Shown one piece after another: positions 1 through 64,000 of a DNA stretch of 64,000 bases. Within the stretch, counting starts at the first letter, position 1; each line of letters starts with the position of its first letter. This DNA comes from Acidimicrobiales bacterium (lineage in GTDB: Bacteria > Actinomycetota > Acidimicrobiia > Acidimicrobiales > CADCSY01): assembly GCA_030446545.1 (NCBI GenBank), contig JAUJNB010000002.1:62001-126000 (forward strand). Reading direction: 5' to 3'. A program made the translations under genes and the position numbers. The notes beneath the pieces are model-generated. The model was not told the origin of the DNA, searched no databases, and worked only from the letters and a program-made list of their open reading frames with translations.

Positions 1-11
1 GGGCCGCGCTG

Positions 12-341
12 ATGGCCACCAACCCACCCGGATGGCTGGGCCTGTGGCTGGGCGCCAACCTGGTCCACGACCTCGTCCTGGTGCCTGCGGTGCTCGCCGT
101 AGGGCTGGCCGTGCGGCGCCTCGTCCCCGCCCCCGTCCGGGCCGTGGTCCAGGCGGGCCTGTTGTGCTCGGCCGTCGTCGTGCTCTACGCCCTGCCCCTC
201 GTCCTGGGCCTGGGGTCGACTGGCGGGAACGACACCATCCTGCCCCGAGACTACGGACGGGGCCTGTTTTTCGTCCTGGCCGTGGTGGCCGTCGTCACTG
301 CGGCCGCCGCTCTGTTCGTGTCCCGCCGCCCTCGGGAGTAG
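12..341 (+). CDS. Small integral membrane protein, possibly 5'-truncated
   Basis: A 109-residue hydrophobic protein with about three membrane-spanning segments, near residues 18-38, 45-66 and 85-104, ending in a positively charged RRPRE tail. The same reading frame stays open to the left edge of the window, so the ATG at 12 may be internal and the gene may begin outside. It ends 7 bases before the convergent ArsR-type gene. No conserved catalytic motif is visible and the family is not recognised. The call rests on continuous hydrophobicity and codon bias only. Confidence 0.6.
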   Translation: MATNPPGWLGLWLGANLVHDLVLVPAVLAVGLAVRRLVPAPVRAVVQAGLLCSAVVVLYALPLVLGLGSTGGNDTILPRDYGRGLFFVLAVVAVVTAAAALFVSRRPRE

Positions 342-348
342 CCGGCGC

Positions 349-684
349 TCAACAGGGAGCGGAGGCCTCGCTGGGCTCGTCGTCGGGCAGAAGGGCGCCG
401 GCCAGGCGGCCCAACTCACGGTGCAGCGCCTTGACCTTGGACCGGTCGGCGGAGTAGCAGACGAAGGTCCCCACCTGGCGGCGGTTGACCAGTCCCGAAT
501 CGACCAGCACCGAGAGGTGGTGGGAGGCGAGGGAAGGGGACATGCCGATGGCCTCGGCCAGAAATCCCGCCGTACGGGGGCCGCGCCGCAACCAGCGCAA
601 CATCTGCAACCGGTGGGGCTCACCGAGCACGGCCAGCGTGTGGGAGATCCGCTCCACCTGTCGCCGGGAGAAGGTGCTGACCAT
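349..684 (-). CDS. ArsR-family winged-helix transcriptional regulator
   Basis: A protein of 111 residues starting at the ATG at 684, with a typical ArsR HTH: 'LAVLGEPHRLQMLRWL' for the first helices, 'LAEAIGMSPSLASHHLSVL' for the recognition helix, then the wing 'VNRRQVGTFVCYS'. The family represses promoters as a dimer, often in response to metal or another ligand. No clear CxC metal site is seen in the helix used by classical ArsR/SmtB members, so the effector is unknown. It is transcribed divergently from the ketoacyl synthase gene, and the 75 bases between them are the natural place for its operator. An upstream extension of the frame is only antisense to that gene. Confidence 0.88.
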   Translation of the reverse strand: MVSTFSRRQVERISHTLAVLGEPHRLQMLRWLRRGPRTAGFLAEAIGMSPSLASHHLSVLVDSGLVNRRQVGTFVCYSADRSKVKALHRELGRLAGALLPDDEPSEASAPC

Positions 685-759
685 GGGCCAAATCCTACGC
701 AGTCGAGGATGGCCGAGTGGTGAGCGGAGGGAAGGTGGGCCCACTACGCTGCCGCCGCC

Positions 760-1968
760 ATGGGTCCTCGGGTGGTGGCCATCACCGGCATCGGTGTCCT
801 GGCGCCCTGTGGAACCGGTATCCAGGACTTCTGGGAGGGCCTGCACACCGAGCCCGGGCCGCGGCGCCAGCCGCTGGCCATCGAGGGGTTCGACCCGGCG
901 GTGTGGTTCGGTCCCAAGGAGGTGCGACGGGTCGACCGGTTCACCCAGCTGGGTGTGGCGGCGGCGACCATGGCCCTCGACGACGCCGGCCTCGGAGCGG
1001 GCCGCGACGTCGACGGTGACGGCAACATGGCTGAGATCGACCACGATCGGGCCGGGGTGATGGTGGCCACCGGAGTGGGCGGGCTGGCCAGCTACGACGA
1101 GCAGTTGCGGGTCCTCGAGACCCGGGGGGCCAAGCGCGTCTCGCCCTTCCTCATCCCCATGCTCATGCCCAACGCGGCGGCGGCGGCGGTGTCGATGCGC
1201 CTGGGTTGGAAGGGGCCGTGTGAGACGGTCACCACGGCCTGTGCCGCCGGCACCCACGGCGTGGCCCACGGTGCCTCGTGGATCCGGTCCGGACGTTGCC
1301 AGGTGGTGTTGGCCGGGGCCAGCGAGGCTCGCCCTTCGCCCGTCGGCATGGCTGCGTTCGCCAACATGACCGCCCTGTCGCCGAGCGGGCTGTCCCGGCC
1401 CTTCGACACCGGGCGCGACGGCTTCCTCGCCTCGGAGGGCGCGGCCATGTTGGTGCTCGAGGAGCTCGACGCCGCCCGGTCCCGCGGGGCTCGCATCTAC
1501 GCCCTGGTGCTGGGCGCCGCCAGCAACGCCGACGCCCACCACCTCACGGCCCCGGCGGAAGCGGGTGAGGGGGCGTTGGCGTGCATGCGCCTGGCGCTCG
1601 ACGACGCCGCTCTCAGCGCCGACGACATCGTCCACGTCAACGCCCACGGCACGTCCACGCCCCTGAACGACGCCGCCGAGGCCGCCGCCCTCTCGGCCTT
1701 GTTCGGATCCCCGGGGCCACCGGTCACGTCCGTCAAGGGTGTCGTGGGCCACCCCTTCGGCGCCGCAGGAGCACTCGAAGCCGCCGCCGCCGCCCTCACC
1801 ATCCACCGCCGGTCGATCCCGCCCACCGCCGGCCACCGCCTGCTCGACCCGACCATGACCCTCGACGTGGTGACGGGCGGCCCCCGACCCATCGAGGCGG
1901 GCCCGGTGCTGTCGAACTCCTTCGCCTTCGGCGGCCACAACGCCTGCCTCATCCTGGGCCCGGCCTGA
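760..1968 (+). CDS. fabF: Beta-ketoacyl-ACP synthase II-type condensing enzyme (FabF-like)
   Basis: A 402-residue KAS I/II thiolase-fold enzyme. The catalytic Cys is in 'TTACAAGTHG' (about residue 161) and the two active-site His are in 'NAHGTSTPLND' (about 296) and 'GVVGHPFGAAGAL' (about 331); the C-terminal 'NSFAFGGHNA' loop is also typical. Such enzymes condense malonyl-ACP with an acyl-ACP in cytoplasmic fatty acid or polyketide synthesis. No ACP, ketoreductase or other FAS gene is adjacent, so it is an orphan synthase and its real substrate is open. Length is normal for the family. Confidence 0.93.
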   Translation: MGPRVVAITGIGVLAPCGTGIQDFWEGLHTEPGPRRQPLAIEGFDPAVWFGPKEVRRVDRFTQLGVAAATMALDDAGLGAGRDVDGDGNMAEIDHDRAGVMVATGVGGLASYDEQLRVLETRGAKRVSPFLIPMLMPNAAAAAVSMRLGWKGPCETVTTACAAGTHGVAHGASWIRSGRCQVVLAGASEARPSPVGMAAFANMTALSPSGLSRPFDTGRDGFLASEGAAMLVLEELDAARSRGARIYALVLGAASNADAHHLTAPAEAGEGALACMRLALDDAALSADDIVHVNAHGTSTPLNDAAEAAALSALFGSPGPPVTSVKGVVGHPFGAAGALEAAAAALTIHRRSIPPTAGHRLLDPTMTLDVVTGGPRPIEAGPVLSNSFAFGGHNACLILGPA

Positions 1969-2018
1969 CGGCACCAGCCGGGCAGCCGCACCGGGACGGG
2001 CGGCGCAGACAGCGCCGG

Positions 2019-2606
2019 TCAGTCGCCCCGGCGGTGGACCGACACGGCGTAGTCGTCGCCGGCCGACCAGGGGCGCCGGTCCCAGGTGGACCAGCGCTCC
2101 ACCCGCTCCAGGCCGGCGTCATGACAGCACACGTCGTAGTCGGCGAGCGAGATGCGCTCGGGCCGGAGCTGGAAGCCGGCCACCAGGACGCCCCCGGGCA
2201 CCAGGGCGGGCGCCAGGTTGGCGATCACCGAAGCCTCGGTTCCCGGATCCACGAAGATCATCACGTTGCCGGCCAGCACCACCACGTCGAAGTGGGCCGC
2301 CGGGAGCGGGACGCCAGCCAGGTCGCCCAGGCGCCAATCGAGGGTGGGGGCCTTGGTCCGGGCGGTGCCGAGCATGTCGGGGTCCACGTCGACACCGACC
2401 ACGGCCACGCCTCGGCGGGCCAGTTCGATGGCGACCCGGCCCGTGCCGCAACCGGCGTCGAGCACTTTGGCGGGCCGGAGGTCGGTGACGAAGTCGGCCT
2501 CCCCGTGCATGTCCTGTCCGGCGGCAGCCCGCTCGGCGAACCGCTGGTCGTACTCGTCCCCCCGGGTGGGCATCGCTCCGGCGTCGACCGTGGGGCCGGA
2601 GCTCAT
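2019..2606 (-). CDS. Class I SAM-dependent methyltransferase
   Basis: A 195-residue Rossmann-fold methyltransferase. The SAM-binding motif I is 'VLDAGCGTGRVAIEL', followed by the acidic end of strand 2 in 'VVGVDVDPDML'; motif IV is 'FDVVVLAGNVMIF' and post-motif 'APALVPGGVLVAGF'. These small enzymes methylate small molecules or proteins, and the substrate cannot be read from the sequence. Its ATG at 2606 overlaps the stop of a 35-codon reading frame (ATGA), so translation may be coupled to the phoD transcript upstream. Confidence 0.85.
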   Translation of the reverse strand: MSSGPTVDAGAMPTRGDEYDQRFAERAAAGQDMHGEADFVTDLRPAKVLDAGCGTGRVAIELARRGVAVVGVDVDPDMLGTARTKAPTLDWRLGDLAGVPLPAAHFDVVVLAGNVMIFVDPGTEASVIANLAPALVPGGVLVAGFQLRPERISLADYDVCCHDAGLERVERWSTWDRRPWSAGDDYAVSVHRRGD

Positions 2607-2710
2607 CGGTCGCCGACCTCGGCCCGCAGCAACCGGGCAACGTCAGCGAGCGAGTCGGCCAGCACCACCCGGTCTGCTCCGTCTGCCACCAGACAGCATG
2701 GTAATCCCAC
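2603..2710 (-). CDS. Possible 35-residue leader or remnant peptide coupled to the methyltransferase
   Basis: A short frame from a GTG at 2710 encodes about 35 residues ending 'ADVARLLRAEVGDR', and its TGA overlaps the methyltransferase ATG as ATGA. It starts 13 bases after the phoD stop on the same strand. The peptide looks like real protein rather than shadow sequence, but there is no strong ribosome site. It could be a coupling peptide or the last piece of a gene whose front has been lost. Confidence 0.35.
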   Translation of the reverse strand: MGLPCCLVADGADRVVLADSLADVARLLRAEVGDR

Positions 2711-2723
2711 CCCGGCCTGGCCC

Positions 2724-4514
2724 TCAGGTCCGCCGGCGCCGCCGGCGCAGGGCCAGGAGGCCACCCCCGGCCGCCAGGGCCGCCGCACCGAGGACGGGCA
2801 ACCGCGGGGAGAAGGCGGCGATTCCACCGGGCTGGTCACCGGGCGTCCCGGACAGGGGCGGCGGGCCGGGCAGGGGAGCGGGAGGCAGGCGGGGCCGCAA
2901 CGACTCCGCCGCCGGACGGAGGCGGGGGTCGCCGGCGACGACCTCCCACGACGCGGCGTGGTGCTCACCGGCCTGGGCATCGTCGACGGCCTCGACATGC
3001 CACCAGTCGGCCTGCACCCGCTCGGGGTGGACCCCGATCTCCAGGTAGCCGTGATGCTGGATGTCGGCCCAGCGCAGGTGGGGGAGCTGGTCCTCCGCGA
3101 GGGCGGTCAGGCCCCGGGACAGGAGTTGCGAATCGGGGCCCACGATCTGGGCGAAGGTGGCGCTGGTCACGCTGGGCGCCACCAGCTCCACCGCCACCGA
3201 GGGGGCACCGGTCTCGGCCCGGGCCGGCACGTCGAAGGCCCACGAGGAGTGGATGTCGCCGGTCAGCACCACGACGGGCCCCACGGCGTCCTCGTCGATG
3301 ACCTCCAGGAGGCGTCGGCGGGCGGCGGGGTAGCCGTCCCACTGGTCGGGGTTCATGACGCTGCCGGCCACCACCAGCCCGAGGGGATCGGCCAGGCGGG
3401 CCAGGGCCGGGGGCAGGGCGAAGCGCAGCGGGGACAGCAGCACCTGGTTGGCCACGATCCGCCACGCCCCCGGTGCCTGGCGTAGTCGATCGCTCAGCCA
3501 CTCCTCCTGGGCGGTCGACATGATGCGCCGTTGCGGATCGTCCAGGGCGGCCGCGGGGTCCTCGAGGTAGGCGCCGACCTGGCGGTCCCGCCCGTCGTGG
3601 CGGGTGTCGAGCAGCACCAGCTCGCCGTTGGCCCCGAGGGGCAGTGCCCGCCAGATCCGCTCGGAGGCCGAGGGATCAGGGCGACGGAGGGGCACCCATT
3701 CGAGGAAGGCCTGCAGGGCGGCGGCCCGGCGCTCGGCCCAGGGTCCCTGGGTCCTCGGGTCGTGGCCCGACGCCCCGTCCTTCCAGGCGTTGCCGGCCAC
3801 CTCGTGGTCGTCCCAGATGGCGGCGAGGGCGACACCCTGGCACAGCGCCTGGAGGTCGGGGTCTCGGCGATACTGGGCGTAGCGCCTCCGGTAGTCGGCC
3901 AGCGTCACCGGCTGGGTGCGGGGCTCGTGCCGGCGCACGGGAGTGCCGGCGTTGGTCTCGTAGATGATGTCACCCAGGTGCACCACGAGGTCGAGGTCCC
4001 GTCGGGCCAGGTGGCGGTAGGCGGTGAAGTACCCGTTCACCAACGAGGCGCACGAGACGACCCCGAGGCGGAGCTCCCGGCCATCCTCGGGGCCGGCGGC
4101 GGTGCGGGTGCGACCCGTGGGCGAGCGCTGCCCGAGAGCCTCGAAGCCGTACCACCAGGTGGAGGCCGGCTCCAGGCCGTCCACGTCGACGTGGACGGTC
4201 CAGTCCCCATCGGCGCTGGCCCGGGCCTGGCCACCGGCCACCACCTGGCGGAGCTCGGGATCCGACGCCACGGTCCAGCGCACGTCCACGTCACCGCCTT
4301 CGTCGGCGCCCGATATCCGCGTCCACAGCACCACCGCGTCGGTGGTGGGATCGGCGCTGGCCACCCCGTGGAGGAAGGCGGTGCCGTCGTCGCTCACCGG
4401 GGCGGAGAGAGCCGGACGGGGCGCGAGGAGCAGGCCGGCCAGGGCGGCCGGCAGTCCCCGCAGCACGTCCCGCCGCAGCAGGTCTCGGCGGAGCAGGTCG
4501 GAAGTCAGCGACAC
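2724..4514 (-). CDS. phoD: PhoD-family alkaline phosphatase/phosphodiesterase
   Basis: A 596-residue exported PhoD-type enzyme. The N-terminus has paired arginines (LLRRDLLRRDVLRG) before a hydrophobic stretch and 'ALSA', consistent with Tat export. Family motifs follow in order: the N-domain 'GVASADPTTDAVVLWTR', then 'VVSCASLVNGYF', 'VVHLGDIIYE', 'AIWDDHEVAGN' and 'VVLTGDIHSSWAF', which carry the Asp, His and Asn metal ligands of the Ca/Fe centre. The enzyme releases phosphate from phosphomonoesters and diesters outside the membrane. Unusually, the C-terminus ends in a hydrophobic segment plus RRRRRRT, which may anchor it to the membrane. It lies 36 bases downstream of the flavoenzyme gene. 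Confidence 0.92.
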   Translation of the reverse strand: MSLTSDLLRRDLLRRDVLRGLPAALAGLLLAPRPALSAPVSDDGTAFLHGVASADPTTDAVVLWTRISGADEGGDVDVRWTVASDPELRQVVAGGQARASADGDWTVHVDVDGLEPASTWWYGFEALGQRSPTGRTRTAAGPEDGRELRLGVVSCASLVNGYFTAYRHLARRDLDLVVHLGDIIYETNAGTPVRRHEPRTQPVTLADYRRRYAQYRRDPDLQALCQGVALAAIWDDHEVAGNAWKDGASGHDPRTQGPWAERRAAALQAFLEWVPLRRPDPSASERIWRALPLGANGELVLLDTRHDGRDRQVGAYLEDPAAALDDPQRRIMSTAQEEWLSDRLRQAPGAWRIVANQVLLSPLRFALPPALARLADPLGLVVAGSVMNPDQWDGYPAARRRLLEVIDEDAVGPVVVLTGDIHSSWAFDVPARAETGAPSVAVELVAPSVTSATFAQIVGPDSQLLSRGLTALAEDQLPHLRWADIQHHGYLEIGVHPERVQADWWHVEAVDDAQAGEHHAASWEVVAGDPRLRPAAESLRPRLPPAPLPGPPPLSGTPGDQPGGIAAFSPRLPVLGAAALAAGGGLLALRRRRRRT

Positions 4515-4550
4515 CCGGCCATGATGGTCGGGGAGGGCGTACCAGGCCGG

Positions 4551-5840
4551 TCAGGAGCCGGATCCACCGGCGTGGGAGGTCGGTCCGGAGTCGGCCGGCC
4601 CCGGGAGGAAGGCACCGTCGCCCACGAGGGAGTGTTCCCGCCACCGTGTCGGTGTGGCCAGGATGGCCCGGGGATAGTCCTCGAACAGCCACCGGGCGAA
4701 GTGGCGGCGCGACCAGGCGCTGGCTCCGGCCACCCGCAGCCCCACGCGCACCCCCTTGCGATGGCGGAGGGCGACGGCCATGGCGCGTGACACGGCCATG
4801 TCGGCCAACAGCTCCCGCTGCACCGATCTCCGGTAGTGCTCGGCGGCGACGCCCGGGTCGAACGGGCCGGCCCCGGTGACGGCCCTGGCCGCCAGGGAGC
4901 CGGTGAGGAGGGCCTGGGCGATCCCTTCACCGGTGAGGGGGTCGCAGGCGGCGGCGGCGTCGCCGACGAAGAGGGCCCGACCACCTCCGGCGACGAGGGG
5001 GACGTCGTGCAGGCGGGAGGGAATGGGCCAGGCCCGGTGAGGGGCCTCGGGCGCGGCCTCGGGCCCGAGCACGGCCCGGACGTGGGGTCGGGCCAACAAC
5101 TCGGGCCACAGCGCCTTCATGGCCCGGGTGGGCAGCCGTCCCCGCTCGATGCCGAAGCCCACGTTGGCCCGCCCGCCCGGGAGGGGGAACGACCAGAGGT
5201 AACCGGGCAGGAGGTCGCCCTCGAACCACACGTGCAGGGCCCCGGTGGCGGCGGGACCCACCCCCCGGAAGTACTGGCGGAAGGCGTGCCACTCGCCCAG
5301 TCGTCCGGGCCGGCCACGAGGGTCGGGTCGGGTTTGGCGGGTGGCGCCCAGGTACTTGCGCAGGGGTGACCACATCCCGTCGGCCCCGATGGCGTAGCGC
5401 GCCGCCACCGGTCCCACCCCCCCGATCTCGAGGGTGATGCGGTCGGCACCCGCCTGGGCCCCGGTGCAAGGGTGTCCGTCGGCCACCTCGACCCCGGCCG
5501 AGCGGGCCAGGTCGACCAGGGCGGCGTCGAGCTCCAGACGGGTGACCACGGCGGCGAACGCCCCCCGTCCGCGGGGCAGGGGAAGGCTCAGCTGGTGGCC
5601 GGCGGGACCGTGGAGGACCACGTCGTCCACCGGTTGCCACGAGGGCAGGGAGAAGGGCTCGAGCCCCAGGGCCTCGAGTTGCCGCAGGGCGCCGGCGGTG
5701 AGCCCGTCGCCACAGCACTTGTCCCGGGGGAAGCGGGCCTTGTCGACCAGCAGCACCCGGCGGCCGGCCCGGGCCAGCTCCACGCTGGCTGCCACTCCGG
5801 CTGGTCCGGCGCCGACCACGACCACGTCGGCGCTGGGCAC
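4551..5840 (-). CDS. FAD-dependent geranylgeranyl reductase-family oxidoreductase
   Basis: A 429-residue flavoprotein. The N-terminal FAD-binding motif is 'VVVVGAGPAGVAASVELARA', followed by 'DKARFPRDKCCGDGLT', the hallmark segment of the geranylgeranyl reductase and menaquinone/isoprenoid saturase family; 'ALFVGDAAAACDPLTGEGI' is the second FAD contact. Members reduce isoprenoid double bonds in menaquinone side chains or lipids at the membrane. It lies in a leftward run with the VanW gene 51 bases upstream and phoD 36 bases downstream. The precise substrate is not evident. Confidence 0.88.
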   Translation of the reverse strand: MPSADVVVVGAGPAGVAASVELARAGRRVLLVDKARFPRDKCCGDGLTAGALRQLEALGLEPFSLPSWQPVDDVVLHGPAGHQLSLPLPRGRGAFAAVVTRLELDAALVDLARSAGVEVADGHPCTGAQAGADRITLEIGGVGPVAARYAIGADGMWSPLRKYLGATRQTRPDPRGRPGRLGEWHAFRQYFRGVGPAATGALHVWFEGDLLPGYLWSFPLPGGRANVGFGIERGRLPTRAMKALWPELLARPHVRAVLGPEAAPEAPHRAWPIPSRLHDVPLVAGGGRALFVGDAAAACDPLTGEGIAQALLTGSLAARAVTGAGPFDPGVAAEHYRRSVQRELLADMAVSRAMAVALRHRKGVRVGLRVAGASAWSRRHFARWLFEDYPRAILATPTRWREHSLVGDGAFLPGPADSGPTSHAGGSGS

Positions 5841-5891
5841 AGGTGGGGATCCTACGGTGAGCCCCTCGTCACCACGCCGCCGAGACCGGTC

Positions 5892-7529
5892 TCAGCAGTC
5901 GACGCCCTCACCGGGGCGATAGGTGGCAAAGACGGTGTCGACGTCGGTGCGACCGTCGACGTAGGTGCGGGTCCGTTGGGTGGTCACGCGCGTGCAGTTG
6001 CCGGCCTGGCTCTTGGTCTGGCCCGTCTGCTCACCGGTGGCATAGGGGGTCGAGTAGAGGGTCACGGTGATGCTCGATTCGGTGGACGTGGGCCAGATGA
6101 GGACGCCGTGGGGAGTGGAGTTCTCGATGACGAGGTCGGGCTTGGGGAACGACAAGGTGGCTTCCCGCCCGTAGGGGTAGCGGGAGATGTAGAGGGAGTG
6201 GCTCTGGTACTCGGGGATCTCCAGCCCGGCGAAGAAGGCGGCGTTGAACAAGGTGGTGGCGTACTGCGACACCCCGCCCCCGATGGCTTCCTCCAGGACG
6301 CCGTTGTTGATGAAGCCGCCGGGGGTGAAGCCCTTGGCCCGGGTGCGCGGGCCCACGAACCCGTTGACCGAGAACCGCTCTCCCGGCTCGATGACCTGGC
6401 CCTGGGTCAGGTCACCCATCAGGCGGATGTTGGTGACCCGCGACTGGCCGGCCGGGAAGTTGGTGGTGAAGCTGGCGATGGGCTGGTTGATGCCGAGAGC
6501 CTCAGCCTCGGCCAGGGTGCGTTCGGGCTCGACGACCTTCAGCGGTAGCTCGACCGGCCCTCCGGTGCCAGCGGCCAGGGCGTCGATCACCAGCTGCCCG
6601 GCTTCGTCCTCACAGCAGGCGGTGCCCGTCCTGCCGGCCACGGCCACGACGATGTCCCCCTCGACCCGGAAGCCGGCGTCGACGGGTCGCTGACCGGCGT
6701 CGGTGAGCAGGTCACCGAGGTCGGCGAAGGCGGTGGCCTCGTCGAAGTCGAGCTCGAGCCCCTCGGCCGTGGGGACGGAGCTCAGCCACGTCCGCAGGGT
6801 CTCCGGGGGCACCTCGGCCCCCGTGCCCCCGGACTCCACCGCCAGGCCGGCATCGGTCAGGTCGCGGGCCTCGGCGGCCAGGGCCTCGGCGTCCTCGGCG
6901 CTGAACCGTGGGGGGATGGCACCCGGCTCGGCTCGGACCACGATGGGCAGCGCACCGTTGCGGGCCGCGGCGGGGATGGCCGCGGCCACCTCGGCCGGGA
7001 CCAGGCCGCGGCCCTGGGCGCCCGGCACCACGGTGATCTGCCCGTCGGCGCCGCTGATGGCCGGTTCCACCGGGGCCTGGCGCCCGGTGGGGTCATTTTC
7101 GGCCAGGACCGTGCGGACCAGGGTCGGGTCGACGGCGACGACCACCTCGGCGTCGTAGGGCGAGACGAACGAGGCCAGCCAGGCGAAGGGCCGGACCAGG
7201 ATCGAACCACCCCGGCCCACCTCGAGGGCGGACTCGACGGTGGCGTCCTGGTCGAGGACGAGACCGACCTGTTCGCCATCGAGGTCGACGTCGCCGGCCG
7301 ACGTCTCCACCCGCACCGTGGCGTCGGGGTAACGGTCGGCCACGCCGACGACGACGGGGGCGAGCTCGGCCCGCTCCAGTCCCCCGATGGCCCGTCCGGA
7401 CAGCTCCACGTTGCGGACGACCTGGTCGCCGCCGCGTTGGGTGTCGACGGCCCAAGCGGCCACCAGCAGGATCAGCAGCACCATGGGCACGCCGAGGACA
7501 AGGAGCAGGACACGGGTTCGGGTCGCCAT
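5892..7529 (-). CDS. VanW-domain cell-envelope protein with PG-binding-4-type repeats
   Basis: A 545-residue protein with an N-terminal signal-anchor helix (about residues 7-27). Two extracytoplasmic repeat domains resembling the putative peptidoglycan-binding module of YoaR/VanW proteins follow, then the VanW domain at about 330-480, recognised from 'SRVTNIRLMGDL', 'GERFSVNGFVG' and 'GGGVSQYATTLFNAAFFAG'. Function of the family is not settled; it is associated with cell-wall binding and glycopeptide-resistance loci. The protein is predicted to face outward from the membrane. It lies 57 bases after the subtilase gene on the same strand. Confidence 0.9.
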   Translation of the reverse strand: MATRTRVLLLVLGVPMVLLILLVAAWAVDTQRGGDQVVRNVELSGRAIGGLERAELAPVVVGVADRYPDATVRVETSAGDVDLDGEQVGLVLDQDATVESALEVGRGGSILVRPFAWLASFVSPYDAEVVVAVDPTLVRTVLAENDPTGRQAPVEPAISGADGQITVVPGAQGRGLVPAEVAAAIPAAARNGALPIVVRAEPGAIPPRFSAEDAEALAAEARDLTDAGLAVESGGTGAEVPPETLRTWLSSVPTAEGLELDFDEATAFADLGDLLTDAGQRPVDAGFRVEGDIVVAVAGRTGTACCEDEAGQLVIDALAAGTGGPVELPLKVVEPERTLAEAEALGINQPIASFTTNFPAGQSRVTNIRLMGDLTQGQVIEPGERFSVNGFVGPRTRAKGFTPGGFINNGVLEEAIGGGVSQYATTLFNAAFFAGLEIPEYQSHSLYISRYPYGREATLSFPKPDLVIENSTPHGVLIWPTSTESSITVTLYSTPYATGEQTGQTKSQAGNCTRVTTQRTRTYVDGRTDVDTVFATYRPGEGVDC

Positions 7530-7586
7530 CGAGGCCCTAGGTTGGCAGATCGCGAGCGGTGGCTGGCGTCATCGCGCCATCGCCGG

Positions 7587-9476
7587 CTAGTTGTCCACCC
7601 TGACCTCGACCGGAGCGGACGTGGTCGTGTTCCCGTCGGTGTCGGTGACGGTCACGGTGACGGTGTAGGTCCCGTCATCGAGGCCGGCCGTCTCCCACCT
7701 GCCCTTGAAGTTGTCCCGGCGGGGCCGGTACTCCATGGCCGTCCCCGGCCCTGCGCCGTCGATCAGGTACCGCAGGGCGAGGTCGTCGGTCGGATCCTCG
7801 GCGTCGTCGGCCTTGGCCAGGATGGTTACCAGCCCTAGGAGCCGGTCGCCCTGGTCGGGCTTGGTGATGACCACCGTGGGGGTGCCGCCGCCCCCACCGG
7901 GCTCGTCCCCGGCGATGGTGAAGCTGACCGCGTCGCTGCCTTGGCCCGAGCTGCGGTCGGTCGCCCGCACCGAGAGCTGGTGGTCACCGGCGGTGAGCCC
8001 GTCGGCGTCGAAGGTGGCCTCGAACCGGTCGGTGCCGACGGCGTTGCTCATGAGCGCCCAGGCCCCGTCGTCGATGCGGTACTGGACGTCGAGCTCTTGG
8101 GGGTCGTCCTCCTCGTCGGTGACCAGGGCGACGACGGACACCGTCCCGGCCAGGGTGGTGCCGCCGGCCGGGGAGGTGATCTCCACGGTCGGGTCGTTGC
8201 CGGGGATGGGGGCCTCGTCCTCACCGGCGGCTCGCCGGGCGTTGACCAAGGGCTCGGGAGTGGAATCGCCGTCACCGCTCCAGCGCCCGGTGCCGGAACA
8301 GCTCCGGTCACTGCCGGCCACCGAGCCGTCGGGGCATTCGCCGGTGCTCTGCAGTCGGGCCAGCACGTTCCCGGCCGAGGTGCCGTCGGCCAGGGCCAGG
8401 GCCACGGCGCCGGCGACGTGAGGGGTGGCCATGCTGGTCCCGCTCAGGGTCTTCGTGCCGCCACCTCGTGCCGTGGAGAGGATGTTCACTCCGGGGGCGA
8501 TGAGGTCGACGGCGGAGCCGTAGTTGCTGAAGGAAGCGAAACGGTCATCGCCGGGGAGGCCGTCGTCGTCGTCGAGGGCGGACACCGTGATGACATCGTC
8601 GCCGTAGTTGGCCGGCGCCCTCTTGCTGGCGTTGGTGTCGTTGTTGCCGGCCGCCACGACGTAGACGATGCCGGCGTCGGTCGACTTGCAGATGGCCTCC
8701 CTGAGGCTGCCGTCGTCGCAGTGGCCCGGGTCGTCGTCGGCGCCCAGGCTCATGTTGGCCACGTCGATGGAGCCGGCGCGGGCGGTGATGTGGTCGATCC
8801 CGCAGATGAGGGCGCCGTAGCTGCCACTCCCGGACGAGCCCAGGACCTTGACCGGGACGAGCCCGACGTCAGGCGCCACGCCGACCACGCCGGTGGTGTT
8901 GGCCGCGGCCGCCACCGTGCCGGCCACGTGGGTTCCGTGGCCGTTGTCGTCATCGGGCGAGTTGCCGCTAGTGATGCAGTTCTTGCCGAGCCCGCTGGCG
9001 ATGTTGCCCATCAGGTCCGGGTGGTCGAGGTCGATGCCCGTGTCGAGGACGGCCACGCTGACGCCGTCTCCGGTCTTCCCGGCAGCGCGGGCGGCGCCAG
9101 CCTGGACCCGCCGGATGCCCGTCGGTTCCGTCTGGGCATCCACCTCCACCACCAGGTTGGGGGACACCTTGCGGACGCGCGGGTGTCGAGCCAACCGCTC
9201 GGCTGCCACCTGAGAGCCCCGGAACACGAAGCCCTGGAAGACCCGCTCGAAACGCTGGCCCGCCTCACCGCCGCTGGCCCGGGCCAGGGCGGCGGCCTCG
9301 GCGCTGTCGGCGAAGGGCTGGAGGGCCACGATCCACTCGTCGGGGATCCGTTCGGCCCCGGCCGGGGGAGCCTCGAACTTGTCACCCTCCGCCGGTCCCG
9401 GGGCGCCCTCCGCCGACGTGGACGACAGCCCGGCGACAAGCGCCAGGATGGTGGCGGCAGCCAAGAAACGACGCAC
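7587..9476 (-). CDS. Secreted subtilisin-like serine protease (S8), Ig-like C-terminal domains
   Basis: Start is the GTG at 9476 because AGGAGG sits 8 bases upstream and a Sec signal peptide follows at once (VRRFLAAATILALVAGL, cleavage near AEGA). An I9-type inhibitory propeptide spans about 40-125. The S8 triad is Asp145 in 'VAVLDTGIDLDHPD', His180 in 'GHGTHVAGT' and Ser348 in 'SGTSMATPHVAGA'. After about 430 come two Ig/bacterial cadherin-like beta domains ('PTVEITSPAGGTTLAGTV' and 'PTVVITKPDQGDRLLG'). It is an extracellular protease of 629 residues. The 187-base gap to the upstream kinase gene gives room for its own promoter. Confidence 0.93.
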   Translation of the reverse strand: MRRFLAAATILALVAGLSSTSAEGAPGPAEGDKFEAPPAGAERIPDEWIVALQPFADSAEAAALARASGGEAGQRFERVFQGFVFRGSQVAAERLARHPRVRKVSPNLVVEVDAQTEPTGIRRVQAGAARAAGKTGDGVSVAVLDTGIDLDHPDLMGNIASGLGKNCITSGNSPDDDNGHGTHVAGTVAAAANTTGVVGVAPDVGLVPVKVLGSSGSGSYGALICGIDHITARAGSIDVANMSLGADDDPGHCDDGSLREAICKSTDAGIVYVVAAGNNDTNASKRAPANYGDDVITVSALDDDDGLPGDDRFASFSNYGSAVDLIAPGVNILSTARGGGTKTLSGTSMATPHVAGAVALALADGTSAGNVLARLQSTGECPDGSVAGSDRSCSGTGRWSGDGDSTPEPLVNARRAAGEDEAPIPGNDPTVEITSPAGGTTLAGTVSVVALVTDEEDDPQELDVQYRIDDGAWALMSNAVGTDRFEATFDADGLTAGDHQLSVRATDRSSGQGSDAVSFTIAGDEPGGGGGTPTVVITKPDQGDRLLGLVTILAKADDAEDPTDDLALRYLIDGAGPGTAMEYRPRRDNFKGRWETAGLDDGTYTVTVTVTDTDGNTTTSAPVEVRVDN

Positions 9477-9663
9477 GGCGGTTCCCTCCTGGAGTCCGGC
9501 CGGGCGATGGGAGCCGCCGGTGGGCACGGACCGGTCGGTCGGGAGCATAAGTCACAAGACGACCAGGCTCCACCCCTGGCCTCGGGGTTGGCGGGGGGCG
9601 ACGATTTCCCCGGCCGCCGGCGCCGGCGCCGGCGTGGTCCGGGGCTGGCCGCGACCGGTCCGG

Positions 9664-11298
9664 TCAGCCCGGGGGTCGCCGCCGGCGCCGCCCCCGGGAC
9701 CGTTCCCCCGCAGCCCGCTCGCCCAGGCGGCTCCGGATGAGGTCACGCCGCTCCTGCAACTCGCGGTAGGTGAGCCCCTCGGTCTCGGGAGCCACACCGA
9801 AGCTGGCTTTCACCCCGGCCAGGTCGACTTCGAGGGCGTCGGTGGCCAGGCCGATGTCACGGCTCAGCCGCTCGCCGTGGGCGGTGGCGAAGTGGGTGGC
9901 CACTCCGGTGATCTCGGCGAAGAGGTCAAGGTCGGGGGCCAGGGTGGCGATGGCGCCGTCGAGGAACACCAGGTTCTTCACGAACAGCATGAGCTCCTTG
10001 GGCAGTCGGGCGCCGTAGCCGAGGAGGGCCTTGACCAGGCGGCGCAGCTCGGCCACCAGCTCGTCGCCCGTCATGGTGGTGGGATCCACCGCGGCCTGGT
10101 CGAGGCGCAGGTCCACGATCACCGCGTCCAGGTCGGCGTCGGCGGGCAGGGCCCCCAGATCGCGCAGGGCGCCCAGCTGGGTGTGCACGTCGTTGGTGAT
10201 GCTGGCCATCAACAGGCGCAGGAAGGCCAGGCGGCGGGGCTCGTCCAGGCGGCCGGTGATGCCGTAGTCGAGGAGGGCGGTGCGACCGTCGGGTTGCACG
10301 AACAGGTTGCCGCCATGGAGATCACCGTGGAAGATCCCCCGCAGCATGGCCCCTTCCAGGAAGGCGATCATGCCGGCTCGCACCACGGCCTCGGTGTCGA
10401 TGCCGGCACCGTGCATGCCGGAGACGTCGTCGAAGGCGAAGCCGGAGAGCCGCTCCATCACCAGGAGGCGCCGGGTGACCAGTTCGGGATGAGGGCGCGG
10501 GACCACGAACTGACGCTGCCCGAGGTCGGCCAACATGCGGGCCACGTCGAGCATGTTCTCGGCCTCGAGGCGAAAGTCCAGCTCTTCGCTGATGGTGTCG
10601 GCGAACAGCTCCACGAGGGCGGGGGGGTTGGCCAGGGAGGCCACCGGAATGCGGCCGACCAGCGCGGGGGCGAGCCACGACATGATGGCCAGGTCCCGCC
10701 GGACCAGGCCGGCCACCTGAGGCCGCTGGACCTTGACCACCACCTGCTCACCCGAGACCAGGGTGGCCGCGTGGACCTGGGCGATGGACGCGGCGGCCAA
10801 GGGGGTCTGCTCGAAGGAGGCGAAGACATCGGAGATCGGGAGGCCGAGCTCCTCTTCGACCACCGTCCTCACGTCGTCCCAGGATTCGGCCGGCACCCGG
10901 TCGCGGCAGCGCTTCAGTTCGCTGACCAGTTCCTCGGGGAACAGGCCCTCGCCGGCCGAGATGATCTGGGCCAACTTGATGTAGGTGGGGCCGAGGCGTT
11001 CGGCCGCCCGACGGAGCCGCCGGGAGAGCCCGGCCCGCGACACCGGCCGGCCTCGACGCCGGTCACCGGCCGCCCACACGGCCACGGGGACACCGAGGTG
11101 GCGGGCGGTCGAGACCAGGCGACCGAGCGGAGGAACCGCCCGGCGCCGGACCAGCTCCGGTACCTCGGCCCGGGTTCTGGCCCGCACCCGGTCCAGGCCG
11201 ATGCGCCAGCGCAGCTCGGCCGGCACGACCAGCCAGGGAGGGTCGTCACTGAACGTGCCGACGACGAGGTCGGCCGGTGCCGTATCGGTGTCCCTCAC
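9664..11298 (-). CDS. ABC1/UbiB-family atypical protein kinase-like protein (AarF)
   Basis: A 544-residue ABC1 kinase-like protein, started at the GTG at 11298 (VRDTDTAPADLV), which has AGGA a few bases upstream. Family signatures are the KxGQ-like 'YIKLAQIISAGEGLFP', the alanine-rich loop 'AAASIAQVHAATL' with the invariant lysine in 'VVVKVQRP', the catalytic 'FHGDLHGGNLFV' and the metal-binding 'LLDYGITG'. Such proteins act as ATPases or lipid-prenol extractors in quinone biosynthesis. The N-terminal 40 residues are variable and the last 15 are basic (RSRGRRRRRPPG). No quinone gene is adjacent apart from the prenyl-reductase-type enzyme further along the same strand. Confidence 0.9.
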   Translation of the reverse strand: MRDTDTAPADLVVGTFSDDPPWLVVPAELRWRIGLDRVRARTRAEVPELVRRRAVPPLGRLVSTARHLGVPVAVWAAGDRRRGRPVSRAGLSRRLRRAAERLGPTYIKLAQIISAGEGLFPEELVSELKRCRDRVPAESWDDVRTVVEEELGLPISDVFASFEQTPLAAASIAQVHAATLVSGEQVVVKVQRPQVAGLVRRDLAIMSWLAPALVGRIPVASLANPPALVELFADTISEELDFRLEAENMLDVARMLADLGQRQFVVPRPHPELVTRRLLVMERLSGFAFDDVSGMHGAGIDTEAVVRAGMIAFLEGAMLRGIFHGDLHGGNLFVQPDGRTALLDYGITGRLDEPRRLAFLRLLMASITNDVHTQLGALRDLGALPADADLDAVIVDLRLDQAAVDPTTMTGDELVAELRRLVKALLGYGARLPKELMLFVKNLVFLDGAIATLAPDLDLFAEITGVATHFATAHGERLSRDIGLATDALEVDLAGVKASFGVAPETEGLTYRELQERRDLIRSRLGERAAGERSRGRRRRRPPG

Positions 11299-11477
11299 CG
11301 TCCCATCCTGCCGGATCCCACCCCGATCCGGTCGTTCTGGTAGCAGGCGGGAATCAGGAGCGCGGGCTCGTGGCCCGAGCACGGTGGCCGATCCTCTCCC
11401 CGGCGACCACAACCGCGTCGCTCACGCCCGCCGGATTTCCACCAAGAGGGGCGGGGAGCATTCCAGCCGACCTTGTC

Positions 11478-11517
11478 CGCTCGGCCGCTCGCCCGCTCGG
11501 CCGCTCGGCCACTCGGT
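11478..11517. repeat. Five tandem 8-base units (CGCTCGGC type)
   Basis: Consecutive octamers CGCTCGGC, CGCTCGCC, CGCTCGGC, CGCTCGGC and CACTCGGT follow one another without gaps in non-coding DNA. Two units are exact repeats of the first and two vary at one or two bases. It looks like a small slippage-prone microsatellite. Confidence 0.7.
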
Positions 11518-11860
11518 GGTGGTGGTGCGGCTCTGGAGGGCCATCCCGGGCGAGGCCCCCCGCAACTGCGTCTCTCGGCCCTCTGCCCCCTCGCCACCCG
11601 GCGACTGGGCGTGCGTCTCGGAGTTCGTTTTCACGTTACCGAGGCGTCTGTGGGCGGGTGAGGGCCGGCCCGCCTCGCCGGCCCACCAGCGCCGGTCACC
11701 GGCCGGCCCTTCGGGGGCCAGCCCCGATGGGTCTTGTCAGGTGGTGGCGCTTGCAGACGAGGGCCCCTGCGGTGCCACTTCCGGACACGGGCCAGGCCCC
11801 CACCTGGCAGCGCCGACCTCGCTGACGAGCGTCATCGGCAGACGTACCCGATGGGGACGG

Positions 11861-11878
11861 TCGGGGTGATCACACCCC
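11861..11878 (-). terminator. Hairpin downstream of the Cys-pair protein
   Basis: CGGGGTG, loop ATCA, CACCCCG gives a perfect 7-pair stem starting 12 bases beyond the stop codon at 11891 on the minus strand. There is no T-tract, as is common for high-GC actinobacterial terminators. Function is inferred from position. Confidence 0.5.
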
Positions 11879-11890
11879 GGGGCCGCCCCT

Positions 11891-12139
11891 TCACCCCTGG
11901 GGAGGTCCGTAGGGCTGGGCCAGCTGCTCGTAGCACTCAGGGTGATAATGCTCGACGCGGGCCCAGTGGCCGTCGACGTAGACGTTGGCGATCACCTGGT
12001 TGCGGCGGACCCTGGCGGCGAACTTCACCGTCTGGGCGCAGCCCGGGCACAAGGCGATGCTGCCGGGACGAACCGGACGGAGAACGGCCCGGCTGCGCCC
12101 GGGACCAACGGGGGCGAGGGTGTCCATGGTGGAGGTCAT
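11891..12139 (-). CDS. Small CxxC protein of unknown function
   Basis: An 82-residue protein started at the ATG at 12139. The core is 'IALCPGCAQTVKFAARVRRN' followed by 'VYVDGHWARVEHYHPECYEQL'; the CPGC pair plus the later His and Cys could bind zinc. I have a general impression that similar small proteins occur in related high-GC actinobacteria but cannot assign a function. It lies downstream of ettA on the same strand, and a hairpin follows its stop. The ribosome site is weak, so an internal start a few codons later is possible. Confidence 0.65.
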   Translation of the reverse strand: MTSTMDTLAPVGPGRSRAVLRPVRPGSIALCPGCAQTVKFAARVRRNQVIANVYVDGHWARVEHYHPECYEQLAQPYGPPQG

Positions 12140-12272
12140 GATCAGGTATCGGTCGGTTGTCGACCGGAGATGAGCGCGAGAATCCCCCGTCTTGACGAGC
12201 GTCGCGTCGAATGGGATCCTCTTCCCGCCGGGCATGGGGTGCTTCCGCCGTGCACCCCAGCCCGGCTCTTCG

Positions 12273-13999
<1,727 letters not shown>

Positions 14000-14254
14000 G
14001 GCCCCGACGGTACCGGTGGTCGACGCCGGGTGCCGGCTTCGGGGCGGTCCCTCCCGGCGGCCAGCGGTGGGCGCCGAAGCACTCGCCGGCCGGCACCCGT
14101 GCTGGTGGGGGTGCCGGCCGACTCGTGCCTTGGGGGGGTTCGCAGCGGGTCGTCCCCGCGCCTGTCCATTGTCGCGCCGGTGCCCCCATCTTCGCAGTAG
14201 GGACATTGTGCACTTAGCCGACCGGTCAGGGGGAGCTCCGGGAACGGGCTCGAG
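14000..14254. other. Divergent intergenic region between ettA and kgd
   Basis: 255 bases separating two divergent starts. It is G+C rich with a complementary pair of GGTGCCGGC-type arms near 14030-14120, and no reading frame of note. Promoters for both genes must lie here, but I could not pick out confident -35/-10 pairs. Confidence 0.4.
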
Positions 14255-17200
14255 GTGGGCCCCCGGTACCCTGAGAGGGTGACGCAGCCCGGGCCGAGCA
14301 CTGCCTTTGGCCCCAACGCCTGGCTCGTCGACGAGATGTACGAGCGCTATCTCGACGATCCCACCTCGGTGGGGGAGCGATGGCGGGAGTTCTTCGCCGA
14401 TTACCGGACCGAGCCCGTGGCCGACCGGCCCGCTGCCGGCGCGGGTCCGCCCCTCCCTCCCCCCGGCCGCCCGCTCGACCCTCAACCCCGACCGGCCGCG
14501 CCCGGGCCAGGTTCCGCTCCTCCGGCGGCACCGGGGGCCGAGCGCCTGCGCGGGGTGGCGGCGCGCATCGCGGCCACCATGGAGGCGAGCCTCGAGGTCC
14601 CCACCGCCACCAGCTTCCGGATCGTGCCGGCCAAGCTCCTGGAGGTCAATCGCCAGGTGATCAACGGCTACCTCGGGCGGACCCGGGGCGGCAAGGTCAG
14701 CTTCACCCACCTCATCGCCTACGCCTTGATCCGGGCTCTCGAAGCGGTGCCGGCCATGAACTCGGCCTACGCCGAGGTCGACGGTCGGCCCGGCGTGTTG
14801 CGCCATGGCCACGTGGGCCTGGGCCTGGCCGTCGACGTGGAGAAGCCCGACGGCAGCCGCAGCCTGATCGTGCCCTGCATCAAGGGTGCCGACGTGCTCG
14901 ACTTCCGCGGCTTCCACGCCGCCTACCAGGAGGTGATCCGCAAGGTCCGCTCCAACCGGCTCGGCGCCGACGACCTGGCCGGCACCACCGTCACGCTCAC
15001 CAACCCCGGCACCATCGGCACCGTGGCTTCGGTGCCGCGCCTGGTGCAAGGTCAGGGCCTCATCGTGGGAGTCGGCGCCATCGATCATCCGGCCGAGTAC
15101 CAGGCCGCCGACCCTCGGGCGTTGGCCGAGCTCGGGGTCTCCAAGGTCGTCACCCTCAGCTCCACCTACGACCACCGCATCATCCAGGGCGCGGAGTCGG
15201 GCCTTTTCCTGCAGCGCGTCCACGAGCTGTTGTTGGGGGCCGACCGCTTCTATGACCACATCTTCCGTTCCCTCGGGATCCCCTACGAGGCCGTGCAATG
15301 GCGCCGCGACGTCAACCCCGTGGATGCCCCCGACACCCACCTCGAGAAGCAGATGGAGGTCAACCGGGTCATCAACATGCACCGGGTACGTGGCCACCTC
15401 ATCGCCGATCTCGACCCACTCGCGGTCAAGGAACCGCATATGCACCCCGAGCTCGATCCCGCCACCTACGGGCTGACCATCTGGGACCTCGACCGGGAGT
15501 TCCTCACCGGCGGCCTGGCCGGTACCCACCGGCTCCCGCTGGGCGAGATCCTGCGCATCCTGCGCGACGCCTACTGCCGCACGGTGGGCATCGAGTACAT
15601 GCACATCCAAGAGCCCGAGCAGAAGCGCTGGATCCAGGACCACGTCGAAGGGGCCAACGTCGGCCTGGGTGCCGACGAGCAGCGCCACATCCTCGGCCGA
15701 CTCAACGCCGCCGAGGCTTTCGAGCGCTTCCTGGCCACCAAGTACGTGGGGGCCAAGCGCTTCGGCATCGAGGGGGCCGAGTCGGCCATCCCCCTGCTCG
15801 ACGCCGTCCTCGACGCCGCAGCCGACGCCGGCCTCGGGCGGGTGGTGATGGGCATGGCCCATCGAGGTCGCCTCAACGTGCTGTCCAACATCGTGGGCAA
15901 ACCTCTCGACCAGATCTTCGGCGAGTTCGAGGGGATCGTCGATCCGGGCATGGTGCAGGGTTCGGGTGACGTGAAGTACCACCTCGGTGCACGGGGCCGC
16001 TTCGAGAGTCGCCGGGGCGTGGAGATCGACGTCGAGTTGGCGGCCAACCCTTCGCACCTCGAGGCGGTCGACCCTGTGGTCGAGGGCATGGTCCGGGCCC
16101 ACCAGGACCTGGTCGACCAACCCACCTCCTACACGATCCTGCCGCTGCTGGTCCACGGTGACGCCGCCTTCGCCGGCCAGGGCGTGGTGGCCGAGACCCT
16201 GAACCTGTCCGATCTGCGCGGCTATCGCACCGGGGGAACCGTCCACCTGGTCATCGACAACCAGTTGGGCTTCACCACTGCGCCCGAGTTCGGACGATCG
16301 TCGGTCTACGCCACCGACGTGGCCAAGATGGTCCAGGCGCCGATCTTCCACGTCAACGGAGACGACCCGGAGGCGTGCGTACGTGTGGCGCGCCTGGCGT
16401 TCGAGTACCGCCAGGCGTTCAACCGCGACGTCGTCATCGACATGTGGTGCTACCGGCGCTTCGGCCACAACGAGGGCGACGACCCGAGCTACACCCAGCC
16501 CGTGCTGTACCGCCGCATCGAACAACGGCGATCGGTGCGCAAGCTCTACGTGGAGCTCCTCGTGAAACGGGGTGACATCACCCTGGAGGAGGCCGAGGGG
16601 GCGCTCGACGACTTCTCCGACCGGCTCCAGCGGGCGTTCGACCAGACCCGGGCCCTGAGCTCGTCCCCGCCCCGCCTCACCCCTCCACCGGTGCGGGGGA
16701 TCGGCCCTGACGGCTCGACCGCGGTCGGTCGAGCGGAGCTCGCCACTGTGCTCGACGCTCTGGAGCGGGTTCCCGAGGGCTTCGAGGTCCACCCCAAGCT
16801 CGCTCGCCAGTTCGAGGGCCGGCGCCAGCTCTGGGAGACGGGCAAGGTCGACTGGGCCACCGGTGAGGCCCTGGCGCTGGGAACGCTGCTGGCCGAGGGC
16901 ACCGACATCCGCCTCACGGGTCAGGACACCCGACGAGGGACGTTCTCCCACCGCCACTCGGTGCTGTTCGACCACCGCACCGGGATCGAGCACGCCCCGC
17001 TGACCCAGGTCGCTCCCGGCCAGGGCAAGTTCTGGGTCTACGACTCGTCACTTTCGGAATACGCGGCCATGGGCTTCGAGTACGGCTACTCGGTGGTGCA
17101 CGTCGATGCCCTGGTGTGTTGGGAGGCCCAGTTCGGCGACTTCGTCAACGGCGGCCAGATCGTGGTCGACCAGTTCCTCGCTGCGGCCGAGGAGAAGTGG

Positions 17201-17878
17201 GGTCAGCGCTCGGGCCTGGTGCTGCTCCTGCCCCACGGCTACGACGGCCAGGGACCGGAGCACTCCTCGGGCCGCATCGAGCGCTTCCTGACGTTGTGCG
17301 CCGACGACAACATGCAGCTGGTCAACGCCACCAGCGCCGCCCAGTACTTCCATCTCCTGCGGCGCCAGGTCCGGTGGCCTGGGCACAAGCCCCTGGTGGT
17401 GTTCACCCCCAAGTACCTCCTGCGGGCCCGCGAGTCCCGTTCACCGGTGGAAGAACTGGTCAGCGGGTCCTTCCGGGAAGTCCTCGACGACCCCGGTGTC
17501 ACCGATGCTGGAGCGGTTCGGCGGGTGATCCTGTGCTCGGGCAAGGTCGCCTATGACGCCATGCTGCGGCGCGACCAGGTCAAGGCGCCGGTAGCCGTGG
17601 TGCGGGTGGAACAGCTCTACCCCTGGCCCGAGGCGGCCGTGACCGATGTCCTCGAGCGCTATCTCGGTGCCGATTCGCTGTATTGGCTGCAGGAGGAGCC
17701 GGAGAACATGGGCCCGTGGCCGTTCGTGCGGGGCCGCCTGCACCGGGTGGTGCAGGGCGGGTCCAAGCTCGGCCACGCCAGCCGCCACGAGTACGGCAGC
17801 CCGGCCACCGGCAGCTTCAAGCTCCACCTGCGCGAGCAGGAGGACCTCCTCGACCGGGCCTTCGAGGGCGTCGACTGA
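14255..17878 (+). CDS. kgd: Multifunctional 2-oxoglutarate decarboxylase/dehydrogenase E1-E2 fusion (Kgd)
   Basis: A protein of about 1200 residues with the actinobacterial Kgd architecture: an N-terminal E1 helical segment ('NAWLVDEMYERYL'), a Pro/Ala-rich linker, an E2-type acyltransferase domain (about 110-345) with 'SFTHLIAYALIRALE' and the active-site 'STYDHRIIQG', and then the ThDP-dependent E1o domain ('MAHRGRLNVLSNIVGKPLDQ', 'HGDAAFAGQGVVAETLNL', 'FGHNEGDDPSYTQP', 'HSSGRIERFL'). It oxidatively decarboxylates 2-oxoglutarate in the TCA cycle with a separate E3 (Lpd). Starts at the GTGs at 14255 and 14279 are both in frame; the second (VTQPGPSTAF) matches the usual N-terminus better. It has a monocistronic look. 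Confidence 0.94.
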   Translation: MGPRYPERVTQPGPSTAFGPNAWLVDEMYERYLDDPTSVGERWREFFADYRTEPVADRPAAGAGPPLPPPGRPLDPQPRPAAPGPGSAPPAAPGAERLRGVAARIAATMEASLEVPTATSFRIVPAKLLEVNRQVINGYLGRTRGGKVSFTHLIAYALIRALEAVPAMNSAYAEVDGRPGVLRHGHVGLGLAVDVEKPDGSRSLIVPCIKGADVLDFRGFHAAYQEVIRKVRSNRLGADDLAGTTVTLTNPGTIGTVASVPRLVQGQGLIVGVGAIDHPAEYQAADPRALAELGVSKVVTLSSTYDHRIIQGAESGLFLQRVHELLLGADRFYDHIFRSLGIPYEAVQWRRDVNPVDAPDTHLEKQMEVNRVINMHRVRGHLIADLDPLAVKEPHMHPELDPATYGLTIWDLDREFLTGGLAGTHRLPLGEILRILRDAYCRTVGIEYMHIQEPEQKRWIQDHVEGANVGLGADEQRHILGRLNAAEAFERFLATKYVGAKRFGIEGAESAIPLLDAVLDAAADAGLGRVVMGMAHRGRLNVLSNIVGKPLDQIFGEFEGIVDPGMVQGSGDVKYHLGARGRFESRRGVEIDVELAANPSHLEAVDPVVEGMVRAHQDLVDQPTSYTILPLLVHGDAAFAGQGVVAETLNLSDLRGYRTGGTVHLVIDNQLGFTTAPEFGRSSVYATDVAKMVQAPIFHVNGDDPEACVRVARLAFEYRQAFNRDVVIDMWCYRRFGHNEGDDPSYTQPVLYRRIEQRRSVRKLYVELLVKRGDITLEEAEGALDDFSDRLQRAFDQTRALSSSPPRLTPPPVRGIGPDGSTAVGRAELATVLDALERVPEGFEVHPKLARQFEGRRQLWETGKVDWATGEALALGTLLAEGTDIRLTGQDTRRGTFSHRHSVLFDHRTGIEHAPLTQVAPGQGKFWVYDSSLSEYAAMGFEYGYSVVHVDALVCWEAQFGDFVNGGQIVVDQFLAAAEEKWGQRSGLVLLLPHGYDGQGPEHSSGRIERFLTLCADDNMQLVNATSAAQYFHLLRRQVRWPGHKPLVVFTPKYLLRARESRSPVEELVSGSFREVLDDPGVTDAGAVRRVILCSGKVAYDAMLRRDQVKAPVAVVRVEQLYPWPEAAVTDVLERYLGADSLYWLQEEPENMGPWPFVRGRLHRVVQGGSKLGHASRHEYGSPATGSFKLHLREQEDLLDRAFEGVD

Positions 17879-17881
17879 ACG

Positions 17882-17894
17882 GGGGCGACGCCCC
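17882..17894 (+). terminator. Short GC hairpin after kgd
   Basis: GGGGC, loop GAC, GCCCC immediately after the kgd stop, followed by TT. The stem is five pairs and there is no T-tract, so the terminator call is weak and positional. Confidence 0.35.
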
Positions 17895-18156
17895 TTCCAC
17901 CCGTTCCCCCCCGGGGCCCGGTAAGGTTTGGCCGACACCGGCCTTCCTCTCGCAGAGGGAACGCCGGATGTCGATCGCACTGGCGCTGTGGCTTCCCGCC
18001 TCACAGCGCTCGGACATGAACAGGGCGGGCGCACACCGTGGGTTCCATCCGTGGCTCCTCGTTCCCGAGGGACGGAGGCCGGGATGGTGCCGGCGCCGGT
18101 CGATGACCGGGCCGGCATACGGACCCGTCATCGAGAGGAGAGGGAGATGGTCGATC

Positions 18157-20202
18157 ATGGCTGACGCTTCACGCCACCTGGTCATCGACGGGTCCAACAT
18201 CGCCACCGAGGGACGCAGCCTGCCCAGCCTGGCCCAGTTGGACGAAGCCGTGCGGGAGCTGGTCAGTGAGCGACCCTTCGACACCTGGACGGTCGTGGTC
18301 GACGCCACCTTCGGGCACCGGATCGACGCCTCGGAGAAGCAGACCTACGAGGAGGCGCTGGCGGCCAACGAGCTGGTGACGCCTCCCGCCGGGACGATCG
18401 GCCGGGGCGACAAGTTCCTGCTCGAGATCGCCGACCGGGCCTCGGCCACCGTCTTCTCCAACGACTCGTTCCAGGAGTTCCACGGTGAGTACGACTGGCT
18501 CTTCGAAGAGGGTCGACTGATCGGTGGCAAGCCGGTTCCGGAGGTGGGCTGGATCTTCACCGAACGCACCCCGGTGCGAGGACCGAAGAGCCGGATGGCG
18601 ACCCGTGGTGCCGATCGACGGGCGCGCTTGTCGGCACCGGGTCGCGCCGCAGGCACGAGGAGGGTCCTGGCCGCCACGGGACCGCCTCCGGTACCCACCA
18701 AGCCACCACCCCGTCCGGCGCGACGCGAACCGGTGCGGGCTGCCAGGGTCGAGGCCCAGGCGCCCGAGCCCGAGGCAGGAGGGGCCAACCTCGAACGCGA
18801 GGCGCCCTCCTCCCGTCGGCGCTCGTCGTCGTCCCCGTCCCCCTCTGCGTCGACCCAGGCGGTGAACGAGCCTCTTCCCTTCATCCAGTTCATCGCCGAG
18901 CACGGCCTGGGCCAAGAGGTCCAGGGAGAGGTGTCGACCTTCACCAGCCACGGTGCGTTCGTCCAGGTGGGCGACGTCCGCTGCTACCTGGCCCTCAAGT
19001 TCATGGGCGACCCCGCCCCCCGCAGCGCTCGGGACGTACTCGCGCGCGGAGACGTCGCCACCTTCGTGGTCCAGGCCATCGACGCGCCCCGTCGAGGGAT
19101 CGACCTGGCCCTGCCCGGCTTCGAGGACCTCGACGTCGACCGGGCGCCACTGCCAGTCCCGGTGGTGACCGACGAGGCCCCCGCCCCTCCCTCGCGCCGG
19201 TCCCGGACGCGCCGGGCGGCCACCCCCGCGCCCGGTGGAGAAGACGAGGCTCCGACAGCGATCCCGACGCCCGAGCCGATCGCGGCCAAAGCGGCGGTGG
19301 AGGACCGGCCCTCCCGGACGCGCCGGGTTCGGAGCGTGACCTCGAGGACCGACCCGGCGCAGTCCGCCCGGGAACCGGTCGGCGCCGAGACGCCAGTCGA
19401 CGGCGAACGGGCCGGGGAGCCCACGCCGGCCCCGGCTGCGGTGCGCAAGCGGGTCTCGAGAAGGCGGGCGGCCGAGCCGGCGACGGCGCCGGTCGCCACC
19501 GAGTCGACGGAGGTCGATTCGCCCCGCCCGGGTGACCCGGACGAGAGTGCACCGACCGAGGAGGCGTTGACCGGGAAGACCTCGGCCAGGCGGGCCGGGG
19601 CCGGGACGACACCGGCCAAGCGGGCGGTGGTCAAACGGACGGTGACCAGGCGGGTGCGGTCGGCGGAGGCCGCCACCACCGCCCCCCCCATCGACGTCGC
19701 CGCTTCCGGGGACGGCAGCGGTGGGGGCGAGGCATCCGCCCCGGAGCTGGTGGCTCCCGACGTCTCGCCGGCGTCGGGCCCCCAGTCGGGCGAGGCACCG
19801 GTTGTGGAGGCGCCCCCGGCCAAGCAGGCGCCGGCCAAGCGGGCGCCGGCCAGGAAGCAGGCGGTGGCCAAGAAAGCGGCGACCGCCCCGGCCCCGGCTT
19901 CGGCGGCCGCCGAGTCGCCGGCCAAGAAAGCTGCGGCCAAGAAGGCTGCGGCCAAGAAAGCTGCGGCCAAGAAAGCTGCGGCCAAGAAAGCTGCGGCCAA
20001 GAAAGCTGCGGCCAAGAAGAAGGCCCCGGCCAAGAAGAAGGTGGCCACCACCAAGGTGCCGGCGAAGAAGAAGGAGGCGCCGGCCAAGAAGGCGGCGGGC
20101 ACCAGACGCACATCGTCCGGGACGGCGGCGCCCACCGAGGCCGTGGCCACGGCACCGGCCACCGACGGAGCCGGTTCCGCTCAAGCGCCCGGGGAAGCCT
20201 GA
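18157..20202 (+). CDS. NYN/PIN-type ribonuclease domain + S1-like domain + histone H1-like lysine tail
   Basis: A 681-residue protein started at the ATG at 18157, with GGAGAGGGAG upstream. Residues 1-150 form an NYN (Zc3h12a-like) PIN-fold nuclease: '[13 protein letters not shown]', '[14 protein letters not shown]', '[12 protein letters not shown]' and '[10 protein letters not shown]' supply the acidic residues. A basic linker leads to an S1-like OB fold at about 240-330 ('[20 protein letters not shown]'). The remaining half is low-complexity Ala/Pro/Arg, ending in about 70 residues of AAK-rich repeats like histone H1 or mycobacterial Hup tails. Likely role is RNA cleavage while held on nucleic acid; the substrate is unknown. 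It lies just upstream of the exonuclease III gene. Confidence 0.85.
19921..20010 (+). repeat. Six 15-base tandem units encoding AKKAA
   Basis: Units of GCCAAGAAAGCTGCG run six times in frame inside the NYN-S1 gene; the second unit has GGCT in place of AGCT and the rest are identical. Near identity at the DNA level, using the rarer codons AAA and GCT, indicates recent slippage expansion of the lysine tail. Confidence 0.9.
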
Positions 20203-20241
20203 GCGACCTTCGTCCCCACCGTCGCCGGTACCTTTCTGGCG

Positions 20242-21027
20242 ATGCGCATCGCCACCTGGAACGTGAACTCGCTCAAGGCCCGGCTCGGCCGGGTCGAGCA
20301 GTGGTTGGCCGAGGTGACACCCGACATCGTCTGCCTCCAGGAGACCAAGCTGGCCGACGACGCCTTCCCGGCCATGGCCTTTGCTGCGCTCGGTTACGAA
20401 GCGGTGCACCACGGCGAAGGCCGATGGAACGGCGTGGCCATCTTGAGCCGCCTGGGCGTCGACGATGTCGTCGACGGGTTCGCCCCCGGGCTCGAATCCG
20501 ATACGGAAGCCCGCCTCCTCACGGCCACCTGTGGGGGGGTGCGGGTGGTCACGGTGTACGTGCCCAACGGCCGGGGGCTCGATCATCCGATGTACCAGCA
20601 CAAGCTCAGCTGGCTCGCTCGCCTGCGCCAGCATCTCGAGGTGACGGCCCGGGCCGACCACGACGTCGTGGTCTGCGGGGACTTCAACGTGGCCCCTGAC
20701 GACCGCGACGTGTGGGACGCCGCCGCCTGTCACGGAGGGACCCACGTCAGCCCGGCCGAGCGTCAGGCCCTGGCAGAGGTGGCGGGGTGGGGCCTGACCG
20801 ACGTGTTCCGCAAGCGGTATCAGGAGGACCAGCTGTTCTCGTGGTGGGACTACCGGGCCGGCAACTTCCACAAGCACATGGGGATGCGCATCGACCTGCT
20901 CTACGCCAGCCCCCCTCTCGCCGAGCGCCTGTCCTGGGTGCTGATCGACCGCAACGCCAGGAAGGGCAAGCTGCCCTCCGACCACGCCCCCCTCGTGGCT
21001 GAGTTCGACGACCGAGGCGCCCCCTAG
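20242..21027 (+). CDS. xthA: Exodeoxyribonuclease III
   Basis: A 261-residue exonuclease III/AP endonuclease of the EEP fold. Metal and catalytic residues are in '[13 protein letters not shown]' (Asn), '[13 protein letters not shown]' (Glu), '[10 protein letters not shown]', '[17 protein letters not shown]' (Asp and Asn) and the terminal '[12 protein letters not shown]' (Asp-His). It incises abasic sites and trims 3' ends in base-excision repair. Length is normal. It starts 39 bases after the NYN-S1 gene on the same strand and ends 11 bases before the convergent sigma-4 gene. Confidence 0.95.
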
Positions 21028-21038
21028 GAGGCGCTGCG

Positions 21039-21347
21039 TCAGACGGCCAGGTGGGTACGAAGCTTGGCCAACCCCGACTCGAGCGCGTCGCGAACCTGGT
21101 GGCGGGTGAGGCCGAGGTCGGTGTGAAGCTCCTTCATGGAGCGCTCGGGGGCACCGTTGAGTCCGAACCGGGCCTGCACCACGGTGCGTTCGAGGGGTGA
21201 GAGATCGTCGAGGAGATGGCGGTCGGCGTGGAGGCACACGGCGTCGAGGTCGACCTCGCCATTCGGATCGGAGATGTCGATCTCAGCGGTGCGGTCGGCC
21301 TCTGGCGTCGGCCAACCGGGGTCACCGGGCCAGAGGTAGTGGGTCAT
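21039..21347 (-). CDS. Orphan sigma-70 region 4-like HTH protein
   Basis: A 102-residue protein started at the ATG at 21347, with AAGGAG close upstream. The C-terminal half '[18 protein letters not shown]' and '[20 protein letters not shown]' is a sigma-70 region 4 HTH; regions 1-3 are absent and the N-terminal half is acidic. Such stand-alone region 4 proteins can dock on RNA polymerase or act as regulators. Its start lies 31 bases after the helicase stop on the same strand, so the two are probably co-transcribed. Confidence 0.8.
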
Positions 21348-21378
21348 GTCTCCTTCTTCGCGCGCTCGCCCGACTCTG

Positions 21379-23550
21379 TCAAGGCCCGGGCCCGGCTCGG
21401 GACCGGGCGTGGGTGGCCACCACTTCGAGCAGGGCGGGGCCGTAGCGTTCGGCCTTGACCGGACCGAGCCCCGGCACCGTGAGCAGTTCTTCCCGGGTGG
21501 CCGGCCGGGCTTGGGCCAGGGTGGCCAGCGTGACGTCGTGGAACACCACAAAGGCGGGCACGCCGCCCGCCTTGGCCGCACCCGTGCGCCACGACTTCAG
21601 TGCAGCCAACAACTCGGGATCGGCGTCGCCACCGGCGAGGACCTGGCCCCGGGACCTGGTGGCCGGAGCTCCGCCCCGGGCGCCCCGCAGGCGAGCTCGC
21701 TCCTTGGCCAGCCGGGAGCGCCACTCGGTCGGGCCCGCAGGGGCGGCACCGGCGGCCAGTGCCGCCCGGGCCGCTTCGATCTCCTCGAGCCACGGCGACG
21801 GTTGGCGCTTCATCACCCGGGTCCCGACCGTCCGCTCCCGCGCCCAGGAGCAGTGCAGCTCCCGTTCGGCCCGGGTCACGGCGACATAGAGCAGCCGTCG
21901 TTCCTCGTCTCTGGCGTCGTCGCTCTTGGCGAAGGAGATGGGAACGAGGCCACGCTCGAGACCGGCCAGGAACACCACCGGCCACTCCAAGCCTTTGGCC
22001 GAGTGGAAGGTGGCCAGCTCCACCGCGTCGAGTGAGGCACGCGGCGGTTCGGAACGCAGCGTGGCCCCGAGCCAGGCCACGAAGCCGGCCACCGTGCCGT
22101 CGGCTTCGAGCGCCAGGTAGTCGCGGCCCAGGCGTACCAGCTCCTCGAGCACGGCCAGGCGCTCGGCCGCGGGCCCGTCGGGCTCGGCAGCCGGCTCGTC
22201 CCCATCTTCGTTGTCGCCGTCCCCGTCGAAATCGAGCTCGAGGCCGAGGTCGAGGTCCAGGCCGACCGCCGCGGCCGGCGCCGACGCCCGGACGGGGCCA
22301 CGCAGGGTGGCCGCCATGTCGAGCAGTCCGGTGGTGAGCGGAGCGAGGGGTTGGCCCAGTGCGGCCAGGGCGGCCTTGACCTCCGGTCGGGAAAGGAAGG
22401 CACCCCCGCCCCGGACCCGGAAGGGGATGCCCGCGGCGCCGAGGGCACGCTCGAAGGCCACCAGCTGAGCGTTGGTGCGGGTGAGCACGGCCAGATCGGA
22501 CCACGGCGCGCCGGGACGGTGACGGTCACGTAGGACCCGGGCGATCCCTCGCGCCTCGGCCCCATCGGTGTCGAAGCTCCGCATCCACGGCAGCGGGCCC
22601 TCGGGCCGACGAGCCCGCAACAGGTTGCCCGAACCGGGCCCCGAGGAGATGACGGCTCCGGCCACGGCGAGGATCTGAGGCGTCGAGCGGAAGTTGTCGT
22701 CGAGCACGACGACGGTGGCACCGGGCTCGCGGCGGGAGAACTGCTGGAGCTGGGTGGGGTCGGCCCCGTTCCAGGAGTAGATGGCCTGGTTGGGGTCGCC
22801 CACCACGCACAGGTCGGTACTGGTGTCGGGGGAGGGACCCCGCCAACAGGCCAGGAGCGCAGCCTGGGCCGGGTTGACGTCCTGGAACTCGTCGACGAAG
22901 AGATGCCGGTAGCGCCAGCGTTGGGCGGCGGCGAAGGCCCGGTCCTGGGTCAGGGCCGACACGCAGTCGAGGAGGAGGTCGTCGAAGTCGAGCTGGCCCC
23001 GGCGGCGCTTCTCGTCCTCGTAACGGCGATAGAGCGAGGCCATGGCCGACGGTGGCAGCGGGGGCTGGCGGTCGGCCCGGTCGGCGGCCTCGACGTAGTC
23101 GTCGGGAGCGACCATGCGGGCCTTGGCCCACTCGATTTCGGCGGCCAGGTCGGCGGGCTGGAGCCGGGTCCCACCGGCGCCGCCGGTGAGGCGAGCGAGC
23201 ATCCCTGCCTTGCGCTCGAGGAGGGTGGGGGGCCGCCGGCCGTTGTCGGCCCACCACTGACGGAGCTGGGCGTAGGCCAGGGAGTGGAAGGTGCCGGCGG
23301 CCACGCGGTCCCGCACGCCGAGCGCTTCCAGGCGACGGCCGAGCTCGGCCGCCGCCTTGCGGGTGAAGGTCAGGGCCAGCACGTGGCGGGGCTCCGCGCT
23401 CCCACCGGCGCAGCGGTAGGCGATGCGGCGGGTGAGGACGCGGGTCTTGCCCGAGCCGGCGCCGGCCAGGATGCACAACGGCGCACCCGTGCTGGTGACC
23501 GCCTCCTCCTGGCGTTCGGTCAGCCCGTCGAGGAGCGTGGCGGGATCCAT
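21379..23550 (-). CDS. uvrD2: UvrD/Rep-family 3'-5' DNA helicase with C-terminal HRDC domain (UvrD2-like)
   Basis: A 723-residue SF1A helicase started at the ATG at 23550 (MDPATLLDGLTERQEEAV). Motifs: Q motif 'LTERQEEAV', Walker A 'ILAGAGSGKTRVL', Ia 'ALTFTRKAAAEL', II 'HLFVDEFQDVNPAQ', III 'VVGDPNQAIYSWNGA', IV 'LDDNFRSTP', V 'TFHSAKGLEWPVVFL', VI 'LYVAVTRAERELHCSWA'. The C-terminal 80 residues are an HRDC-like domain ('LLTVPGLGPVKAERYG'), as in mycobacterial UvrD2. A short Asp/Glu-rich insert (LDLGLELDFDGDGDNEDGD) lies before motif V. It works in DNA repair or replication. Confidence 0.92.
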   Translation of the reverse strand: MDPATLLDGLTERQEEAVTSTGAPLCILAGAGSGKTRVLTRRIAYRCAGGSAEPRHVLALTFTRKAAAELGRRLEALGVRDRVAAGTFHSLAYAQLRQWWADNGRRPPTLLERKAGMLARLTGGAGGTRLQPADLAAEIEWAKARMVAPDDYVEAADRADRQPPLPPSAMASLYRRYEDEKRRRGQLDFDDLLLDCVSALTQDRAFAAAQRWRYRHLFVDEFQDVNPAQAALLACWRGPSPDTSTDLCVVGDPNQAIYSWNGADPTQLQQFSRREPGATVVVLDDNFRSTPQILAVAGAVISSGPGSGNLLRARRPEGPLPWMRSFDTDGAEARGIARVLRDRHRPGAPWSDLAVLTRTNAQLVAFERALGAAGIPFRVRGGGAFLSRPEVKAALAALGQPLAPLTTGLLDMAATLRGPVRASAPAAAVGLDLDLGLELDFDGDGDNEDGDEPAAEPDGPAAERLAVLEELVRLGRDYLALEADGTVAGFVAWLGATLRSEPPRASLDAVELATFHSAKGLEWPVVFLAGLERGLVPISFAKSDDARDEERRLLYVAVTRAERELHCSWARERTVGTRVMKRQPSPWLEEIEAARAALAAGAAPAGPTEWRSRLAKERARLRGARGGAPATRSRGQVLAGGDADPELLAALKSWRTGAAKAGGVPAFVVFHDVTLATLAQARPATREELLTVPGLGPVKAERYGPALLEVVATHARSRAGPGP

Positions 23551-23730
23551 GGTGGCCCATCGTAGGAAGGGAGTGGGACAGTCCCGGGGATGGTGGCCAC
23601 CGGCCAGTCGGGATCGGGGAACGAGCGCCTCCATGTCGCGTCCGCCGGTGCCCAGGGGCCCACGAGGAGGCTTGGAACCCGAAAGTTGGCGGGCTCCGCT
23701 CGGGTGCGCCCGTCCGGTTCCCGAGGGGTG

Positions 23731-26151
23731 TCAGGCGGGCGGGGCCAGGGCGGCGATAGCTGCCTGGCCGATGCTGATGCCGCCGTCGTTGGGCGGGACC
23801 TCACGGTGGACCAGCACGGTGAGGCCGGAGTGGCGACAGGCCTGCTCCACCACCATGCTGAGGCGGGCGTTTTGGAACACCCCACCCGACAACGCCACCG
23901 TGTCCAGCCCGTGGCCGCGGGCCAGCTCGACGGCCAGGGCGGCGGCCGAACGAGCGAGGCCGTCGTGGAAGCCGGCGGCGATGACCGGGACGGGCGTCCC
24001 GGCGTCCCGCTCGGCCACCACCCGGGCCACGAGCGGGGCCGGATCGAGTACGGCCAGCCCGGCTTCTCGATGGACCACCGCCTCGTACCCGGCGCCGTCG
24101 CCCACGGGGACGCCGGCGGTGGCTGCCTCCAGGGCGATGGCGGCCTGGGCCTCGTAGGTCATGCGGGGGTGCAGACCCACCAGGGCGGCCACGGCGTCGA
24201 ACAGGCGACCCACACTGGTGGTGCCGGCCGTGCCCGGGTGCTCGATCAGGGACAGCACCGCCTTCCAGCGCTCGTCCACCTGGCGGCCGTAGCGTTCGGC
24301 CGCTGCCGTCCCGAGGGCGGCCTCGGTCCAGGCCATGGCCATGCGCCACGGCTCGGTGTTGGCCCGGTCCCCGCCCGGCAGAGCCACGGCGCGCAGGTGG
24401 CCGACCCGGCGGAACCCCTGGAGGTCGGCGACGAGGAGCTCGCCACCCCACAGGGTGCCGCACGAACCCAGGCCCAGGCCGTCGAAGGCGAGGCCGAGGA
24501 CCGGGCCTCGGTGGCCGTGTTCCACCAGGCACGAGGCGATGTGGGCGTGATGGTGCTGGACGCCGACCGTCGGGAGGGCCAACTCGAGCGCGAACTTGGT
24601 GGAGAGGTACTCCGGATGGAGATCATGGGCCACCACGTCGGGCTCGACGCCGGCGAGGTGACAGAGGTGGCCGACGGCCTGGAGGAACGACCGGTAGGCA
24701 GCCAGGTGCCCGAGGTCGCCGAGGTGATGGCTGGCCACGACGGCGCAGTCCTTGGCCACCGCCACGGTGTTCTTGAGCTCGGCCCCCACGGCCAGGACCT
24801 GGCGACGGGCACGGCCCGGAAGCTCCAGGGGCTCCGGGGCGTAGCCACGCGAGCGCCGGACCATCTGGACGTCGCCACCCGGGCGGGAACGCACCACCGA
24901 GTCGTCACAGCGGATGTGGATGGGCCGGTCGTGGGTGAGGATGGCGTCGACCATGGGCCCCAGGCGGGCCACGGCGTCGTTGTCGTCGTGGGCGATGGGC
25001 TCGTCGCTGGCGTTGCCGCTGGTCATCACCAGCGGGCGTCCCACGCCGGCCAGGAGCAGGTGGTGCAGCGGGGTGTAGGTCAGCATCAACCCCAACTCGG
25101 GCAGCCCCGGCGCCACCCCCTCTGCCACCCCCTCAGCCACCCCCGCCCCCCCGCCCGTTCTTGCGTCTGTGAGTGGCACCTGTTGCCGGTCTGAGACGCA
25201 AGTACGCGGTGGAGGCGGGTGGCGGGGGACCAGGACGATGGGGCGCCGGGGTGAGGCCAGAGCGGCCTCGGCCTCGGGGGAGAGGTGGCCCAGGGCGCGT
25301 GCGGTGGCAAGGTCGGCCACCATGACGGCAAAGGGCTTGTCGTCGCGCCGCTTGCGGCGGCGCAGCTCGGCCACGGCCTGCTCGTCGGTGGCCACCACCG
25401 CCAGGTGGAAGCCGCCCAGGCCTTTGACGGCGACGACGTGGCCGGCCCGGAGGGCTTCGACGCCACCCTCCAGGGCCGAGCCCCGTTCGGCCCGCACCGT
25501 CCCGTCGGGGGCCAGCAGGCGGAGCCGGGGACCACACACGGGGCAGGCGTTGGGCTGGGCGTGGAAGCGACGATCGGCAGGGTCGTGGTACTCGGCCGCA
25601 CACGCGTCGCACATGGTGAATTCGGCCATGGTGGTGGCCGGCCGGTCGTAGGGGATCGAACGGATGATGGTGTAGCGGGGGCCGCAGTTGGTGCAGTTGG
25701 TGAACGGATAGCCGAAGCGCCGGTCGGCCGGATCGGCCACCTCGGACTGACAGTCGGCGCAGGTGGCCACGTCGACACTGACCGCCGCCGCCGGCGCCGG
25801 CCCGGCCCGGCTCTCCACGATCCGAAAACCGCTCGCGTCCGCCGACCCCCCGGTTGTGACCCCTCCAGCGGTTGCGATCGCACCCGCTGGAGGGGTCAGA
25901 AGCGGGGGGGGGAGCGACGAGGACTCCAGTGCGGTCACCCGAGCCAGAGGTGGAGCATCAGCGACCAGTCGGCGCTCCAACTCGTCGAGGGCACCGGCCG
26001 ACCCCTCCACCTCCACCAGCACACCTTCGGAGTCGTTGACCACCGACCCCGACAACCCCAACTCGACGGCCACCCGGTACACGAACGGCCGGAACCCCAC
26101 CCCCTGCACCGTCCCCCGCACCCGGATCTGCCGGCGCTCGAGGTCCGCCAC
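23731..26151 (-). CDS. hypF: HypF carbamoyltransferase for [NiFe] hydrogenase maturation
   Basis: An 806-residue HypF. Domains in order: acylphosphatase ('IRVRGTVQGVGFRPFVYRVA', residues 1-90), two zinc fingers with four CxxC pairs (CADC, CTNC, CDAC, CPVC; about 135-220), YrdC-like (about 225-400) and the Kae1-like carbamoyltransferase domain with 'VQHHHAHIASCL' and 'LSGGVFQNARL'. It transfers carbamoyl phosphate to HypE's C-terminal Cys on the way to the CN ligands. Two in-frame segments look foreign: one in the acylphosphatase-to-zinc linker (25846-25909) and one in the YrdC-to-Kae1 region (25160-25202); both are DNA palindromes. It is last in the leftward hyp operon, separated from hypE by a hairpin-rich gap. 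Confidence 0.96.
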   Translation of the reverse strand: MADLERRQIRVRGTVQGVGFRPFVYRVAVELGLSGSVVNDSEGVLVEVEGSAGALDELERRLVADAPPLARVTALESSSLPPPLLTPPAGAIATAGGVTTGGSADASGFRIVESRAGPAPAAAVSVDVATCADCQSEVADPADRRFGYPFTNCTNCGPRYTIIRSIPYDRPATTMAEFTMCDACAAEYHDPADRRFHAQPNACPVCGPRLRLLAPDGTVRAERGSALEGGVEALRAGHVVAVKGLGGFHLAVVATDEQAVAELRRRKRRDDKPFAVMVADLATARALGHLSPEAEAALASPRRPIVLVPRHPPPPRTCVSDRQQVPLTDARTGGGAGVAEGVAEGVAPGLPELGLMLTYTPLHHLLLAGVGRPLVMTSGNASDEPIAHDDNDAVARLGPMVDAILTHDRPIHIRCDDSVVRSRPGGDVQMVRRSRGYAPEPLELPGRARRQVLAVGAELKNTVAVAKDCAVVASHHLGDLGHLAAYRSFLQAVGHLCHLAGVEPDVVAHDLHPEYLSTKFALELALPTVGVQHHHAHIASCLVEHGHRGPVLGLAFDGLGLGSCGTLWGGELLVADLQGFRRVGHLRAVALPGGDRANTEPWRMAMAWTEAALGTAAAERYGRQVDERWKAVLSLIEHPGTAGTTSVGRLFDAVAALVGLHPRMTYEAQAAIALEAATAGVPVGDGAGYEAVVHREAGLAVLDPAPLVARVVAERDAGTPVPVIAAGFHDGLARSAAALAVELARGHGLDTVALSGGVFQNARLSMVVEQACRHSGLTVLVHREVPPNDGGISIGQAAIAALAPPA
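25160..25202. repeat. 43-base imperfect palindrome inside hypF, copy A
   Basis: Begins CTTGCGTCT and ends AGACGCAAG (perfect 9-pair outer stem), has a 6x6 internal loop and an inner GGCA/TGCC stem with loop CCTGT. The 10 bases CGTTCTTGCG at 25156-25165 recur exactly at copy B (56599-56608), and both elements are 43 bases between the CTTGCG and CGCAAG ends. It is in frame in hypF and adds a Pro/Arg/Asp-rich loop. Confidence 0.8.
25846..25909. repeat. 64-base near-perfect palindrome inside hypF
   Basis: Inner arms 25857-25871 (TGACCCCTCCAGCGG) and 25884-25898 (CCGCTGGAGGGGTCA) pair perfectly over 15 bases around the self-complementary TGCGATCGCA at 25873-25882. Outer arms of C6 and G6 with short mismatches extend it to 64 bases. 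It is read through in frame as the linker between the acylphosphatase and zinc-finger domains of HypF. Confidence 0.85.
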
Positions 26152-26354
26152 TTAACCGGTCAAAGGCGAGAGGGGGCGAGTGTCGGGCCGCCGGCCACAC
26201 CCGCCGCCGGAGGCGGCCCCGTTGGATGGCGGCCCAGGCGGGCGAAGCCCGCCGATGAGTGGTCAGCGCGATGGGTGCCGGCTCTGCCGGCTTCCATCGC
26301 GCGTTCAACTCGGGTGAACGGAGTGAGCGAAGCGAACGAGTGAGCCCGACGCAT
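26152..26354. repeat. Hairpin-rich gap between hypE and hypF
   Basis: 203 bases without a gene. Hairpin 26237-26253 is GGCGGGC, GAA, GCCCGCC. Element 26266-26302 is bipartite: outer GCGCGATGG/CCATCGCGC and inner GCCGGC, TCT, GCCGGC. Further left a GGCCGCC/GGCGGCC pair encloses a third structure, and to the right lies a GAACGGAGTGAGCGAAGCGA stretch. Read on the minus strand this sits between the hypE stop and the hypF start, so it could attenuate hypF or be a cluster of REP-like elements. Confidence 0.7.
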
Positions 26355-27488
26355 CTAACAGATGCGCGGCAGCGGGTCGCCGGCCAGCATGTCCACGACG
26401 CGGTTGCCCCCGAAGCCGGTGTTGATGACCACCATACCCGGCGGGTCGTCGCGGATCTCGCCGATGAGGGCAGCGTCGGAGCCGAGGGGATGGGCCCGCA
26501 GGGCGGCCAGGGCGGCGTCGGCCTCTTCGGGCGCCACCACGGCCACCAACTTGCCCTCGTTGGCCACGTACAGCGGGTCGATGCCGAGGATCTCGCAGGC
26601 GCCGTTGACCGCCGCGCGGATGGGCAGGTCGGCCTCGTCGAGGATGACGGCCAGCTCGGCGTCGCGGGCCAGCTCGTTGCACACGGTGGCCACGCCCCCC
26701 CGGGTGGGGTCGCGCAACCACCGGGTGTTGGGGGCGGCGCGCAGCAGGTCCTGGACCAGACCGCCGAGGGGCGCGGTGTCGGACTCGATGTCGGCTTCGA
26801 TGCCCAGCTCGCCACGGGCCAACATCACGGCCACGCCGTGGTCCCCGATGGTGCCCGAGACCAGCACCCGGTCGCCCGGACGAACCGACCGGGCGTCGAG
26901 GTGGATGTCGGCGGGGATGACCCCCACCCCGGCGGTGGCGATGTAGAGGCCGTCGGCCGCACCCTTGCTCACCACTTTGGTGTCGCCGGTGACGATGGTG
27001 ACCCCGGCGTTGGCCGCGGCCTCGGCCATGTCGGCCACGATGGCCCGCAGCTCGGCCACCGGGAAGCCGTCCTCGAGGATGAAGGCGGCCGAGACCCACG
27101 ACGGCACCGCCCCCATCATGGCCACGTCGTTGACCGTGCCGTGCACGGCGAGGTGGCCGATGGAGCCGCCGGGGAAGCGCAGCGGGTTGACCACCGAGGA
27201 GTCGGTGGAGAACGCCAGCCGCTCGCCCGAGGCCAGGGTGAGGGTGGCGCCGTCGGTGAGGGGCACCAGGGCGTCGTTGGCGAAGGCCTGGAGGAAGACC
27301 CCGTCGACCAGGGCGGCCGAGGCCTTGCCCCCCGCCCCGTGGGCCGAGTTGATGAAGTCGTCCCGCATGCGGGGCGTCTTGCGCCGGAAGGCCTCGATGC
27401 GTCGCAGCACCGCTTCCTCGGCCGACACGACCTCGTTGGGGTCGGTCCCGTTGCGCCCGACCGCCCCGGGCAGCTCGGCCTCGCTCAC
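26355..27488 (-). CDS. hypE: HypE, carbamoyl dehydratase for hydrogenase CN ligands
   Basis: A 377-residue PurM-like ATPase. It starts at the GTG at 27488 (VSEAELPGAVGRN), 10 bases after the hypD stop. Visible features are 'SAHGAGGKASAALVDGVF', 'LAFSTDSSVVNPLRFPGG', 'IVTGDTKVVSKGAADGLYI', 'LRDPTRGGVATVCNELA' and the essential C-terminal 'PLPRIC', whose terminal Cys is carbamoylated by HypF and dehydrated to thiocyanate. The intact C-terminal Cys argues for a working pathway. It acts in the cytoplasm in a complex with HypCD. Confidence 0.96.
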   Translation of the reverse strand: MSEAELPGAVGRNGTDPNEVVSAEEAVLRRIEAFRRKTPRMRDDFINSAHGAGGKASAALVDGVFLQAFANDALVPLTDGATLTLASGERLAFSTDSSVVNPLRFPGGSIGHLAVHGTVNDVAMMGAVPSWVSAAFILEDGFPVAELRAIVADMAEAAANAGVTIVTGDTKVVSKGAADGLYIATAGVGVIPADIHLDARSVRPGDRVLVSGTIGDHGVAVMLARGELGIEADIESDTAPLGGLVQDLLRAAPNTRWLRDPTRGGVATVCNELARDAELAVILDEADLPIRAAVNGACEILGIDPLYVANEGKLVAVVAPEEADAALAALRAHPLGSDAALIGEIRDDPPGMVVINTGFGGNRVVDMLAGDPLPRIC

Positions 27489-27498
27489 CGGGCCACGG

Positions 27499-28635
27499 TC
27501 ATGCCGAGCGCACGGGGATGCGGGCCTGGGCCGCCGCCTCCCGGGTGAAGCGCCCGTAGTTGTAGTAGGCCGCACACGCACCCTCAGAGGAGACCATGCA
27601 CGTACCGATGGGTGTCTCCGGGGTGCAGGCGGTGCCGAAGACCTTGCACTCCCAGGGCTTGATGACGCCCTTGAGGACCTCCCCGCACTGGCACGCCTTG
27701 GGGTCGGCCACCCGGATGCCCGGCACCGAGTAGCGCAGCTCGGCATCCCAGTCGGCGAAGGCCGGGCTCAACTTGAGCCCGGAGTGGGAGATGAAGCCCA
27801 GGCCCCGCCACTCGAAGTGGGGACGCAGTTCGAACACCTCGGCCAGGACCTCCAGGGCCCGGACGTTGCCTTCGTCGCGGACCGCCCGGGTGTACTGGTT
27901 CTCCACCTCGCAGCGCCCGTCACGCAGCTGGCGCAGCAGCATGACGATGCCCTGGAGGATGTCGAGAGGCTCGAAGCCCGAGGTCACCAGGGGCTTGCCG
28001 TACTGGGCCGGGACGAAGCGGTAGGGGCGGTTGCCGATCACGGTGCTGACGTGTCCGGGGCCGATGAAGCCGTCGAGGCGAAGGTCGGGCGACTCGAGGA
28101 TGGCCTTGAGGGGCGGGACGATGGTGACGTGGTTGGAGAACACGCTGAAGTTGGTCACCCCTGCGGCCCGGGCCTTGATCAGGGTGACGGCGGTGGAGGG
28201 GGCCGTGGTCTCGAAACCGATGGCGAAGAACACCACCTGTCGCTCGGGGTTGGCCATGGCGATGCGAAGGGCGTCGAGGGGGGAGTAGACCATGCGCACG
28301 TCGGCGCCCCGGGACTTGGCTTCGAGCAGGTTGCCGTTGCTGCCGGGCACCCGCATCATGTCGCCGAAGCTGGTGAAGATGACCCCCGGCTCCTCGGCCA
28401 GGGCGATGGCGTCGTCGACCCGTCCCATGGGGATGACGCACACCGGACAGCCGGGACCGTGCACCAGCTCGATGTTGGCCGGCAGGACGTTCTCGATGCC
28501 GTGCTTGTAGATGGTGTGGGTGTGACCGCCGCACACCTCCATGAACTTGCGGTGCTCGCCGGCCGAGATCGCGGTGATCTCCTCGACCGCCCGCCGGGCG
28601 GCGGCCGGGTCCCGGTACTCGTCGACGAACTTCAT
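27499..28635 (-). CDS. hypD: HypD, Fe(CN)2CO assembly scaffold
   Basis: A 378-residue HypD starting at the ATG at 28635, which overlaps the stop of the upstream SIS gene (ATGA). Key motifs are 'FMEVCGGHTHTIYKHGI', 'LVHGPGCPVCVIP', 'VFFAIGFETTAPSTAV', 'GFIGPGHVSTVIG' and the C-terminal [4Fe-4S] cysteines in 'ACQCGEVLKGVIKPWECKVF' plus 'GTACTPETPIGTCMVSSEG'. Together with HypC it holds the iron while HypE delivers cyanide. Length and all Cys motifs are normal. Confidence 0.97.
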   Translation of the reverse strand: MKFVDEYRDPAAARRAVEEITAISAGEHRKFMEVCGGHTHTIYKHGIENVLPANIELVHGPGCPVCVIPMGRVDDAIALAEEPGVIFTSFGDMMRVPGSNGNLLEAKSRGADVRMVYSPLDALRIAMANPERQVVFFAIGFETTAPSTAVTLIKARAAGVTNFSVFSNHVTIVPPLKAILESPDLRLDGFIGPGHVSTVIGNRPYRFVPAQYGKPLVTSGFEPLDILQGIVMLLRQLRDGRCEVENQYTRAVRDEGNVRALEVLAEVFELRPHFEWRGLGFISHSGLKLSPAFADWDAELRYSVPGIRVADPKACQCGEVLKGVIKPWECKVFGTACTPETPIGTCMVSSEGACAAYYNYGRFTREAAAQARIPVRSA

Positions 28636-29378
28636 TCGGCCCCCTTGTGGCTGAGCTGGTCGTGGCTGGCGTCTTCGTGGCTGGCGTCTTCGTGGCTGGC
28701 GTCTTCGTGGCTGGCATCGTGGTGGTCGACGACGTCGTTTCGGTAGGCCGCCTGCACCCCGGCCCACAGGGCGTGGGCCACGGCGGCCTGGGTCTCTTGG
28801 ATGCGGTGCACGCTGTCGGAGCGCACCACCAGGCAGTGCTCGAGCGCCGGGCACTCGGCCATGCGCCCACCGTCGTAGCCCGAGAGGCCAACGGTGCGCA
28901 TGCCCTGTTTGGCGGCCTGGGTGAAGGCCCGCAGCAGGTTCTCGGAGTTGCCGCTCGTGGACAGACCGAGAGCGATGTCGCCGGGGCGGCCGTGGGCCTC
29001 GAGCTGGCGGGAGAAGACCACGTCGAAGCCGACGTCGTTCGAGAGGGCCGACAACACGGCGTGGTCGGTCACCAGTGACCGGGCCGGCAGCGGGTTCCCC
29101 AGGGAGGACTGGTGAAGAGCTGGGCCACGTCGTCGGCGTCGGTGGCGCTGCCGCCGTTGCCAAAGGCGAAGAGCTGGCCCCCGCCTCGAAGCACCGAGCC
29201 AGAACCGCTGACACCTTGCGGATCTGGGCGTCGAGGAGCTCGAGGGTGGCCACCCGCAGGCGACTGCTCTGCTCCCACTTGGCCCCGGCCGAGCTGGCCA
29301 GGTCGACCAGCAGGGTGGAGGCGTCGTGCTCGTCCCCTCGATGAAGGGGTAGAGGAAGTCGGTGGTCTCCGGGCTCAC
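28632..29378 (-). CDS. SIS-domain protein (phosphoheptose isomerase-like) with His-rich repeat tail, frameshifted
   Basis: After correcting three one-base losses in G/C runs (near 29097-29100, 29178-29182 and 29334-29337), a protein of about 249 residues reads from a GTG at 29378: 'SPETTDFLYPFIEGDEHDAS', then the SIS core 'LFAFGNGGSATDADDVAQLF', 'SNDVGFDVVFSRQLEAHGR', 'IALGLSTSGNSENLLRAF' and 'DSVHRIQETQAAVAHALWAG'. The fold is that of GmhA-type sedoheptulose-7-phosphate isomerases, but such genes recur in actinobacterial hydrogenase clusters with unknown role. The C-terminus is D-A-S-H-E repeats with seven His, a plausible Ni-binding tail. It overlaps hypD by ATGA. Confidence 0.75.
   Translation of the reverse strand: MSPETTDFLYPFIEGTSTTPPPCWSTWPARPGPSGSRAVACGWPPSSSSTPRSARCQRFWLGASRRGPALRLWQRRQRHRRRRRGPALHQSSLGNPLPARSLVTDHAVLSALSNDVGFDVVFSRQLEAHGRPGDIALGLSTSGNSENLLRAFTQAAKQGMRTVGLSGYDGGRMAECPALEHCLVVRSDSVHRIQETQAAVAHALWAGVQAAYRNDVVDHHDASHEDASHEDASHEDASHDQLSHKGAE
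28662..28721 (-). repeat. 15-base tandem repeat encoding DASHE units
   Basis: GTGGCTGGCGTCTTC occurs three times in a row at 28662, 28677 and 28692, followed by a partly matching unit to 28721. On the minus strand each unit encodes E-D-A-S-H. The identical codons indicate recent slippage. Confidence 0.9.
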
Positions 29379-30114
29379 CGGGGGCCCCCTCGAGGGAGAT
29401 GATGGCCGAGCCGGCATGGACCAGGACCAGGTCACCGGGGCTGGGCCGGTCGATGAGGCTGGTGTCGATGTGCTCCCGGCCCTCGGCCGTGCGTACCAGG
29501 GCGTCACCCAGGTCGTCCACGCTGACCACCTCGGCCGTGCGGCCCTCGTCGGAGCAGGTGATGCACACCTCTTCGTCGCAGGTGTCGGGGCGCAACAGCC
29601 CGGTGTGCTCGAAGCACACGTGGGTGAGCTCCCACAACAGGTGGTACATGCGCACGAAGAGCTCGGACGCCGCCAAGGGGTCGTCGGTGTCGAGCCACAG
29701 CACGTGGTCGGCGGCGCCGTCGACCGGACGGGGACCGGCCCCCATCCACACCGTCTCGACGCCCCAGGCCGGCCCCCGACGCATGGCGTCGCTCACGTCG
29801 GCCTCACCGGCGCCGGCCACCGCCACCACCATGTCGCCGGGGCGAACCGTGGCCCGCAGGGTGGCGACCAGGTCGGCGCCGGCGGGCACCACCACGGCGG
29901 GCAGGGCCCGCTTGCCCATGATCACGGGATGGACGAACTCCACCGCCACGTGGTGGGCGTGGAACACCGACGAGGGCGAGATGCACCAGAGCGTGCCTCC
30001 GGCGGCGAAGCGCCGAGCCAGGGCCAGTGAGGCCCGGGCCAGGTCGTCGCAAAGGCCGACGTCGGCCGACGCCCCGAGGTCGCCACCGACGGGCGCGAGG
30101 TCGGGACGTGTCAT
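29375..30114 (-). CDS. SIS-like domain fused to a HypC/HupF-type domain
   Basis: About 246 residues from the ATG at 30114. The first 170 residues resemble a SIS fold ('CDDLARASLALARRFAAGG', 'VRPGDMVVAVAGAGEADV'). The last 75 are HypC-like: 'CDEEVCITCSDEGRTAEVV' and 'RPSPGDLVLVHAGSAIISLE' match the OB-type HypC core but without the N-terminal Met-Cys of a classical HypC. Without correction the frame reads past its stop; one extra base in the G5C5 run at 29380-29389 gives a TGA overlapping the next gene's GTG (GTGA). It starts 2 bases after hypC and may be a second Fe-ligand chaperone or sensor. Confidence 0.75.
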
Positions 30115-30116
30115 GG

Positions 30117-30398
30117 TCACAGCGGTGTGCTCTCCCGGAACTGGTCGATCTCCTCGTCGTAGATGCTGCCCAGGTCCTTGATGAACGACAGCGTGCTGGC
30201 CGCTTCCTCCTCGTCGATCTTGGCCATGGCGAAGCCGACGTGGATGAGGACCCACTCGCCCACGGAGATGCCACCCTCGGCCTCGCTCATCACCAGGCCG
30301 ATGTTGATCTCCCGGCGGACGCCGTCGACCTCGGCCACTGCCCGATGCTCGGCGAGGTCGAGGATCTCCACGACCTGGCCAGGGATTCCGAGACACAT
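30117..30398 (-). CDS. hypC: HypC hydrogenase maturation chaperone
   Basis: A 93-residue classical HypC: the N-terminus is 'MCLGIPGQVVEI', where Cys2 binds the iron, then 'REINIGLVMSEAEGGISVGE' and 'WVLIHVGFAMAKIDEEEA', the conserved C-terminal helix. It carries the Fe(CN)2CO unit from HypD to the hydrogenase large subunit. It is close-packed between the CooC-like ATPase (5-base gap) and the SIS-HypC fusion (2-base gap). Confidence 0.96.
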   Translation of the reverse strand: MCLGIPGQVVEILDLAEHRAVAEVDGVRREINIGLVMSEAEGGISVGEWVLIHVGFAMAKIDEEEAASTLSFIKDLGSIYDEEIDQFRESTPL

Positions 30399-30403
30399 GT
30401 TGG

Positions 30404-31204
30404 TCAGCCTCCTTGTGCCGCAGGTGCGGCGACGGTGTGTGCGTGGGCCGCCTCGCGGATGGTTCCGGCGAAGCGGGAGATGGCGGTGACGGCGGGCCCG
30501 TCGGGGTGGGCGTCGAGCAGGGGGATGCCGGCCAGGTCGGCCTGTACCACCTCGTCGCTCCACGGCACCTCACCCAGCTGCTCGAGGCCGTGGCGCTCGC
30601 AGAACTCGGCGACGGCCCTGCCCCCGGTGACGTCGCGGACCTTGTTGGCCAGGACGCCCACCCGGGGGATGGGCAGCTCGTCGGCCAAGCGGGCGATGCG
30701 TCGCACCGCCTCCAGCGAGCGGTAGTAGGGCTCGGTGACGAGGACGAGCAGGTCGGCGTGGCGGGTGGTGCCCCGGCTCATGTGCTCGGGCGACGCCTCC
30801 ATGTCGATCAGGGTGATGGTGTCGGGCTGCCCCCCGAGGTCGCCCATCAAGGCGCTGACGGTGGCATGGGCCGAGCACAGGCACCCCTCGGAGGAGTGAC
30901 CGGGCTCACCCATGAGCACGAGGCGCACGCCGTCGGGACCGGCGATGCCGTGGTGGTCCACGACCTCGGCCACCGGGGCGGTCAGCGACGGTCCGCCGAC
31001 CAGCCGGCGCGACACCAGCGAGGTGGGCAGGTACGGGGCGGCGGCGCTGGCTTGGCGGTCGATCCCGAGAGCCAGGGCCAAGTTGGGGTTGCTGTCGCCG
31101 TCGATGGCGACCACGGGGAACCCGCCTCGAGCCAGCACGCGACACAACGTGGCGCTGATGGTGGTCTTGCCCGCCCCTCCCTTGCCGGCCAGGGCGACCC
31201 TCAT
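30404..31204 (-). CDS. CooC/MinD-like ATPase of the hydrogenase accessory operon
   Basis: A 266-residue deviant-Walker P-loop ATPase: 'MRVALAGKGGAGKTTISATL' at the N-terminus, switch I 'VVAIDGDSNPNLALALG' and the CxC-type metal motif 'SSEGCLCSAHATVSALMG' near residue 108, then 'LIDMEASPEHMSRGTTRHAD'. CooC proteins insert Ni into CO dehydrogenase; no CODH is in the window, and HypB is missing from the cluster, so this ATPase may serve Ni delivery to the hydrogenase (inference). Its ATG overlaps the PadR stop (ATGA). Confidence 0.88.
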   Translation of the reverse strand: MRVALAGKGGAGKTTISATLCRVLARGGFPVVAIDGDSNPNLALALGIDRQASAAAPYLPTSLVSRRLVGGPSLTAPVAEVVDHHGIAGPDGVRLVLMGEPGHSSEGCLCSAHATVSALMGDLGGQPDTITLIDMEASPEHMSRGTTRHADLLVLVTEPYYRSLEAVRRIARLADELPIPRVGVLANKVRDVTGGRAVAEFCERHGLEQLGEVPWSDEVVQADLAGIPLLDAHPDGPAVTAISRFAGTIREAAHAHTVAAPAAQGG

Positions 31205-31587
31205 CGGCTCGCCACCGACGCAGGGGAGACCTCGGCCGGCGCCACCACGTCGTAGCGGTCGAGCATGGCGCCGAGCATCCGGTGGACCTCGCGCATGGCC
31301 TCCAGCGACTCGACGAGGGCTTGGCGGCCCTCGTCGGACAGCATGTAGCTACGCCGGGCCGGGCCCGCCTGGGAGGGTTCCCACCACGAGCTCACCCATC
31401 CGGCTTGCTCCATGGCGCGCAGCGTCCGGTAGAGCCCGCCGGCGTCGGCGTTGCGAACGCCGGCCTGGCGGACCTGCTCCAGGAGCTCGTAGCCGTGAGA
31501 CGGCCCCTCGGCCAGGAGCAGCAGCAGGCAGGGTCGGACGTAGGAGCGTGAGAGCCCCTCGCCCTCGGGACGGATCACAGGAGCCAT
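31201..31587 (-). CDS. PadR-family transcriptional regulator
   Basis: A 128-residue PadR winged helix: 'YVRPCLLLLLAEGPSHGYEL', 'QVRQAGVRNADAGGLYRTLR', 'MEQAGWVSSWWEPS' and 'RRSYMLSDEGRQALVESLEA', followed by the short dimerising helix. PadR proteins repress by binding ATGT/ACAT-type inverted repeats and are relieved by a ligand. The ATG at 31587 overlaps the preceding regulator's stop (ATGA). Two TGTAG-N-CTACA palindromes in the divergent region are its likely sites, giving control of both hydrogenase operons. Confidence 0.9.
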   Translation of the reverse strand: MAPVIRPEGEGLSRSYVRPCLLLLLAEGPSHGYELLEQVRQAGVRNADAGGLYRTLRAMEQAGWVSSWWEPSQAGPARRSYMLSDEGRQALVESLEAMREVHRMLGAMLDRYDVVAPAEVSPASVASR

Positions 31588-31970
31588 CAGTGCTCGTGCC
31601 CCGCCCGTTCGGCGACGCACGCCGAGGCCTCCTCGGCGGAGCTGTGGCACCAGCAGTCGGCGCTGCACTCGCCGTGGGTGGGCCGGGTCAGGTCGCTGAA
31701 GGAGGCGGCGAACTCGGTGGCCCCTTCCTCACGCCCACGATCCGACAGCGAGTAGATGTCACCGTCGCGCACCAGATAGCCCTCCGTCACCAGAAGGTCC
31801 AGGTAGCTGACGCCGATGTTGGCATCGACCCCGAGGAACTGCTCGATCATGGGAGCGTCGACGAAGTCCCCGAAGCCTTCACCTTGCAGCCAGAACATGA
31901 CCTGCAGGATCTCGCTCCGCCAGTAGAGCGCCCGCAGCGCATCTGATTTGGGAGAGTGAAGATCGTCCAT
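31587..31970 (-). CDS. Predicted winged-helix regulator with Cys/His-rich C-terminus
   Basis: A 127-residue protein from the ATG at 31970, with a strong AGGAGGGG ribosome site. The body is helical with a wing-like strand pair ('EILQVMFWLQGEGFGDF', 'SYLDLLVTEGYLV', 'YSLSDRGREEGATEF'), a PadR/MarR-style arrangement. The tail has four Cys and three His (GECSADCWCHSS, then CVAERAGHEH), which could bind Ni, Zn or an Fe-S cluster. It is first in the leftward operon, next to the operator region, so a metal- or redox-sensing co-regulator is a reasonable guess. Confidence 0.75.
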   Translation of the reverse strand: MDDLHSPKSDALRALYWRSEILQVMFWLQGEGFGDFVDAPMIEQFLGVDANIGVSYLDLLVTEGYLVRDGDIYSLSDRGREEGATEFAASFSDLTRPTHGECSADCWCHSSAEEASACVAERAGHEH

Positions 31971-32033
31971 GAGCCCCTCCTGAGGTCGCGGCCGAAACGT
32001 CCGGCATCCGGCGGATAGCTGAACGCCCGGTGG

Positions 32034-32046
32034 ATGTAGACTACAC
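32034..32046. promoter_or_regulatory. Putative PadR operator 1 (TGTAG-A-CTACA)
   Basis: ATGTAGACTACAC contains an 11-base perfect palindrome with a single central base, 65 bases upstream of the regulator start at 31970. It matches operator 2 at every arm position and has the ATGT...ACA form favoured by PadR proteins. Confidence 0.65.
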
Positions 32047-32178
32047 CCACCTCCCCGGCGCGACACGGGAAACTCCTTCGGGTCCAAGCCCGGGGAAGGA
32101 GGCGGTGGGGAAGGCGCAGGGAGCCGGGCAGGTGAGGTGAAGTCCGTGAAAACTTCTCCTGACGGCGCTCCCGATTAG

Positions 32179-32191
32179 ATGTAGCCTACAT
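32179..32191. promoter_or_regulatory. Putative PadR operator 2 (ATGTAG-C-CTACAT)
   Basis: A 13-base perfect palindrome with one central base, 88 bases upstream of the hydrogenase small-subunit GTG. Its centre is 145 bases from that of operator 1. Overlap with the likely rightward -10 region suggests repression. Confidence 0.7.
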
Positions 32192-32278
32192 ATACCAGGC
32201 CCGAGGGGGCGCAGTTTCCGGCGATGCACACGCTCGCTGGGAAGCGTCGAGCACCTCGGCTAGCTACGGGAGGAAAGC

Positions 32279-33652
32279 GTGAGCGAAGGCAGAGGGCAAA
32301 GGACCCGCAGGGAGCCGCTCAGGGCCTCGGGCGGCGCAGGCAACGAGGGGCACTCCGGTGCCGGGCCGGTGGCCCGGCAGGCGGGGAACAAGCCCATGGA
32401 CTCCGAGATGGGAGCGTGGAAGACCGAGCTGAACCCCGGGCTGGGGACGGTCGACCTCATCGACGGGTATGACCCGTTCGACCCGTTCTCCCCCATCGGC
32501 ATCCGCAGCCGGGTGCTCGAAGAGCCGGACGACGTCTTGCAGATCGGCCCGCTGAAGAAGATCTACCTCATCTGGATGGTCGGTGGATCGTGCGACGGCT
32601 GCAGCGTGGCGGTGACCGGTGGGACCCACCCCCGGGTGGAGCACCTGCTGGCCGGCATCATCCCCGGCCTGCCGCGGGTGGAACTGGTCCACACGGTGGT
32701 CTCCACCGAGTCCGGTCCCGAGTGGGTGCACAACCTGTTCATGGCCGAGCGCGGCGAGCTCGACGCTCCCTACGTCATCACGTGGGAGGGCTCGATCATG
32801 GACGAGTCGGTTGCCGCCGCCACCGGCGGGTACTGGATGGGCCTGGGTGACGACCCCCAGACCGGGCGCCAGATCAGCAGCCTCGAGTGGCTCGACCGCC
32901 TCGCCCCCGGCGCTGCCGCCATCATCGCCATCGGCACCTGCGCCACCTGGGGCGGCATCCCCGCCGCCAAGGGCAACGTGACCAACTCCATGGGCATGAT
33001 GGACTACCTGGGCAAGGACTACCGCTCTGCCTTTGGCGTCCCGGTGGTCAACATCCCCGGCTGCGCCCCCATCGGCGACAACTACCTCGAGACGGCGGCG
33101 GCCACGCTGCTGTTCCTCAACGGCCTCGGCCCGCTCCCCGAGTTCGACGAGATCGGCCGCCCGGCCTGGCTGTTCGGCGAGACGGTCCACCGTCACTGCC
33201 CCCGGGGCGGCTACTACGAAGAGGGCGTGTTCGCCGAGGAGTACGGCGACAAGGAGTGCCTGGTCGAGCTGGGGTGCTGGGGCCCGGTGGTGCAGTGCAA
33301 CATCGTGGAGCGCGGCCAGGTCGACGGCCACGGCGGCTGCATGAACATGGGAGGCATCTGCATCGGCTGCACCATGCCTGGATTCCCCGACAAGTTCTCG
33401 CCCATCTACCAGACGTCGCCGGGGTCGTTCCTGTCCAGCAACACCAGCCGGGTGGCGGGCGGCTTCATCCGCCGCACCCGCAACATGACCCGGGCCGACA
33501 AGAACATGACGACCCGTTGGGACAAGGAAGGCGCGCCCGCCGGATGGGCTCGGGCCAAGACCCCGCCCAAGGGCGCCCTCAAGCAGTTGCACAAGTTCTA
33601 CGGGAAGTACCAGCACTCCGACCGCCTGCACGCCAGTTCCTACACCAAGTAA
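32279..33652 (+). CDS. hhyS: Actinobacterial-type (group 1h) [NiFe] hydrogenase small subunit
   Basis: A 457-residue electron-transfer subunit starting at a GTG with AGGA upstream. Fe-S ligands are visible in 'MVGGSCDGCSVAVTGG', 'IAIGTCATWGGIPAAKGNV', 'VVNIPGCAPIGDNYLE', 'LFGETVHRHCPRGGYYEEG', 'ELGCWGPVVQCNIVERG' and 'GGCMNMGGICIGCTMPGF'. There is no Tat signal peptide and no C-terminal membrane helix, as known for the soluble or loosely attached group 1h (old group 5) enzymes, which oxidise atmospheric H2 to feed the respiratory chain during carbon starvation. The family is known for an Asp ligand at the proximal cluster. The first 60 residues are a variable extension. Confidence 0.95.
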   Translation: MSEGRGQRTRREPLRASGGAGNEGHSGAGPVARQAGNKPMDSEMGAWKTELNPGLGTVDLIDGYDPFDPFSPIGIRSRVLEEPDDVLQIGPLKKIYLIWMVGGSCDGCSVAVTGGTHPRVEHLLAGIIPGLPRVELVHTVVSTESGPEWVHNLFMAERGELDAPYVITWEGSIMDESVAAATGGYWMGLGDDPQTGRQISSLEWLDRLAPGAAAIIAIGTCATWGGIPAAKGNVTNSMGMMDYLGKDYRSAFGVPVVNIPGCAPIGDNYLETAAATLLFLNGLGPLPEFDEIGRPAWLFGETVHRHCPRGGYYEEGVFAEEYGDKECLVELGCWGPVVQCNIVERGQVDGHGGCMNMGGICIGCTMPGFPDKFSPIYQTSPGSFLSSNTSRVAGGFIRRTRNMTRADKNMTTRWDKEGAPAGWARAKTPPKGALKQLHKFYGKYQHSDRLHASSYTK

Positions 33653-33670
33653 GCCGGGAGACGAATCTCT

Positions 33671-35548
33671 ATGTGTTTCAAGAACCTGCCCATCGAGTTC
33701 GACGCCAACGGCAAGGCCAGCCTGCGGGATGGCGTCGGAGACCCCTACGGGTACAAGCCCACCCCCTCCAAGGGCTACGTCCGCAAGCAGGACGGGCCCG
33801 GGGCGCAGCTGGCGGCGCCCCCGAAGCTGCGCGACTGGAGCATCGACCCGGTAACCCGGGTGGCCGGTGCCCTGGCCGTGCACACCACCCTCGACCTGGA
33901 GAACCGCAAGGCCGTGGACGCCTACTCCCGGGCCATGCTCTTCCGGGGCTACGAGATCATCCTCCAGGGCCGTGACCCCGCGACGCCATCGACATCAGCT
34001 CGCGGGCCTGTGGGGTGTGCGGTGGCGTGCACGCCACGGTCGCCTCGCTCAACATCGAGATGGCCTTCGGCGCGTGCCCGCCCCCTTGGGCGTGGCTTGT
34101 CGCAACCTGGGTGAGATCGGGGAGATGTTCTACGACCACCCCATCCACCTCGGCCTGCTGAGCGGCCCCGACTACTCCACCTCGCTCGTGTCGGTGACCA
34201 ACCCCGAGCTGGTGCGCAAGGCCGAGAAGACCCCGGCGCCCGGCTACGAGGTGCACGGCTTCCGCACCATCAAGGACATCATGGACGCCATGAACCCCTT
34301 GACGGGCAAGATCTACCTCGAGTCGATCGAGTACACCCGCATCGGGCGCGTGATGTGCATGCTCATGTACGGCAAGTACCCGCACCCGTCCACGCTGGTG
34401 CCCGGTGGCCTGTCCACCACCATCTCCACCTCGTCGTTCAACGAGTTCTACACCCAGCTGGGCAAGATCTTCGACTACTGCAAGGTCATGATCGCCACCT
34501 GGGACGACATGATGGACTTCTTCCTCGAGTCCAACCCGGCCTACGAGCAGGTGGGCGCTCGTCCCACCAACCTCATCCAGACCGGGATCTGGGAGGACAC
34601 CGAGGCTTACGACGCCACCTACGCCAACGTCAACATGTGGGGGAACCGTCGCTGGGCCAAGCCGGGCATGATCATCGAGGGCAAGCTGGTCACCACCAAC
34701 CTCACCGACATCAACATGGGCTACGAGGAGTTCGTCGACCACTCCTTCTACGACGACTGGACCAAGTCGGGGTCCCAGCGCTACGCCACCGACCCCTTGG
34801 GCAACCCCTCTCGCCGTACCACCCGTGGAACAAGGAGACCATTCCCCGCCCCTCGGGCACCAACTTCAAGGAGAAGTACACCTGGGACACGGCGCCCCGG
34901 TGGGACCGCAAGACGGTGGAGACCGGCACCTACGGGCGCATGTGGACCACCGCCTTGGCCGCCCAGACGCCGGAGAACCCCTTCCTCGAAGCCACGGGCG
35001 ACGGCCTGCGCATGGTGCTTTCCCGCCACAACCTGCCCGAGACCGAAGTCTTCTGGAAGGTCCCCCGCACCCTCAACGCCCTCGAGCGCAACCGGGCCCG
35101 GGCCTACGCCATGGGCTTCACCGCCACGGTCGGCATGAACTGCCTGCTCAAGGCCTTCGAGTACTGGCGGCGGGGCGAGACCAAGGTCTCGACTCCCTAC
35201 AAGGTGCCCAAGGACCACCGCCTGTCGGTGGGCTTCTGGGAGGCGGGCCGGGGCTTCCTGGTCCACCACATGGAGATCGACAAGGGCAAGATCCTCAACT
35301 ACCAGATCACCACGCCCTCCACGGTCAACGCCGCACCTCGTGACCCCTTCGGTGGTCTCGGCCCCTACGAAGAGGCGGTCATCGATACTCCCATCCTCGA
35401 GTCGGTCTCCGACGACGAGGTCAAGGGCATCGACATCCTCCGGGCCATCCGCAGCTTCGACCCGTGCATGCCCTGCACCACCCACATGGACACGGGCAAG
35501 GGCACCATCGTGCGGGAGGTCAACTCCTGCGGCTGCACGCTGGAGTGA
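33671..35548 (+). CDS. hhyL: Group 1h [NiFe] hydrogenase large (catalytic) subunit, three frameshifts as given
   Basis: A continuous protein of about 626 residues emerges if one C is restored in each of three C runs (33976-33979, 34081-34085, 34805-34808). The L1 motif is 'SSRACGVCGGVHA' and the L2 motif 'SFDPCMPCTTH', so all four Ni-Fe Cys ligands are present. A C-terminal peptide of about 20 residues (MDTGKGTIVREVNSCGCTLE) follows the His and would be removed by the maturation protease. Start is the ATG at 33671 (MCFKNLPIEFDANG), 18 bases after the small subunit. The stop overlaps the next gene's GTG. Coding quality is otherwise perfect, so the frameshifts are probably sequence errors. Confidence 0.93.
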
Positions 35549-36096
35549 GCTCGGAAGATCTCGTACCAGGGGAGCGCCGGGCCGCCCGTGTGCTCGTCGG
35601 TGGCATCGGCCTCCCCTGGATGCGGGATCTGGATTTCGGGACGCAGTTCGTCCGTAGGATGGAGGTCCTCGACTGGCCCGATGACGTGCTGGTCGAGGAC
35701 CTTTCCTATGCGGCCCATCGGGTGCTGCACCTCCTCCAGGAGGTGCGGCCGGCCAAGGTGGTCCTGGTCGGGGCCATGCCCCGATTCACCGACGAGGCCG
35801 GCACCGTCCGGCGCTACCCGTTGGATCTCACCCCTCCCTCGGACGAGGACGTCCAGTCGAGGTTGGGTGACGCCGCTGGGGGAACCATCGACCTCGATCA
35901 CACCCTGGCGGTGGGTCGGTACTGGAAGGCCTTCCCCGAGGATACGGTGGTCATCGAGGTCGAGCCGGCCGACCGCTCGTTCGGCCTCGGATTCACCGAC
36001 TCGGTCGAGGCGGCCATGGAGCCCGTCCTGGCCATGGTGCGAGAAGAGGTGGGTATGGACAGCATCGAGATCGAGGCGCCGGTGAGGGGCCAGTGA
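35545..36096 (+). CDS. Hydrogenase maturation protease-like (M52-type fold) protein
   Basis: A 183-residue protein from the GTG at 35545 (GTGA overlap with the large subunit). 'VLVGGIGLPWMRDLDFGTQF' resembles the GxGN(xx)DDG motif of HyaD/HupD proteases, but Asn is replaced by Leu and only one of the two Asp is kept, so the Ni-sensing/cleavage site looks altered. The rest ('VLHLLQEVRPAKVVLVGAM', 'PEDTVVIEVEPADRSFGLGF') follows the fold. Since a canonical protease is encoded at 37404, this one is more likely a paralogue acting as chaperone or carrier. Confidence 0.75.
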   Translation: MSSEDLVPGERRAARVLVGGIGLPWMRDLDFGTQFVRRMEVLDWPDDVLVEDLSYAAHRVLHLLQEVRPAKVVLVGAMPRFTDEAGTVRRYPLDLTPPSDEDVQSRLGDAAGGTIDLDHTLAVGRYWKAFPEDTVVIEVEPADRSFGLGFTDSVEAAMEPVLAMVREEVGMDSIEIEAPVRGQ

Positions 36097-36707
36097 GCGA
36101 CGGCACCGGATACGGGGACAGCGAGCTGGAAAGCTTCGCCGCCATCTGGGGCGAGGTGGCGGCGGTGGCCGACGACTTGTTGTCCCACCCCGACCCCACC
36201 GTGGTGACCCAGGTGGAGGAGCTCCTCGACTGGGTCGACGTGTTCCACCGGGACGGCCTGGGTCGCCTCGTCGAGATGGTGCGGAGTTGGCGGGGAGAGC
36301 TGTTCCTCAACAGCGTGGCCCAGGACGAGGTGGCCGGGACGATGCTGGCCGCCTACGGGCTGGGCGAGGGCCCGGCCCTCGAGGCTGAGGCGGCCGAAGC
36401 AGTCGAGGCGGCCCTGGCCGAGGTCCGCCCGCTGGTGGAGTCCCACGGCGGAGCCCTCGAGGTCGACCACGTCAAGGACGGCGTGGTGGCGGTACGCATG
36501 CTCGGGACGTGCGACGGGTGCCCCAGCTCGTCGGCCACCCTCACCTACGGCGTGGAAGCGGCGCTGCGCAACCATTGGCCCAACTTCCGCCGCTTGGAGC
36601 TGCTGGACCCCCCGGCCGAGGTCGATCCCGAGAAGGCCGCCCTCGAGTGTGTCACCGCGCCCGCCCCGGCCAGCGTCCCGGTGGAGCTCCACTCCCCGGG
36701 CTCATGA
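36093..36707 (+). CDS. NifU C-terminal domain (Fe-S scaffold) protein with helical N-terminal domain
   Basis: A 204-residue protein. The last 80 residues are a NifU/Nfu scaffold domain: 'RPLVESHGGALEVDHVKDG' and 'VRMLGTCDGCPSSSATLTYG' with the CxxC that holds a transient [4Fe-4S]. The first 100 residues are an acidic helical domain of unknown role. Placement in the hydrogenase operon suggests delivery of Fe-S clusters to the small subunit. It overlaps both neighbours by GTGA and ATGA, indicating coupled translation. Confidence 0.88.
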   Translation: MSDGTGYGDSELESFAAIWGEVAAVADDLLSHPDPTVVTQVEELLDWVDVFHRDGLGRLVEMVRSWRGELFLNSVAQDEVAGTMLAAYGLGEGPALEAEAAEAVEAALAEVRPLVESHGGALEVDHVKDGVVAVRMLGTCDGCPSSSATLTYGVEAALRNHWPNFRRLELLDPPAEVDPEKAALECVTAPAPASVPVELHSPGS

Positions 36708-37204
36708 GCCTCGATCCCGAGGAGCTCACCTACCGGGCCCGGGCTCTGGCCCAGACCCATCCACTGACGCCCCTGGCCGGCCGATACATCGAGCGGGCCG
36801 TGGGGGAGCAGCGAGCGTCCCAGGCCATCCCCGAGATCGGTATCTGGGCCGGAGGGTCGCTCATCGACGGGTACTGCCTGCGTCGGGTGGAGGAGGACGA
36901 CGTCGGTCTCACCCTGGGCGCGGTCGCCGGCGACGTGCCCGACCTCGACGTCCTGGAGGCCGAGGCGTCGAGGATCGCGGCCGAAGTCCGGACGGGGGCG
37001 GGCGACTACCTCCTCGGCGACGACGTGCGCACGGTGGCGGCGCTCGACCGCCTGGTGCACTCCCAGGTCGACCGGCGCCTGGAGCACTGGCGCGACTCGG
37101 TCGACGACAAGGCGTGGGCCGAGCTCGAGGAGTACCTCACGTGGTGGGTGGTCAAGGGCTATGCCCTGCGGGTGGCGGAGACCTCGATGGGCGCGGTGGC
37201 GTGA
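36704..37204 (+). CDS. Uncharacterised hydrogenase-operon protein
   Basis: A 166-residue acidic soluble protein with no signal peptide or membrane helix. Features seen: 'GIWAGGSLIDGYCLRRVEED', a stretch of Asp/Glu-rich beta/helix sequence and a C-terminal 'WAELEEYLTWWVVKGYALRV'. No catalytic motif is recognised. The ATGA overlap with the NifU-like gene ties it to the operon, and its role is presumably in hydrogenase assembly or attachment. Confidence 0.75.
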   Translation: MSLDPEELTYRARALAQTHPLTPLAGRYIERAVGEQRASQAIPEIGIWAGGSLIDGYCLRRVEEDDVGLTLGAVAGDVPDLDVLEAEASRIAAEVRTGAGDYLLGDDVRTVAALDRLVHSQVDRRLEHWRDSVDDKAWAELEEYLTWWVVKGYALRVAETSMGAVA

Positions 37205-37403
37205 CCCCCTCATCCGAACGGGTCCTGTCACCGAGCGGGACCCCTCCCAAAGGTCCTCGCTGCGCTGCGGCCCTTGGGCCCCTCCCCTCGGCGCCACCCG
37301 TTCTCCCGTGCTCCCCTTGCCCTCCACACGTTCGGTTGGTGGGGGAAAATGCTGGGGGCGCCCTTCGGGCGGCTCATCCCCACTTGCGGGCGGCTCATTG
37401 CTG
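37205..37403. other. 199-base gap in the hydrogenase operon with hairpin and direct repeat
   Basis: The only sizeable break in the otherwise overlapping operon. It holds a CGCCC-TTC-GGGCG hairpin at 37359-37371 and a 12-base direct repeat CGGGCGGCTCAT at 37366-37377 and 37387-37398. No reading frame stands out. It may carry a secondary promoter or an inserted repetitive element. Confidence 0.55.
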
Positions 37404-37919
37404 ATGCGAATTTTGATCGCTGGGGTGGGGAACATCTTGCGGGCTGACGATGCCTTTGGCGTGGAGGTGGCCCGGCGGTTGGAGGGTATGGAGCTGCCTG
37501 CGGGGGTGAAGGTGGTGGAGACGGGGATCGCCGGGATCGCCCTGCTCACCGAGATCCAGGAGGGGTGGGATGCGTTGGTCGTGGTCGATGCCGTCGACCA
37601 TCAACGACCGCATGGCACCGTCATGCTCATCGAGCCCGAGATCGTCGACGTGCACGAGCTGACCTTCGCCCAGAAAGGTGACCTGTTGGCCGACATGCAC
37701 CTGGCCACTCCCGACCGGGTGCTCATGCTGGCCAAGGCCCTCAACGTGCTTCCTCCCGAAGTGCTGATGGTGGGATGTCAGATCCTCGACCCGGACGCAG
37801 TGGGCGAGCAGATGACGGCGCCGGTGGCCGCCGCCGTCGACGTGGCCGTCGCCGAGGTGCTGCGTTACGTGAGCGACCTCGTTGGCCCCTCCGGGCCGGT
37901 CGACGTACAGTCCGCCTGA
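37404..37919 (+). CDS. [NiFe] hydrogenase maturation endopeptidase (HyaD/HycI family)
   Basis: A 171-residue M52 protease: 'RILIAGVGNILRADDAFGVE' contains the canonical GxGN and first Asp; 'VVVVDAVDHQRPHGTVMLI' supplies the second acidic residue and 'TFAQKGDLLADMHLATPDRV' a histidine region. It senses Ni in the large subunit and removes its C-terminal peptide. The ATG at 37404 is preceded by the 199-base gap. The TPR gene follows after 3 bases. Confidence 0.92.
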   Translation: MRILIAGVGNILRADDAFGVEVARRLEGMELPAGVKVVETGIAGIALLTEIQEGWDALVVVDAVDHQRPHGTVMLIEPEIVDVHELTFAQKGDLLADMHLATPDRVLMLAKALNVLPPEVLMVGCQILDPDAVGEQMTAPVAAAVDVAVAEVLRYVSDLVGPSGPVDVQSA

Positions 37920-37922
37920 CCC

Positions 37923-39284
37923 ATGGCCACCCCAGCCGAGAACCCTCAGACCGGCGCCGGGCTCGACCGCCAGCGGGTGATCACCGACCTGGCCGCCCAG
38001 CTGGCCCGCACCCCCCGGGCCACTCGTCCCCACGAGCACGGCGCCCTGGCCTATCGCCTGGGCCTGGCCTACGCCGAGGCGCCGGGCGGCAGCCCGGAAG
38101 CGGGCATGCGCAAGGCGTTGACCTACTTCGACGCCGCCGCCGCCCTGTTCGATCCTCGTTTCGATCCCATCGAGCACGCCCGGGTGCTCAACGGGGCGGG
38201 CGCGGCCCGGCGGGCGCTGGGGGAGCGGGAGCGGGCCGTCGAGCTCTTCGAGCGGGCCGCCGGCCTGCTCGAAGGCCAGGGCCGCGACGACGAGCGGGCC
38301 GGGGTACTCAACAACTTGGGCCTGGCCCGCAGCGAGCTCGGTCGCCTGGGGGAGGCGGTGGTGGCCTGCGACGAGGCGGCCCAGCTGTTCGACACCGACT
38401 CGGCCGAAGGTCGGCGGGGGCGCATCGCCGCCCTGCACACCAGGGGTTCGGCCCGGGCCGCCCTCGGCACCGACGAGAGCCTGGAGGCAGCCCTGGCCGA
38501 CTTCCGTCAGGCCGCCGACGAGCTCGATCCCGAAGAGGCGCCTTACCACCACGGCCTGGTGCAGCACAGCCTCGGGGTGACCTACAGCGGCCTGGCCACG
38601 CGCCGACCCGAGGAGCGGTCGCGCCTGTTGCAGGAGGCCATCGCCGCCTTCGAGGAGTCGCTGACGGTGTTCACCCGCCAGGCCTTCCCCTTCCAACATG
38701 CCCTGGTCAAGCACAACCTGGGTCTGGCCTGGTCGGGTCGGGGCGGTCTGACCCATCAGCGTCGGGCTCTGGCGTCCTTCGAGGACGCGGTGTCCATGTT
38801 CGACCCCCGCATGCACGCCGACGCCTGGCGCCAGTCCTATGCCAGCCTGGAGCGCACCGAGAAGGAGCTGGAGTCCCTGGCAGCGGGCATGACCCGGACC
38901 GAGCACTTCGTCGCCCTGCTGACCGCCGTCGGTGCCGAGGAGCGGCATGGCCTCCTGCAGGGCCGCCTCACCGCGCTGCTCGCCCTGCCTGCGAACCGGC
39001 GGAGATCGAGCCTGACCGAGTTGGCGGTGGCCTCGGCCAAGCTGGAGTTCGAGGAGGCTCGCGTCGTCATGGAGGCCGAGATGGAGATCCTCATCGAGTT
39101 GCCCACCGAGTTGCTCGAACCGGGGTTGCGGGCCCGCTTCGACGCCAACCGGCGCCTCGAGAGCGAGGAGGCCCGTTTCTCGGCCGATCGAGCCCTCGAC
39201 CAGGCGATCGGCGATGCGTTGCAGGGCCCGCAGCGCATCTCGGTACGTGACTACTTCTACTCGCTGGGCTGGGAACGGCCGTGA
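37923..39284 (+). CDS. Tetratricopeptide-repeat protein of the hydrogenase operon
   Basis: A 453-residue soluble helical protein. Several degenerate TPR units are visible between about 40 and 310, for example 'ARVLNGAGAARRALGERERA', 'AGVLNNLGLARSELGRLGEA', 'HGLVQHSLGVTYSGLATRRP' and 'HALVKHNLGLAWSGRGGLT'. It is probably a protein-protein scaffold. Genes of this type accompany group 1h hydrogenases and may organise the multi-subunit assembly. No enzymatic motif is seen. Confidence 0.82.
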   Translation: MATPAENPQTGAGLDRQRVITDLAAQLARTPRATRPHEHGALAYRLGLAYAEAPGGSPEAGMRKALTYFDAAAALFDPRFDPIEHARVLNGAGAARRALGERERAVELFERAAGLLEGQGRDDERAGVLNNLGLARSELGRLGEAVVACDEAAQLFDTDSAEGRRGRIAALHTRGSARAALGTDESLEAALADFRQAADELDPEEAPYHHGLVQHSLGVTYSGLATRRPEERSRLLQEAIAAFEESLTVFTRQAFPFQHALVKHNLGLAWSGRGGLTHQRRALASFEDAVSMFDPRMHADAWRQSYASLERTEKELESLAAGMTRTEHFVALLTAVGAEERHGLLQGRLTALLALPANRRRSSLTELAVASAKLEFEEARVVMEAEMEILIELPTELLEPGLRARFDANRRLESEEARFSADRALDQAIGDALQGPQRISVRDYFYSLGWERP

Positions 39285-39727
39285 GCGACCCAACGGCGCC
39301 GCCGCCCCAGGACGTGGCCAAGGCCTTTGTGGATGCCGTGGCTTGGGGGGAGCACCACACCGTCTGGGAGCTCCTGTCGAGCGAGGGTCGCACGGTGGTG
39401 TTGCGCCTGGGGGCCACGCGGGGGATGGACCAGGCCCTGGCGGCCCGCCTGCGGGACGGCACCGCGGCCACGGCCGAGCGCGAGGAGTTCCTCACCGACC
39501 TGGTCAGCGGCCTGCGGGCCGACCTGGCCGGCAACGATCTCGACACGCTCGAGGCCGAACTGCAGGACGATCCCGGGGGCAACGCTTCGGGCAGCGCCCG
39601 GGTGATCCTGGTGTCGCCGTTGCCCGAGGTCCTGGCCCTCCCCGGGCTGCCCTTCGCCTCGGTGGAGTTGACCGAGGAGTCCGACGGATGGCGGATCGAC
39701 CGTCTGATCCCCCGCACGAGCAAATGA
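39281..39727 (+). CDS. Uncharacterised small hydrogenase-operon protein
   Basis: A 148-residue soluble acidic protein starting at a GTG that overlaps the TPR gene stop (GTGA). The layout resembles an NTF2/lumazine-binding-type cone ('VAKAFVDAVAWGEHHTVWEL' at the start and 'ASVELTEESDGWRIDRLIP' at the end), but the middle is not diagnostic. No catalytic residues can be named. It overlaps the biotin-ligase-like gene by ATGA. Confidence 0.7.
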   Translation: MSDPTAPPPQDVAKAFVDAVAWGEHHTVWELLSSEGRTVVLRLGATRGMDQALAARLRDGTAATAEREEFLTDLVSGLRADLAGNDLDTLEAELQDDPGGNASGSARVILVSPLPEVLALPGLPFASVELTEESDGWRIDRLIPRTSK

Positions 39728-40473
39728 GTGGCATCGGTGGCGGGCCCCCGGAGACCGTCGAGCGCTACGGGCGCCCGATACGCCACTTCCCGGTGGCCGT
39801 GTCGGCCGGGGCCATGGCCGGCGCCTGGGCCCGCCAGGAGGGTGCCCCCGCCGGGGCCGCCGTGGTCGTCGACCAGGAGATCAGCGCCCTCGGCCGCATC
39901 GGGCGGACGTGGGACACCCCGGCGGCGTCGACGCTCACGCTGGCCATGGTGTTGCGCCCGTCGGTGGCCCCCGAGCAGGCCGACGTGTCGTGGCTGGTGG
40001 CGGGCCTGGGGCTGCTCCGGGGCATCGAGGCCCTGGTCAGCGACCGGGAGTTGGCCACCTGGTGGCCCGACGACGTGGTCGAGGTGGCCAGCCGGGAGGT
40101 GGTGGCCACCACCAAGGTGGACATCCAGCTCGGACCGGGCGAGGTGCGGGCGGCCGTGGCCACCATGCGGGTCGACCTGGCTCGCCTCGGGCTGGAGGAG
40201 CCGCAGGCGCGGGAATCACTGCTCGAAGCCTTGGTCAACGCGGTCGACGACGTGGCCCACACCCTGGCCGACGGACCGGAGGCGGCGGCGGCGGCCTACG
40301 AGCGGCGTTGCTTCCTGGTCGACCGGCGGGTGAAGTTGCGCCTGATGCCCAAAGGTGAGACCCGCGGGACGGTGCGGGCCTTCGACCGCGGCGGACGCCT
40401 GGAGCTGGCCTCGGCGACAGGAATGATCGAGCGCATCACGGTGGACATGTTGCGCTCGCTCGAGGCGGTGTGA
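39724..40473 (+). CDS. Biotin/lipoate-ligase-fold protein with altered catalytic motifs
   Basis: A 249-residue protein whose first 200 residues align by eye with BirA-type ligases: 'WARQEGAPAGAAVVVDQEIS' then 'GRIGRTWDTPAASTLTLAMV', 'LVAGLGLLRGIEAL' and 'WWPDDVVEVASREVV'. The family's GRGRxGR loop has become ALGRIGR and the KWPND(V) motif has become WWPDD, losing the usual Lys, so classical biotinyl-AMP chemistry is doubtful. A C-terminal SH3-like part is present ('GTVRAFDRGGRLELAS'). It probably has a structural or ligand-binding role in hydrogenase assembly. Confidence 0.7.
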   Translation: MSGIGGGPPETVERYGRPIRHFPVAVSAGAMAGAWARQEGAPAGAAVVVDQEISALGRIGRTWDTPAASTLTLAMVLRPSVAPEQADVSWLVAGLGLLRGIEALVSDRELATWWPDDVVEVASREVVATTKVDIQLGPGEVRAAVATMRVDLARLGLEEPQARESLLEALVNAVDDVAHTLADGPEAAAAAYERRCFLVDRRVKLRLMPKGETRGTVRAFDRGGRLELASATGMIERITVDMLRSLEAV

Positions 40474-40898
40474 GCATGGACGAAGGCTTCGCCTCGCCCT
40501 TCGCCCAGCCCACCGGGCCCGCCGTGGACGATGGCGCCGTCCTGACCAGCTTCGCCCGCGACCAGGCTGCCGGGCACTCCACCCGCTTCCACGTCGAGCG
40601 ACCGACCCTCCTGGTGGGACGGAACGTGGCCGCGGCGGTGCGCATCGGTCCCCGGACCGTGTTGGTGCGGGCCGACCTGCCCGACCCTCTGGCGGGGGCC
40701 AAGGCGGAGGTGGAGGAGGCGTTGGCCGGCGAAGGCCTGACCTGCTTCGACGAGGACACCCTGTTGGCCACCCCTGTCGCTCTCCAGCTCTTCGGCCTCC
40801 GCCTGTCGAGCTGGGATCTCTGGGGCGACGACATCGACGTCGCCTTCGCCGTGCTGCGCTCCGGGTGTGTGGCCGACCAGGCCGGTCCCTTCGGGTAA
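40470..40898 (+). CDS. Uncharacterised last gene of the hydrogenase operon
   Basis: A 142-residue soluble protein from a GTG overlapping the preceding stop (GTGA). It contains 'VGRNVAAAVRIGPRTVLVRA' and 'LAGEGLTCFDEDTLLATPV', of no recognised family. Two Cys residues are far apart. Strict coupling to the operon is the main clue. It ends 541 bases before the convergent metalloprotease. Confidence 0.68.
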   Translation: MSMDEGFASPFAQPTGPAVDDGAVLTSFARDQAAGHSTRFHVERPTLLVGRNVAAAVRIGPRTVLVRADLPDPLAGAKAEVEEALAGEGLTCFDEDTLLATPVALQLFGLRLSSWDLWGDDIDVAFAVLRSGCVADQAGPFG

Positions 40899-41440
40899 CC
40901 CGTCCACGGGCGTCCAACTCGGCGGCCACCGACCCCGAGTGACGTAGCTGCGACGAAACAGCTCGGCTCCGTCGACCAGGTCGTGGGCGCGGTCTCGCTC
41001 GATGTTGCCGAGTGCCTGGTGCTGAGAGATCGAAATGGCGTACCACCAAGGGGCCAACGGGTCGCCTCCCGGGGGCTGCGGTCCTCCCAGCCGGCTGCGC
41101 CACCCGAGGAGCACCCGGTGGAGCCCCCGGCGACGTAGAGGGTGGTGTGACGGACGGCTGCATGGCCGAGCCGGAGAAACAGAGGCGCGGAAGCGCGCCG
41201 CAGCTCTAGACGACGCGAGCGGCTCGTTCGAAGCTCACGAGCCGGCGCATCACCGCGACGCTCTCCACCCCCGCAGCGAGATCCTGGAGGCCCAGGCTCA
41301 CCAGTTCGGCGCCAGGGAGGTCGGGCCGGACATCCACATGCAGTCCACGCGAACGAGGTCGGCGAGCACCCGGCCAGGAGTGGTGGTCAAAGTCGGAGTT
41401 CTTCCTCGCCGGCGTTCCGGCGTGTGATCACCACCTGTCC
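40899..41440. other. 541-base convergent intergenic region
   Basis: No convincing gene. Frames on both strands stay open by G+C bias, and a minus-strand stretch around 40915-41040 (ISQHQALGNIERDRAHDLVD) looks somewhat protein-like, so an old gene remnant is possible. A GGCGCG-GAAG-CGCGCC hairpin at 41184-41199 could stop transcription from either side. Confidence 0.45.
41184..41199. terminator. GC hairpin between convergent operons
   Basis: Six perfect pairs, GGCGCG/CGCGCC, with a GAAG tetraloop and AGAG/CTCT partly extending the base. Being symmetrical, it could act on both strands. There is no T-tract. Confidence 0.4.
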
Positions 41441-42283
41441 CTACTGCGGTGGCTGGGCCACGAGCAGTTCGCGGACCGCAGCCCGCCCCTCCGCCACCGA
41501 CAGCTGCACCAGCTCCGGGAGGGACCGATCGAGCTGGCGCACCAGTTGGTCGGCCACGTAGTAGCCCACCCGCCAGTGGCGCTCGACGAGGCCGGCACCG
41601 AACCAGGTCTCCACTGCGGCGGGGTCGTCGAGGTCGGCGGCAAAGCGGACCAGGAGGTCGTCGCGGTGCTCCTCGCACCACGGCAGCCAGTCGGCGAAGC
41701 CTCCGTGGCCGTACCAGAAGTACTCCTCCTCGGGTCGACCGGGCACCACGGCGCGGGTGGCGGCGATGGCGGTTCCCTCGTAGAAGGCCATCCAGGCCAG
41801 GTCGTCCTCGGGGGGAGCCACCCCGAGGGCGATCTCGTGCCAGGCGTGGGTGTCCTCGTGGGCAACGAGGAGACGCATGCCCTGCTCCTCGTGGAACCAC
41901 TCGAGGCAGTGGAACAGGGTGACCTCACCCTCCAGGCGCCCGACGTCGGCATCGGTGGAGAACGAGCCCACCAGCAGGACGTGGCGCGGCGCCGGGGTGG
42001 CGGCCACACCCAGGGCCGCCTGCACGGCGGGCTCCACCTCCTCGATGAGGCGATGCTCGGCGGCCACTGCCTCGCGGACCCGGGTCCGGACGGTGGAGAG
42101 GTCGCGCACCACGCTGGCCCGGCCCTCGGTCGTCCCGTGGCCGTCGTAGTAGGCGGCGAAGACCTCGGGGTGGGCACCCTCGTAGTGTTCGACCCAGAGT
42201 TGCTCGCGCATCGCCGGGCTCTCCAGGAAGGCGGTTTTGGCGAACGCCTCGAACGCCGCCGTGGTGTCGAGGATGTCAGCCAT
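41441..42283 (-). CDS. Predicted Zn-dependent metalloprotease-like protein (HExxH; DUF2268-like)
   Basis: A 280-residue cytoplasmic protein started at the ATG at 42283 (MADILDTTAAFEAFAK). The centre has 'LLVAHEDTHAWHEIALG', an HExxH zinc motif, with acidic residues about 30 further on ('WMAFYEGTAIAATRAVV') that could supply the third ligand, as in DUF2268-type predicted proteases. No signal peptide is visible. It has its own transcription unit, divergent from the Kelch protein. Substrate unknown. Confidence 0.72.
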   Translation of the reverse strand: MADILDTTAAFEAFAKTAFLESPAMREQLWVEHYEGAHPEVFAAYYDGHGTTEGRASVVRDLSTVRTRVREAVAAEHRLIEEVEPAVQAALGVAATPAPRHVLLVGSFSTDADVGRLEGEVTLFHCLEWFHEEQGMRLLVAHEDTHAWHEIALGVAPPEDDLAWMAFYEGTAIAATRAVVPGRPEEEYFWYGHGGFADWLPWCEEHRDDLLVRFAADLDDPAAVETWFGAGLVERHWRVGYYVADQLVRQLDRSLPELVQLSVAEGRAAVRELLVAQPPQ

Positions 42284-42510
42284 GCACGATGGTGGACCGC
42301 CCTGGGATGCACTGCAAGGCGGGGCCCCCGAGCTGACACCCGAGGTCGGTCCTCGGGCGCCTCGATGTCCATTTCCAATACCGAAGTCCACCCCGGGAAG
42401 GGTGCAGGTGGGCGGGCTGCGGATATGTCCAAACCGCTAGGATGGGAGGCCATGTGCTTGGGCAGGGGGGTGGACAGCACAGGCTCGGACATCAGGAACG
42501 CCCCCCGGGG

Positions 42511-43899
42511 ATGGTGACCCAGACCCTCAAGTGTGAGCGGCACGGCGAGACCACCCGGCTCACGTGTGTCGATTGCGGGCGGGCCATCTGTCCCAAGTGC
42601 ATGACCCGCACCGAGGTGGGCCTGAAGTGCGAGGAATGCGCCCGTCCCGTCGCCACTCCCGACGTCGTTCCCAGGGGTCGTGGCTCTCGCCTCCCGTTGG
42701 TCGCCGGGGTGGTCGGGCTCGCCCTCGTGGCCCTGGTGGCGTTGTTGATCCTGCGTCCGTTGAACCCTTCCGAGGCGCCGGTCGAGGCGCTGCCTCCGGT
42801 CGGCACCTGGACCGAGGCCCCCGGCCTGACCGCCATCCGGGGTACCGCCACCGCAGTGGTGCTCGACGACGGGCGGGCCCTGACGGCCGGAGGCGGGGTG
42901 GGCGCCATCGCCTTGCAGGCCACCGAGACCTTCGACGCCACGTCCGGCTCCTGGCAGCCCAGGGCGCCCCTGGCCGAGGCCCGCCGGGGCCACCAGGCCG
43001 TCGTCCTCGCCGACGGCCGGGTGCTGGTGGCGGGTGGGCTGGCCAACGGCGTGCCCTTGGCCTCGGTCGAGCTCTACGACCCGGGTGCCGACATCTGGTC
43101 ACCGGTCGCACCCATGTCCATTCCGCGCCTGGGCCACTCCCTCACCCGGCTTGCGGACGGCCGGGTGCTGGCGGCGGGTGGAAGTGCCCTCGAGGCCGAA
43201 GGAGCGGCGGCCGGCGGCCAGACCATCCGCACCGAGGCCTCGGCCGAGATCTTCGATCCCGCCGCCGGCACCTGGACCGCCGGCGGGACGATGGGCACGG
43301 CCCGCTTCGAACACACCGCCACCCTCCTCGGCGACGGCCGCGTGCTGGTGGTGGGCGGCCTCGGGCCCACGGGTGACGGCGCCGAGGGGCCGTTGACGTC
43401 CACCGAGCTCTACGACCCGGCCGCCGACGCCTTCGTGCGGTCGAGCGACCTGGCCGCAGCCCGCACCAACCACGCCGCCGCCCTGCTCAACGACAACGCA
43501 GTGGTCGTCAGCGGCGGCGCCGGGGGTGAGGGTGGCGACGTCTCGCTGGCCTCGGTGGAGGTGTTCGACAGCCGGGCGGCGGCGTGGACCACGGTGGCAT
43601 CCATGGGCACCACCCGCACGGGCCACACGGCCACGGCCCTCGACGACGGCCGGGTCCTGGTCGCCGGAGGGGAGACGGTACGTCGAGGCGAACGGCGGTC
43701 GCTGGCCAGCGGGGAGGTCTTCGACTTCGGCCTCGGCGCCACCGGGGAGTGGCGCTCGGCCGGTGACATGGCCTGTCCCCGAAGCGAACAAGCGGCGGTG
43801 GCCCTGGGTGACGGCAGCGTGCTGGTCATCGCCGGCGACGCGGCCTTCCCGGGCCAGGCGCCGGCACCACGGAGCTGCGTCGATCGGTACCAACCATGA
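42511..43899 (+). CDS. B-box zinc finger, membrane anchor and Kelch-repeat protein
   Basis: A 462-residue protein from the ATG at 42511. Residues 4-48 form a B-box-like zinc finger ('KCERHGETTRLTCVDCG', 'ICPKCMTRTEVGLKCEECA'); 58-80 are one membrane helix; the rest is a Kelch propeller with at least six blades, each with 'DGRVLVAGG'-type turns. The Kelch domain probably lies outside and the finger inside. FtsH follows after 19 bases, so it may be a membrane partner or adaptor for that protease (inference). Confidence 0.85.
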   Translation: MVTQTLKCERHGETTRLTCVDCGRAICPKCMTRTEVGLKCEECARPVATPDVVPRGRGSRLPLVAGVVGLALVALVALLILRPLNPSEAPVEALPPVGTWTEAPGLTAIRGTATAVVLDDGRALTAGGGVGAIALQATETFDATSGSWQPRAPLAEARRGHQAVVLADGRVLVAGGLANGVPLASVELYDPGADIWSPVAPMSIPRLGHSLTRLADGRVLAAGGSALEAEGAAAGGQTIRTEASAEIFDPAAGTWTAGGTMGTARFEHTATLLGDGRVLVVGGLGPTGDGAEGPLTSTELYDPAADAFVRSSDLAAARTNHAAALLNDNAVVVSGGAGGEGGDVSLASVEVFDSRAAAWTTVASMGTTRTGHTATALDDGRVLVAGGETVRRGERRSLASGEVFDFGLGATGEWRSAGDMACPRSEQAAVALGDGSVLVIAGDAAFPGQAPAPRSCVDRYQP

Positions 43900-43918
43900 C
43901 CCAGAGGAGAATCCGAAC

Positions 43919-45829
<1,911 letters not shown>

Positions 45830-46331
45830 CGGCGGAAGCGGCCCGTTCAGCGTTCGGTCCGCAACCAGCCGGGCCACCTCGGGCATGGCCCTCGACGCCC
45901 GCGGGCGTGGACGGTGACCCCGGCGGCGAGCAGCGCCGACCTCGCCGTGCCCACCCGGCCCCGACCAGCCAGCCGGCCCCGACCGGCTCGGTCTCGTCCA
46001 GGGTGGTGGGTCGACCACGGGCGCGCCGGCCAGGGGGGCTCGGAGGGCGGGAGCCCTTCCCCCTCAGCCCACCAGGCGCACCAGCGCCCCGACCGGGAGT
46101 GGCCGGTCGACGTCAGGCGACGCTTCGGTGGAGATCAGCACGAGGTCCCCAGGCGGGGTGCCGACGGGGACGGTCACCGTGACCTCGAGGCGCCCGCCGT
46201 CGTCGACGGTGAACTTGCCTCACGCGGGGCCGTCCCCAGTGCCCAGCCAGCGGAGGGTCCTCGCGTGGGGGAGAGCCTCCGGTTTCCTGAGTCAGGGCGC
46301 GACAGAACCTGACCCCACCCCCCTGGCGGAG
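45830..46331. other. Gap after ftsH containing a gene remnant
   Basis: About 500 bases without an intact gene. The right half holds the degraded surface-protein piece described separately. In the left half no homologous reading frame was recognised. Confidence 0.5.
46064..46293 (-). pseudogene. Remnant of a secreted beta-domain protein
   Basis: On the minus strand the sequence reads 'TLRWLGTGDGPA', a TGA at about 46222, then 'GKFTVDDGGRLEVTVTVPVG' and 'TPPGDLVLISTEASPDVDRP', ending with TGA at 46064. The pattern resembles the domain of the surface protein at 46937 ('VLNWNGVDGPVL', 'GNISATFSVPEGQPGYYVIV'). There is no start, the N-terminal half is missing, and a stop interrupts it, so it is a decayed paralogue. 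Confidence 0.5.
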
Positions 46332-46499
46332 CTACTTGCTCTGCAGCGAGTGGTAGAAGGGGATCCCGCCACCGATCACGGTGATGATCAGCGCAGGGAT
46401 CAGCAGGAAGTTGAGACCCTCGACGACGAACGCAAGGATTCCGAGGATCACCCCCACGGCCACCACGGCCAACGACCCGCCCAGGTTCCTGCTCAGCAT
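46332..46499 (-). CDS. 55-residue membrane protein
   Basis: Begins at the ATG at 46499, preceded by GGAGG with a 6-base gap, and ends at TAG (46332). The product begins MLSRNLGGSLAVVAVGVILG and continues through two hydrophobic helices separated by 'FVVEGLNFLL', ending 'PFYHSLQSK'. The excellent ribosome site and uninterrupted hydrophobic pattern support a real gene. The function is unknown; small two-helix proteins often regulate transporters or proteases, and ftsH is the nearest gene leftward. Confidence 0.75.
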   Translation of the reverse strand: MLSRNLGGSLAVVAVGVILGILAFVVEGLNFLLIPALIITVIGGGIPFYHSLQSK

Positions 46500-46773
46500 G
46501 CGGTGCCTCCGGTTTTCTCAGGGACCCAGCCACACGGGTCCAGCTGCCCGGAATTGTTGTTCGCTTTCCGTCGGGGCGCAACCCTCGAGCCCGTCACTGC
46601 GGTCCGGGCGGTGGAAGGGGGTTCCCCCACATCGCAGGGACCGCTCGGTGGGCCGGCCGTAGTTGGGTGCCCCCGCTCCGTGCCGGCCGTCGCCATCCTT
46701 CCCCGTGGTCACGGTGGCGAGGGGCCACTTCTCTGTCCCTCCGGGCAACAACGCAGCTCAGCGGCCGGAAATA

Positions 46774-46786
46774 CTATGCGCAACGC
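46774..46786. promoter_or_regulatory. Possible operator palindrome ATGCG-CAA-CGCAT
   Basis: Five-base arms ATGCG and CGCAT with a CAA centre, about 53 bases upstream of the -35 box of the surface-protein promoter. It lies in the A+T-richer section and could bind a dimeric activator. Confidence 0.35.
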
Positions 46787-46838
46787 ATACATTCGGGTAG
46801 CAGATAGTTGCGTGTCAAGTGGAGGCGGAGCGCATTCA

Positions 46839-46867
46839 TTGCAAGCGACAGCTAGGCGTGGCATACT
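46839..46867 (+). promoter_or_regulatory. Sigma-70-type promoter for the surface protein gene
   Basis: TTGCAA at 46839-46844, a 17-base spacer, then CATACT at 46862-46867. Matches are 4 of 6 (TTGACA) and 4 of 6 (TATAAT) at ideal spacing. The start of transcription would be near 46874, giving a leader of about 60 bases up to the GAGGAGG ribosome site. Confidence 0.6.
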
Positions 46868-46936
46868 GAACGTCCCAGAGAGCGGGGGGCTCCGTCATTC
46901 AGCTGGCGACGCCTCTCCAACAACGAGGAGGAGTTC

Positions 46937-47527
46937 ATGAGCTTGACCAAGAAAGGTGCGGCGTTCTTCGGTACCGCAGTGGCGGCCATGGCCTTCACCG
47001 CCATCGCCGCCTTCGCGTGCACCAATCTCGCCACGCTCAACTTGAGCAGCGGCAGTGGTGGCGCAGGCGACGCCATCGCCGTCACCGGTTCGTCGTTCCG
47101 GGTCGCCACCGGCGACAACCCGGCCATGCCCGTGGTCCTCAACTGGAACGGTGTCGACGGCCCGGTCCTGGCTCAGACCACTCCTGACGCTGCCGGCAAC
47201 ATCTCGGCCACCTTCAGCGTGCCCGAGGGCCAGCCCGGCTACTACGTGATCGTCGCCAGCCAGAAGGATGCCGAGGGCGCCGACGCCTACGGCACCCCGG
47301 CTCGGGCTTCGTTCCAGATCCTCGGCCCCAACGGCGAGTCCGTGGTCCAGCCGGCCGGCAACCAGGCGGCTCCCGTCACCGCTGACCCCAGCTCCAGCGG
47401 CATCATCGCCTTGACCGTGGGTCTGGGTGTCCTCGGGCTGGCCCTGTTCGGCGCCGGCTTCACCGCCTTCGTCCGCCAGGCTCGCAGCCGTGAGGTCCCT
47501 GTCGCTTCCAAGGTGCGCAACGACTGA
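46937..47527 (+). CDS. Secreted surface protein with Ig-like domain and C-terminal membrane anchor
   Basis: A 196-residue protein with a strong GAGGAGG site. The signal peptide is 'KKGAAFFGTAVAAMAFTAIA' with cleavage near AFA-CT; a beta domain follows ('GAGDAIAVTGSSFRVATGDN', 'GNISATFSVPEGQPGYYVIV'), then a Pro/Ser linker, a membrane helix (about 154-176) and the basic end 'VRQARSREVPVASKVRND'. There is no LPxTG sequence, so it is probably held by the helix alone. The domain resembles IPT/Big-type modules. A terminator hairpin follows. It is likely well expressed, given the promoter and ribosome site. Confidence 0.8.
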   Translation: MSLTKKGAAFFGTAVAAMAFTAIAAFACTNLATLNLSSGSGGAGDAIAVTGSSFRVATGDNPAMPVVLNWNGVDGPVLAQTTPDAAGNISATFSVPEGQPGYYVIVASQKDAEGADAYGTPARASFQILGPNGESVVQPAGNQAAPVTADPSSSGIIALTVGLGVLGLALFGAGFTAFVRQARSREVPVASKVRND

Positions 47528-47566
47528 GGTTCCCGCAGCACCCCCCACCGCTGAGTAAGGCCCGAT

Positions 47567-47590
47567 CCGGGCGCCCGCAAGGGCGCCCGG
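47567..47590 (+). terminator. Strong hairpin after the surface protein gene
   Basis: CCGGGCGCC, loop CGCAAG, GGCGCCCGG: nine perfect G/C pairs, 40 bases after the stop. There is a single T afterwards and no T-tract. It isolates this gene from the lipoprotein gene that starts at 47638. Confidence 0.7.
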
Positions 47591-47637
47591 TCGGCGCGTC
47601 GGGCCGGCGGCGTCGGAGCGGGCGCGGAGAGGAACGA

Positions 47638-49269
47638 TTGCGGGGCGGGCTGGGGCTGGGGGTGGTAGTGGCCCTGGCCGCAGCGGCCTGCACCAGTGCC
47701 CAGCCGGCCCCGCCGAGCTCCGAGCCCGCGGCCCGGGCCGAGAAGCAGGATCTGCGGGTGGCCGTGGGCGGAGACCCTTTCCTCGGCGGCACACCGCCTG
47801 CCCCCGACCTCGGTCTGGCCGGTGATGCGCTCAACCCCGGCATCTTCGAGACCCTGACCACGGTGACGCCCTCGTTCGGGCTCCGCGCCGGCCTGGCGGT
47901 GCGCTGGGAAGCCGAGAGCGCCACCCGTTGGCGCTTCGAGCTCCGCCCGGGCGTGCGCTTCCATGACGGAACACCGATGACCGCGGCGGCGGTGGTCGAG
48001 ACCCTTCGAGCGGTGGTCGCCGGCTTCGAGAGCTCCGAATCCGGGAACGTACCCCGGCGCCAGTGGCTGCCTCGTGGCCTGGCGCCCGAGTCGGCTACGG
48101 CCGACGGCGAGCACGTGGTGCGGGTGGAGTTGACCGAGGCCAACCTGCGCCTGGCCGAGCAGTTGGCCAACCCGTCGATGGCGGTGATGGCTCCGGGTAC
48201 CCGGGCGGGTGACGGGACGAGGCCGGACCAGACGCCCACGGGGACCGGGCCCTTCCGGTTCGATTCCTACGTCCCCGACACCGAGCTCCGGGTGTCGGCC
48301 AACGACGACTACTGGGAGGGGCCACCCCAGCTCACTTCGATCACCTTTCGGTTCGGGCCCGAGGAGGACGCCAGCCGCCTGCTGGCCACGGGCGAGGTCG
48401 ATCTCGTCGGTCAGATCCCGTCCTCGGTGCTGGCCAAGGTCTCGGGCCGTACGGAGCGGGCGGTGGCTTCATCACCGGCGCGGGCGGTCTACCTCTTGTT
48501 CAATCGGGGCGGGGTGGGGGAGTGGTCGACCCTCCGCGACGACGACCTGCGCCGGGCCCTGGCCCTGGCCCTGGATCGGCCCCGGTTGGGCCGAGCCGGG
48601 TGGCCCGACCACGCCGAGCCCAACGACAGCCTGATTCCGTCGGCGGTGCTGAACGAGGCTGGCGAAGAGGTGGTGCCCCTCGGACACGACCCTCTCGGCG
48701 CCTCGGCTCTCCTCGACCGCGCCGGCTGGTCCCTCGGGGCCGACGGCGTCCGCAGCCGCGACGGTGCGCCGCTCACGCTGTCCCTGTTGACCCGCGAACC
48801 CGATCTGGTCCCCATGGCCGTGGTGGAGGCCATGCGGGCCCAGCTGGCCGAAGTGGGCGTGACCCTCGAGGTCGGCCCAGCTGAGCCGGAAGGGCCGCCG
48901 CCGCTCCAGCTGGTCAACGCGGCCACCTTCGACCTCTTCCTCGACGTGGTGCCCCAGGACGACGCCAACCCCTGCGCGCTCTGCCGGTACTTCTCCATCC
49001 GACCGGGAGGTCAGCTCGCCGTGGCCGGCGTGGCCGGTGCCGGTCCGCAGGGTGACGCATTGTTCGACCAGGTGCACCGGGCGCCGTCCCTCGATGCAGC
49101 TCGCCGGGTGGCGGCCGAGCTCATGTCGGTGGTGGTGGCCGACGAAGTGGTGGCGCTGCCCCTGGTGGCCTTGGGCAACCCGTGGTTGGTGTCGTCGCGC
49201 GTCCAGGGATTCGATCCTGCCGAGCTGGCCGGATCCCAGCGCTGGGAGTCGGTCTACCTGACCGGGTAG
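47638..49269 (+). CDS. ABC transporter peptide/nickel-type solute-binding lipoprotein (SBP_bac_5)
   Basis: A 543-residue extracytoplasmic binding protein beginning with TTG, preceded by GAGAGGA. The lipobox is 'VALAAAACTSAQ', so it is a lipoprotein. SBP_bac_5 features: 'GDALNPGIFETLTTVTPSFG' near the start, 'RFELRPGVRFHDGTPMTAAA', 'PTGTGPFRFDSYVPDTELRV' and 'LSLLTREPDLVPMAVVEAMR'. The family binds oligopeptides, dipeptides or Ni chelates. No permease or ATPase genes are next to it, so it is an orphan receptor whose transporter must be elsewhere. Confidence 0.9.
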   Translation: MRGGLGLGVVVALAAAACTSAQPAPPSSEPAARAEKQDLRVAVGGDPFLGGTPPAPDLGLAGDALNPGIFETLTTVTPSFGLRAGLAVRWEAESATRWRFELRPGVRFHDGTPMTAAAVVETLRAVVAGFESSESGNVPRRQWLPRGLAPESATADGEHVVRVELTEANLRLAEQLANPSMAVMAPGTRAGDGTRPDQTPTGTGPFRFDSYVPDTELRVSANDDYWEGPPQLTSITFRFGPEEDASRLLATGEVDLVGQIPSSVLAKVSGRTERAVASSPARAVYLLFNRGGVGEWSTLRDDDLRRALALALDRPRLGRAGWPDHAEPNDSLIPSAVLNEAGEEVVPLGHDPLGASALLDRAGWSLGADGVRSRDGAPLTLSLLTREPDLVPMAVVEAMRAQLAEVGVTLEVGPAEPEGPPPLQLVNAATFDLFLDVVPQDDANPCALCRYFSIRPGGQLAVAGVAGAGPQGDALFDQVHRAPSLDAARRVAAELMSVVVADEVVALPLVALGNPWLVSSRVQGFDPAELAGSQRWESVYLTG

Positions 49270-49291
49270 GCCCGGTGGCGGTTACTCCTCG

Positions 49292-49735
49292 TCACGTCGA
49301 CGCCCGTGCTCCGGTCGCCTCGGGAGGCGGGGTGCGATGGGCCCAGGTCCAGGCGCCGCCCAACGCCAGCACGGCCAGGCCGGGCAGGCTGTGATAGACC
49401 GTGGCGCCCCAGGGCGCCTGTTCCCGGCTGGCCTGGAGGACGAGCGGGAGGTGGGTGGCGCTCATCCAGAACCCGGCCAGCACGATGCCCAGCCCGGCAG
49501 GGAACAGCAGACCACCGGCACGACCGCCCCGGGCCAGCAGGAACGACCCCAGCGAGATGGCCAGGACGACCATGCCGGGCACCACGTGGTCGACGATCTC
49601 CACGGTGTCGTCGGTGGCGAGGAAGGGCCCGGTGTAGGGCGGCAGCAACGCCCACCCCCCCACCAGCAGGCCCAGCCCGGCCAGCATGGGCAACGCGGTG
49701 CTGCGTTGGGCCGGAGGGACGGCCGGGGCCGTCAC
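49292..49735 (-). CDS. Four-helix integral membrane protein of unknown function
   Basis: A 147-residue hydrophobic protein from the GTG at 49735, 16 bases after the stop of the TGA-containing ATPase. Four membrane helices are visible ('LPMLAGLGLLVGGWALL', 'VPGMVVLAISLGSFLLARG', 'LLFPAGLGIVLAGFW', 'LPGLAVLALGGAWTWA'), with a conserved-looking 'ATDDTVEIVDHVVPG' loop. It is probably co-transcribed with the two ATPases and may be their membrane partner. Confidence 0.7.
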   Translation of the reverse strand: MTAPAVPPAQRSTALPMLAGLGLLVGGWALLPPYTGPFLATDDTVEIVDHVVPGMVVLAISLGSFLLARGGRAGGLLFPAGLGIVLAGFWMSATHLPLVLQASREQAPWGATVYHSLPGLAVLALGGAWTWAHRTPPPEATGARAST

Positions 49736-49751
49736 GGCGAGCCGCGCACGG

Positions 49752-50489
49752 TCAGGAAGTGAACGCGACCAGATCGTCGGCCAGGCGGGCCAGGGCCAGT
49801 ACGGCGGGGGCGTCGGGTGCACTGTCGAGGGGAGCCACCCCATGGCGATCGGCGGCCACGATGGCCGGGTCGTCGGGGATGGGAACGACCTGGTGGTCGG
49901 GGAAGGCCTTGGTGATCATGACCAGGTCGTCTTCGTTGCGGATGCGGCTGGCCACGACCACGGCCCGGCCCAGCGACTTGTCGGCCACCAGGTCGGCGGC
50001 CCGGCATCCCACCTCGACCGACTTGGGGGTGGGTTCGACCACGATCAGCACCAGGTCGACCCCGGCGTCACCGAGGCGGGTGAGGGTCCCCACCCCCGCT
50101 TCGAGGTCGGCCACCACCATCTTGTTGCTGAAGTCCACGCTGCCGAGCAACTGCTCGGCGGAGAGGCCACATCAAAGGCAGCCTGGTTCGGGGTTGTCGA
50201 TCCGGCTCACCACCGCCAGGCGCACACCGTCGGGGGCATCCGAGCCGAAGCGGTCGAGCACTTGGTCCCACTCCGAGGCGTGCTCCTCCTCGCCCTCGTC
50301 GAGAGCTTGGCGCATGGAGACCAACCGCTCGGTCTCGTCGTCGCCCACCCCGAGGGAGATGCCCAGGTTGGGGTTGGAATCGCAGTCGAGGGCCACGACG
50401 TCGTGGCCCTGGCGGGCCAGGGTGCGGGCCAGGATGGCCGACGTGGTGGTCTTGCCCGAGCCCCCTTTGCCTGTCACTGCCAGCTTCAT
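49752..50489 (-). CDS. CooC/MinD-like ATPase with in-frame TGA (candidate selenoprotein)
   Basis: A 245-codon frame containing one TGA at codon 106. N-terminus 'MKLAVTGKGGSGKTTTSAIL' is a deviant Walker A and 'VVALDCDSNPNLGISLG' switch I. At the metal motif the sequence is E-P-G-C-L-[TGA]-C-G-L-S; related ATPases, as I recall them, have Cys there (CxCC). The frame continues without a break into 'SNKMVVADLEAGVGTLTRLG' and 'LVLIVVEPTPKSVEVGC'. From the base after the TGA there are 12 bases and then GCCGAGC-AGTT-GCTCGGC. Readings: selenocysteine (Cys replaced by Sec) or a point mutation/error. ATGA overlap with the upstream ATPase. Confidence 0.8.
50142..50159 (-). promoter_or_regulatory. Candidate bacterial SECIS hairpin
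   Basis: On the minus strand GCCGAGC (50159-50153), loop AGTT (50152-50149), GCTCGGC (50148-50142): seven perfect pairs with G as second loop base. The loop lies 20-23 bases after the TGA at 50174-50172, inside the 16-37 base window known for bacterial SECIS elements. It lies within coding sequence for S-A-E-Q-L-L-G, so chance cannot be excluded. Confidence 0.5.
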
Positions 50490-51259
50490 GTGGTGGCCCC
50501 CTTGAGCTGTTGGTGGTCGAGACGTTCCAACAACAAGGATACCGCTCCTACCGCGACAGAATCAGGGACGACATCGAGGGGCGCCCGACCGCTGCGCTCG
50601 GCGTCGGCAAAGGCGGGCTCGAGGGGGACCGAGGCGACCACCTCCAGGCCGCTACGGCGGGCGATGAGCTCCACGTCGCCCGGCTCGGTCACCTTGTTGG
50701 CCACGGCCAGCACTCGCACCGGGCGATCGGCGGACGAGGCCAGCCGGGCCAGGCGCCGGGCCGACAACAGGGACTTGGCCATGGGTTCGACCACCACCAG
50801 GTAGGTGTCGGCGTAGCCGCCCCAGCCGGTGAAGGCCTGGCGGGTCCCGCCCGGGAGGTCGCCCACCAGGTGCCAACGGTCCTCCGGCAGCTCGTGGATG
50901 ATCTGGCGGAAGGCGATCTGGGAGCGGAACAAGGCCCGGGGGTCGGTCCGGATCTTGCCGAACTGGAGGAAGCGCACCCCGTCGGGTGCGGTGGCGGCGT
51001 AGCGGTCGATGGCCTCGGCCGCGCTGAGCCCGGCCCGCAGTCGGTAGCGGGGCCCTTCTTCGTCCTCGGGCCGGTCTTCGATGGCCTCGTCGGGCAGGGG
51101 CGCGTCGTCCCGGTCGAGGCCGAGGGAGAAGGCCATCCCCGGCAGCGGGTCGGAGTCGATGGCCAGCACCGGCTGGCCCCGGCGGGCGAGGAGCCGGGCG
51201 AACGTGCCGGCGATGGCGGACTTGCCGGCGCCGCCCTTGCCGACGAACGCAACCCTCAT
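50486..51259 (-). CDS. CooC/ArsA-like P-loop ATPase
   Basis: A 257-residue ATPase: 'MRVAFVGKGGAGKSAIAGTF' (Walker A), 'VLAIDSDPLPGMAFSLG' and 'WHLVGDLPGGTRQAFTGWGG', then 'TYLVVVEPMAKSLLSARRLA' and 'VRVLAVANKVTEPGDVELIA'. It lacks the CxC metal motif of the other two ATPases in the window. With the following gene it forms an overlapping pair (ATGA), suggesting a heterodimeric ATPase. The target metalloprotein is unknown. Confidence 0.85.
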   Translation of the reverse strand: MRVAFVGKGGAGKSAIAGTFARLLARRGQPVLAIDSDPLPGMAFSLGLDRDDAPLPDEAIEDRPEDEEGPRYRLRAGLSAAEAIDRYAATAPDGVRFLQFGKIRTDPRALFRSQIAFRQIIHELPEDRWHLVGDLPGGTRQAFTGWGGYADTYLVVVEPMAKSLLSARRLARLASSADRPVRVLAVANKVTEPGDVELIARRSGLEVVASVPLEPAFADAERSGRAPLDVVPDSVAVGAVSLLLERLDHQQLKGATT

Positions 51260-51283
51260 GCTGGATCCCTCACGCTGCTTGCC

Positions 51284-52885
51284 TCACTCTCTGGCCTCCG
51301 GCCGTTGCTCTGGGACGAACTCTTTCGATGGCGCTCGGCCGATGGACACGCCGCCCGCTGCACCCTTCACCGATCGACGCCGAGTGAACCACGTGAGGCC
51401 GAGGGCCACCACCGCGGCGGTCGCCGCCACCGCCCACGGGAAGCCAGAGGGGCCCAGCCCGGACACGGTGGCGGTGAAGACGTCCTGGCGGCCGTCGTCC
51501 AGGCTGCCGAGGCGGGTGTCGGTCCAGACGGCCGAGGCGGCCCCGTCGGTGCTGTGGAGACCGGTTCGGGTGCCGAAGTCAGCCTCGACCGTCTCGTCGA
51601 AGAGGTTGAACACGGGGCCGACGCGCGAGTCGAACGGCATGGAGGAGACCCGCTGGTTGGTGAAGGTGGCTCCGTTGTCCTGCGAACTGGCCAGGAAGGC
51701 GTCGGTCAAAACGTCGGCGGGGTCGAGCCGGCGGTCGTAGAACAACACGTCGACCCGACCGCCGGGGGCCACCGCCACCCGGGGCAGGTACTGGCGGGTG
51801 CCGTCGCCCGCCGGGTTGTCGTTGACCCGTACGGCCCCGCCCCAGGTGGCGCCTCCGTCGTCGGAGCGGCGCAGGAAGACGTCTTCGTCGTCCCCGTCGA
51901 CACCGCTGTGCCAGGTGACGTAGAGCACTCCCTCGGGGCCGGCGGCGATGGAGGGGTGCTCGGGGAGGAAGACGAGGAACCGCCTGGTGGGCACGATCCC
52001 CGACTCCAGCTCGACGCCCGGGGTGAACGACTGGCCGTCGTCGTCGGAGCGGGCCACCACCAGGGCGAAGGGGCCCTCGGCCGGCGGGCCCTCCAGGCCC
52101 TCGAAGTCGCGCCGGTCGTCCTTGAAGTCCTGGTACAGCACCACCAGGGCGCCGTCGGTGGTGATGACCGGGGTGGCCGCCCCCACTCGGGGCCGGGCGG
52201 GGTCACTGACCGGCACGGGCGCGGAGAAGCTGCGGCCGCCGTCGCCGGACCGGGCCGCCACGATGGTGGCCGGGCCCACCAGACGGTTGAGCGCCACGTT
52301 CTCGGCCTGCAGCCAGACCGCATGGACGGTCCCCTCGGGGTCGACGGCCAACCGGGGCTGGAAGGTGAGCGGGCCGGCCACCGGTACGGGCGGGGCCATG
52401 GTGGCGCCCCCGTCGGCTGAGGTGGTCATCCACAGCCGGGCCGGGGTGTTGCCGTTGCCCTGGAGCTCGACGTAGAGGACGAAGAGGGTGCCGTCGGGGG
52501 CGAAGGCGACGTCGGGGGCGAAGGGGCAGGGCAGCTGGCGAGGAACGCCCCCAGCCACGGGATCAGGAAGGCCGGCGTTGCACGCAGGGGTGTCGGGGGG
52601 CAGGGGGATGGTGGTGGGTCGCCAGGTGACGCCTCCGTCGTCGCTCCACTCCACCAGGGCGGAGAAACCGGGGCGGTCGATGCGATGGGCCACGACCAGG
52701 TTCGAGGGACGGACCGGGTTGCGGGCCAAGGTGGGCGAGTTGTTGGCGGTGATGATGCCGGGTGGGTTGACGAGCACGTTGGCGCTCACCTCCGGCCCGC
52801 CCTCGAGGACGAAGAGGAACACCCCCGCCGCCAGGAGGGCCAGAGCGACCACGCCCGCCACCAGAGCCGAGCGCGCCGGGGTCAA
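51284..52885 (-). CDS. Sialidase/BNR-repeat-type surface protein
   Basis: A 533-residue protein from a TTG at 52885. An N-terminal signal-anchor helix (about 7-29) is followed by a six-bladed propeller with Asp-box-like turns: 'VEWSDDGGVTWRPTTI', 'WMTTSADGGATMAPPVPV', 'AARSGDGGRSFSAPVPV', 'VARSDDDGQSFTPGV', 'FLRRSDDGGATWGGAVRV' and 'LASSQDNGATFTN'. A C-terminal helix (FPWAVAATAAVVALGLTWF) and basic tail follow. The catalytic residues of sialidases are not assured, so it may be a binding propeller. The TTG start is uncertain. It ends 24 bases upstream of the ATPase pair on the same strand. Confidence 0.8.
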   Translation of the reverse strand: MTPARSALVAGVVALALLAAGVFLFVLEGGPEVSANVLVNPPGIITANNSPTLARNPVRPSNLVVAHRIDRPGFSALVEWSDDGGVTWRPTTIPLPPDTPACNAGLPDPVAGGVPRQLPCPFAPDVAFAPDGTLFVLYVELQGNGNTPARLWMTTSADGGATMAPPVPVAGPLTFQPRLAVDPEGTVHAVWLQAENVALNRLVGPATIVAARSGDGGRSFSAPVPVSDPARPRVGAATPVITTDGALVVLYQDFKDDRRDFEGLEGPPAEGPFALVVARSDDDGQSFTPGVELESGIVPTRRFLVFLPEHPSIAAGPEGVLYVTWHSGVDGDDEDVFLRRSDDGGATWGGAVRVNDNPAGDGTRQYLPRVAVAPGGRVDVLFYDRRLDPADVLTDAFLASSQDNGATFTNQRVSSMPFDSRVGPVFNLFDETVEADFGTRTGLHSTDGAASAVWTDTRLGSLDDGRQDVFTATVSGLGPSGFPWAVAATAAVVALGLTWFTRRRSVKGAAGGVSIGRAPSKEFVPEQRPEARE

Positions 52886-53014
52886 CTTGGCGTTCCCGGG
52901 CCCATCTTCCGAGCGACTCTAGCCCCGGGACTGCTTCTGTCGACGCCCGTCTCTTGTCGGGCCGGGGCCGGCCGGCGCGTTGCTCCGCAGCCAGGCCTTG
53001 GCGTAACCTTCGTC

Positions 53015-55302
53015 GTGGGCGCAAAGGAGCTGGCAGCCAGGTCGACCAGCGCCTCGGCTCTCCAGCGCGCCGGCCGTTTCGTCGGGGTCATCGCCCTCGG
53101 GGGTTGCCTGATCGCGGTCAGCTTCGCCCTCCTCGCCAAGGCCGGTTCGGGCATGCTCCAGGCCGGGCAGACGGCGCCGGTCAGCGAGATCGACCTCAAC
53201 CCCCTGCCCCAACGGTCGGTGGTGTTGGCTTCTGACGGGAGCCTCATCGCCGTGTTGCACCGGGAGCAGAACCGCAAGTCGGTGGCGTTGTCGGAGGTCC
53301 CCCAGGTCGTGGTGGACACGGTGCTGGCAGTGGAGGACCAGGAGTTCTACGAGCACGGCGGCATGAACCTGCGCTCGACGGCCCGGGCTCTGGCCACCAA
53401 CGTCTCGGCCGGCGACGTCCTCCAGGGTGGTTCTACGATCACCCAGCAACTGGTGAAGAACTCCCTGCTCACCCCCAAGCAGGATCTGCAACGCAAGCTC
53501 GAGGAAGCGGTACTGGCCATCCGCCTCGAGGACCAGATGACCAAGGACCAGATCCTCGAGCGCTACCTCAACACCGTCTACTTCGGCAACGGGACCTACG
53601 GGGTCCAGGCCGCGGCCGAGGTGTACTTCGGGGTCGGGGTGGGCGAGCTGGGCCAGAACGAAGCCGCCTTCCTGGCCGGCCTCATCCGCAACCCCATCGG
53701 CTATGACCCCTTCCTCTACCCGGAGGTGGCCAAGGAGCGGCGCGACCTGATCCTCGACCGGTTGACCACCGTGGGCCAGATCGACGCGGCAGACGCCGAG
53801 CGCCTCCGCCAGGTCCCGGTGCCGTCCGAGCGGGGCAACCTCGAGCTGTTGCCCAAACCCAAGGACTACTTCGTGGAAGAGGTCACCCGGCGCCTGCTCG
53901 AGGATCCCCGGCTGGGCCAGACCGACACCGAGCGCTACAACGCCCTGTTCCTCGGAGGCCTGACCGTCAAGACCACCCTCGACCCCCGCCTGCAGTCCCT
54001 GGCCGAGGAGGCGGTGGCGTCGGTCATCCCGGAAGGAGCGGACCAGTTCACCGCCTCGGTGGTCAGCGTGGAGCCGGGGACCGGCGCGGTGCGGGCCCTG
54101 GTGGGCGGCCGGGGCTTCGAGACCGACAAGTACAACATCGCCACCCAGGGAGTCGGCCAACAGCCGGGTTCGTCGTTCAAGCCCTTCGTGCTGGCCACCG
54201 CCCTGGAGGAAGGCATCTCGCCCGACTCCACCATCGACGGGCGGGGCCCTGCGCCTTCCCCAACCCCGGTGGCGTCCCCGACCCCTACGAGCTGGAGAAC
54301 TTCGAGGGATCCGCCGGTGGCGTGCTCAGCCTCACCGACGCCACCCGCAGTTCGGTGAACTGCGCCTACGTGCGCCTGGGCAAGCTGGTGGGCCTGGAGA
54401 AGGTGGCCGAGACGGCCAGGCGCATGGGCATCACCACGCCCGTGCGGCCCGACCTCTCGATGCCGCTCGGGACCAACGAGGTCCTGCCGATCGACATGGC
54501 CGGGGCCTACGCCACCTTTGCCGCCGACGGGATGCACTACCAGCCCTACCTGGTCGAAGAGGTGACCGACCAGGAGGGCGACGTGCTCCTGGAAGGACCG
54601 ATGGAAGGGACCCAGGCCATCTCGGCTGACAGTGCCCGTCTCACCACCGAGGTGCTCGAAGGGGTGGTCAGCGGTGGGACGGCCACCGCCGCCCGCTTCG
54701 GCGATCGGCGTCCGGCGGCGGGCAAGACCGGCACCACGTCGGCCTACAGCGATGCCTGGTTCGTCGGCTTCGTCCCCCAGCTGTCCACGGCGGTGTGGAT
54801 GGGCTCACCCGAGGCCAGCGTGGAGATGACCAACGTCGGAGGCGTGCGGGTGACCGGGGGTTCCTATCCGGCGAGGATCTGGCAGGCCTACATGGGGCCC
54901 GCCCTGGCCGACCAGCCCGGGGAGGCCTTCCCCGTCCCGCCCGCAGCGGGCCCGGCGGAGTCGCTGCGCCTTGAGGGGGAAGCTCCCGCGCCCCGGCCTC
55001 GGGACAGGGATGGGAAGGGGTCGCGAGCCGATGGCGACCGACAGGCCGAGTCCCGTGACGAGACGTCGTCCGGGGACGACGACGCCACCGAGGACCGCAC
55101 CCCGGTGGAGGGGGGCGACGAGTCGGAGGGTAGCAACGCCCGGGACGACGACGGTGACGTCAAGCCGGGCCGCGACGAGCCCGACGACCGACCCCCGTCC
55201 ACCTCGCCGACCGACGGCGGCGGGAACCAGCCCGACGACGACGATGACTCGGGTGGTGGGGGTGGGTGCGTGCCCGGGAACCCGTCCTTCCCGTTCTGCT
55301 AA
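53015..55302 (+). CDS. Class A penicillin-binding protein (transglycosylase-transpeptidase), frameshifted
   Basis: About 762 residues from the GTG at 53015 after correcting one lost base in GGGGCCC (54243-54249), which joins 'STIDGRGP' to 'CAFPNPGGVPDPYELENF'. One N-terminal membrane helix is followed by the GT51 domain with 'VEDQEFYEHGG' (catalytic Glu near 107) and 'GGSTITQQLVKNSLL'. The transpeptidase has Ser386 in 'PGSSFKPF', SxN in 'RSSVNCAYV' and KTG in 'AAGKTGTTSAYSDAW'. The last 110 residues are a disordered Asp/Glu/Gly/Pro tail ending CVPGNPSFPFC. It builds peptidoglycan at the membrane. Confidence 0.93.
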
Positions 55303-55340
55303 GGGTGACCCTTGTCTGACGTCTCCTCGGGAGCGGTCCG

Positions 55341-56060
55341 GTGAGCGACCCGTCACTGGAGGCCCTCCTCGAGGTCCAGGCCCACGACCTGGTCATCGAC
55401 CAACTCCGTCACCGACGGGCCACGCTTCCCGAGCGGGCCGCCCTTTCGGCCCAGTCCCACACGCTGGCCGAGGTGGGTCGACGCCTGGATGACAACCAGG
55501 GACAAGCCCACGAGTTGGAGCGTCGTCAGCGGCGCCTGGAGGACGAGACCGAGCTGGTCGTGGCCAAGGCGATCGACAGTGAGGGGCGGCTGTACTCGGG
55601 GACGGTGACGGCCCCGAGGGAGCTCCAGGCGCTCTCCGCCGAGGTCGAGGGACTCCGGCGCCGGCAGCGAGGCTTCGAGGACGAGGTGCTCGAGGTGATG
55701 GAGGCCCGCGAGCCGATCGAGGCCGAGCGTGCCCACCTGGCCGGGGAGGAGCAGAACCTGCGGGCCGAGGGAAGCCGCCTGGTGACGCTTCTGGTGGCCG
55801 GCGAGGGTGAGATCGACGGCCTGATCGCAGCTGAGTTGGTGGCTCGCGAGCGCTGGGCCCAGGAAGTGCCGGCCGACCTGCTGAACACCTACGAACGCCT
55901 CCGTCTTCGTCTCGGCGGCGTCGGGGTGGCCCGCGTCGATGCCGGACGCTGTACGGGCTGCCACCTGGGCCTGTCGGCGGTGGAGCTCGACAACCTCCGA
56001 CGGGTGGGTGCCGGTGCCGCCGTGCGCCACGAGGAGTGCGGTCGGATCCTGGTCCCTTGA
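55341..56060 (+). CDS. Coiled-coil zinc-ribbon protein (DUF164/zf-RING_7 type)
   Basis: A 239-residue protein from a GTG. Residues 5-180 form a long antiparallel coiled coil rich in Arg/Glu/Leu; the last 45 residues are a C4 zinc ribbon with 'RCTGCHLGLSAVELDNLRR' and 'VRHEECGRILVP'. Such proteins are widespread in actinobacteria, often beside RNase H/cobC-type genes, and are thought to bind nucleic acid or act in translation. It overlaps the start region of the next membrane protein. Confidence 0.85.
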   Translation: MSDPSLEALLEVQAHDLVIDQLRHRRATLPERAALSAQSHTLAEVGRRLDDNQGQAHELERRQRRLEDETELVVAKAIDSEGRLYSGTVTAPRELQALSAEVEGLRRRQRGFEDEVLEVMEAREPIEAERAHLAGEEQNLRAEGSRLVTLLVAGEGEIDGLIAAELVARERWAQEVPADLLNTYERLRLRLGGVGVARVDAGRCTGCHLGLSAVELDNLRRVGAGAAVRHEECGRILVP

Positions 56061-56557
56061 TCCTCTGGTTCGCGGGCATGGCGCTGGTGGCCGTCTGGGT
56101 CGTGTTCCGCGATCCCGCCCTCGATCACCGCCTCGTGGTGGCCGGGGCGCTGCTCCCCGACGTGGTCGACGGGCTCTTGGACCTGCTGGGCCTGGCCGGA
56201 CCGTGGCCGGCCCACACGTTGGCGGCCAACGTCGGCTTCCTGGGCGTGGTGATGCTGGCCACGAGGGGACGGCGCCTCCTGCGGCGCCAACTGCTCGCCC
56301 TGCCCATCGGCACCTTCCTCCATCTGGTCCTCGACGGCGTCTGGGCCGACGCCTCGGTGTTCTGGTGGCCGGGGCTGGGCACCGACGTCGGCTCCCAGAG
56401 GCTGCCCAGCCTCGATCGGGGAACGGCCGACATCGTGCTGGAGCTGGCCGGGCTGGTGGCCCTCATCTGGGTGTGGCGGCGCTTCCGCTTGGCCGAGGCG
56501 CCCCGACGAGCCGTGTTCCTGCGCACCGGTCGGGTCGGTCGCGACCTGGTGACCTGA
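56057..56557 (+). CDS. Membrane-bound metal-dependent hydrolase-like protein (YdjM/DUF457-like)
   Basis: About 167 residues if the TTG at 56057 (overlapping the previous stop, TTGA) is used; a GTG at 56036 in frame would add 7. Four to five membrane helices are seen, with 'DPALDHRLVVAGALLPDVVD' and 'LALPIGTFLHLVLDGVW': the spaced Asp/His residues near helix ends recall the YdjM family of predicted membrane hydrolases. It is convergent with pyk. Confidence 0.65.
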   Translation: MILWFAGMALVAVWVVFRDPALDHRLVVAGALLPDVVDGLLDLLGLAGPWPAHTLAANVGFLGVVMLATRGRRLLRRQLLALPIGTFLHLVLDGVWADASVFWWPGLGTDVGSQRLPSLDRGTADIVLELAGLVALIWVWRRFRLAEAPRRAVFLRTGRVGRDLVT

Positions 56558-56602
56558 CCCACTCCCGTCACGCCGTTCAGCGGCCATGATCCCCACCGCG
56601 TT

Positions 56603-56645
56603 CTTGCGGCGCTGACGGACACCGGCCGTCCGCGACTGCCGCAAG
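56603..56645. repeat. 43-base imperfect palindrome, copy B
   Basis: Outer arms CTTGCGGC/GCCGCAAG (10 pairs if the flanking TT/AA is counted), a 5x5 internal loop, inner CGGAC/GTCCG stem and loop ACCGGCC. Same length and same CTTGCG...CGCAAG ends as copy A in hypF. It lies between two convergent genes and may also act as a two-way terminator. Confidence 0.8.
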
Positions 56646-56657
56646 AAGCGGCCAGGG

Positions 56658-58094
<1,437 letters not shown>

Positions 58095-58417
58095 CCCGCT
58101 CACGCTAGGGGACCACGCCACGCTCCGGCCTGACGGTTGGAGGAACAGCGCGTAGACCCAGCGTTTCCGATTCGGTCCAGCGGTGGGCTGCCGGCCGCAA
58201 CCGCTTCACCCACGGTGATGCTCGAACCCCTGGACCCCATGGGTGCCATGGCGCGGTCGGGTGGCGACCCATCTGAGCCGCTCCGTGCCTCGACCGATCG
58301 TGGACGCGACGAATGGCTGCGCTCTAGCTTGGGTTCGTCAGTCAAGCTGGCTTCGCCCCAGTCCTCGAACCTTCGTCACCTCGCACCCGGTGAAGCCGAG
58401 AAGCCCGAGGAGGAGCG
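58095..58417. other. 323-base divergent intergenic region (pyk / VOC protein)
   Basis: No gene or RNA was recognised. An AGCTTG...CAAGCT stem of six pairs with an 11-base loop lies near 58325-58347. Promoters for both flanking genes must be here, but none is clear enough to place. Confidence 0.4.
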
Positions 58418-58804
58418 ATGGCACTGAACTTGAACAACATCATGTTGGGCTCGGAGGATCCCAAGAGGCTCGCCGACTTCTACACCACGGTCCTGGGCGC
58501 CCCCGACCCCGACTGGAGCGACGACGCCAACGGCTGGTTCGGCTTCCAGGCGGGCGCCGGCAGCATGGCCATCGGGCCCCACAGCGACGTCAGGGGCCCG
58601 AACCAGCAGCCGGGCCGCATCATGCTCAACTTCGAGACGACCGACGTGCAAGGCGAGTTCGAGCGCATCAAGGCAGGGGGTGCCGAGGTCGTGGCCGAGC
58701 CGTACCAACCCCAAGGCGGCCCCGGGATGTCGATGTGCACGTTCGCCGACCCCGACGGCAACTACTTCCAGCTGGCCACGCCCTGGGACCCAGAGTCGAC
58801 CTGA
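58418..58804 (+). CDS. VOC-superfamily (glyoxalase/bleomycin-resistance fold) protein
   Basis: A 128-residue protein with a GAGGAG site 5 bases upstream of the ATG. Two beta-alpha-beta-beta-beta modules: 'NIMLGSEDPKRLADFYTTVL' and 'IMLNFETTDVQGEFERIKAG', ending 'TFADPDGNYFQLATPWDPES'. Small VOC proteins bind a metal and isomerise, extradiol-cleave or sequester small molecules. Only part of the metal set is obvious (Glu in 'NYFQL' position is Gln), so it may be a binding protein. Confidence 0.85.
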   Translation: MALNLNNIMLGSEDPKRLADFYTTVLGAPDPDWSDDANGWFGFQAGAGSMAIGPHSDVRGPNQQPGRIMLNFETTDVQGEFERIKAGGAEVVAEPYQPQGGPGMSMCTFADPDGNYFQLATPWDPEST

Positions 58805-58812
58805 TCTGCGAG

Positions 58813-59199
<387 letters not shown>

Positions 59200-59243
59200 G
59201 TCCCTAGTATGCCCCCGATGGTGGGGGGTGGGGCGCCGGCCGG

Positions 59244-59939
59244 GTGGCGGGCGTGAGCCGGGCCGAGGCGCCGGGCGGCAGCGAGCCCGAGGGATGGAAT
59301 CTCCGCTACCAGGGGAACGAGCCGGTCTTCACCACCGATCCCTCGGACTTGCTCGGACCCGAAACCGGGGGCCTGGTCCCGGGACGGGCCCTCGACCTGG
59401 GTAGCGGAGAGGGTCGCAACGCCCTGTGGCTGGCCCAGCGGGGATGGCGGGTGACCGCCGTCGACTTCTCCGATGTCGGCGTGGCCAAGGCCCGACGCTT
59501 GGCCGAGGGTCTCGGCGTCGAGGTCGACTGGGTGGTGGCCGATTTGCGCTCCTACCACCCCCCAGAGGACACCTTCGATGTGGTCATCCAGTCCTTCGTC
59601 CACCTCCCTGCGAACGAACGGGGAGCGATCCTGCGCCGCGCCTCGGCCGCATTGCGTCCCGGAGGATCGATCCTCGTCGTGGGCTACGACGTCAGCCACC
59701 TCGACCACGGCGCCCCCGGCGGCCCGAGTGACCCCGCCCTACTGCTCACGGTCGACGGCCTGGTGGCCGACCTGGCCGGTCTGGAGATCGAGCGGGCCGA
59801 GCGGAGGCGGGTTCCGGTCGAGGGCGACGAGGAGGACACGGGGCGTTTCGCGGTCGACGTGGTGGTGCGGGCCCGTCGCGTCACCCCCTTCAGGGCCGCT
59901 CGACCAGCCGGGCCTTGGCTCGCCGGCCCGGGAGCTTGA
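59244..59939 (+). CDS. SAM-dependent methyltransferase (TehB-like class I)
   Basis: A 231-residue methyltransferase beginning at a GTG (59244; a second GTG at 59253 is possible). The start 'GWNLRYQGNEPVFTTDPSDL' and motif I 'RALDLGSGEGRNALWLAQRG' followed by 'VTAVDFSDVGVAKARRLAEG' are typical of TehB/UbiE-like enzymes; 'ASAALRPGGSILVVGYDVSH' is the post-I region. The substrate is unknown. Its last 50 bases overlap the end of sbcC on the other strand, adding a variable 'PFRAARPAGPWLAGPGA' tail. Confidence 0.85.
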   Translation: MAGVSRAEAPGGSEPEGWNLRYQGNEPVFTTDPSDLLGPETGGLVPGRALDLGSGEGRNALWLAQRGWRVTAVDFSDVGVAKARRLAEGLGVEVDWVVADLRSYHPPEDTFDVVIQSFVHLPANERGAILRRASAALRPGGSILVVGYDVSHLDHGAPGGPSDPALLLTVDGLVADLAGLEIERAERRRVPVEGDEEDTGRFAVDVVVRARRVTPFRAARPAGPWLAGPGA

Positions 59940-62169
59940 CCACCTCGATGGCGTGGGGGAGCTGGTCTTTGACGTCGTCCTCGTGGGTGACCACCAGGAC
60001 CTGGCGGAAGCGACCCCGGAGCCGCTCCAAGGCACGGAGCATGCGGTCCTTGCGGTCGGCGTCGAGCGGGCCGAAGACCTCGTCGAGCACCAGCAACCCG
60101 ATCTGGCCGCCGGACTGGAAGCACAGGTGCTCGCTGACGGCCACCCGCAGGGCCAGGCTGGCCAGGTCGGCCTCCGAGCCGGAGAAGCGCTCCAGTCCGT
60201 AGGCCACCCCCTGGTCGCAGATGTTGATGCCGTAGCTCTCGGGGTCGACCTGGAGCTCGTCGTACTCGGCGTCGGTGAGCTCAGCGAACAGCGAGGCGGC
60301 CTGGCGGGACAGGCGAGGCCCCACCGCGCCCACCAGCTCGTTGCGAAAGGCGCCCAACATCTCGGCCAGGCGCCCGAGGTGGCGGGCTCGCTCGCTCAAC
60401 GAGTGCAGTTGGAGGTACTGCTCCTGGGCCGCCGTCAGGACCCGACGGGCCTCCTCGGCGCGAGCCTCGTCACGCGCCGCCTGCAGGTCGGCCCGATGAG
60501 CCAACTGGTCGGCACCGTCCTGGGCCTGCTCGGCCAGCTCGAGGACCCGGCGGGCGTCGGCCAGGGCTTGGGGGGAGAAGGCCAGGCCTCGGACCTTGTC
60601 CCGGAGGGTCTCCAGACGGCCGCCGAGGGAGTCACGGTCGTGGCGCTGGGCGGCGCGCTCGACCTCGGCCTGGGGGGCTCGCTCGAGCCGACCGCACAAG
60701 CGCTGACGCTCGGCCTCGGCCTGGCGTCGGCGCTCGATGTCGCGAACCAGGCCCACCTCCTCGCCCGGTTGCAGGGGTGGGTCGAGGGTCGTCGTCACCT
60801 CGTCGAGCGCCAGTCGGGCGGCGTGGGCGGCCGCTCGCTGCTGGTCCCACGTCCGGCGGGCCTGGCGGGCCTGTTCCTCCTCGACCCCGAGACGGTGGGC
60901 TTCGGCCCCCGCGTCGCGGGCCGTGCGGGCCAGGCCGGCCTCCATGCCGACCAGTTGGGCCAGCCGTCGCTCGGCCCTGGTCAGCTCCTCCCGGCGGTGG
61001 GCCTGGACCTGCTCGAAGGCGGTTCCCAGGCACTGGCCGCACAGCGGGCAGTCGGCTTCACCCGTCAGCCCGTCGGCGTCGGCCACCACGGCCGCGGCCT
61101 GCTCCCGGGCCCTCCGGAGCTCGCTCAGCTGGGCCCGCTGGGCCTCGAGGGCCGACTGGGCCACCTCGGCGGCGCGGCGAGCCCCGGCCACCAGGGCGTC
61201 GTCGGGTCCCGATGGCTCCTTGTCGACCACCACGGCGGCCAGCGACCGCTCCGCCCGACGCAGCTCCTCGGCCCGGCGGAGCCGGGCCTCGCTGGCGGCC
61301 AGCCCGACGCCGGCCTCAGCCAGCTCCACCACCCGGACGCGAGCACTTGCCAGGGCGGCCAGCTCGTCGTCGAGGCGGGCCAGTCGCGCTACCGCGGCAT
61401 CGTGCTGGCGCCTGACCTCGCGCCCTTCGGCCCTGAGCGACTCGTGCTCGGCCTCCCGCACGGCGAGCTCGTCGTGGGCTCGGCGGGCCTGGCTGAGCTG
61501 GCGCCGCCGTTCACCGAGCTCGGTGGACATCCGCTCGGCTGCGGCCCTGCTGGTGGCCGCGGTGGCCCGGGCCTGCTCGGCCTCGTGGGCCAGCGCCTCG
61601 GCGTCGGGGAGCAGGGCCCGTACCCGCTCGACGTCACCGTGGGCCGACCGGGCGTCGCGCCGGGCCTGGTCGCGTGCCGAGTCGATGGGCGTGATGCCGA
61701 GCAGTTTGAGCACCAGGTCACGGCGTTTGGCCGGGGTGGTGCCGGCGAAGGCGGCCAACTGCTTCTGCTCGGCGAAGACCGAAGCCCGGAAGGAGGCGTC
61801 GTCCAAGCCCAGGATCGACCGCAGGTAACGATTGGTGTCCCGTACGCCCTCGGCCACATGGTGACCGTCGGCGCTGGCCCGGGCCTTGACGGTGTGGTTG
61901 ACGCCGCTGACCGTGCGCCGGACGGAGTAGAGGTGACCCTCGTGTTCGACCTCGATCTCGACCAGCGCCTCTTCGTCGACGCCCGACGTGCGCACCTGGT
62001 CGTTACCGGTGCGCGACCAACCGAAGAGGGCAAAGGGGATGGACTCCACGAGCGCTGATTTCCCGGCGCCGTTGGCGCCGTAGACCCCCACCAGCCCCGG
62101 CGGGACATCGAGGTCCACCTCGTCGGCGAAGACCCGGTAGTTGCGGAGGCGCAGGCGGGTGACGCGCAT
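59890..62169 (-). CDS. sbcC: Exonuclease subunit SbcC
   Basis: A 759-residue SMC-like ATPase started at the ATG at 62169 (MRVTRLRLRNYRVFADEVDL), 2 bases after the sbcD stop. The N-terminal ATPase half has Walker A 'GVYGANGAGKSALVESI' and '[18 protein letters not shown]'; long coiled coils flank the zinc hook 'ADCPLCGQCLG' near residue 373; the C-terminal half has signature 'ERFSGSEADLASLALRVAVS' and Walker B 'LLVLDEVFGPLD'. With SbcD it opens hairpins and trims DNA ends. It is shorter than E. coli SbcC because of shorter coils, as in other actinobacteria. Confidence 0.95.
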   Translation of the reverse strand: MRVTRLRLRNYRVFADEVDLDVPPGLVGVYGANGAGKSALVESIPFALFGWSRTGNDQVRTSGVDEEALVEIEVEHEGHLYSVRRTVSGVNHTVKARASADGHHVAEGVRDTNRYLRSILGLDDASFRASVFAEQKQLAAFAGTTPAKRRDLVLKLLGITPIDSARDQARRDARSAHGDVERVRALLPDAEALAHEAEQARATAATSRAAAERMSTELGERRRQLSQARRAHDELAVREAEHESLRAEGREVRRQHDAAVARLARLDDELAALASARVRVVELAEAGVGLAASEARLRRAEELRRAERSLAAVVVDKEPSGPDDALVAGARRAAEVAQSALEAQRAQLSELRRAREQAAAVVADADGLTGEADCPLCGQCLGTAFEQVQAHRREELTRAERRLAQLVGMEAGLARTARDAGAEAHRLGVEEEQARQARRTWDQQRAAAHAARLALDEVTTTLDPPLQPGEEVGLVRDIERRRQAEAERQRLCGRLERAPQAEVERAAQRHDRDSLGGRLETLRDKVRGLAFSPQALADARRVLELAEQAQDGADQLAHRADLQAARDEARAEEARRVLTAAQEQYLQLHSLSERARHLGRLAEMLGAFRNELVGAVGPRLSRQAASLFAELTDAEYDELQVDPESYGINICDQGVAYGLERFSGSEADLASLALRVAVSEHLCFQSGGQIGLLVLDEVFGPLDADRKDRMLRALERLRGRFRQVLVVTHEDDVKDQLPHAIEVVKLPGRRAKARLVERP

Positions 62170-62171
62170 GC

Positions 62172-63290
62172 CTAACCCGCCTCCTCTACGGCCCGGACGA
62201 GGTAGTCGTGCCCGAGCCGGCGGATGCCGGTGGCGTCGAAGCCGGTGAGGTCCTGGCCGTCGACGTAGCCGTCCCAGCGGGCGGGCATGGAGGCCAGGTC
62301 GGCCAGGTCGGCCACGGGCATGGCGGCGTCGACGAAGCTGGGTTCGAGTTTGAGGTGCAGGCCGGCACCGGCAGCTTCGTGCACGGCGTGGAGGTCGAGC
62401 AGGCGGTAGGCCTCGGGGTCGACCCCTTCGAGGTAGAGACGGGCCACGGCGCCCTGGGGCACGGCGGCCACCCGCTCGAACACCAGGGCGGCCACCTCTG
62501 CGGGCGACAGGCCGAGGGCGTCGACGGTCGGGAGGGTGACGAGGGGGCGCTGGTGGGGCAGGGCCAGGTGACGGCACTGCCCGGTGTCGGTGTCGAGGAC
62601 CACGATGCCCTTGGGCCGGCCGGGGTCGTCGGCGAAGGTGAAGGTGTCGGTGGAGCCGGCGTACCAGACGCCGGGGCGGACCCGGGTGTGGACGTGGTAG
62701 TGGCCGAGCAGCACCAGGTCGGCCCGCAGCAGCCGGTCGTCGACCTCGATCTCGTTGATGTCGGCGTAGCGACGCTCGACCGACGGAACCAGGGGGTGGG
62801 CCAGCAACAGGTTGGAAGAGTCGAGCGAGCGGGAGGCAGCGGCCTGGTCGAGCGCTTCCACGGTGGCCTCGGCCGTGAGCATCTGGGGCACGGCGTGCAC
62901 CACCAGGCCGGGCAGCTCGATGCGCTCGTAGGCCATGCGGTGGGCGAAGTGCACGTCGGCGCCGAAGGTGTCGGCCAGGGCCGCGTAGGGGCTGGCCGTG
63001 CCGGGGAGCCGGGGCGTGTCGTGGTTGCCGGTGATGACGACCGCAGGGATGCCGTGGTGGCGGATCCGGGCCAGGGCCCGCTGGGCCAGGCGGTAGGACC
63101 GGTAGGTGGGACGGGGGTGGTCGAAGATGTCACCCAGCCACAGCACCGCGTCGGGTGCCTGGGCCAGGGCCAGGTCGACGGCGGCCTCGAAGGACGACTC
63201 GAAGTCGAGCTCGCGCACGTTGACGCCGTCGACGCTGTAAGGCAGATAGGAGCGACCGAGGTGGGCGTCTCCGAGGGCGGCGACCTTCAT
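62172..63290 (-). CDS. sbcD: Exonuclease subunit SbcD
   Basis: A 372-residue Mre11-type nuclease started at the ATG at 63290 (MKVAALGDAHLGRSYLPY). Phosphodiesterase motifs: 'GDAHLGR', 'AVLWLGDIFDHPRPTYRSY', 'AVVITGNHDTPRLPG', 'NLLLAHPLVPSVERRYADI' and 'VLLGHYHVHTRVRPGVWYAG', which carry the Asp, Asn and His ligands for two Mn ions. It is the nuclease partner of SbcC in DNA hairpin cleavage. It is the first gene of the two-gene operon, divergent from the TPP riboswitch. Confidence 0.95.
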   Translation of the reverse strand: MKVAALGDAHLGRSYLPYSVDGVNVRELDFESSFEAAVDLALAQAPDAVLWLGDIFDHPRPTYRSYRLAQRALARIRHHGIPAVVITGNHDTPRLPGTASPYAALADTFGADVHFAHRMAYERIELPGLVVHAVPQMLTAEATVEALDQAAASRSLDSSNLLLAHPLVPSVERRYADINEIEVDDRLLRADLVLLGHYHVHTRVRPGVWYAGSTDTFTFADDPGRPKGIVVLDTDTGQCRHLALPHQRPLVTLPTVDALGLSPAEVAALVFERVAAVPQGAVARLYLEGVDPEAYRLLDLHAVHEAAGAGLHLKLEPSFVDAAMPVADLADLASMPARWDGYVDGQDLTGFDATGIRRLGHDYLVRAVEEAG

Positions 63291-63394
63291 GGGTCCCCAT
63301 GCTAGGAACTGGGTCGGACAGTTACACGGATGTAGTTCCAGACGTGTCATTCGAAAGGCGCGTGACGCCCCCGCCCCCGGGGTGGTAGAACGGC

Positions 63395-63482
63395 GGCAAC
63401 GGGAGCTCGGACGGACCGGGCTGAGAGGGTGCCTGCGGGCACCGACCGCAGACCTGATCCGGGTAATGCCGGCGGAGGGAGC
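63395..63482 (+). promoter_or_regulatory. TPP riboswitch (THI element) of thiC
   Basis: The conserved aptamer blocks are all present: GGGCTGAGAGGGTGCC at 63418-63433, ACCGACC with GACCTGATCCGGGTAATGCC around 63441-63470, then GGCGGAGGGAGC. It binds thiamine pyrophosphate and lowers thiC expression. The 3' strand GGAGGGAG of the aptamer lies 6-8 bases before the thiC TTG, so it is itself the ribosome site and no separate expression platform is needed. Confidence 0.95.
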
Positions 63483-63487
63483 AGAAA

Positions 63488-64000
63488 TTGGACACCGACG
63501 GTGGTGTGCTGGCCGCACAGAAGCGCTATGCGGCGGGGCCCGACGGGCTGCGGGTGCCCTTCCGGGAGGTGGCCCTGCACCCCACCAACGGCCCTGGCGG
63601 GCCGGTGGCCAACGAGGCGGTGCGGCTGTACGACACCAGCGGGCCGGGCAGCGTGCCCGCCCAGGGCCTGCCTGCCCTGCGCCGAGGTTGGATCTTGGCC
63701 CGGGGCGACGTGGAGGCCTATCCGGGGCGTCCGGTGAACCGTCGTGACGACGGTCGCCGGCGGGTGGCCCTGGCCAACGGCAACGGTGGCGCCACCGGTC
63801 CGGGTCGGACGGGCGGCTGCCTGCGGGCGACGAGCGGGGCCAACGTCAGCCAGCTCCACTACGCCCGGCGGGGCGAGATCACCCCGGAGATGGCCTTCGC
63901 CGCTGTCCGTGAGGGGGTGGCGCCCGAGATGGTGCGCGACGAGCTGGCCCGGGGGCGGGCCATCCTGCCCGCCAACGTCAACCACCCCGAGTCCGAGCCG
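63488..64000 (+). CDS. thiC: Phosphomethylpyrimidine synthase ThiC, N-terminal part (cut by window edge)
   Basis: From the TTG at 63488 an uninterrupted frame of 171 codons runs to the last base: '[20 protein letters not shown]', '[20 protein letters not shown]', '[20 protein letters not shown]' and '[19 protein letters not shown]', all matching the ThiC N-terminal and start of the barrel domain. ThiC is the radical-SAM enzyme that makes the thiamine pyrimidine from AIR. The C-terminal CxxC...C cluster motif lies beyond the window. The TTG is chosen because it follows the GGAGGGAG in the riboswitch. Confidence 0.93.

Follow-up and report, generated by a model that had tools for sequence, protein, structure and literature searches.

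Among the described systems closest to the gene examined here, CooC1 of Carboxydothermus hydrogenoformans (PDB 3KJE/3KJI) is an ATPase of Ni-CODH maturation with a deviant Walker A motif (GKGGxGKTT) and a CxC motif whose two cysteines are metal ligands at the dimer interface. Part of PMC9164220 describes CooC and HypB, the nickel-insertion GTPase of [NiFe]-hydrogenases, as alike in architecture, with metal sites coupled to nucleotide, and places CobW (COG0523) among the G3E GTPases. An excerpt of PMC13188914 (May 2026) counts 119 prokaryotic selenoprotein families or subfamilies and names Sec as a nickel ligand of hydrogen metabolism in the [NiFeSe] hydrogenases. Table 1 of that paper, which includes families cited from Haft and colleagues (2023, 2025), contains no CooC- or MinD-like family among those listed, in agreement with the original prediction that no selenoprotein had been described in the CooC-like ATPase family; the entry nearest in kind is the CobW-related selenoprotein NF041053, likewise a P-loop NTPase of metal-chaperone type predicted to contain Sec. 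No CooC/MinD-type selenoprotein family is present in the portion of PMC9312934 considered here or in the main text of the deep-Sep paper (PMC12013277), where ATPase, MinD and CooC do not occur, and literature searches on selenoproteins, CooC and hydrogenase maturation gave no CooC-type selenoprotein paper among the matches listed.

Analysis of a window of 64,000 nucleotides from an Acidimicrobiales genome gives strong genomic evidence that an ATPase of this kind (Table 1) is a genuine selenoprotein, a reading that we regard as almost certain. Its frame, which begins MKLAVTGKGGSGKTTTS, consists of 105 codons, an internal TGA and a further 139 residues before the terminal TGA; translation bears out the original description of an otherwise open frame with TGA at codon 106. 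The surrounding motif is PG-C(104)-L-[TGA 106]-C(107)-G, and comparison with a family motif of CxCC confirms that the TGA stands in place of the second Cys, a position at which orthologues have either TGA or Cys. The protein is similar to CooC1 over most of its length and has the CxC motif at the same place; it differs in the predicted replacement of one or both metal-binding Cys by Sec, and in an extra Cys that follows. Unlike NF041053, with its UxxC motif, the ATPase has the motif C/U-x-U-C and is of the MinD/CooC type; unlike the [NiFeSe] hydrogenases, in which Sec is found in the enzyme, here a putative maturation factor would carry it. Judged by the sources considered here, the ATPase appears to be a new selenoprotein family built on a known kind of protein.

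Table 1. Positions of the predicted selenium ATPase gene, its recoding signals, its neighbours and related loci (window coordinates unless a locus is named)
Feature	Position	Strand	Remarks
Predicted Sec-containing CooC-like ATPase gene	49752..50489	-	246 codons including stop; Pfam CbiA/AAA_31; CooC1 3KJE profile match
UGA codon 106, proposed selenocysteine	50172..50174	-	Aligned with Cys114 of CooC1
Codon 104	50178..50180	-	Cys in window gene, TGA in 31/47 orthologues; aligned with Cys112 of CooC1
Bacterial SECIS-like hairpin	50142..50159	-	GCCGAGC-AGTT-GCTCGGC; 7 bp, loop AGUU
Upstream overlapping CooC-like ATPase, possible partner subunit	50486..51259	-	No CxC motif
Downstream small membrane protein	49292..49687	-	No Pfam match; start from our own gene caller
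[NiFe]-hydrogenase cluster	23731..40898		HypF, HypE, HypD, HypC, structural subunits, NifU-domain protein, HycI protease
Paralogous CooC-like ATPase beside hypC	30404..31204	-	Within hydrogenase cluster
Small-protein families beside CooC-like/hydrogenase genes	L126:9816-10064, L121:9103-9363, L098:10363-10626, L096:10873-11187		
Separate CooC-like branch, G-U-T-G	L128 (G000 C21), L129, L130, L131, L133, L134, L137, L138, L139		
G-U-T-C paralogues	L132, L136		
P-G-U-G-G paralogue	L135		

The internal TGA is conserved. Among 59 genomes (the window's own and relatives), 14 contain a homologue of some kind (E 1e-10); an orthologue is present in 11, with one TGA in five, two in five and none in one. 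A scan of genome contigs (genome_contigs) with the peptide patterns VALDCD[ST]N and CCGLS[AP]EQ, the latter written with Cys, yielded 49 loci. Together with the window, and after removal of L124 and L125 (motif absent from the matched range, stops in the frame read) and of the paralogue L127, these give 47 comparable orthologues; treated separately are the orthologues L022, L076 and L140 (Sec) and L075 (Cys), and L069, L071, L072 and L073 are copies of L084, L116, L115 and L119. Codon 106 is TGA in 41 of the 47 and a Cys codon (TGC or TGT) in six, a ratio that is no unbiased census because two peptide patterns as probe limit the scan to close relatives; the alternation foreseen at this codon is thus present, and no other codon occurs. 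What the original prediction did not include is a second TGA, at codon 104: the motif classes are UxUC in 31 orthologues, CxUC in ten, CxCC in six and UxCC in none. TGA at codon 106 is shared by L018, L019 and L020, the closest orthologues found (85-93% identical).

The orthologues are actinobacterial, many of them from metagenome-assembled genomes of Acidimicrobiia, and include isolates of Pseudonocardia, Amycolatopsis and Haloechinothrix. Cultured carriers of the Sec form are Pseudonocardia kunmingensis and P. nigra (Pseudonocardia isolates have CxUC); those of the Cys form (CxCC) are Amycolatopsis marina and Haloechinothrix halophila. In a 72-row tree, with motif columns included and 37 of 69 inner branches well supported, the minimum number of changes is six at position 104 and two at position 106, so that TGA looks steadier at 106 than at 104. 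Five Cys forms from Pseudonocardiaceae and one Sec form (L090) make up a supported clade of six (100/98); the sixth Cys form (L083) is placed apart, at an open fork of the tree.

A hairpin is located just downstream of the TGA as originally described: it starts 12 bases past this codon, has seven perfect pairs, and presents an AGUU loop, whose second base is G as in the bacterial SECIS rule, at 20-23 bases from the TGA. The codons that form it (GAG-CAG-TTG-CTC) are invariant in all 41 Sec forms. Among genes called in the orthologue loci, 7.6% of Leu codons are TTG, yet this codon is fixed in the hairpin of Sec forms; the Leu codon three codons past the TGA varies (CTG 15, CTC 8, TTG 8, CTT 6, others). 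Over 37 distinct Sec sequences, 97.7% of stem cells are paired, against 22.8-51.4% in slid controls. The pair at the hairpin's base is not formed in six of the 37; among 13 doubly changed cells, nine turn G-C into C-G at that pair and four turn C-G into U-A at the third. The percentage paired, the number of doubly changed cells and the covariation score are reached by none of 500 shuffles, which ignore relatedness; the other two of the five covariation measures, the counts of doubly changed pairs and of pair types, are reached by 299 of the 500. In the six Cys forms, 69.0% of cells are paired (slid control up to 61.9%), and none of these six has the full set of four hairpin codons. By its synonymous conservation, outer-pair covariation and decay in the six Cys forms, the hairpin behaves as a SECIS element. 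The Sec forms outside the set of 47 (L022, L076 and L140) keep the four codons. The Cys form outside it (L075, C-P-C-C) also keeps them, with six of seven stem pairs, and the link between hairpin and Sec is therefore not strict; our guess is that L075 represents a recent change from Sec to Cys and that its hairpin is a remnant.

The search for Sec machinery in the same genome, assembled in 44 contigs and 71% complete, found every component that had been named for checking: selB above the family cut-off (264-280 bits), selA (388 bits) overlapping it on its upstream side, tRNA-Sec with anticodon tca (UCA; 60.2 bits, above the gathering score) and selD (L013 1501-2424; 371.6 bits). At the gathering threshold, Rfam models give no match in the selB locus, the tRNA-Sec gene being encoded elsewhere in the genome; ARAGORN finds no tRNA in the window. 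One in-frame TGA interrupts selD, which reads HGAG-U-ACKL, at what we take to be the usual active-site position, and the selD product of this genome also appears, from its sequence, to be a selenoprotein. In the class sample of 395 genomes, where carriers are the 11 genomes with the ATPase at E 1e-60, selB is present in 11 of 11 carriers versus 208 of 384 other genomes, although misses are possible in the class searches because few candidates were scored per genome. Across genomes with named Sec loci, selB is above cut-off in 35 of 40, the misses being L087, L094, L111, L123 and L095 (in the last at 236.1 bits, just below the cut-off of 242.25); among genomes with Cys loci it is above cut-off in five of six, the miss being L083. 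As a separator of Sec from Cys forms, selB accordingly fails.

Explanations that dispense with selenium fare poorly. A miscalled base, which the original prediction had already thought less natural at codon 106, is very unlikely, since the same TGA occurs in the three nearest orthologues and in 41 of the 47 comparable ones; recurrence in independent genomes led us to reject sequencing error. If the TGA were a true stop, the downstream part would be made by reinitiation, for which a TTG start is available at 50150, or the gene would be decaying, in keeping with frame breaks elsewhere in the window; this is very improbable, given that the stop is never TAA or TAG, that Cys takes its place in every orthologue without it, and that the hairpin is conserved at synonymous positions, and the codon pattern was our ground for rejecting reinitiation and decay. 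Decoding of the TGA as Trp or some other residue, or read-through without selenium, is exceedingly improbable: the open frame would accommodate it and nothing else favours it, whereas the alternate codon is Cys in six of six cases, the genes for selenium insertion are present with a tRNA-Sec(UCA), and the hairpin fits a SECIS.

The resemblance to CooC predicted at the outset is upheld by profile comparison: CooC1 (3KJE) is the best match among solved structures (E 2.6e-25, profile positions 1-217). Pfam places the protein in the CbiA/MinD superfamily (CbiA/AAA_31), PHROGs gives a ParA-like match only, and 22 NCBIfam families match, none above its own cut-off, including the MinD, ParA and NifH equivalogs. 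The deviant Walker A (GKGGSGKTTT, residues 7-16) accompanies a MinD-type fold. An AlphaFold2 model (32 sequences, Sec entered as Cys) has a mean pLDDT of 87.6, with the motif loop poorly modelled (below 50 at residues 99-102), and a fold search against the PDB ranks MinD (1hyq) first and CooC1 third. Residue 104 aligns with Cys112 and residue 106 with Cys114 of CooC1, and in all 47 orthologues these positions are Cys or, on the reading of TGA, Sec. By analogy with CooC1, each dimer would hold its metal with two or four selenolates, and homology suggests that the ATPase is probably a metal chaperone.

The reading that we favour in its entirety, and consider probable, is that UGA 106 is decoded as Sec in a CooC-type ATPase that acts as a putative chaperone of a soft metal, likely nickel, for the nearby [NiFe]-hydrogenase. 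SelA, SelB, SelD and tRNA-Sec would decode the UGA, steered by the downstream hairpin; two monomers, as in CooC1, would meet around one metal, to which each chain would offer residues 104 and 106, in a site that the alignment predicts to be S2Se2 in the window protein and Se4 in U-x-U-C relatives; with selenolate in place of thiolate the ligand set would be softer; the site would open and close as ATP is bound and hydrolysed, capturing and releasing a soft metal, most likely nickel; and co-occurrence and gene neighbourhood suggest that the nickel would be delivered for hydrogenase maturation. An alternative that we consider unlikely grants the selenoprotein and has the UxUC/CxUC loop bind an Fe-S cluster or form a redox pair, as in a NifH-like reductase, with no role in nickel delivery. 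It draws on the fold search, in which nitrogenase Fe proteins are matched as well as MinD and CooC, on the third Cys (107) after the CxC, and on the statement in the excerpt of PMC13188914 that most uncharacterized selenoproteins are likely redox proteins; both Sec positions, however, align with CooC1 metal ligands, and the CooC1 match spans profile positions 1-217, as against roughly the first 40-70 for the NifH matches listed.

Hydrogenase genes accompany the selenium ATPase. The window's [NiFe]-hydrogenase cluster is about 9 kb from the gene; the nearest solved relatives of the window small subunit and of the L090 large subunit are those of 5AA5. Genes of hyp or hydrogenase clusters occur in 28 of 46 loci (own gene calls and clusters), and no hydrogenase-cluster gene in the other 18, several of which are short contigs. 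PF00374 is present in 46 of 49 carrier genomes (the window's own and the 48 of L079-L126), and in the three misses (G457 = L106, G462 = L111, G473 = L122) the loci carry hyp-cluster genes. In the class sample, PF00374 is found in 11 of 11 carriers versus 27 of 384 others (Fisher p 1.5e-12, which overstates independence because the genomes are related). Directly upstream of the ATPase is a CooC-like gene in 42 of 46 loci; the cluster of the small membrane protein downstream is found in 12 of 46, as are at least three of five clusters of an oligopeptide/nickel-type ABC transporter, on which the nickel and the oligopeptide models of NCBIfam each score below cut-off. Nickel supply to the hydrogenase seems a moderately likely role. 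The window's genome has six other CooC-like matches, and the paralogue next to hypC could perform the nickel step instead.

Ni-CODH (TIGR01702) was found in none of the 49 carrier genomes; we therefore reject a link to that enzyme, a difference from CooC1, and file the protein as CooC-like rather than as CooC. It has a proposed role in common with HypB, but its sequence does not make it one: TIGR00073 is missing from its NCBIfam matches. HypB is above cut-off in seven of 49 carriers and not in the remaining 42; in the class control, it is above cut-off in one of 11 carriers and in six of 27 hydrogenase-positive non-carriers. Its absence is thus also common in hydrogenase-positive genomes without the ATPase, and since 21 of those 27 also have no HypB over cut-off, replacement of HypB receives no specific support.

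Further Sec motifs are predicted among paralogues. Thirteen stretches comprise nine with G-U-T-G (the window's own genome included), two with G-U-T-C, one with P-G-U-G-G and the orthologue L140, whose motif is D-U-P-U-C. In the G-U-T-G branch, TGA takes the first position of the CxC and Gly the second, and most of its members have a GTCACG/CGTGAC hairpin after the motif; by eye, the U of the paralogues falls on the first Cys of GCTCGGH-type paralogues. A short stem with a G-bearing loop is predicted in eight of nine G-U-T-G forms (not L134) and one of two G-U-T-C forms (not L136), L135 being irregular; these hairpins were judged from single-sequence folds, which leaves the paralogue motifs less well supported than the main family. 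We see about an even chance that a whole array of metal-chaperone ATPases with selenium ligands has arisen in Actinobacteria: an all-selenium dimer site of four selenolates in U-x-U-C forms, one SECIS recoding two UGAs two codons apart, and graded U-x-C/U-x-G/U-G-G paralogues in which one Sec replaces two Cys.

If our reading is correct, the listed selenoproteome gains a further protein family, with Sec at a place where metal is handed on and not where redox chemistry occurs, and in hydrogenase-bearing genomes, which often show no recognisable HypB, the ATPase becomes a candidate for the nickel step. Standard annotation would presumably truncate such ATPases at the TGA. The cultured Sec and Cys carriers make a direct comparison of the two forms possible.

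The neighbourhood has other features of note. The hydrogenase large subunit of the window (33671-35548) is split into several frames in the assembly; its homologue in L057 (2588-4492) is intact and has Cys ligands, unlike the [NiFeSe] enzymes, and the breaks look like indel errors and not Sec. Next to CooC-like and hydrogenase genes there are recurrent families of small proteins, probably membrane-bound, that match nothing in Pfam. The gene adjoining hypD (28632-29072) belongs to a cluster that recurs by hyp genes in several loci and whose members are presumably SIS-domain proteins.
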